Position numbers and translations under genes: made by a program. From positions 1-26,437 of the IMG/VR virus record IMGVR_UViG_3300001450_000227: a stretch of 26,437 nucleotides of DNA; one strand, given 5' to 3'. Positions 1-26,437 of the stretch are shown here, piece by piece (the first letter of the stretch is position 1; every line of letters starts with the position of its first letter). The notes beneath the pieces are model-generated. The model ran no database searches. It was not told the DNA's origin and saw only the letters and a list, made by a program, of their open reading frames with translations. This stretch comes from a virus.

Positions 1-97
1 TTTGTTAAAATGTCTGGATCATTTATTCCCCATAAGGACAACCATTTTGACTTAGGAAACCAATATTTTGAATGGAGAGATTTATGGGTTGATGGAA
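1..97 (+). repeat. Direct repeat copy 1 (partner 349-445)
   Basis: Bases 1-97 are identical to 349-445, an offset of 348 bp or 116 codons. The first mismatch is C/T at 98/446. Similarity continues for about 17 more bases. The left limit of the repeat lies outside the window. Confidence 0.95.
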
Positions 98-801
98 CAG
101 CATACATTGATACCTTGTCTGGAGGATCTATAACTGCTACTTCAGCTTCTATTAGTTATTTATCTGGATCAAGCCCTATAATAGTAGGAGCAGCAATGAT
201 TCCTGATTTACATCAAACTCATGATTTAGGTTCAAGTACAAAACTATGGAATAATTCTTATGCTAGTTCTTCTAATATATTTCAAATAAATCCAATTTCT
301 GAAAATATTGTAGGTGGGCCCAATCCTCAGATTCTGTCAGGTCGAAACTTTGTTAAAATGTCTGGATCATTTATTCCCCATAAGGACAACCATTTTGACT
401 TAGGAAACCAATATTTTGAATGGAGAGATTTATGGGTTGATGGAATAGCCTATATTGATACAGCTCAAATACACACAAAATTAGATATATCAAATACTAA
501 TGGTGCATCTGTAGATGCAGCCTTCCATTCAATAAATGGTCCTAGAGTAACACTTAAAACTCTAGCACAAGCACAAATTAATGATGGAACCTTTGCAAAA
601 TTTGAGCTAAGAAACACGTCAATAGAGGCAGGCTCAATTGTAATGGGTGGAATTACTGGAAATACTGTTGGAACTATTACAGGTTCTATAATAACAGCAG
701 CAGTAATTGCAGCCCAAACTGCGTCAATTCAAATACACAATGAAACCGGTCTTGCAATTGCAAATAACGCACCGTTCACAGCTTCATTTGTTGTACTATA
801 A
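1..801 (+). CDS. Fibre/appendage-like structural protein with repeated modules (5' end outside window)
   Basis: The reading frame is open from base 1 (Phe-Val-Lys before the first visible Met), so the gene starts upstream and only its last 266 codons are here. The protein contains three modules with a DLG...W pattern: two nearly identical copies (PHKDNHFDLGNQYFEW, from Met at nt 10 and again from nt 358) and a more divergent one between them (PDLHQTHDLGSSTKLW). The rest is rich in Ser, Thr, Ile and Ala, with short beta-prone segments, as in phage fibres, spikes and head decorations. No enzyme motif is visible. It lies directly upstream of the neck genes and ends at a terminator, so it closes the preceding transcription unit. 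Virion fibre or appendage is inferred from composition and context; whether it sits on head or tail cannot be told. Confidence 0.6.
   Translation, partial: FVKMSGSFIPHKDNHFDLGNQYFEWRDLWVDGTAYIDTLSGGSITATSASISYLSGSSPIIVGAAMIPDLHQTHDLGSSTKLWNNSYASSSNIFQINPISENIVGGPNPQILSGRNFVKMSGSFIPHKDNHFDLGNQYFEWRDLWVDGIAYIDTAQIHTKLDISNTNGASVDAAFHSINGPRVTLKTLAQAQINDGTFAKFELRNTSIEAGSIVMGGITGNTVGTITGSIITAAVIAAQTASIQIHNETGLAIANNAPFTASFVVL
349..445 (+). repeat. Direct repeat copy 2 (partner 1-97)
   Basis: This is the in-frame second copy of the 97-bp exact repeat within the fibre-like gene. Identity extends to synonymous positions, which points to a recent duplication or gene conversion rather than protein-level constraint alone. 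Confidence 0.95.
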
Positions 802-819
802 TAAAGCATAAAATAAAGT

Positions 820-848
820 AAAGGGCCCTAATTTATTAGCGCCTTTTT
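820..848 (+). terminator. Rho-independent terminator after fibre-like gene
   Basis: AAAGGGC, one C/C mismatch and CTAA pair with TTAG and GCCTTTT around a TTTA loop, followed by a run of T. It lies 19 nt after the stop codon and directly before the late-type promoter motif at 850. Confidence 0.75.
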
Positions 849-849
849 C

Positions 850-864
850 TATATTTATATATAG
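850..864 (+). promoter_or_regulatory. Late-type promoter motif before gp13-like gene
   Basis: TATATTTATATATAG, one of seven intergenic copies in the window. It begins 31 nt before the ATG at 881 and follows a terminator, so it would start the neck gene unit. The promoter role is inferred from recurrence and position. Confidence 0.7.
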
Positions 865-880
865 ATAATAAGGGATAACT

Positions 881-2044
881 ATGGCAAAACACATACCAAT
901 ATGGCCAGGCTCAGCTTCATTTTTCTCAGGAGATACACCTTTTGGGTTATATGACACTGATACTGATTTTCAAACTGATATAGAAAAGACATCTGAATGG
1001 TGTGCTAAAAGATTGGGGTACCCTATAGTAGATATTGAATTACAAGATATAAATTTCTTTGCGTGTTTCGAAGAGTCAGTAACTGAATATGGTAGTCAAG
1101 TTAACTATTACAATATAAAGGAAAACTTACTAACATTAAAAGGGACTGCAACTGGTAGTAATCTTACACACCAAGAAATTACACCAAATTTCGGCCGAGT
1201 AATAACATTAGCTCAAAAATATGGAACAGAAGCAGGTGTTGGTGGAGATACTACTCATTATAGTGCATCTCTACAATTAACAGCCTCCCAACAAGTGTAC
1301 GATTTAACAAATCCATCAGTATTTAGTTTAGAATCTGGATCAGCTGACTCAAATAATATAGAAATAAAAAGGGTTTTTTATCAAGGTACTCCTGCAATGA
1401 CAAGGTTCTTTGATCCATACGTTGGAACAGGACAAGGTACTGACCAAATGCTCGGTGGTTTTGGTTGGGGAAATTACAGTCCAGCTGTAAACTTTTTAAT
1501 GCTACCAATGTATGATGATTTATTAAGGGTACAGGCTATAGAGTTTAACGACCAGATACGTAAATCAGCATATTCTTTTGAACTAAGAAATAATAGATTG
1601 CGAGTATTTCCACATCCAAAAACATCATATAAAATTTGGATAGAATATGTACTACTTTCAGAAAGAAATGATAATCTAAAAAATGGTAATATTGCAAATA
1701 CTATAACCGACTTTTCTAATGCAACATATAATGATATGATATATTCTAATATCAATCATCCAGGAAAACAATGGATTAGAAAATATACACTTGCACTGGT
1801 AAAAGAATTATTAGGTAATGTTAGAAGTAAATATAGTTCTATACCTATTCCAGGAGCAGAAGTTAATATAGATGGAGACACACTACGTTCTGAAGCTGCT
1901 GTAGAAAAAGAAAATTTAATATCTCAATTAAGAGAAGACTTAGAGGCCTCATCTAGAAGAAATCTTTTAGAAAGACAAAAAGAAGAATCAGAATTTATGG
2001 GTGAAACACTAAACAAAGTACCATACGGAATATACATAGGGTAA
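881..2044 (+). CDS. gp13-like neck protein
   Basis: A 387-residue protein, called a T4 gp13-type neck (head-completion) protein. In T4, gp13 and gp14 form the collar that closes the filled head and joins it to the tail. The N-terminal segment FGLYDTDTDFQTDIEK, then CAKRLGYPIVDIELQDINFF and a following acidic stretch, recall gp13 proteins of marine T4-like phages as I remember them; no alignment could be run. The C-terminal 60 residues are charged and helix-prone (EKENLISQLREDLEAS). The gene is followed after 3 nt by the gp14-like gene and then gp15, the expected neck/tail-completion order. Size is above the roughly 310 residues of T4 gp13. The family call leans on synteny as much as on sequence. 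Confidence 0.6.
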   Translation: MAKHIPIWPGSASFFSGDTPFGLYDTDTDFQTDIEKTSEWCAKRLGYPIVDIELQDINFFACFEESVTEYGSQVNYYNIKENLLTLKGTATGSNLTHQEITPNFGRVITLAQKYGTEAGVGGDTTHYSASLQLTASQQVYDLTNPSVFSLESGSADSNNIEIKRVFYQGTPAMTRFFDPYVGTGQGTDQMLGGFGWGNYSPAVNFLMLPMYDDLLRVQAIEFNDQIRKSAYSFELRNNRLRVFPHPKTSYKIWIEYVLLSERNDNLKNGNIANTITDFSNATYNDMIYSNINHPGKQWIRKYTLALVKELLGNVRSKYSSIPIPGAEVNIDGDTLRSEAAVEKENLISQLREDLEASSRRNLLERQKEESEFMGETLNKVPYGIYIG

Positions 2045-2047
2045 ATT

Positions 2048-2599
2048 ATGGCATTATTTGGAAGCGCAAGAGATGTAAGTCTATTTAGAACTCTAAGTAG
2101 AGAATTAGTAAATAAAATTATAGATATTGAGGTTGATATTTTTAAATCAGCAGTGTATGATTCAGATACTAATTTATATGGCGAATCTATAAATAAGGTA
2201 TATAAGCCAGGAGTAAGAGTTGCCTGTTTAGTTGAGGTAGAAGATCAAGAATGGGATAGCGGCGAATTTGGTGTTGATGTCAATCAACTTGCTAAGTTTT
2301 CATTTTTAAGAGATGACCTATTACCTGCTGGAAGTATTGGTACACCAGCTTCAAATGTAGTTTTAGAGGTTGGAGATACTATTTGGTGGAATAATATCTA
2401 TTGGGAATTAGATGCAGTAGTAGAAAATCAATTTGTTGTTGGTAAAGATCCTGAAACAGATAAAGGTTTATTAAGTAATGATAGAGGAGAGTTTGGATCT
2501 AGCTTCTCAATAATTTGTTCAGGACACCAAAGTAGAAAAAGTAGAGTTCAACTAGATAATATAAGAGCAGGATACAAATACGGATTATATAACGAATAA
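2048..2599 (+). CDS. gp14-like neck protein
   Basis: A 183-residue protein between gp13-like and gp15-like genes. The N-terminal half has an amphipathic helix (FRTLSRELVNKIIDIEVDIF) followed by a segment with YGESINKVYKPGVRVACLVE and a Glu/Asp-Trp motif. From memory this matches the short gp14 proteins of marine T4-like phages, in which 'NLYGE' and 'W..P v.v.clie..d..W' recur. The mid-part has WWNNIYWELDAVVENQFVVG, a beta-rich stretch. T4 gp14 is longer, at about 256 residues. The stop overlaps the next start by 1 nt (TAATG), suggesting translational coupling with the gp15-like gene. The expected role is the second ring of the neck, linking portal/head completion proteins to the tail terminator. 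Confidence 0.6.
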   Translation: MALFGSARDVSLFRTLSRELVNKIIDIEVDIFKSAVYDSDTNLYGESINKVYKPGVRVACLVEVEDQEWDSGEFGVDVNQLAKFSFLRDDLLPAGSIGTPASNVVLEVGDTIWWNNIYWELDAVVENQFVVGKDPETDKGLLSNDRGEFGSSFSIICSGHQSRKSRVQLDNIRAGYKYGLYNE

Positions 2600-3513
2600 T
2601 GGCAGATAAAAAATACATATCAAATATACGTTCTCAACAAATAGATAGGGGAAATGATTCATTCAAGGAACCTACGGTTGGACTATATGATGTAGATGAA
2701 GCAATTCATTATTATTTTGAAAATATTATTCAACCGAGAGTAAAAGATGGAGAAAGTGAAATTAGAGTGCCAATAGTATATGGTTCTCCAGAAAGATGGT
2801 CAAGCGTACAAAAATCGGGTGTATTTAGGGATGAAACTGGTAAGATTCAATTGCCTTTAATAATGTATAGAAGAACATCTGTTGAAAAAAATAGAAATTT
2901 ATCTAAAAAACTAGATGCTAATACACCAAATTTACATGTCACATTTGAAACACAATACAATCAAACAAATAGGTATGATAATTTCGATGTACTAGTTGGT
3001 AGAAAACCTTCTAGAAAATTTCACAGTGTAGTAATTCCTGACTATGTCACACTATCATATGAATGTATAATCTGGACAGATTTTATACAACACCAAAATA
3101 AAATAATTGAAGATATAAATTACGCCTCAGATGCATATTGGGGAAAACCAAATGCATTTAAGTTTTTAGCAACCCTTGATTCTTTTGATATACAAAATGA
3201 TTTAGTACAAGGGAGTGATAGAATGTCTAAGGCTAACTTTACACTAAACATGTCTGGATACATTATACCTAATAATTTACAAAAAGATATGACACAATTT
3301 AATAAAACACACTATGGAGTAGCAGAAGTAAATTTATTTACTACTGACGTTACCGTAGTTAATGATCTAAATGAAGTTTACGACGGAGCTGGTAATTTAA
3401 TAACAAAACAAATACCAGACTCAAATTTAGCAAACCAAAACCTACCAAATGTAGATACCAACCCAGACAACAGTAATAATAATAATCCTGGGTGGGTTAA
3501 TATTAATGATTAA
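2599..3513 (+). CDS. gp15-like tail completion and sheath stabilizer protein
   Basis: A 304-residue protein similar to T4 gp15 (272 residues), which caps the finished tail tube and sheath and provides the head-joining surface. Matching features are an early helix (DEAIHYYFENIIQP), SEIRVPIVYGS at about residues 53-63 (T4: FIRVPITYAS), central LHVTFETQYN, a WTDF segment (IIWTDFIQHQNKIIEDI), and the late ANFTLNMSGYIIP resembling T4's FEVNGWMYPP. The C-terminal 60 residues are Asn/Asp/Pro-rich and probably disordered. The start overlaps the stop of the gp14-like gene. The order gp13-gp14-gp15-gp18-gp19 that follows is the canonical T4-like structural order of marine phages. Confidence 0.8.
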   Translation: MADKKYISNIRSQQIDRGNDSFKEPTVGLYDVDEAIHYYFENIIQPRVKDGESEIRVPIVYGSPERWSSVQKSGVFRDETGKIQLPLIMYRRTSVEKNRNLSKKLDANTPNLHVTFETQYNQTNRYDNFDVLVGRKPSRKFHSVVIPDYVTLSYECIIWTDFIQHQNKIIEDINYASDAYWGKPNAFKFLATLDSFDIQNDLVQGSDRMSKANFTLNMSGYIIPNNLQKDMTQFNKTHYGVAEVNLFTTDVTVVNDLNEVYDGAGNLITKQIPDSNLANQNLPNVDTNPDNSNNNNPGWVNIND

Positions 3514-3530
3514 AATAAGGGAGTTATAAA

Positions 3531-3857
3531 ATGAACAAAGAACAAGAAATTGCTGATAAATTAGCAACACACAGAGCAGAAAAAGCTGTTTCAACAACAG
3601 AAGAAAGTAAAATTAAAAAGTTTACTCAAGAAGAATTAAAATCTATATCCAATATTAAACAGGTATATGATAATACAACTTTGCGAATAGGACAATTGCA
3701 TTTTGAAGAAAAACAATTACTAAAAGAGCGCATAGAACTTGAGTCAATGTTTAACAATAATAGAGAAAAAGAAATTAAATTTGCGCAAGAACTTAATGAT
3801 AAATATGGCAAAGGGACTTTAGATATAGAAACAGGAATTTTTACTCCTGTAGAATAA
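3531..3857 (+). CDS. Small coiled-coil protein of unknown function in the tail cluster
   Basis: A 108-residue protein with a clear Shine-Dalgarno (AAGGGAG, about 9 nt before the ATG). It is highly charged and helix-prone: residues 25-90 have heptad-like spacing (ISNIKQVYDNTTLRIGQLHF, then EEKQLLKERIELESMF), so a dimeric coiled coil is likely. It ends in KYGKGTLDIETGIFTPVE, which looks like a small folded tail with beta strands. No enzyme motif or membrane segment is seen. It sits between the sheath stabilizer and the sheath gene and shares the upstream transcription unit, so a virion or assembly role is possible. Coiled-coil proteins of this kind are common in phages and I do not recognise a named family. 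Confidence 0.7.
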   Translation: MNKEQEIADKLATHRAEKAVSTTEESKIKKFTQEELKSISNIKQVYDNTTLRIGQLHFEEKQLLKERIELESMFNNNREKEIKFAQELNDKYGKGTLDIETGIFTPVE

Positions 3858-3873
3858 CTTTGGCGTTTACGGT

Positions 3874-3888
3874 GATATTTATATATAG
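3874..3888 (+). promoter_or_regulatory. Late-type promoter motif before tail sheath gene
   Basis: GATATTTATATATAG, identical to the copy before the tail tube gene. It begins 68 nt upstream of the sheath ATG, the longest leader of the seven. The leader ends in a strong Shine-Dalgarno (GAGGAG), consistent with high expression. Confidence 0.75.
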
Positions 3889-3941
3889 AGAAACAAAAGA
3901 TTTAGTATAATCTCAATAAAATATACAGAGGAGAATAAAAC

Positions 3942-6866
3942 ATGGCAGAAAGAATTGTTAGCCCGGGTGTTTTTACACAGGAAAACGACCTTTCATTTTT
4001 ACCAGCTGGTATAGGCGAAATTGGTGCTGTAATTATAGGTAGAACAGAAAGAGGACCGGCTTTTCAACCTACCGTAATACGTTCTATGAACGATTTTGAA
4101 TTACAGTTTGGAAGTGCAACCCAAGGAACTTATGTTCCATTTACAGTTAAAGAATATATTAGAAGCGCAGGGGCTGTTACGATAGTAAGAGTTCTTGGAT
4201 TAGATGGATATGAAAATACTAAACAAGTATTTGTATATGCTTCTGGTTCTACAACATTTGCTTCAAACTCAGCTGCAACTGCAAATACTGATAAACACTT
4301 ATTAGCTGTTTTACACGCTACAGCAGACGATCCAGACCAAGAATGTTCGGCAATTTCATTTGGTGAAACTGCTGGTGGACAATTTGCAATAAAAACTGTA
4401 TTATTAGATTCAGGATCTTTAGCATTTCCTGGTGACTTAGCATCCTCTGGACCAAGTGTATATTTCCAATTAACTTCTTCTAATGATTTAAGATATAGAT
4501 TTATTGGTTTAGATACTGTAAACTTAAATGCAGTAACTAATGATATAAATACTTCTGCTGGTTCAACATCAACAGTATATTTCTTATCTAGTTCTGCAGG
4601 AAATAATGAAGACTCTTTATTATCTTTTGTGACTCAACTACAAGGTGTACAATCTAATTTGGGAATAACTGCAACTTTAGGTGCATCTCAATCAGTATCA
4701 CCTTTCCACTTTAATTTACAATTATCAGCATCAGCAATTGGATTAGCTGGTAATACAATAACATTAGCTACATCATCCCAAGGTGGCACAACAGCTGCTC
4801 AAACATTTGCAGGTGGTGCAGAAAATACTGGAAGTGGAGACTTAAGTAATTCATTAACTGGTAACGGTGTTGCAACATTTACATGGCACACTGCAGTAGC
4901 TTCTACTTGGTCATTTGATAAAGCAAACGCAAATTATTTTGAAAATCAATTACCAATGGAGCCAGGAGCATATATTCCTGGTGTTGAAACTGGTGTTGAA
5001 ACATACATAAGATCTTTTTACATACACTCACTATTTAATTCACAATCATATGGTGCTTCGGCAGATAATGTTGGTGGTGGATATGGATTTACAAAGGCTT
5101 CAGCATCTACACATGCTGTAAGCTATAACGCAGTTGCAAGTTCTGCTGGTACTGGAACAAATAGTTCTACATCTGGTAAATCTTATGTTGCTGCATGCAC
5201 TCCATGGGTAACATCTCAAACTGTTGGTGCAGGTACAAACGATCCTTTATTTAAGTTCCATACATTATCTCACGGTAATGGGTCCAATAAAATGGCAAAA
5301 ATAAGTATTGCTGCAATTAAATCTGCTGGATCAATTAGTGGACAAGATTATGGAAGCTTTACAGTACTTATTAGAAAATTTGACGATACAGATTCAAAGG
5401 TAGTTACGTTAGAAACATATGCTAATTGTAATTTAGATCCAAATTCTCCAAACTACATAGCTAGAAGAATTGGTGATAAATATAAATACTACCAAGACAT
5501 CGGTACAGATAGTAAATTAGTAGTTGCTGGTGACTATGATAATATGTCTAAATATGTAAGAGTTGAAGTAGATGAAAGAGTAAGAAATGCAATATACTCC
5601 CCACAAATAATTCCATTCGCACACGAAGCATATTTATCGCCATACCAAGCTAATTTATATGGAGCTTATCCTCCTGCAGCATTAGTAACGTCTAGAAGTT
5701 TAATGACTGATACTAAAACATATTATGGATTTAACTTTAATGAAACAATTCTTAATAATGGAATGAAATATTATCTTGCTCCATTAAGTGATACTGCAAA
5801 CATAGGATACAATGCAGCATTTAAGTTAGAAAACTGTGTTAACTCTGGTTCAACAGTAACTACAGGTTCAGCATTACACGCTAAAAGATTTACTCTTGCA
5901 TTCCAAGGAGGATTTGATGGAGTTAATCCTGCAATGCCTGTTAACCTAGGTAAAGACTTAGCACCAGGAAACAGTTTTGGATTTAACTTTAGTTCAACTG
6001 CTGGTAGTGGATATAAAGCATTTAAAAAAGCATTAGATACTGTATCTAATCCTGATGAAATAGATATTAACATGATTGTTATGCCAGGTATTCTTTCTAA
6101 GAATGCTTCAAATATAATTACAAAAGGTATCGAGGTTTGTGAAGACAGAGGTGATGCATTCTTTGTATTTGATGGTGTTAATTCTCTTGAAGGAGACTCA
6201 ATCACTGCAGCAGTTGCTCAAGCTGATTTATATGATACAAACTACGGTGCACAATATTACCCATGGGTAAAAATACTTGATGCAACTGTAAATAAATTTT
6301 TATGGGTTCCACCATCCGTAGTAGTACCTGGTGTAATCGCCTTTAATGATAAGGTTGCATTCCCTTGGTTTGCTCCTGCAGGTCTTAATAGAGGAAGTTT
6401 AGCTCAAGTATCTGACGTATATACAAGATTAACTCATGGTGAAAGAGATGATTTATATGAAGGTAAAGTTAATCCTATTGCAGTATTCCCTTCAGTTGGA
6501 GTATGTATTTGGGGCCAAAAAACCTTACAAACAAAATCTTCAGCACTTGATAGAATCAATGTTCGTAGATTATTGATAAAACTTAAGAAATTTATTGCTT
6601 CATCTACAAAATATCTTGTATTTGAACAAAACACAACAGCAACTAGAAATAGATTCTTAAATATTGTTAACCCTTATTTAGAAACAGTACAACAGCAACA
6701 AGGTTTATATGCCTTTAAAGTTGTAATGGATGAAACAAATAATACTCCAGATGTAGTTGATAGAAACCAAATGAAAGGTGAAATATTCTTACAGCCTGCA
6801 AAAGCTGCTGAATTCATCATTGTAGACTTCAACATAATGAGAACTGGTGCATCATTTGAAGAATAG
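3942..6866 (+). CDS. 18: Contractile tail sheath protein (T4 gp18 family), enlarged
   Basis: A 974-residue tail sheath subunit, the protein that surrounds the tube and contracts on infection. The N-terminus (ERIVSPGVFTQENDLSF, then GEIGAVIIGRTERGPAF and SMNDFELQFG) and the C-terminal third are typical. The latter has GGFDGVN near residue 655, INMIVMPGI, FFVFDG, a WFAPAGLNRG motif equivalent to T4's APAGFNRG, NPIAVFP, the RINVRRLL helix and a closing FIIVDFNIMRTG. T4 gp18 is 659 residues. The extra length lies mainly in residues about 95-540, a Ser/Thr/Ala/Gly-rich stretch probably forming surface-exposed insert domains. It is followed at 54 nt by the tail tube gene under its own promoter motif. 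The function call is secure; the nature of the insert is unknown. Confidence 0.95.
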   Translation: MAERIVSPGVFTQENDLSFLPAGIGEIGAVIIGRTERGPAFQPTVIRSMNDFELQFGSATQGTYVPFTVKEYIRSAGAVTIVRVLGLDGYENTKQVFVYASGSTTFASNSAATANTDKHLLAVLHATADDPDQECSAISFGETAGGQFAIKTVLLDSGSLAFPGDLASSGPSVYFQLTSSNDLRYRFIGLDTVNLNAVTNDINTSAGSTSTVYFLSSSAGNNEDSLLSFVTQLQGVQSNLGITATLGASQSVSPFHFNLQLSASAIGLAGNTITLATSSQGGTTAAQTFAGGAENTGSGDLSNSLTGNGVATFTWHTAVASTWSFDKANANYFENQLPMEPGAYIPGVETGVETYIRSFYIHSLFNSQSYGASADNVGGGYGFTKASASTHAVSYNAVASSAGTGTNSSTSGKSYVAACTPWVTSQTVGAGTNDPLFKFHTLSHGNGSNKMAKISIAAIKSAGSISGQDYGSFTVLIRKFDDTDSKVVTLETYANCNLDPNSPNYIARRIGDKYKYYQDIGTDSKLVVAGDYDNMSKYVRVEVDERVRNAIYSPQIIPFAHEAYLSPYQANLYGAYPPAALVTSRSLMTDTKTYYGFNFNETILNNGMKYYLAPLSDTANIGYNAAFKLENCVNSGSTVTTGSALHAKRFTLAFQGGFDGVNPAMPVNLGKDLAPGNSFGFNFSSTAGSGYKAFKKALDTVSNPDEIDINMIVMPGILSKNASNIITKGIEVCEDRGDAFFVFDGVNSLEGDSITAAVAQADLYDTNYGAQYYPWVKILDATVNKFLWVPPSVVVPGVIAFNDKVAFPWFAPAGLNRGSLAQVSDVYTRLTHGERDDLYEGKVNPIAVFPSVGVCIWGQKTLQTKSSALDRINVRRLLIKLKKFIASSTKYLVFEQNTTATRNRFLNIVNPYLETVQQQQGLYAFKVVMDETNNTPDVVDRNQMKGEIFLQPAKAAEFIIVDFNIMRTGASFEE

Positions 6867-6891
6867 AATTTAACAATTATTAAAAGATGAC

Positions 6892-6906
6892 GATATTTAT
6901 ATATAG
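6892..6906 (+). promoter_or_regulatory. Late-type promoter motif before tail tube gene
   Basis: GATATTTATATATAG, starting 28 nt before the ATG at 6920 and running straight into the Shine-Dalgarno (AGAGGAG). This gives the tube gene its own start in addition to read-through from the sheath gene. Confidence 0.75.
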
Positions 6907-6919
6907 AGGAGAAAAATAA

Positions 6920-7411
6920 ATGGCAAACTTAGTAGACCCAAGTGAAATTATGTTCACGGCCTTTGAGCCAAAACAACAAAATAGATTTATATTCTATATT
7001 GATGGAATACCTGCATATCTTATTAAGACAGCAGCTAGACCAAAGGTAGTGACTGAAGAGGTTGAATTACAACATATAAACGTTTCAAGATATGTAAAAG
7101 GTAAAACAACTTGGGACCCAATTGATATTGTACTTTATGACCCAATTGTACCATCAGGTGCACAAGCAGTAATGGAGTGGGTAAGACTACACCACGAATC
7201 AGTAACAGGTAGAGATGGTTATGCTGACTTTTATAAGAAAGATATAACAATTAATGTACTTGGACCTGTAGGAGATAAAGTAGAAGAATGGACTGGTAAA
7301 GGTGCATTGATCACTGGTGCAGATTTTGGCGCTATAGATTGGACCCAAACAGCTGCTGTTAATGAAATAACAGTATCTATTAGATGTGATTACTGGATAT
7401 TACAATACTAA
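6920..7411 (+). CDS. 19: Tail tube protein (T4 gp19 family)
   Basis: A 163-residue protein, the same length as T4 gp19, whose hexameric rings stack to form the inner tube through which DNA passes. Features seen are the N-terminal QQNRFIFYIDGIPAYLIKTA (the FIxxIDGxPAYLIK strand pattern of the family), a middle beta segment (YVKGKTTWDPIDIVLYDPI), an amphipathic helix (GAQAVMEWVRLHHESV) and a C-terminal strand EITVSIRCDYWILQY. It lies directly after the sheath gene, as in T4 and its relatives, and is followed by a terminator. It should be among the most highly expressed genes of the unit. Sequence, length and synteny agree, so confidence is high. Confidence 0.93.
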   Translation: MANLVDPSEIMFTAFEPKQQNRFIFYIDGIPAYLIKTAARPKVVTEEVELQHINVSRYVKGKTTWDPIDIVLYDPIVPSGAQAVMEWVRLHHESVTGRDGYADFYKKDITINVLGPVGDKVEEWTGKGALITGADFGAIDWTQTAAVNEITVSIRCDYWILQY

Positions 7412-7435
7412 TACATCTTTATATTCAATAAAATT

Positions 7436-7466
7436 AAGACCCTTACAAATGTTTGGGTCTTTTTTT
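7436..7466 (+). terminator. Rho-independent terminator after tail tube gene
   Basis: AAGACCC (7436-7442) pairs with GGGTCTT (7455-7461) around a 12-nt loop and runs into a T tract. It separates the sheath/tube unit from the gp26-family gene, which has its own promoter motif. Confidence 0.85.
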
Positions 7467-7486
7467 GTTTATTTTTTGCGGGAATA

Positions 7487-7500
7487 TATATTTATATATG
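7487..7500 (+). promoter_or_regulatory. Late-type promoter motif before gp26-family gene
   Basis: TATATTTATATATG, a slightly divergent copy. It begins 49 nt before the ATG at 7536 and follows the terminator at 7436-7466, so this is the likely start of the tape-measure/baseplate unit. Confidence 0.65.
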
Positions 7501-7535
7501 TTACAAGTTAAAAAACACAAAATAGGAGAAAAGTT

Positions 7536-8417
7536 ATGGCAAAGTCCCAAGTAGTAAATCCAGACTATCCAGATCAGGATAGATTATCTAATGAAGAACT
7601 AAAAAGTAAAGTTATTAGTGAAGCACCAACTAAAAACGTTAAACAAGAAAGTGAATACAAGTTTCCAACAGAAACTATAGATTTACCATCTAAAGGTATA
7701 TTATATCCTCAAGGAAGTGTATTATCTCAAGGTAGTGTAGATGTAAAATATATGACTGCAAAAGAAGAAGATATTCTTACATCTCAAAACCTTATTAAAA
7801 ATGGAACTGTTATTGATAGATTATTGCGTTCACTTATAGTTTCACCTATAAATTACAATGACCTACTTGTTGGAGACAAAAACGCTATAATGGTAGCAGC
7901 AAGAATTCTTGCTTATGGTAAAGAATATAAGGTAGAATTAACAGATCCTAATTCTGGTGAAAAACAAGAAGAAATAGTAGACCTTACCCAATTTGAATAC
8001 AAAGATTTTAATATTGATGGACTAGAGGCTGGAGAAAATAAGTTTGTGTTTAACTTACCAGCAGCAAAAAGAACTATTGAATTTAGACTACTTTGTCATG
8101 GTGATGAAAAATCAGTACAAGACGAATTAAAAAGACAGAAAAAATCTTTTAAAGGTGGATTTGCAGGAGTAAAGCCTGAATTAAGTACTAGACTTAAAAA
8201 AATGATACTATCTGTAGATGGAGACACAGACCCTATAAAAATAAGAAACTTTGTAGAAAATGAGTTTTTGTCTAGAGACTCTTTAGCCTTTAGAGAACAT
8301 ATTGAAGCTATGTCGCCTGATATAGATTTAACATATAACTATTATAGTGAATCAACTGGTGAGGAAAATGAAATAACCCTACCAATGTCCGTTCAGTTTT
8401 TTTGGCCTAGGGCCTGA
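7536..8417 (+). CDS. 26: gp26-family (T4_baseplate) protein, probable tail assembly chaperone
   Basis: A 293-residue protein of the T4 gp26 family. The diagnostic block is present: LPSKGILYP (residues 50-58), MTAKEEDILTS (73-83), and VDRLL-like IDRLLRSLIVSPINYNDLLV followed by GDKNA and ILAYGKEY (to about 130). T4 gp26 is listed as a baseplate hub component, but gp26-like genes are not part of the mature baseplate structure as I recall it, and an assembly role fits better here. The ORF ends FFWPRA then TGA, inside a frameshift cassette: seven T at 8397-8403 and a GC hairpin at 8410-8427, with a second open frame to 8604. A tape measure gene follows, as for chaperone pairs in other tailed phages. 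Start chosen by the AGGAG 7 nt upstream. The N-terminal 45 residues are polar and likely flexible. Confidence 0.8.
   Translation: MAKSQVVNPDYPDQDRLSNEELKSKVISEAPTKNVKQESEYKFPTETIDLPSKGILYPQGSVLSQGSVDVKYMTAKEEDILTSQNLIKNGTVIDRLLRSLIVSPINYNDLLVGDKNAIMVAARILAYGKEYKVELTDPNSGEKQEEIVDLTQFEYKDFNIDGLEAGENKFVFNLPAAKRTIEFRLLCHGDEKSVQDELKRQKKSFKGGFAGVKPELSTRLKKMILSVDGDTDPIKIRNFVENEFLSRDSLAFREHIEAMSPDIDLTYNYYSESTGEENEITLPMSVQFFWPRA
8397..8403 (+). promoter_or_regulatory. Candidate slippery site (seven T) for programmed frameshift
   Basis: In the gp26 frame this reads TTT TTT TGG. A +1 or -2 slip of the peptidyl tRNA-Phe on this run keeps perfect pairing and enters the frame open to 8602-8604. The -1 frame meets TAG at 8408-8410, so it cannot be used. 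Confidence 0.7.
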
Positions 8418-8604
8418 ATATAGGCCCATTCTGCACCAAATGCTATTTGAGATGGCATACCATTCCCAAGGGGGTTTTCAATGGGCTGACCTATATGATA
8501 TGCCGGTAGCCCTTAGAAGATTCTATTGGGATAAACTTCTTGCAGCTAAAAAAGCAGAAAAAGAAGAGATGGATAAGGCTAACAAAGGGGCAAAACGAAG
8601 ATAA
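8401..8604 (+). CDS. Frameshift extension of gp26-family gene (second chaperone frame)
   Basis: A frame open from 8377 to the TAA at 8602-8604 overlaps the end of the gp26-family gene in the +1 (equivalently -2) register. From the T run it encodes about 67 residues: FGLGPEYRPILHQMLFEMAY, then HSQGGFQWADLYDMP, VALRRFYWDKLLAAKK and a Lys/Glu-rich tail. The hydrophobic/aromatic pattern looks like a real folded domain, and the 'DMPVALRRFYWDKL' core recalls short gp51-type assembly proteins of marine T4-like phages (from memory). No convincing start is present: the ATGs at 8440 and 8452 lack a Shine-Dalgarno, so expression as a fusion with the upstream protein is the best reading. The fusion would be about 353-354 residues. 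A homopolymer sequencing error (7 T for 6) is the alternative. Confidence 0.65.
   Translation, partial: FGLGPEYRPILHQMLFEMAYHSQGGFQWADLYDMPVALRRFYWDKLLAAKKAEKEEMDKANKGAKRR
8410..8427 (+). promoter_or_regulatory. GC-rich stem-loop, candidate frameshift stimulator
   Basis: GGGCCT (8410-8415) and AGGCCC (8422-8427) form a perfect 6-bp stem with a GAATAT loop, 6 nt after the seven-T run. It contains the first base of the zero-frame stop TGA. Ten of 12 stem bases are G or C in a DNA that is about two thirds AT. Confidence 0.75.
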
Positions 8605-8619
8605 AAAGCCAACTTCTTT

Positions 8620-8634
8620 GATATTTATATATGA
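8620..8634 (+). promoter_or_regulatory. Late-type promoter motif before small basic gene/tape measure
   Basis: GATATTTATATATGA, beginning 38 nt before the chosen ATG at 8658. It overlaps an upstream in-frame ATG at 8631, an argument that 8631 is not the real start. Confidence 0.7.
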
Positions 8635-8657
8635 ATCAAAATCAAAGGAGATTACAT

Positions 8658-8891
8658 ATGACCAATGAGGAAAAAGTAAGAAAGGCAGTCCGAAAGGAAA
8701 TCAAACAAACACTTAAAGAAGACAATATAGCTGTTGACCTAATATCATGGTTAACTAAAAAAATGGGTGTGTCCATAGAAAAACGCGCCATGAAAAAGTT
8801 AGCTAAAGATAAAATTTTACAAGGAGCATTAGCCGATCTTAAAGATAGGATGAAAAAATACGACTACCAAGATAATCTAGATAGAATATAG
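8658..8891 (+). CDS. Small basic helical protein upstream of tape measure, unknown
   Basis: A 77-residue protein beginning MTNEEKVRKAVRKEIKQTL. The start at 8658 is chosen because AAAGGAG lies 7 nt before it. An in-frame ATG at 8631 would add nine residues but sits inside the promoter motif and lacks a ribosome site. The protein is strongly charged (Lys/Arg with Asp/Glu), predicted almost fully helical, with no Cys, signal peptide or membrane segment. The middle KKMGVSIEKRAMKKLAKDK is markedly basic. It is encoded 11 nt before the tape measure gene, on the same transcript. A role in tail assembly is only inferred from position. I do not recognise a family. Confidence 0.75.
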   Translation: MTNEEKVRKAVRKEIKQTLKEDNIAVDLISWLTKKMGVSIEKRAMKKLAKDKILQGALADLKDRMKKYDYQDNLDRI

Positions 8892-8902
8892 GAAAATAAC
8901 AG

Positions 8903-11900
8903 GTGGCCAATAAAAAGACTCAAGGATATTACGATGCAATTACAAAGGCTCAAAAAGAGCAGTTGGCACTATTGCAAAAAATCTCGGGTCTTGAAAAAAG
9001 CATCACTAAAGAAAAGAAAGAAAATAAAATCTTTTCACAATCTATTGCAGATTTAGACCAATCAGCAGCTCTTGCGGCAAAAGCTAGGCAAACAGCTGAA
9101 GAAGGAAGATTAGGTACTTCTCAGGCCTTAACCAGCCTGGCAAGTATTGAATCAGGTATGATGAAAGACCTTCAAACTGGAGCAATACAGTTAGGTGATC
9201 TATATTCTCAACAAGAGGAATTACTTACTTCAATGAATGAAGAACATGCAGCAGAAATAGCTGCAATGGAAGAGACTGGTGCTGGATATGGCGATATAGT
9301 TAGTAAACTTGTAGAACAAAAAGCAGCTCAAGAAGAAATACAAAAGATTATGACGGAGCAAGTTGATAAGGCCATAGAATTAAATGAGGAAATGGACAAA
9401 CAGCTTATTACTGGTGAAACCATGCGTGATAGGTTAATGACCCAAAATGATACCCTTAAAAGTCAAGAAGGAGTTATTGGTGATATACAAAAAGGTGCAC
9501 AAAAATATATAGGAATATTTACTAATGGCCAAGCAGCATTTGCATTTATAGCGAATAAATTATTTGAAATGGCTAAAGCAGCTAGAGATTTTGCACAACA
9601 AGTAGGTATAGGATATGCAAGTGCAGCAAAACTACAGGCATCAGCAAATATAACAGCAGCTAAATATTCAATGATGGGTGTAGCAGTTCAAGATGTTACT
9701 GATGCCCAACAAGAATTACTCCAACTAGGTTATAGTGTTGAAAAAGTAACTATGGAAACAACAGATTCAGTTGTTTTTATGTCAAAAAGATTTGGAGTAG
9801 CTACACAATCAGCAGCAAAATTAAATAAAATAATGGCAGGTATGGCTGGACACAGTCAACAGGCAGCAGATGCAATGTTAGACCAAGCTGTTGCTCTGGC
9901 AAAGGCAAACAAAGTTGCACCCGGTGTAGTTGTTCAAGAAATGGCTAATAATGCTGGTGAATTTGCAGCTGCAGGTAAAGACGGTTTTGGAGCAATGGCA
10001 ATGACTGCGGTAGCAGCTAAAAAATTAGGTATGTCTATGTCAGAAATTGCCAGCATAGCTGATGGACTATTAAACATAGAGTCATCGATAGAGGCAGAAA
10101 TGCAAGCACAGGTTCTTACTGGTAAATCTATAAATCTAAATAGAGCCAGAGAATTAGCAAATGCAAATAATCTTATTGATATGACTAAAGAATTAGTAAA
10201 ACAATTAGGTAGCTACGAACAATTTACTAATATGACTCGTATAGAACAAGAAGCATACGCTCAATCTGTAGGTATGACTAGAACAGAATTAGCAAAAATG
10301 CTACAAAATGCAACCAAATTAGAAGGACTTACTGCAGCACAAAAAGAGCATTATAATCAAACAGGTGAAATACTAAAAGATAATGATTCAATATTAACTG
10401 CTGAAAATGCAACACTGGCCGCAAGTATTGCAACAGGATTAGTAGCAATAGGACAACTAGCTGCAAAAGGTGTAGGTTTAACAAAAAACTTATTTTTAGA
10501 AAAATCAATTACTAAAGAAAAACAAAAACAATCAAAACCTAGTAAAGGTGGTGGAACTCCTGGTAAAGGATTTAATGTAAAATCTGCCTTAAAAGCAGCT
10601 GCAGGAATGTTAATAATAGCTGCCGCAATGTTTGTTTTTGCAAAAGCTGCACAACAATTTGGGGATGGTATAAATTGGAGTAGCGTGGCTATGGGATCTG
10701 CTATACTTATTGTATTAGGTTTAGCAGCTGCTTTAATAGGAAACATGTCTTCACAAGTCATACAAGGTGCATTAGCAATGGCCATTCTTGGAATAGCACT
10801 TATACCTGCAGCATTTGCATTTAGTCTTTTAGCTGGAGTAGACGCTGGAGCCATAATTGCAATGGCTGCCGCAATTATAGTACTTTCTGCAGCCGCACTA
10901 GTTATTGGATCTATAATGATGTCTGGTGTAGGTGCAGTTGCATTTGCCGCAGGAGCAGCTGCAATTGCATTATTGGGAATAGCCATAATACCATTTGCAG
11001 GAGCCCTAAGTATGTTAAAGGGTGTAGATGTAGAAGGAACTATGTCTGGAATAGTTTCTTTGGCCGTGATTGCACCATTACTGGCATTAGCCGGAGTAGG
11101 TATGGCTTTACTTGGATTAGGAACACTAGGATTCGCGGCCGCCATGTATTTACTAGCACCAGTAATAGGAACAGCTTTACAATTTTCAGATTTAATGGTT
11201 CAATTAGCGCCAAATCTAGCTGCACTAGGTGCTGTTGGATCAGGTTTATTAGCAATAGGACCGGCTCTTGGATTAATAGGATTAGGTTTAATACCTTTTT
11301 CTCTTGGTTTATTAGCTCTTGCAATGGCTTCTTCATTTATACCTTTATTAGGTGTATTAGGAGAACATATGGCAGTATTAGGACCAGCATTAGCAGAATT
11401 AGCAGGTGCTGGAGGAAATTTACTTCTTATAGGTCCTGGACTAGCATTACTTGGTGCAAGTCTTATACCTTTTTCTTTTGGTTTATTAGCACTGGCAATG
11501 ACTGCTTCATTTATACCTTTATTGGGTGTATTAGGAGAACATATGGCAGTATTAGGACCAGCATTATCTCAATTAGCTTCAGCTGGAGGAAACTTACTAC
11601 TCATTGGTCCTGGCCTTGCCTTACTTGGTGCAAGCCTTATACCACTTGCCTTTGGATTATTAGCACTATCATTTGTTTCAGGTATGATTCCAGTTCTTGG
11701 TCAACTAGCCCCAATACTTTCTGAAATGGCGCCAGCATTAGTTGCTCTATCAGCAGCTGGACAAGGAATGTTTTTAATGGGCGCTGGTTTTGCTGCATTT
11801 GCTGGAGGATTATTACTTATGGTACCAGCACTATATGCCCTTATGCCACTAATGCCAACGTTGTTATTACTCGGTGGAATTGTTGGAACTATGGGAGCAC

Positions 11901-12094
11901 TTGGAGCGTTTAGTGGTGGAGGTGAAGAAAGTTCAGAACCCGCAGGAGAGTCAAAAGAAGGAACAGGAAACCAAGAAGTAATAGCTAAATTAGATCAGTT
12001 AATTGCAGTAATACAGCAACCAGGCGTAATAAACATGGATGGTAGAAAAGTTGGAGAGGTACTACACATGGCAAAAGGATTAGCGAGAACATAA
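8903..12094 (+). CDS. Tape measure protein
   Basis: A 1063-residue protein from a GTG start, 11 nt after the previous stop, with AGGAAA upstream. The tape measure sets tail length and is ejected through the tube. Domain layout: residues 1-205 are charged coiled coil (Gln/Glu/Lys-rich). Residues 210-490 are an alanine-rich helical core with motifs such as VVVQEMANNAGEFAAAGKDG and MSEIASIADGLLNIESSIEA, typical of tape measure cores. Residues about 555-1000 are a very hydrophobic Gly/Ala/Leu/Ile region with many potential membrane segments, including four tandem 58-residue units (739-970). The C-terminus has a Gly/Glu/Ser linker then a helix ending VINMDGRKVGEVLHMAKGL, a tail motif I associate with tape measures of marine phages. 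Position after the chaperone-like frameshift gene and before baseplate genes supports the call. Confidence 0.88.
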   Translation: MANKKTQGYYDAITKAQKEQLALLQKISGLEKSITKEKKENKIFSQSIADLDQSAALAAKARQTAEEGRLGTSQALTSLASIESGMMKDLQTGAIQLGDLYSQQEELLTSMNEEHAAEIAAMEETGAGYGDIVSKLVEQKAAQEEIQKIMTEQVDKAIELNEEMDKQLITGETMRDRLMTQNDTLKSQEGVIGDIQKGAQKYIGIFTNGQAAFAFIANKLFEMAKAARDFAQQVGIGYASAAKLQASANITAAKYSMMGVAVQDVTDAQQELLQLGYSVEKVTMETTDSVVFMSKRFGVATQSAAKLNKIMAGMAGHSQQAADAMLDQAVALAKANKVAPGVVVQEMANNAGEFAAAGKDGFGAMAMTAVAAKKLGMSMSEIASIADGLLNIESSIEAEMQAQVLTGKSINLNRARELANANNLIDMTKELVKQLGSYEQFTNMTRIEQEAYAQSVGMTRTELAKMLQNATKLEGLTAAQKEHYNQTGEILKDNDSILTAENATLAASIATGLVAIGQLAAKGVGLTKNLFLEKSITKEKQKQSKPSKGGGTPGKGFNVKSALKAAAGMLIIAAAMFVFAKAAQQFGDGINWSSVAMGSAILIVLGLAAALIGNMSSQVIQGALAMAILGIALIPAAFAFSLLAGVDAGAIIAMAAAIIVLSAAALVIGSIMMSGVGAVAFAAGAAAIALLGIAIIPFAGALSMLKGVDVEGTMSGIVSLAVIAPLLALAGVGMALLGLGTLGFAAAMYLLAPVIGTALQFSDLMVQLAPNLAALGAVGSGLLAIGPALGLIGLGLIPFSLGLLALAMASSFIPLLGVLGEHMAVLGPALAELAGAGGNLLLIGPGLALLGASLIPFSFGLLALAMTASFIPLLGVLGEHMAVLGPALSQLASAGGNLLLIGPGLALLGASLIPLAFGLLALSFVSGMIPVLGQLAPILSEMAPALVALSAAGQGMFLMGAGFAAFAGGLLLMVPALYALMPLMPTLLLLGGIVGTMGALGAFSGGGEESSEPAGESKEGTGNQEVIAKLDQLIAVIQQPGVINMDGRKVGEVLHMAKGLART
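11117..11812 (+). repeat. Four tandem 174-bp (58-residue) units in tape measure gene
   Basis: Units begin at 11117, 11291, 11465 and 11639. Units 2 and 3 are nearly identical at protein level (FIPLLGVLGEHMAVLGPAL in both) and very close at DNA level. Units 1 and 4 are degenerate but keep the same length and the LxxIGPxLxLIG pattern. Confidence 0.85.
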
Positions 12095-12095
12095 T

Positions 12096-15000
12096 ATGGC
12101 AGAAGAATTAAAAAAGTTTCAAACTACAAACCTAGCCGATTACTATTCAAAAAATGGTAGTGAATATTCTACTATGGGTGATATAACGCCATATTCTGCA
12201 GGAGGAACAAAGTTTGATAATACTTCTCCAATAGAACAAGGGTTTTTAAACCAAACTCCACTAGACGATTTTATAGCAGCATTGCAAAATCCTGAAAAAT
12301 TAGCAGCTGTTCAAGAAAAATCAGGTATTGAAGTGTTTGCATTACCAACAACCCCAGATAAAGTAGGAATATCTCCAGCTGGTTTTAGCTTTATACCATC
12401 CTTTACAACACAAAATACAAACGTATTTAATTTTATTTCAACATTTGATACTGGTTTAATTGGTGCTAATGTAGCAAATAATATGGTTGGACCTATAAAT
12501 GCTGGAATAACTGTGTCAAATAATATGATTGCTCCAGTAAATTCTGGATTAGGTGTATCAAATAATATGGGTAATCCTCCAGGAACAGCACCTTTAGTAT
12601 CAAATAATATGGGTAATCCTCCAGGAACGGCGCCTTCAGTTGCAAATAATATGGGCAATCCACCAGGAACAGCACCTTCAGTAACAAATAATATGGGTAA
12701 TCCTCTAGGAACAGCCCCTTCAGTAGCAAATAATATGTCTAATCCTAATCATGGTGTAGGTTTATTAACTCTTGTTGATGGACAACCAAATATAAATGCT
12801 TTAGGTTTTACAGGTGGAATGACAACTACTCAATTTGTAGGTATAAGTGGAGGTCCAACCAATGGAACATTTACGTATAGTCATACAGGAAATCAAGGAT
12901 TAGGTATATTAGGAATATGGAACGGCTTTAATGACGTTGATGCTACTGGATTTGTACCTGGTAAACACCATTTATCTCCATCAGATTTTACTGGTATTAG
13001 TGGTTTACCTGGAAATATGACGTTTAACTTTAATGATGTAGCTAATGGCGGTGGCCAAATATGGGCATGGAATCGTTCTATATATAATTCAAAAATAGGT
13101 GAGCCAGTTGACGGTATTCAAAATGCAAAAGCAAATGGATTTATTTTAAATAAAATACATATGGATAATATTTCAGATTTTAAAGGTGTATCTTTTCCTA
13201 AACCATATAATTATCCTGTTGAACCATCCCCGTTTCAATCGTACACCTTTACAGACTCAATTTACCCAAGTATAATGGACAAAACACAGGTTCCATCATC
13301 CCCAGGATCTGCAGATGGTATAGGTCAAGCATACAATGTAAGGCATGGAGGAAATGTAACTGGTAGAAAAACTAGATTTACAAATAGATCAGCTGATAAT
13401 ATTCAATTAGTAGGAAACTTTAAAACTACAGTAGAAGATTTATATAACTCCCTGCCATTACAAGATGAGGCATTTAATTCAGGATTTTACGGAACACAAC
13501 CATATATAACTAGAGATATAGGTTCTAACTGGAGTTTATTTAGTGATGGACCAGGACCTATACATGGTGACACTGCTGTTAGAGGTGGAGTAGGTACTTC
13601 ACTAAATAGAGCATTAAAAGACGTTGAAAGAATAGGTCAATATATGTTAAGTCCAAATGGACTAATATTTATAGCCAAAAATGTAGGAATGCAACTATCC
13701 AATCCAAAATGGCAAGGTGCCACAATATTAGGATTATCAAGAACTAGAGTTTATCCTCTTGGTTTATCAACAATAGCGCAAGTAGCAACAAATGCCGCAG
13801 GATTACATTTGGTAAGACATGGATTGGGCCCACTAGAAGGAGACGGTACCCACTATGAAAAAAGTGTAAATGAAATAGGTAGAGATAATTATACAAAGGG
13901 TACAGTATACGGTGTAGGATTAACTAGAACTAAGAGTAGATTATATGCTTTGGCTAGTGAATTAGGTTCAGGATATTTTGATAGTGATACAATGGATGCA
14001 GCAAAGCCAAAAACAGAAGGAACAGGATTTTTTGCAAAAGCTGTAAAGTGGACAAAAAAACAACTACAAAAATTAACACCTAGCCGAGAAAAAATAGATG
14101 TTCTTTCAGGACTACTTGGTCCTCATTCAGTTTATGGTATTGGTCGTACAAGAATATTTAGGTCAAATGTAGGTTTTGGTGTAGGACAACACACAAACCT
14201 TACTGGTACCCATGGAGATTCTGTTTCTTTAACAACATCTTGGGCAAATGTACCTGAAAAAGAAAGAGGTAGTAAATTAGTTAATACGGCAAACCCCCAG
14301 GCATTAAATCCAAATTTTGGAAACAATGGTTGGACACCCAAAGAAGGTAATAGATATAGTGATAATAAAGATGAGGAAGGAGGATTTAAGTCAGAAGTAG
14401 CCCCACAAATTGGGTTAATGCACCATAGACCCGGAGATGATGCAAATACTAGTGGTAGAGAATCTCCATCTTTAAGGGATAAATTAGGTGCAAAAGATTA
14501 TGAAACTGGTCTTAGCCACAGATATGAAACAATTGCATATGATAAAATAGGAAAAATACAATCACAAACAAAAAGATTAAATGACTTTAGAGAATTTACT
14601 TTCTCAAATACGGACATAGATTTAGGAATAGCAAAGAGAATATTTCAACAACCAAATGGTGGAGATGCAGGAGAAGGCCCTGCATGGAATAATGAGGATA
14701 GAGTAACTAGATTTAATGAAGACTATGGTAGGGTAGGGGTAGATAGGTCAAATAGACTAGCTGATTTAGGATTAAACGATAAAGCTGTTGGAAGAAATGC
14801 GGTTGGTATGCCAGAACCTGTAAATGCTCTAAACGAAGTAGTTATAGATGGTAACCCAACAGCAACAGAATTTCCAGACTTAATATTATTTCAATTTAAA
14901 ACATTCCAAGAAAGTAGAAATGCAATTCAATTTAGAGCAATGCTAACAGACTTTACTGATACTTTAACTCCAAACTTTGAAGATGTAGGTTATGTTGGTA

Positions 15001-15497
15001 GAACAACCCCATCATATTTATTTAAGAGTATAGCTAGAGAGACTAAATTTAGTTTTAAAATGTATGCTATGACTAGGCAAGAACTAGATGCACAATATAA
15101 AAGATTAAACAGGCTAATGCAGTCTATATCTCCAGGATATACATCTGGAAATTTACCCATTGGACCAATGCTAAAATTAACAATAGGAAATTATTTTGTA
15201 GATACACCAGTTGTTTGTGATAGTTTTGATATAAGTATACCTGATAGCTCTCCATGGGATATAGATCCAGGTAGACAATTACCACTATATCTAGAGGTTA
15301 GTATGGGCTGTAAAATAATGTTTAATGAAACTGAAAACTATGACCCTAATACTGGAGCATTTAAAACTCCAACAGAAGACAAAAAATTCCCATCACAAGT
15401 AGGACTTGCAATACTTAAGTCAACTAGTAATTATTTTAATGGGGTAAATTCTAATTTTGGACGAGGTGAATCAGCACCAGTAGCTAACGGAGAATAA
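12096..15497 (+). CDS. Large baseplate structural protein with C-terminal tube/hub-type domain
   Basis: A 1133-residue protein with three visible zones. Residues 1-125 are polar. Residues 127-224 are seven tandem 14-residue units (xNNMGNPPGTAPxV). Residues about 225-370 hold three looser modules with a GF...F.GISG pattern. A middle zone repeats short GLxRTR motifs (GLSRTRVYPLG, GVGLTRTKSRLY, GIGRTRIFRSN). The C-terminal 220 residues form a recognisable unit: FPDLILFQFKTF, a central VGRTTPSYLFKSIARETKFS, a helix MTRQELDAQYKRLNRLMQSI, then GPMLKLTIGNYFVDTPVVCD and SPWDI. This pattern of a beta-strand, helix and 'P.l.lTiG.y' is typical of tail-tube-like or baseplate hub domains of myophages. It follows the tape measure by 1 nt. 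A role at the tube-baseplate junction is inferred; the exact T4 counterpart (gp48 or gp54) is not established. Confidence 0.65.
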   Translation: MAEELKKFQTTNLADYYSKNGSEYSTMGDITPYSAGGTKFDNTSPIEQGFLNQTPLDDFIAALQNPEKLAAVQEKSGIEVFALPTTPDKVGISPAGFSFIPSFTTQNTNVFNFISTFDTGLIGANVANNMVGPINAGITVSNNMIAPVNSGLGVSNNMGNPPGTAPLVSNNMGNPPGTAPSVANNMGNPPGTAPSVTNNMGNPLGTAPSVANNMSNPNHGVGLLTLVDGQPNINALGFTGGMTTTQFVGISGGPTNGTFTYSHTGNQGLGILGIWNGFNDVDATGFVPGKHHLSPSDFTGISGLPGNMTFNFNDVANGGGQIWAWNRSIYNSKIGEPVDGIQNAKANGFILNKIHMDNISDFKGVSFPKPYNYPVEPSPFQSYTFTDSIYPSIMDKTQVPSSPGSADGIGQAYNVRHGGNVTGRKTRFTNRSADNIQLVGNFKTTVEDLYNSLPLQDEAFNSGFYGTQPYITRDIGSNWSLFSDGPGPIHGDTAVRGGVGTSLNRALKDVERIGQYMLSPNGLIFIAKNVGMQLSNPKWQGATILGLSRTRVYPLGLSTIAQVATNAAGLHLVRHGLGPLEGDGTHYEKSVNEIGRDNYTKGTVYGVGLTRTKSRLYALASELGSGYFDSDTMDAAKPKTEGTGFFAKAVKWTKKQLQKLTPSREKIDVLSGLLGPHSVYGIGRTRIFRSNVGFGVGQHTNLTGTHGDSVSLTTSWANVPEKERGSKLVNTANPQALNPNFGNNGWTPKEGNRYSDNKDEEGGFKSEVAPQIGLMHHRPGDDANTSGRESPSLRDKLGAKDYETGLSHRYETIAYDKIGKIQSQTKRLNDFREFTFSNTDIDLGIAKRIFQQPNGGDAGEGPAWNNEDRVTRFNEDYGRVGVDRSNRLADLGLNDKAVGRNAVGMPEPVNALNEVVIDGNPTATEFPDLILFQFKTFQESRNAIQFRAMLTDFTDTLTPNFEDVGYVGRTTPSYLFKSIARETKFSFKMYAMTRQELDAQYKRLNRLMQSISPGYTSGNLPIGPMLKLTIGNYFVDTPVVCDSFDISIPDSSPWDIDPGRQLPLYLEVSMGCKIMFNETENYDPNTGAFKTPTEDKKFPSQVGLAILKSTSNYFNGVNSNFGRGESAPVANGE
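12474..12767 (+). repeat. Seven tandem 42-bp (14-residue) units
   Basis: AATAATATG recurs exactly every 42 bp, at 12477, 12519, 12561, 12603, 12645, 12687 and 12729. The four middle units are nearly identical in DNA (AATCCTCCAGGAACAGC and minor variants); the outer ones are divergent. The codon frame is kept throughout. Confidence 0.95.
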
Positions 15498-15498
15498 T

Positions 15499-15807
15499 AT
15501 GAGAAGATACTCACCAACACCAGCAATAATAGAAAAAATAACTAAAACCATAAAACATAGAACTTCTTTTTGCCCAAAAATAGCACTACAAGATAGTGAC
15601 TCATATATAAGGACTAGGGCTGGTGATAGATTAGATAATTTAGCATTTGAATTTTATAGTGATGTTAGTTTATGGTGGATTATAGCAACTGCAAATAATA
15701 TAGGCAAAGGTAGTTTTGCCGTTAAACCTGGTACAAAATTAAGAATACCTCGAGATATTACCCAAATAATAGAAGACTATAGAAATTTTAATGAGTTTAG
15801 AAGATAA
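15499..15807 (+). CDS. LysM-like baseplate wedge protein (gp53-type)
   Basis: A 102-residue protein starting 1 nt after the previous stop. Residues about 39-85 form a LysM-like fold signature: TRAGDRLDNLAFEFY, then SLWWIIATANNIGKG and VKPGTKLRIP. This 'D.l..iA...yGd..lWw.Ia.aN.i' followed by 'v.pG..LriP' pattern is found in baseplate wedge gp53 of T4-like phages and in tail protein X of P2-like phages, where LysM acts as a structural clamp rather than a peptidoglycan binder. T4 gp53 is about 196 residues, so this is a minimal version. Its location between two large baseplate proteins fits a wedge or hub-linking role. The family call is good; the T4 gene number is inferred. Confidence 0.8.
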   Translation: MRRYSPTPAIIEKITKTIKHRTSFCPKIALQDSDSYIRTRAGDRLDNLAFEFYSDVSLWWIIATANNIGKGSFAVKPGTKLRIPRDITQIIEDYRNFNEFRR

Positions 15808-15825
15808 TAAAATTCATTTTTGTTT

Positions 15826-15836
15826 TATATTTATAG
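15826..15836 (+). promoter_or_regulatory. Late-type promoter motif (short form) before hub candidate
   Basis: TATATTTATAG, shortened at the 3' side, beginning 25 nt before the GTG at 15851 and just ahead of the Shine-Dalgarno AAAGGAGA. Confidence 0.55.
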
Positions 15837-15850
15837 TAAAGGAGAATTAA

Positions 15851-18800
15851 GTGTCTTTATTAGGAAACGATATGGCCCCTGGCGTAAGAAAAGAATTATG
15901 CCGACGAGCAAAGATTATACCCGATGGTTATGGTCCATGGTCACATGCGAGAATTCCTTGGATTAGAGTATCTCCTTGTGTACACGATAATCAGCAATCT
16001 TCTCCTGAAAGTTTAAGAAAAAAGCATATATTATTTGGTGGATCACTACAAGGTTTAGAAAGTACATATAATATAAATACAAGAAATCGATTAGGACCAC
16101 AAAGAGACACAGATACTGGAGGAAGTCGTAGAAATACCCCAAAAGCTGGCGTAAAATCTGTTTCTATAGAAGAAAAAGGTACTTTAGGTGGAATAAAAAA
16201 GGCTATAGTCAATTTTACTGTTTGGTCAGATAAAGACCTTATTAAATATGAACGACATTTAATGACACTTGGAAAACATGTGTTAGTAGAATGGGGTTGG
16301 AACGTTGATTCACATGGATCAGTTGTTAGAACAAACTTAGGTAAGTCACAAACATCCGTAAGTCTAACAGATTCTGAACTATCATGTACCATACGTGGTA
16401 AACAATCAACAGAACACTATTGTTATGATGCAATACGTGGAATGGTTTCTAATTTTAATTGGAGTATAAATGAATTTGGTGGATTTGATTGTAAGGTAGA
16501 CTTAATTTCAAAAGGAACAACATTTTTATCTACACCAATAGAAACTGCAACAATGCATAGTGGGTGTGATGAAGACCCTGAAACGGCAGATACAGCAGGA
16601 GATGAAGGAAAAGTACATAGGCCAAATATAGAACAACCAATGGCCTTTTTAAGACAAACCCTAGCAGATACATGGGATAGTGCAGAACCTCACAAAAATA
16701 AAAATGCAGCTGGTAATGGATACATAGGAATGGCCGCTTTATTTGATAAAGAAATAGGTTTTATGGATTGGCTCGGTTCATTTTTCTCATCAGAACCAAC
16801 GAATGCAGAATTAGAATTTTATATTACTTGGGATTATTTTGAAGAATATATAATAAATAGAAAGTTAGCTCCGGCATATGCATTAGGTTCTTCAGCAGGA
16901 AAAAAAGATACGGCCCAATCAGAGCCAGGAGTAGATAAGTGTGGTAATAAAAAAACAGTCGACAATCCTCAATCATGGACATCAATATATAATAAGAATT
17001 CAGCAAATATAGATAAACACCCTAGAAAAAGTGATATTCCATATGCACTTGATAGTAGGGGTAGTGTTTTAAGAAACTCAACATTTTTAATGTCAGCTGA
17101 TCCAACAAAATGTATGCTTCCTGGCCAAGAACACTGGAAATTACACAAAATAAGACAAACAGGAATAGGAAATATTATGGCCTGGCTTGGTGGTGTTGCT
17201 GACTATGCAAAAACATATGTTGTTGAATTAGTAAAGAGTATATCTGTTTCATTAAAGGACGGGGTAACTGTAGACTATGGTAATGCAAAGAAAAAAGCAA
17301 CTGCGGCCCAAAAAGATACACAAAAACAACTACAAGAAGACTTAGCAGACGATAACGTATCTAAAACAACAGATAAACTTATGAAAAACTTTAAGCGATT
17401 TGACCCTAAAGCACCAGGTACAAATGGTCCAGGCTCATCAGGTGAAGGTTTGATTAGTAATATTATGTTAAATTTAGCATTTATAGAAGAGGTCGCAAAT
17501 GAGGCTAAAACTTTAGATGAATTTCTGGATCAACTACTACAAGGAATTCAAGATGCTTGTGGTGGCCACTGGGACCTAGTAATTTGTCCTGATCCAGATA
17601 ATCCTCAAATTGTACGGGTAATAGACCAAAATATGAAAACACCTAGTGATAAAATAAATGGTTTTCATTTTGATGGTATAGGTAGAAAATCTATATGTAG
17701 AGATATATCTATAGAAACAGATATAGATTCAAAAATGGCAGCTGTAGTAATGTACGGTAGTAATAAACATCAAAATTCAGATGTCACAAAAAGCCCACAA
17801 CCAATGGGTGGAAAAGGTTCTTCTGAATACAGTACATGGGGTGCTGGAATACAAGATTTAGTCCTAGCCGGAATAGGTCTTAGAGATTCTAAAGGTCAAG
17901 AACCAGAAGTAGATTGTTGTAATCAAGCGACTGGACATAATGGAAATGCAACTGATTCTGCATGGAGTGGCTATTTTAAAAGTGCAGAAGAATTAGCTAA
18001 TAAGGTAACCGCAGACGCAAGTGAAGGTATGGTAACTGCCATGAGAAAACTTTTAAATACTGCTAATCCCGACCAAGCACTACCAACAAAGGATGGTGTT
18101 GCTGTTGCAGCATTTCATAATGAAGATCACACAATAACAATACCACTTAAGGTTGGGTTGACTATAGACGGAATATCTGGAATAAAGTGGGGAAATATGT
18201 TTTCATTTACAAACTCTACCCCTATACCAACTAGGTATAAAAACTTTTCATTTCAAATAACCAAAGTAGAACATGAAATAAGTGATGATGGTTGGAAAAC
18301 AACTCTTGGTAGTGTAATGCGCCCATTAAAATGTAAAACATATACATCTTGTGGTAGCAATCAGGGTAAATTACCAACAGATATAGTTCCTACAACAGCT
18401 GATGTAGTTGACTATGAAATAATAACTGTTAAAGATATAGATGTAGATGATGACCAAAACACAGAAGAAACACAAGACAGGGATTCAGTCACTGCAGTAA
18501 AAATGGATACTATCCCTCCTGGAGAATTAGATACAGATTCAGATATGGAATTGGCAAAAGCAAAATGCCCTTGTCAAGATGGTACCCATCATGAAGATTG
18601 TTGTAATTCTGCATCTGAAGGAGAGGAAGGTACCATACCAGTAATAACAAAAGAAGAAGTAGAAAAAACAGACCCTGATAAAAAAGGTTGTCAATGTGCA
18701 GACGGTGAGTTTAGAGAAGATTGTTGCGAACAAAACCCAAATGACGGTGATGGAGAAAAAGAAGGTGGTGATGGTGAATGTAAGGACGATGTACCGATTG

Positions 18801-19816
18801 AAGAACCTGGATATACAGAAAATATAGAAGAAGAAAAAAATCCACCAGAAGACGTTGTTGTTGAAGACAAAGTAGAAGAGGAAGACTGTGATGATTGGGG
18901 CCCACTTGGAGAAACACTTGAATCAGGTACTATAACATATTGGCCAAGGCCAGAAATAAAATTTGAGTGGTACTATGAATTTAGAAGACATCAAAAACAT
19001 TGTTTCTTTACTGACTTTTACCTATGGAGTGGAATAGATTCTCAAACAGGTAAACCTGCATTTACTCAAATGTACCCACCATCAAGTATACCTACAAAAA
19101 ACTTGTCTGGTACTATGAATTTATTTACTGGTGCAATGCTTAATAGGCGTGCAACTGTAAAAGATGTTTCACAAATAACTGGTAAAAAGAAAAAAGAGCT
19201 AAAGGCTAAAAAATCTTATCAACAAAATAACAGATTTGAATATGGCAGATCTTCAGGAATTTCAGAAAATCAAGATGTAGATCTTAAACCAGGATCCAAT
19301 GATTCTCCTGGATTGTGGGTAGATACTCACATGCAATTCTTTAGAGAAGACCAACCATATGCTGCATGGCAAGGACCAGGTGGTATGGATGTTTGGAATA
19401 AATGGAAAGACGGTAAAGGAGGAACAAATGTAGTTCTTGGGCAAAAGAACCAAGGTGGAAGTGTAAAAGCTATGATGTCTGGTTGGATAAAACATGCTGT
19501 TTTACCTATGATGACACAAACTTGTAGAGATATAACAAAGAAGATGATAAAGGGAGCAGGTAGAAGTTCAGGTGGTAAACTATATTACAGGCCAAGTGAA
19601 ATACAATCATTAATGCAAGATGCAAAAACTGGTAAAGTACCTTATGGTTGGAACCAAGAATATTTTTCAGCAGTTAAAGAAGAAGACTTAAACGACTACA
19701 ATGATATACAATTTGTTCAAGGCTACCAAAATGCTGGAGTAGAAAATGTTAGAAACGAATTTAAAGATAAACCAGGCCGACTGTTTACTTCAAACGGAAT
19801 AAAAGCTACAGGATAA
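15851..19816 (+). CDS. Very large baseplate hub candidate with Cys-rich linker
   Basis: A 1321-residue protein from a GTG start with AAAGGAG 7 nt upstream. The N-terminal 250 residues have KAIVNFTVWSDKDLIKYERH followed by GKHVLVEWGWN, a pattern I associate with baseplate hub or hub-like proteins of marine myophages. Residues about 580-870 include FLDQLLQGIQDACGGHWDLV and a late SFQITKVEHEISDDGWKTTL, resembling the second hub barrel domain. Residues 900-1015 form an acidic, cysteine-rich linker with two copies of C-x-C-x-D-G-x4-D-C-C (906-918 and 947-959). The C-terminal 300 residues are polar and Trp/Tyr/Lys-rich with no recognised domain. No lysozyme motif is visible. It is preceded by a LysM wedge gene and followed after 6 nt by the His-rich protein. 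The hub role is inferred from pattern and position. Confidence 0.55.
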   Translation: MSLLGNDMAPGVRKELCRRAKIIPDGYGPWSHARIPWIRVSPCVHDNQQSSPESLRKKHILFGGSLQGLESTYNINTRNRLGPQRDTDTGGSRRNTPKAGVKSVSIEEKGTLGGIKKAIVNFTVWSDKDLIKYERHLMTLGKHVLVEWGWNVDSHGSVVRTNLGKSQTSVSLTDSELSCTIRGKQSTEHYCYDAIRGMVSNFNWSINEFGGFDCKVDLISKGTTFLSTPIETATMHSGCDEDPETADTAGDEGKVHRPNIEQPMAFLRQTLADTWDSAEPHKNKNAAGNGYIGMAALFDKEIGFMDWLGSFFSSEPTNAELEFYITWDYFEEYIINRKLAPAYALGSSAGKKDTAQSEPGVDKCGNKKTVDNPQSWTSIYNKNSANIDKHPRKSDIPYALDSRGSVLRNSTFLMSADPTKCMLPGQEHWKLHKIRQTGIGNIMAWLGGVADYAKTYVVELVKSISVSLKDGVTVDYGNAKKKATAAQKDTQKQLQEDLADDNVSKTTDKLMKNFKRFDPKAPGTNGPGSSGEGLISNIMLNLAFIEEVANEAKTLDEFLDQLLQGIQDACGGHWDLVICPDPDNPQIVRVIDQNMKTPSDKINGFHFDGIGRKSICRDISIETDIDSKMAAVVMYGSNKHQNSDVTKSPQPMGGKGSSEYSTWGAGIQDLVLAGIGLRDSKGQEPEVDCCNQATGHNGNATDSAWSGYFKSAEELANKVTADASEGMVTAMRKLLNTANPDQALPTKDGVAVAAFHNEDHTITIPLKVGLTIDGISGIKWGNMFSFTNSTPIPTRYKNFSFQITKVEHEISDDGWKTTLGSVMRPLKCKTYTSCGSNQGKLPTDIVPTTADVVDYEIITVKDIDVDDDQNTEETQDRDSVTAVKMDTIPPGELDTDSDMELAKAKCPCQDGTHHEDCCNSASEGEEGTIPVITKEEVEKTDPDKKGCQCADGEFREDCCEQNPNDGDGEKEGGDGECKDDVPIEEPGYTENIEEEKNPPEDVVVEDKVEEEDCDDWGPLGETLESGTITYWPRPEIKFEWYYEFRRHQKHCFFTDFYLWSGIDSQTGKPAFTQMYPPSSIPTKNLSGTMNLFTGAMLNRRATVKDVSQITGKKKKELKAKKSYQQNNRFEYGRSSGISENQDVDLKPGSNDSPGLWVDTHMQFFREDQPYAAWQGPGGMDVWNKWKDGKGGTNVVLGQKNQGGSVKAMMSGWIKHAVLPMMTQTCRDITKKMIKGAGRSSGGKLYYRPSEIQSLMQDAKTGKVPYGWNQEYFSAVKEEDLNDYNDIQFVQGYQNAGVENVRNEFKDKPGRLFTSNGIKATG
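18566..18604 (+). repeat. Cys motif copy 1 in hub candidate
   Basis: Residues 906-918, CPCQDGTHHEDCC. It matches the second motif in spacing (C-x-C-x-D-G-x4-D-C-C). Confidence 0.85.
18689..18727 (+). repeat. Cys motif copy 2 in hub candidate
   Basis: Residues 947-959, CQCADGEFREDCC, 41 residues after the first copy, in an acidic linker. Further single cysteines follow (ECKDD and EDCDDW). Confidence 0.85.
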
Positions 19817-19822
19817 TAATAT

Positions 19823-20650
19823 ATGTACGTAATATCTAGATTTAAAAAGGGACCAGGAATACAATCTAATTTGTACACTAAAGGGGGAGAATTTGCTGAT
19901 CCTAAAAAACTAAATATAAATGCATATAGGGGTTCATACCACATGATTCATGGTAGAGCATATAAAGGTGCTGAAGCAACTAAATCTTCTTGGAAATCCC
20001 CACTAGTACCTATATCTAGAATAAACCAAAACTTTCAATATAACCAATTAAAATATGACGACTATGCAAAACCTTTTGACGGTGTCATAAGTGGTCAAAC
20101 TATGATAACCCAAAAAGATGAAGATAGGGGCTGGATGTTTAGGTTTGTTGCACAGTATTTACCAAGTAATGAAATATTTGAGGTGGATGAAGATCAACAC
20201 CAAATGATATTAAAGAAAAAAACCCCACATCACAAATTATATGAAACGGCAAAGTTAAAATGGAAAATAGAAGGGCCCATATTTGATAGGTATATCAAGG
20301 CAGCAATAGACGAATATGGAATAATTGATACAAATAGGAGATCTGTTGAAATAATAGAAGACACTATTCCAGAATTATCTTCGTTTTTTCTTGACTTGAT
20401 GCAATTTGCAAAACCATTTGAAGAAGAAAATAAATATACTGACGGTTTAGAATTTGAAGATGAAGATGGAGTACCATATAAAGGACACTACCATGTACAT
20501 ACAGAATCTGGTATAATGAAAGGAAAATATCACACTAATAAACCTCACGGACTATTAAGACCAATAGCATATATAAATCCTCCAAAAATAGAAGAAAAAA
20601 GGATGAGGCAAACCCCACAAAATATTTATAACTCAATTAAAGGCAAATAA
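19823..20650 (+). CDS. Tail-tip candidate with clustered histidines, unknown family
   Basis: A 275-residue protein starting 6 nt after the hub candidate, so probably translated from the same mRNA. The N-terminal half is polar and rich in Lys, Tyr and Asn (GSYHMIHGRAYKGAEATKSS). The middle has WMFRFVAQYLPSNEIFEVDE and a helical segment. The striking part is the C-terminal PYKGHYHVHTESGIMKGKYH with His at 222, 224, 226, 237 and a further His at 242 (KPHGLL). 'G.YH.H..G.yM.G..H' patterns recur, from memory, in structural genes of marine phages. HxH clusters bind iron or zinc in some tail-spike tips, but no homology to those is claimed. It is the last gene of the baseplate unit; the next gene belongs to a different promoter class. 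Confidence 0.6.
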   Translation: MYVISRFKKGPGIQSNLYTKGGEFADPKKLNINAYRGSYHMIHGRAYKGAEATKSSWKSPLVPISRINQNFQYNQLKYDDYAKPFDGVISGQTMITQKDEDRGWMFRFVAQYLPSNEIFEVDEDQHQMILKKKTPHHKLYETAKLKWKIEGPIFDRYIKAAIDEYGIIDTNRRSVEIIEDTIPELSSFFLDLMQFAKPFEEENKYTDGLEFEDEDGVPYKGHYHVHTESGIMKGKYHTNKPHGLLRPIAYINPPKIEEKRMRQTPQNIYNSIKGK

Positions 20651-20667
20651 ATTTTTTCGATTCAATA

Positions 20668-20690
20668 ATTTTTATTATATTATACTAAAT
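20668..20690 (+). promoter_or_regulatory. Second-class promoter motif overlapping polymerase start
   Basis: ATTTTTATTATATTA then CTAAAT, ending on the AT of the ATG at 20689. It is almost identical to the motif at 26343-26364. A T-rich tract (20650-20657) lies about 20 nt further up. If TATATT is the -10 element, transcription would begin at or very near the start codon. Confidence 0.6.
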
Positions 20691-21990
20691 GAAAGTTATA
20701 GAAACATCACAAGATTTTAGTACATTTGCAGAAGATTGCAATAACTCAAGCATATTGTTAATAGCTATACCCTGCGATCACTCAAAACACCCTAGGTTAA
20801 CTAGTATTGCTGGAATTTATATATCCACGTTAAATAATATGCAAAATTATTATATTTCTATAAATCATGAGGAAGCACTACTAAATTTTGATATTATTGA
20901 TGTTATGGCTGCAATAGAAACAGCTAAAATAAAATATGTTCACGATATTAAACAATTTAATCATTTTATGGCTTTAAATAATGTAGTTTGTTGTAATTCC
21001 TTATCATATTTTTTTAATAATAAAAAAATAGAGGCTAAACTTACTCCAGCACATAATAAATTGTACTCGATGTATTGGAATAAAAAAAATGTAAATAAAA
21101 TAATACCAATATATAAACATATAGAATATTGCCAACAACTACAAATTGAAATGGCTAAAGTTATAAATGAAACAGAAAAGTCAGAAGTATTTCAAGTAAA
21201 TACAATGATAAATTATTTAAAAAACTTAAATAATATAGAATCTTCTGGACTATACACCGAAAATGGATACGAATACTGTAATTATAATCCATACACAACT
21301 ACAGGAAGGCCAAGTAATACATTTAATAAAATAAATTATGCAGCCTTAAATAAATCTGATGGTAGTCGTAATAAGTATTGTAGTAGATTTAAAAATGGGT
21401 CTATATTAGAATTAGATTATGATGCATATCACCTAAGAATAATAGCGGAAATGGTAGATTATACTTTACCTGACACATCAATACACGAATATTTAGGTAA
21501 ACAATACTTTGGCAAAGAAAAATTGTCGGATAAAGAATATTCTGAAGCAAAACAAATAAGTTTTCAAATATTATATGGTGGTATACCTGAAGAATTTTTA
21601 TCTATTCCATTTTTTAATAAAGTTAATGATTTTATTTATAAATTTTGGGAAGAATGGGAGTTAAAAAACTATTATAAAACATATTTATATAATAGAAAAG
21701 TAAAGAAATCGGTTATAGGTAAAATGAATCCTCAAAAACTATTTAACTACTACATTCAATCAGCAGAAACAGAATTAAATTCTGAAGCTATGGCTAGAGT
21801 TTTTGATGTATTAAAGGATTATAATAGTAAATTTATACTGTATACTTACGATAGTTTTACATTTGATTTTGATATGGATGATGGAAAAGACTTAGTTTTG
21901 CAAATAAAACAAGCAATGAAGTATCCAACAAGAATAAGTGTAGGTTCTAATTATGGTGACCTAAAAGATGTTTCTTTAAGATTTTCTTGA
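20689..21990 (+). CDS. Short divergent family A DNA polymerase
   Basis: A 433-residue Pol I-type protein. Motif A reads LELDYDAYHLRIIA with catalytic Asp243. Motif B reads EAKQISFQILYGG with Lys288, Phe292 and Tyr296 as in Klenow (K758, F762, Y766). Motif C reads YTYDSFTF with Asp388. Before motif A, TTTGRPSNT and INYAALNK match the family's 'GR.s' segment. The N-terminal 190 residues look like a decayed 3'-5' exonuclease region; no DxE motif is visible, so proofreading is unlikely. The thumb is short. Departures from Klenow are His248 at the Glu710 steric-gate position, Tyr284 at Arg754, Tyr387 at His881 and Ser389 at Glu883. T4-like phages normally replicate with family B gp43, so this may be an accessory or alternative enzyme. 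No Shine-Dalgarno is present. Confidence 0.85.
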   Translation: MKVIETSQDFSTFAEDCNNSSILLIAIPCDHSKHPRLTSIAGIYISTLNNMQNYYISINHEEALLNFDIIDVMAAIETAKIKYVHDIKQFNHFMALNNVVCCNSLSYFFNNKKIEAKLTPAHNKLYSMYWNKKNVNKIIPIYKHIEYCQQLQIEMAKVINETEKSEVFQVNTMINYLKNLNNIESSGLYTENGYEYCNYNPYTTTGRPSNTFNKINYAALNKSDGSRNKYCSRFKNGSILELDYDAYHLRIIAEMVDYTLPDTSIHEYLGKQYFGKEKLSDKEYSEAKQISFQILYGGIPEEFLSIPFFNKVNDFIYKFWEEWELKNYYKTYLYNRKVKKSVIGKMNPQKLFNYYIQSAETELNSEAMARVFDVLKDYNSKFILYTYDSFTFDFDMDDGKDLVLQIKQAMKYPTRISVGSNYGDLKDVSLRFS

Positions 21991-21999
21991 TATTTATAG
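21989..21999 (+). promoter_or_regulatory. Late-type promoter motif (short form) before 739-residue gene
   Basis: GATATTTATAG, starting within the stop codon of the polymerase gene and 25 nt before the ATG at 22014. It marks a return from the second promoter class to the late class. Confidence 0.6.
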
Positions 22000-22013
22000 A
22001 TTGAGGGTACTAT

Positions 22014-24233
22014 ATGAAAAATTTATTTTTAGACAATTTAATTAGGGATTGGGCTTGGCGTGTAAACGATGGTTGTCCTGACCCAAAAAATAGAAATCAC
22101 TTGGGATTACTTGAAGATACTTTGCGAGACCTAAAATACAATGAAGATTTCATACTAAGCTACATGCAACAGCTTACAGAAGCTGAGGTTTTTAAAGCAC
22201 GATCTACTAAAGGTGATAAACAAATAGTAGTTTTTAAATCAAAAGAAAACATGAAAAAGGCTATTGAAGATGGAAATGCAGAACCTATAGAAAAAGATGA
22301 TTCTAAACCTGATCAAGAACAAGAAATAGACCCTCAAGCATTATCTGCTAAAGGTGGAGATTTTGAAAGAAAGGCTGATAATACAACAGATAAAACTGCA
22401 GATATAAAAAAAGATTCTAAAAATACAGATCAAACAAAAACAATATCAAATCTAAATAAAATACAAAATGAATTAGCAGAAGATAGAAATATAGGTATTG
22501 CAGGAGCTGGAGGAGCAAAGGCAAGTCAAGGAGAATCAATATATGTGAGTTCAGTAAAAACTGCTTTGACAAATACAGCATCAGACGAAGAAAGAAACAC
22601 ATTAAGAAATAGAAGTCGATATCCAAATAAAGCTGAAAAAATAATACTAGAAGATTTAGGATTAGATACAGCTAGTGATGAAGCAGCAGATTATCTTATT
22701 TCTAGAGAAAAATATGCCCAAGCTGAGCTTGAAAAAATAAAAAACTATAAGTTGTCCCCAAGACAAGAAAAAAGAAAACAACTATTAGAGTCAAAAGAAA
22801 AACTAAACAAAAAAGAAAAAGTAGAATTAAAAAAACTTTCTACAAATGTTTTTGAAAGTAAGTCTGGATTTGGTGGTAATGAAAAAGATTATTTAGAATG
22901 GGCAAAAGTTGCCTTTGATGGTGGAATAGCTACTAGAGAATTATTAGATAAAAGTAGAATGAATACATCAAAACCTTATGAAGCTGTCCAATCAACAGCT
23001 GAAATAGATGATAGTGTTGAATCAAAAATCAAATCATTGCGGGATAATTCTGAACCAGGTAGTGATGACTATAAATACTATGATAAAGAATTAAAATCAT
23101 TTAAAAAATTTAGAACATATCATGACACCTATGTTGTTGGAGAAGATAACCAAGGTAGAATGTTTACAGTACACATTACAAATAAAAAGGCTAGTGATTT
23201 ATCAGATCCACATTTTAATACAACTGTTGCTAATAGGTTTAGGTCTCTTAAAAATAATGAAGACCCTGAGTCAGAGAATCTAATAAAAATATTAGAAAAT
23301 GCAATTGATAAAACAACCAACTTTAAACAAAGTACTGTTTCTAGTGTGTCCAATATTAACATAGATGATAATTTTGTAAAGCTAGCTGAGGTAGCTGTAT
23401 CTAAAAGACTAGAAGAAATAACTGAAAGAGGATTAAAAAATAACTCTAAATTAAATAAGTGGCTAAATGATTCTAACATTACTTCAGATACTTGGCAAAA
23501 AATGGATACAAAAACACGATTACAAAGTGTTCAAAAGTTTACTGCTGATATGGAATGGCATAAAGCCAATGGAAACGTAAATACTGACGAAGACGGTAAT
23601 AGTTATCCAAAAATTGCATATGACCCATTTGGTAGAATATTTGTTAAGGTTGGTGAAGAAGCAAAATTAAAGAAACACGCAGAGTTAGTAAATAGCTCTA
23701 CAGGATTACAAAAAGTTTTAAAAATAAAACAAGAAGAGTCAGATGTTGTTTCAATTCAACACAAAGCTGTCGTAGAAGGAATAGAAAAAGCAGATAAAGC
23801 AAAGGGTTACCCAAAAACAGATGCAGATGGTATTGTGGTAGAAAATGGTCCTCACACACAAAAATATATTGAAAGAGTAATGGCAGATATTCATTTTACA
23901 ACATATATAGATATGGAAGAAGAAGATGATGATAAAGTTATAGCTCAAATGGGAATAAAGGGTGCAAAACCTAGCCATATAAGAAAGTGTTTAGCAGAAC
24001 AAAGTGGATACCCAGGAGACCCTAGCGACAAAGAGGCGTTAAAATCTTATATAGTAAATACTGCACAAATATCAGAAGACAGAAAGTTTATTACTATTGG
24101 AAAAAATAAAAATGAACTAATAAAAGATGAATATAGATTAGCTGCACCTGGAACCAAGGCGGTATCTTACTTTGGTAAAGCAATTAAAAACTGCGTAAGT
24201 AAAACTGTTGCAGCAAGTAGGAGTCAAAAATAA
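22014..24233 (+). CDS. Large unknown protein, possible virion or maturation protein
   Basis: A 739-residue protein, not recognised as a named family. The N-terminal segment LIRDWAWRVNDGCPDPKNRN, then HLGLLEDTLRDL and an I/L-rich helix to about residue 58, resembles a short N-terminal module I recall from many otherwise unrelated marine phage proteins ('WA.RV..G.P.p.n..HL..L'). Residues 75-270 are low-complexity, charged and Lys/Asp/Glu-rich. Residues 355-420 and 440-740 look folded, with MFTVHITNKKASDLSD and ISEDRKFITIGKNKNE. No catalytic, membrane or signal feature is seen. GAGGG 7 nt before the ATG supports the start. A late-type promoter precedes it and two small genes follow, the first overlapping its stop by 1 nt, so the three form an operon of late character. 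Confidence 0.7.
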   Translation: MKNLFLDNLIRDWAWRVNDGCPDPKNRNHLGLLEDTLRDLKYNEDFILSYMQQLTEAEVFKARSTKGDKQIVVFKSKENMKKAIEDGNAEPIEKDDSKPDQEQEIDPQALSAKGGDFERKADNTTDKTADIKKDSKNTDQTKTISNLNKIQNELAEDRNIGIAGAGGAKASQGESIYVSSVKTALTNTASDEERNTLRNRSRYPNKAEKIILEDLGLDTASDEAADYLISREKYAQAELEKIKNYKLSPRQEKRKQLLESKEKLNKKEKVELKKLSTNVFESKSGFGGNEKDYLEWAKVAFDGGIATRELLDKSRMNTSKPYEAVQSTAEIDDSVESKIKSLRDNSEPGSDDYKYYDKELKSFKKFRTYHDTYVVGEDNQGRMFTVHITNKKASDLSDPHFNTTVANRFRSLKNNEDPESENLIKILENAIDKTTNFKQSTVSSVSNINIDDNFVKLAEVAVSKRLEEITERGLKNNSKLNKWLNDSNITSDTWQKMDTKTRLQSVQKFTADMEWHKANGNVNTDEDGNSYPKIAYDPFGRIFVKVGEEAKLKKHAELVNSSTGLQKVLKIKQEESDVVSIQHKAVVEGIEKADKAKGYPKTDADGIVVENGPHTQKYIERVMADIHFTTYIDMEEEDDDKVIAQMGIKGAKPSHIRKCLAEQSGYPGDPSDKEALKSYIVNTAQISEDRKFITIGKNKNELIKDEYRLAAPGTKAVSYFGKAIKNCVSKTVAASRSQK

Positions 24234-24634
24234 TGAAAACACAATTACTATGTACGTTCACAAATACCAAAGCCCTATCAAAAACAGTCGATAAGGTTGT
24301 TCAAGCATACGATATATTATATAATAAACTATTTGTATTAAAAAATGAAAATGATACAAGAGAATTAATGTGTACCTATAATATTGATTCAAGTGGAGAT
24401 GTTGTAATATTACCAGATACTATTTCACTACATAGAAAAAAACAGACAAATACGCTATATACTATAAATGCATTAAATGAATGTATAAAATCCCATAATA
24501 ATGGAATATTAGATACCTCGTTTAGATTAGAATGGGAAGGGTATAGAAACTCAATATTATTAACAAATGATATGGGCCTAAGACGAATAGACACAAGTAT
24601 TCATGAGGTAATTTATATAAAGGTTAAAAAATAG
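24233..24634 (+). CDS. Conserved-looking small phage protein, unknown function
   Basis: A 133-residue protein whose ATG overlaps the previous stop (TAATG), indicating translational coupling; TAGGAGT lies about 12 nt upstream. The pattern LCTFTNTKALSKTVDKVVQA, then ILYNKLFVLKNEND, MCTYNID, ISLHRKKQTNTLYTINALNE and a closing RRIDTSIHEVIYIKV is of a type I recall from marine myophages, where it is annotated as hypothetical. It is a compact alpha/beta protein with no signal peptide, membrane helix or catalytic motif. The central HRKKQTNTLYTINALN is the most distinctive stretch. It is co-expressed with the 739-residue protein and a functional link is inferred only from coupling. Confidence 0.8.
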   Translation: MKTQLLCTFTNTKALSKTVDKVVQAYDILYNKLFVLKNENDTRELMCTYNIDSSGDVVILPDTISLHRKKQTNTLYTINALNECIKSHNNGILDTSFRLEWEGYRNSILLTNDMGLRRIDTSIHEVIYIKVKK

Positions 24635-24635
24635 T

Positions 24636-24815
24636 ATGAAAAATGAAGACATGTTTCAACCAAAAAACAGGGTAAGTAGAAAACATACAGTTTCTACTAA
24701 ACCAAAATATGATCCTGATGCTCATCTTGCAAGAAGAGACCAAGACGAAGAAAAACTAAAAGATCTTTTAACAGATTTTATACGTACAGAAATAAATAAA
24801 ATTTTAGAAAAATAA
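24636..24815 (+). CDS. Small charged protein (59 residues), unknown
   Basis: A frame beginning 1 nt after the previous stop: MKNEDMFQPKNRVSRKHTVS, then KPKYDPDAHLARRDQDEEKL and a helical end DLLTDFIRTEINKILEK. The N-terminal half is basic and probably extended; the C-terminal 25 residues form an amphipathic helix. It is supported by tight coupling to the gene before it, codon use like its neighbours, and the class-2 promoter region that follows its stop. The Shine-Dalgarno is weak (AAAGG about 13 nt upstream), so translation probably depends on coupling. No function is suggested. Confidence 0.6.
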   Translation: MKNEDMFQPKNRVSRKHTVSTKPKYDPDAHLARRDQDEEKLKDLLTDFIRTEINKILEK

Positions 24816-24841
24816 TCACCTCAGATTTTTTTATTTGAAAT

Positions 24842-24865
24842 ATTTTTATTATATTTATATTAAAT
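24842..24865 (+). promoter_or_regulatory. Second-class promoter motif before membrane protein gene
   Basis: ATTTTTATTATATTT then TAAAT, 34 nt before the ATG at 24899. TCAGATTTTTTTATTT lies at 24821-24836, 28 nt before TTATATT, and has a matching partner at 25261. Confidence 0.6.
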
Positions 24866-24898
24866 AACAATTAAACAGCAACAACTAAAAATTAAGAA

Positions 24899-25243
24899 AT
24901 GAATCAATTAACAATTGCAATACTCCTGTTCTTCGCAGGCCAGACCCTAATCTGGATTCAAACAAACGGACAATTTCTATGGAAATGGTTTGACAAAAAC
25001 CCACTAATTTTATCGATAACATTTGGAACTATAATTTCCTATCTATTTATTTTTGCAACAAAATATGTTGTAAATTATTTCGATGGCCTTCTATGGCCTG
25101 GTAGATTTATAGGATTCGGAACAGGTATGATCTCGTTTGTACTATTAACATGGTTTTTTATGGGAGAAGGTATAACAACAAAAACTGCAATATCACTTGT
25201 ATTGGCAACAACACTGGTATCAATACAAATATTTTGGAAATAA
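24899..25243 (+). CDS. Small four-helix inner membrane protein
   Basis: A 114-residue protein with four likely membrane segments at residues about 3-20, 35-56, 69-88 and 96-112. Short loops contain the conserved-looking FDGLLWPGRFIGFG and FFMGEGITTKTA. The layout and the closing LATTLVSIQIF resemble small drug/metabolite-transporter-like proteins (as in DUF486 or paired DMT proteins), but I cannot assign a substrate. Similar WPGR-containing proteins occur in marine phages, from memory. No Shine-Dalgarno: the leader is A-rich (AACAACTAAAAATTAAGAA). It has its own second-class promoter and is not linked to the virion genes, so a host take-over or membrane function during early infection is possible. 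Confidence 0.75.
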   Translation: MNQLTIAILLFFAGQTLIWIQTNGQFLWKWFDKNPLILSITFGTIISYLFIFATKYVVNYFDGLLWPGRFIGFGTGMISFVLLTWFFMGEGITTKTAISLVLATTLVSIQIFWK

Positions 25244-25283
25244 TGTTAATAACTTTTCACTCAGAATTTTTTTATTTAAAACA

Positions 25284-25305
25284 AATTGATTATATTAACC
25301 TATAT
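25284..25305 (+). promoter_or_regulatory. Second-class promoter motif before uvdE
   Basis: TTGATTATATTAACCTAT, the most divergent of the four. TCAGAATTTTTTTATTT at 25261 is 29 nt before TTATATT, almost the same spacing as in the copy before the membrane protein gene. Confidence 0.55.
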
Positions 25306-25317
25306 AAAAATTAAACT

Positions 25318-26334
25318 ATGGCAAAAAGACTAGGATACGCGTGTATAAATATGGCTTTATCGGAACAAGGCATATCATGTAATAGAAGTATGATACGAAG
25401 AACATTCGATGCTAAAGGTATTAACTATGCTTCTGAACTAATACTAATAAATATTACTAATTTACTAAAACTTGTAAACTGGAATAATGAAAACAACATA
25501 AAGGTATATCGCATGTCTAGTGATATGATGCCGTGGATGTCTGAATACGAATTAAAAGATTTACCAGATTATCAAGAAATATGTGCTTTACTAAAAGCTG
25601 TCGGCAAACTGGCAATGGATAATAACCAACGTTTATCGTTCCATCCAGGTCAATTTTGTGTATTGGCTTCTAAAAGCGAAAAAGTAGTACTTAATGCCAT
25701 TAATGAACTTAATAAATCTGCTGAAATTATGGACTTAATGGGTTTACCAAAGTCTCGTATGTCAAAAATAAATATACATGTAGGTGGCGCGTATGGCGAT
25801 AAAAAATCTGCACTTGAAAGATTTTGTAAAAACTATTTACGAACTACTCCATCAGTACAAGCAAGACTTACAGTAGAAAATGACGATAAAGCTAGTATGT
25901 ACTCAGTAAAAGATTTATATGAAGGCGTATACAAGATTGTTGGTATACCAATAGTATTTGACTATCACCACCACAAGTTTTGTACCGGTGATATGACTGA
26001 AGAACAAGCGCTTAAACTTGCATCAAAAACCTGGGGCAATGTAAAACAATGTACCCATTATTCAGAATCTAGAAGACAAGAACAAACATTAATCATGGAA
26101 GATATAATGTCTAAAAATAATATAACGCATGATACACTACAAGACTGGCCAACTATTGCAAAAATGCATAAAGAAGTTAGCAAAATAAAAGTACAAGCCC
26201 ATTCAGACTATATCATAGAAGAAATTCAAGACTATGGACTAGATATTGATGTGGTAGTTGAAGCAAAAGCAAAAGAATTAACGGTACAATCGTACCTAAA
26301 AAAATATGAAAATAACTTACAAAAAGTTTTATAA
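25318..26334 (+). CDS. uvsE: UV damage endonuclease UvdE/UvsE
   Basis: A 338-residue UV damage endonuclease, the TIM-barrel metal enzyme that nicks DNA 5' to cyclobutane dimers and 6-4 photoproducts to start alternative excision repair. Seen in order: RLGYACIN (4-11), LSFHPGQF with His109, NIHVGGAYGDKKSALERF with His154, LTVENDDK with Glu187, IVFDYHHHKF with Asp215 and His217-219, CTHYSES with His247 and QAHSDYI with His295. These are the expected metal-site positions of the family, so the enzyme looks intact, and length fits. The leader has no clear Shine-Dalgarno. It lies beside the gp32-like gene under a similar promoter motif, so early expression to protect or repair DNA in sunlit water is a reasonable inference. 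Confidence 0.95.
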   Translation: MAKRLGYACINMALSEQGISCNRSMIRRTFDAKGINYASELILINITNLLKLVNWNNENNIKVYRMSSDMMPWMSEYELKDLPDYQEICALLKAVGKLAMDNNQRLSFHPGQFCVLASKSEKVVLNAINELNKSAEIMDLMGLPKSRMSKINIHVGGAYGDKKSALERFCKNYLRTTPSVQARLTVENDDKASMYSVKDLYEGVYKIVGIPIVFDYHHHKFCTGDMTEEQALKLASKTWGNVKQCTHYSESRRQEQTLIMEDIMSKNNITHDTLQDWPTIAKMHKEVSKIKVQAHSDYIIEEIQDYGLDIDVVVEAKAKELTVQSYLKKYENNLQKVL

Positions 26335-26342
26335 TGTGAGTT

Positions 26343-26364
26343 ATTTTTATTATATTAACTAAAT
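26343..26364 (+). promoter_or_regulatory. Second-class promoter motif before gp32-like gene
   Basis: ATTTTTATTATATTA then ACTAAAT, 25 nt before the ATG. It differs from the copy at 20668-20690 by little more than one inserted base. A Shine-Dalgarno (CAGGAG) follows, unlike the other three class-2 genes. Confidence 0.65.
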
Positions 26365-26388
26365 AATAATTAAAACAGGAGAAAAAAA

Positions 26389-26437
26389 ATGGCAATTGAC
26401 TTAGATGCAATACGCAAAAAACTCGGAGACTTACAGT
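26389..26437 (+). CDS. Start of probable ssDNA-binding protein (gp32-like), cut by window end
   Basis: ATG with AGGAG 9 nt upstream opens a frame reading MAIDLDAIRKKLGDLQ to the window edge. The short helical opening with 'IRKKL..LQ' is like the N-terminus of gp32 ssDNA-binding proteins of marine T4-like phages as I recall them, and its location next to a repair gene fits. Sixteen residues are too few for a firm call; another replication or structural protein is possible. Confidence 0.4.
   Translation, partial: MAIDLDAIRKKLGDLQ

Follow-up and report, generated by a model that had tools for sequence, protein, structure and literature searches.

Probable +1 programmed ribosomal frameshifting in the gp26-like tail assembly chaperone gene of a clade of environmental T4-like phages

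Slippage in the P site with a shift into the +1 frame is known from the RF2 gene (prfB) with its CUU_UGA site. Among +1 sites, a slow or rare A-site codon or a stop codon in the A site is common though not universal, and U-UUU-UUY (T-TTT-TTC or T-TTT-TTT on the DNA level) constitutes the classical -1 heptamer. Concerning tail assembly chaperones (TAC), a review of 2016 holds the frameshift to be conserved among phages with long tails, "except T4" (PMC5009743). The title of Vladimirov, Gautam and Davidson 2022 proposes that T4-like phages use another mechanism than frameshifting; as related in PMC10885494, Vladimirov et al. 2022 describe short and long TAC genes in lieu of frameshifting for some T4-like phages, and PMC12846349 refers to the same work with regard to -1 signals of the poly-T kind in TAC genes of T4-like phages. 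Judged from this title and these citations, priority for the +1 group treated here is uncertain. A GTTTTT site for a -1 shift of the tail chaperone is reported for Vandenendeviridae and Andersonviridae (PMC12846349). Shifts of tail chaperones into the +1 frame have been suggested for haloarchaeal myoviruses, i.e., HSTV-2 and the HF1 group (PMC5009743, PMC7230728), and +1 shifts at CCC_UGA are described for tsh and cps of the Listeria phages PSA/A118, a -2 shift being known in phage Mu (PMC5009743). Furthermore, the +1 motif UUU_CGN of influenza A PA-X and of amalgavirus is cited in PMC7230728.

The locus studied here is situated in a metagenomic virus record of 26,437 bases (IMGVR_UViG_3300001450_000227), the whole of which is referred to as the window; its features are compiled in Table 1.

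Table 1. Features of the tail chaperone locus and of its neighbours in the window
Feature	Coordinates	Strand	Basis
Tail tube gene	6920..7411	+	phrog_4542, E 7e-24
TAC-N, gp26-like short tail assembly chaperone (0-frame ORF, 293 aa, stop TGA 8415-8417)	7536..8417	+	PF12322, phrog_150, predicted fold
T7 shift site, codons TTT TTT T(GG)	8397..8403	+	Conservation in 95/113 distinct sites, variants, preceding base
Spacer, 6 nt	8404-8409	+	Read from sequence
+1-frame C domain of TAC-NC (66 codons GLGPEY...KRR, stop TAA 8602-8604)	8404..8604	+	Purifying selection, motif, predicted fold
Hairpin, 6 bp, GGGCCT/AGGCCC, probable lineage-specific stimulator	8410..8427	+	Recoding test, covariation
Probable tape measure gene, 1063 aa	8903..12094	+	Length, position, synteny

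The 0-frame ORF ends with CAG TTT TTT TGG CCT AGG GCC TGA, with the run of seven T (T7) in phase 0. The arms of the hairpin (GGGCCT at 8410-8415 with AGGCCC at 8422-8427, 6/6 pairs) overlap the 0-frame TGA, the -1 frame is closed by TAG at 8408-8410, and the +1 frame is open through the T run up to its TAA. From its last upstream stop up to the conserved motif GLGPEYR, the +1 frame of the window contains no ATG, GTG or TTG. Reading TTT TTT T|GGC yields the fusion TAC-NC of 355 aa (...PMSVQFFGLGPEYRPILHQ...GAKRR) with the junction VQFF-GLGPEY; the run contains two tandem UUU codons, and a +1 slip at either of them leads to the identical product. In these points, the original prediction proved exact: run, spacer and hairpin over the 0-frame stop have the coordinates it gave, and re-reading of the sequence confirms a +1 frame open without usable start and a closed -1 frame. 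T7 runs are found 22 times on both strands of the window vs. 39.5 expected, and the one at the shift site is the only in-frame TTT-TTT-T among the window ORFs. A lone T7 run is not unusual in such AT-rich DNA, so that its significance has to come from comparison, i.e., from conservation.

The 0-frame protein matches PF12322 (T4_baseplate) across the whole N domain and above the curated cut-off (E 2.4e-9, 37.7 bits at a cut-off of 24.5, profile positions 10-219/219). On phrog_150 it covers positions 9-234/282, T4 gp26 spanning 14-235 and T4 gp51 13-280 of the same profile; by these profile coordinates, the frame change falls exactly where gp26 ends and gp51 continues (position 234-235). Genes with PF12322 number two in T4 and one each in SP-15, LIS04 and PA5oct, and one homologue each is found in the Microcystis phage Mel-JY01 and in the Flavobacterium phage immuto. 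Compared with predicted viral folds, the predicted fold of the N domain (pLDDT 84.5) resembles that of T4-like baseplate hub proteins; among solved structures, neither sequence search nor fold search of the N domain gave a match. Concerning the +1-frame C domain, no family was found in Pfam. Compared with the C-terminus of gp51, its position is right and its motif similar, and hhalign against this single sequence is not significant; position and motif together suggest homology of the two. The C domain (66 residues) is predicted to be a compact, three-helix fold (pLDDT 89.6) with weak matches only among viral folds (best E 0.04). The N and C halves were folded separately, from unchanged translations, and three rows from phage records were left out of the alignment behind the folding of the C domain.

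The gene is located among tail genes, between tube and tape measure. The syntenic counterparts of the probable tape measure gene are annotated as tape measure in immuto and LIS04, and its product itself matches no family in the Pfam and PHROG profiles. As far as gene order and family assignment tell, the locus has the place and the logic of tail assembly chaperones, with a short TAC-N and a long TAC-NC. The C domain is followed by an 86-aa ORF without significant family match (8631-8891) and then by the tape measure gene. Behind the tail tube gene, a stem of AAGACCC / GGGTCTT with a 12-nt loop and T7 (7436-7466) looks like an intrinsic terminator parting the tube gene from the chaperone genes; because of its loop length, it was not reported by the terminator scan.

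Of the 84 rows of a first set (eighty viral contigs plus isolates), 79 carry precisely seven T in phase 0, reach the 0-frame stop only a few codons further on and have a coding +1 frame, which exhibits the conserved motif GLxPxYRxxLHxQIFxLxYxGxGGFxxxxVYNMPxxLRxFY. Four further scans enlarged the set to 306 loci. Scoring by N-domain and C-domain profiles places the C domain in the +1 frame in 203 loci, in the -1 frame in 87 and in the 0 frame in none; in 16 it was not detected. Going by the frame of the C domain, +1 is the rule in a large environmental clade and -1 in a related group including giant phages. The expectation that a +1 shift would be unusual in the gp26 family is thus contradicted, the +1 frame being the rule for the clade of the window; homologues with a single unbroken frame, which the original prediction had named as speaking against a frameshift, are absent from all 306 loci.

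The window clade comprises 113 distinct slip sites. The form N-TTT-TTT-T is present in 95 of them (83 TTT-TTT-TGG-CCT, 5 TTT-TTT-TGG-CCA and 7 TTT-TTT-TAC-CCT), and the others are 12 TTC-TTT-TGG-CCT, 5 TTT-CTT-TGG-CCT and 1 TTT-CTA-TTC-CCT. Ten out of ten further loci, obtained from metagenome genome bins, likewise carry the run, nine of them with exactly T7 and one (L311) with eight T, the extra T being situated on the 3' side of the run. The bins in which relatives are found (L308-L318) are mostly Bacteroidota (Flavobacteriales, Saprospiraceae), which gives a hint of the host group; viral contigs may be binned wrongly.

Over 132 nt past the site in 218 sequence pairs, codon positions 1/2/3 of the +1 frame differ 1422/826/3645 times, and single-base codon differences in this frame comprise 2543 synonymous vs. 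818 non-synonymous ones, the reverse being the case in the other two frames. To judge from these differences, purifying selection acts strongly on the +1 frame. In 60/113 loci, including the window (there by inspection), no ATG, GTG or TTG is found upstream in the +1 frame, i.e., this frame is coding and selected without a start of its own. All sites are related by phylogeny, such that P values overstate their independence.

The shift had originally been described as +1/-2. The frameshift and the +1 direction stand, whereas the -2 alternative fails at the variant sites. A Mu-type -2 shift, i.e., a two-base backward slip on the T run, would add one extra Phe, and a T7 run by itself would indeed allow the P-site tRNA at the second UUU to re-pair two bases back. 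At 18/113 variant sites such re-pairing is impossible, yet these exhibit the same +1-frame layout and are of several independent origins, the tree showing three or more origins of the TTT-CTT form and two of the TTC-TTT form. A +1 slip requires just UUU and a next base acceptable to tRNA-Phe at the wobble position. It is compatible with TTC-TTT-TGG via the second codon and with TTT-CTA-TTC and TTT-CTT-TGG via the first (UUU to UUC), and TTT-CTT-TGG offers, as an alternative +1 route, CUU to UUU as in RF2. Altogether, re-pairing of the P-site tRNA one base downstream is possible at 113/113 sites of the clade and at 10/10 further loci. Since the natural variants cannot support -2 re-pairing, the shift is taken to be +1, and a -2 shift was rejected as improbable.

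Slippage of RNA polymerase, by which some mRNAs would contain six (or nine) U and be read without ribosomal shift, was rejected by means of the same variants (TTC-TTT-TGG, TTT-CTT-TGG and TTT-CTA-TTC) and is rated as even less probable. A homopolymer T run in an AT-rich genome would lend itself to such slippage, and the product would be identical to that of the +1 shift; however, relatives with runs of only four or three T retain the layout, and lengthening of T7 on its 5' side is avoided instead of favoured.

This avoidance concerns the base preceding the run, which at the +1 T7 sites is T in 0/95. As a control, T occupies the third positions of codons -2 to -6 in 22-31 of 95 and precedes other TTT codons of the same genes in 21%; where a T-ending synonym is available (75 sites), T before the run occurs 0 times vs. 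39.1 expected from codon usage. In the -1 group (relatives of PA5oct, XacN1 and RAS14), 63/65 distinct sites are T-TTT-TTC or T-TTT-TTT. Among all TTT-TTY sites, T precedes in 62/62 of the -1 sites vs. 1/104 of the +1 sites, a contrast mostly between two clades whose P of 2e-45 overstates independence. The ten bin loci, which were fetched after the rule was formed, possess an in-phase T run and a C domain in the +1 frame, with a preceding T in none. In the window, the preceding base is G and the -1 frame meets its stop at 8408, such that no X-XXY-YYZ heptamer with an open -1 frame is found. Across the compared sequences, one base ahead of the run appears to decide between forward and backward slip.

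The odd loci behave, as far as their sequences can be trusted, as this rule predicts. L205 belongs to the SP-15 group, which is otherwise +1; its site reads GAT-TTT-TTT and its C domain is in the -1 frame. In L161, which belongs to the window clade, T7 is lost in favour of A-AAT-TTC and the C domain is again in the -1 frame, an apparent switch of direction inside the +1 clade seen in a single metagenomic contig; both are single metagenomic loci that could hide assembly errors. In L297 and L303, sister to the TTT-CTT-TGG loci, the C domain is a separate ORF starting at an ATG of its own, and the slip sites have decayed, which constitutes an apparent loss of recoding.

Concerning the related groups, PA5oct/XacN1/RAS14-like loci (L208-L287, L088, L090-L092) possess a -1 C domain behind T-TTT-TTC, and their annotations end at the short ORF. 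The SP-15-like loci (L173-L207, L083, L087, L089) have TTT-CGN at the +1 site in 17/25 distinct sites; a subgroup of these with LF-N-P carries AAT-CCC-AGT in place of TTT-CGN, and the slip may there have moved to the proline codon.

That the second frame is a gene with a start of its own, in translational coupling with the first, is about as improbable as polymerase slippage. An independent start is real in L297 and L303, and the annotation of Mel-JY01 assigns a TTG start to the C domain; but the window lacks any ATG, GTG or TTG before the conserved motif, for which reason an independent start was rejected there, as many of the loci lack one upstream (see above), and the seven-T site is retained where the start is absent and decayed in L297 and L303. 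Homologues with their own start, the second kind that had been named as speaking against a frameshift, are thus confined to this one sister lineage, in which the slip site is lost. A sequencing error or a decayed gene can practically be dismissed: sequencing of T7 runs is prone to errors and the window stems from metagenomic data, but run and phase are the same in isolate genomes and in scores of separate contigs, and the +1 frame is under purifying selection.

The hairpin of the window has -12.1 kcal/mol vs. a mean of -4.5 and surpasses 200/200 synonymous recodings of the same peptide. Throughout the sites, 33% are more stable than their recodings at the 5% level, and the remainder exhibits little or no structure. 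In 19 loci with the hairpin in the same register, double changes are found at 4/6 pairs (e.g., GGGCTT/AAGCCC and GCGTCT/AGACGC); these loci were picked for pairing, such that covariation counts as evidence and the percentage of pairing does not. As an essential element the hairpin was discarded, being missing from about two thirds of the sites. It is probably a lineage-specific stimulator, accessory because it is present at only about a third of the sites. The hairpin had been taken as one of the standard elements of a recoding site; it is present and covaries, but it is lineage-specific, and in the alignment of homologues it does not share the conservation of T run and two-frame layout.

In summary of layout, conservation, selection on the +1 frame, absent start codon and variants that admit only +1, all of which are read from the sequences, the locus very probably makes both tail assembly chaperones of a T4-like myovirus via +1 programmed ribosomal frameshifting. 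In the mechanism that we infer, from the occurrence and efficiency of the shift to the effect of the hairpin and the roles of the chaperones, most ribosomes would read the gp26-like ORF to its TGA at 8415 and produce TAC-N of 293 aa. Some ribosomes would slip forward by one base with tRNA-Phe (anticodon GAA) in the P site on the UUU at 8397-8399 or 8400-8402; the tRNA would re-pair with the overlapping UUU, skipping one U, and reading would continue with GGC CUA GGG to the TAA at 8602, giving TAC-NC of 355 aa (VQFF-GLGPEY...KRR). T7 would offer two chances of slipping, since either UUU can slip with the identical product, and the downstream hairpin probably lifts efficiency in the lineage of the window. 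By analogy to lambda gpG/gpGT, the tape measure protein would be bound by many TAC-N and few TAC-NC, with the C domain recruiting the tube subunit. The TAC proteins of lambda are not present in its virions. No tRNA genes were found within the window.

The A-site codon of the window site, UGG, is neither a stop nor slow or rare: in the codon usage of the window it amounts to 11.0 per 1000 vs. 5.4 per 1000 for the shifted GGC. A published predictor demands that the shifted A-site codon be the commoner one (PMC10885494) and would probably reject the window site because UGG is commoner than GGC there.

Chances are about even that this clade of environmental T4-like phages possesses an undescribed kind of +1 site (UUU_UUU_UGG, with a common sense codon) together with a one-base register code at a homologous Phe-Phe, by which U-UUU-UUC leads to -1 and non-U-UUU-UUU-N to +1, and that lineages have switched among +1, -1 and separate genes with the two isoforms kept. 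These data point to the use of recoding by relatives of T4 gp26, in the large environmental group mostly into the +1 frame. As a natural collection of sites whose direction seems to depend on one base, they provide a handle on forward vs. backward slippage. Furthermore, annotations lack or mis-call some 70 to 100 residues of the long chaperone: in Mel-JY01 (L081 3824-4060), the C domain is annotated as a separate hypothetical protein with the TTG start mentioned above, and in immuto (L082 3851-3961) as a 36-aa fragment.

Concerning the other genes of the window, the tail sheath gene (3942-6866, 974 aa) has its sheath domains confined to the last ~270 residues, behind a long N-terminal part. 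A 1321-aa protein (15851-19816) has no Pfam match; near the C-terminal third, it exhibits CPCQDGTHHEDCC / CQCADGEFREDCC motifs rich in Cys. Also encoded are a short protein resembling family A DNA polymerases (20689-21990, 433 aa, PF00476) and a UV-endonuclease UvdE (25318-26334, PF03851, E 1.7e-58). Internal protein repeats are found in the translations of 1-801 (~30-aa units of FVKMSGSFIPHKDNHFDLG), of 8903-12094, the tape measure gene (GVLGEHMAVLGPAL), and of 12096-15497 (NNMGNPPGTAP).

The organization of the locus is similar to that of T4 gp26/gp51 (TAC-N/TAC-NC), with which it shares the family, an N domain common to the short and the long version, and the boundary at phrog_150 position 234-235; T4, however, possesses two separate genes, whereas the window has a single gene with a +1 shift. 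Lambda G-GT, P2 E-E' and the Vandenendeviridae and Andersonviridae likewise have the position between tube and tape measure, an extension at low frequency close to where the short gene ends, and a poly-T site, but they shift to -1, whereas the window shifts to +1 and the 5' base completing U-UUU-UUU is avoided. HSTV-2 and HF1 resemble the window in the +1 direction, in the P-site UUU (TTT-CGC in HF1) and in gene position; they are other viruses with other proteins, and the A-site codon in the window clade is UGG. The SP-15-like relatives share TTT-CGN with the HF1-type motif. Influenza A PA-X and amalgavirus also involve a slip of tRNA-Phe from UUU to UUC/UUU, as proposed for the window, which differs by UUU_UGG instead of UUU_CGN, by two tandem UUU codons and by being a bacterial virus. 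Listeria phages PSA/A118 equally exhibit +1 shifts in structural genes of phages, but in other genes and at a proline codon beside a stop or before a pseudoknot. P-site slippage to +1 is common to RF2 prfB and the window, and the five TTT-CTT-TGG sites resemble CUU_U; in the window, by contrast, the A site is occupied by a sense codon, several codons ahead of the stop.
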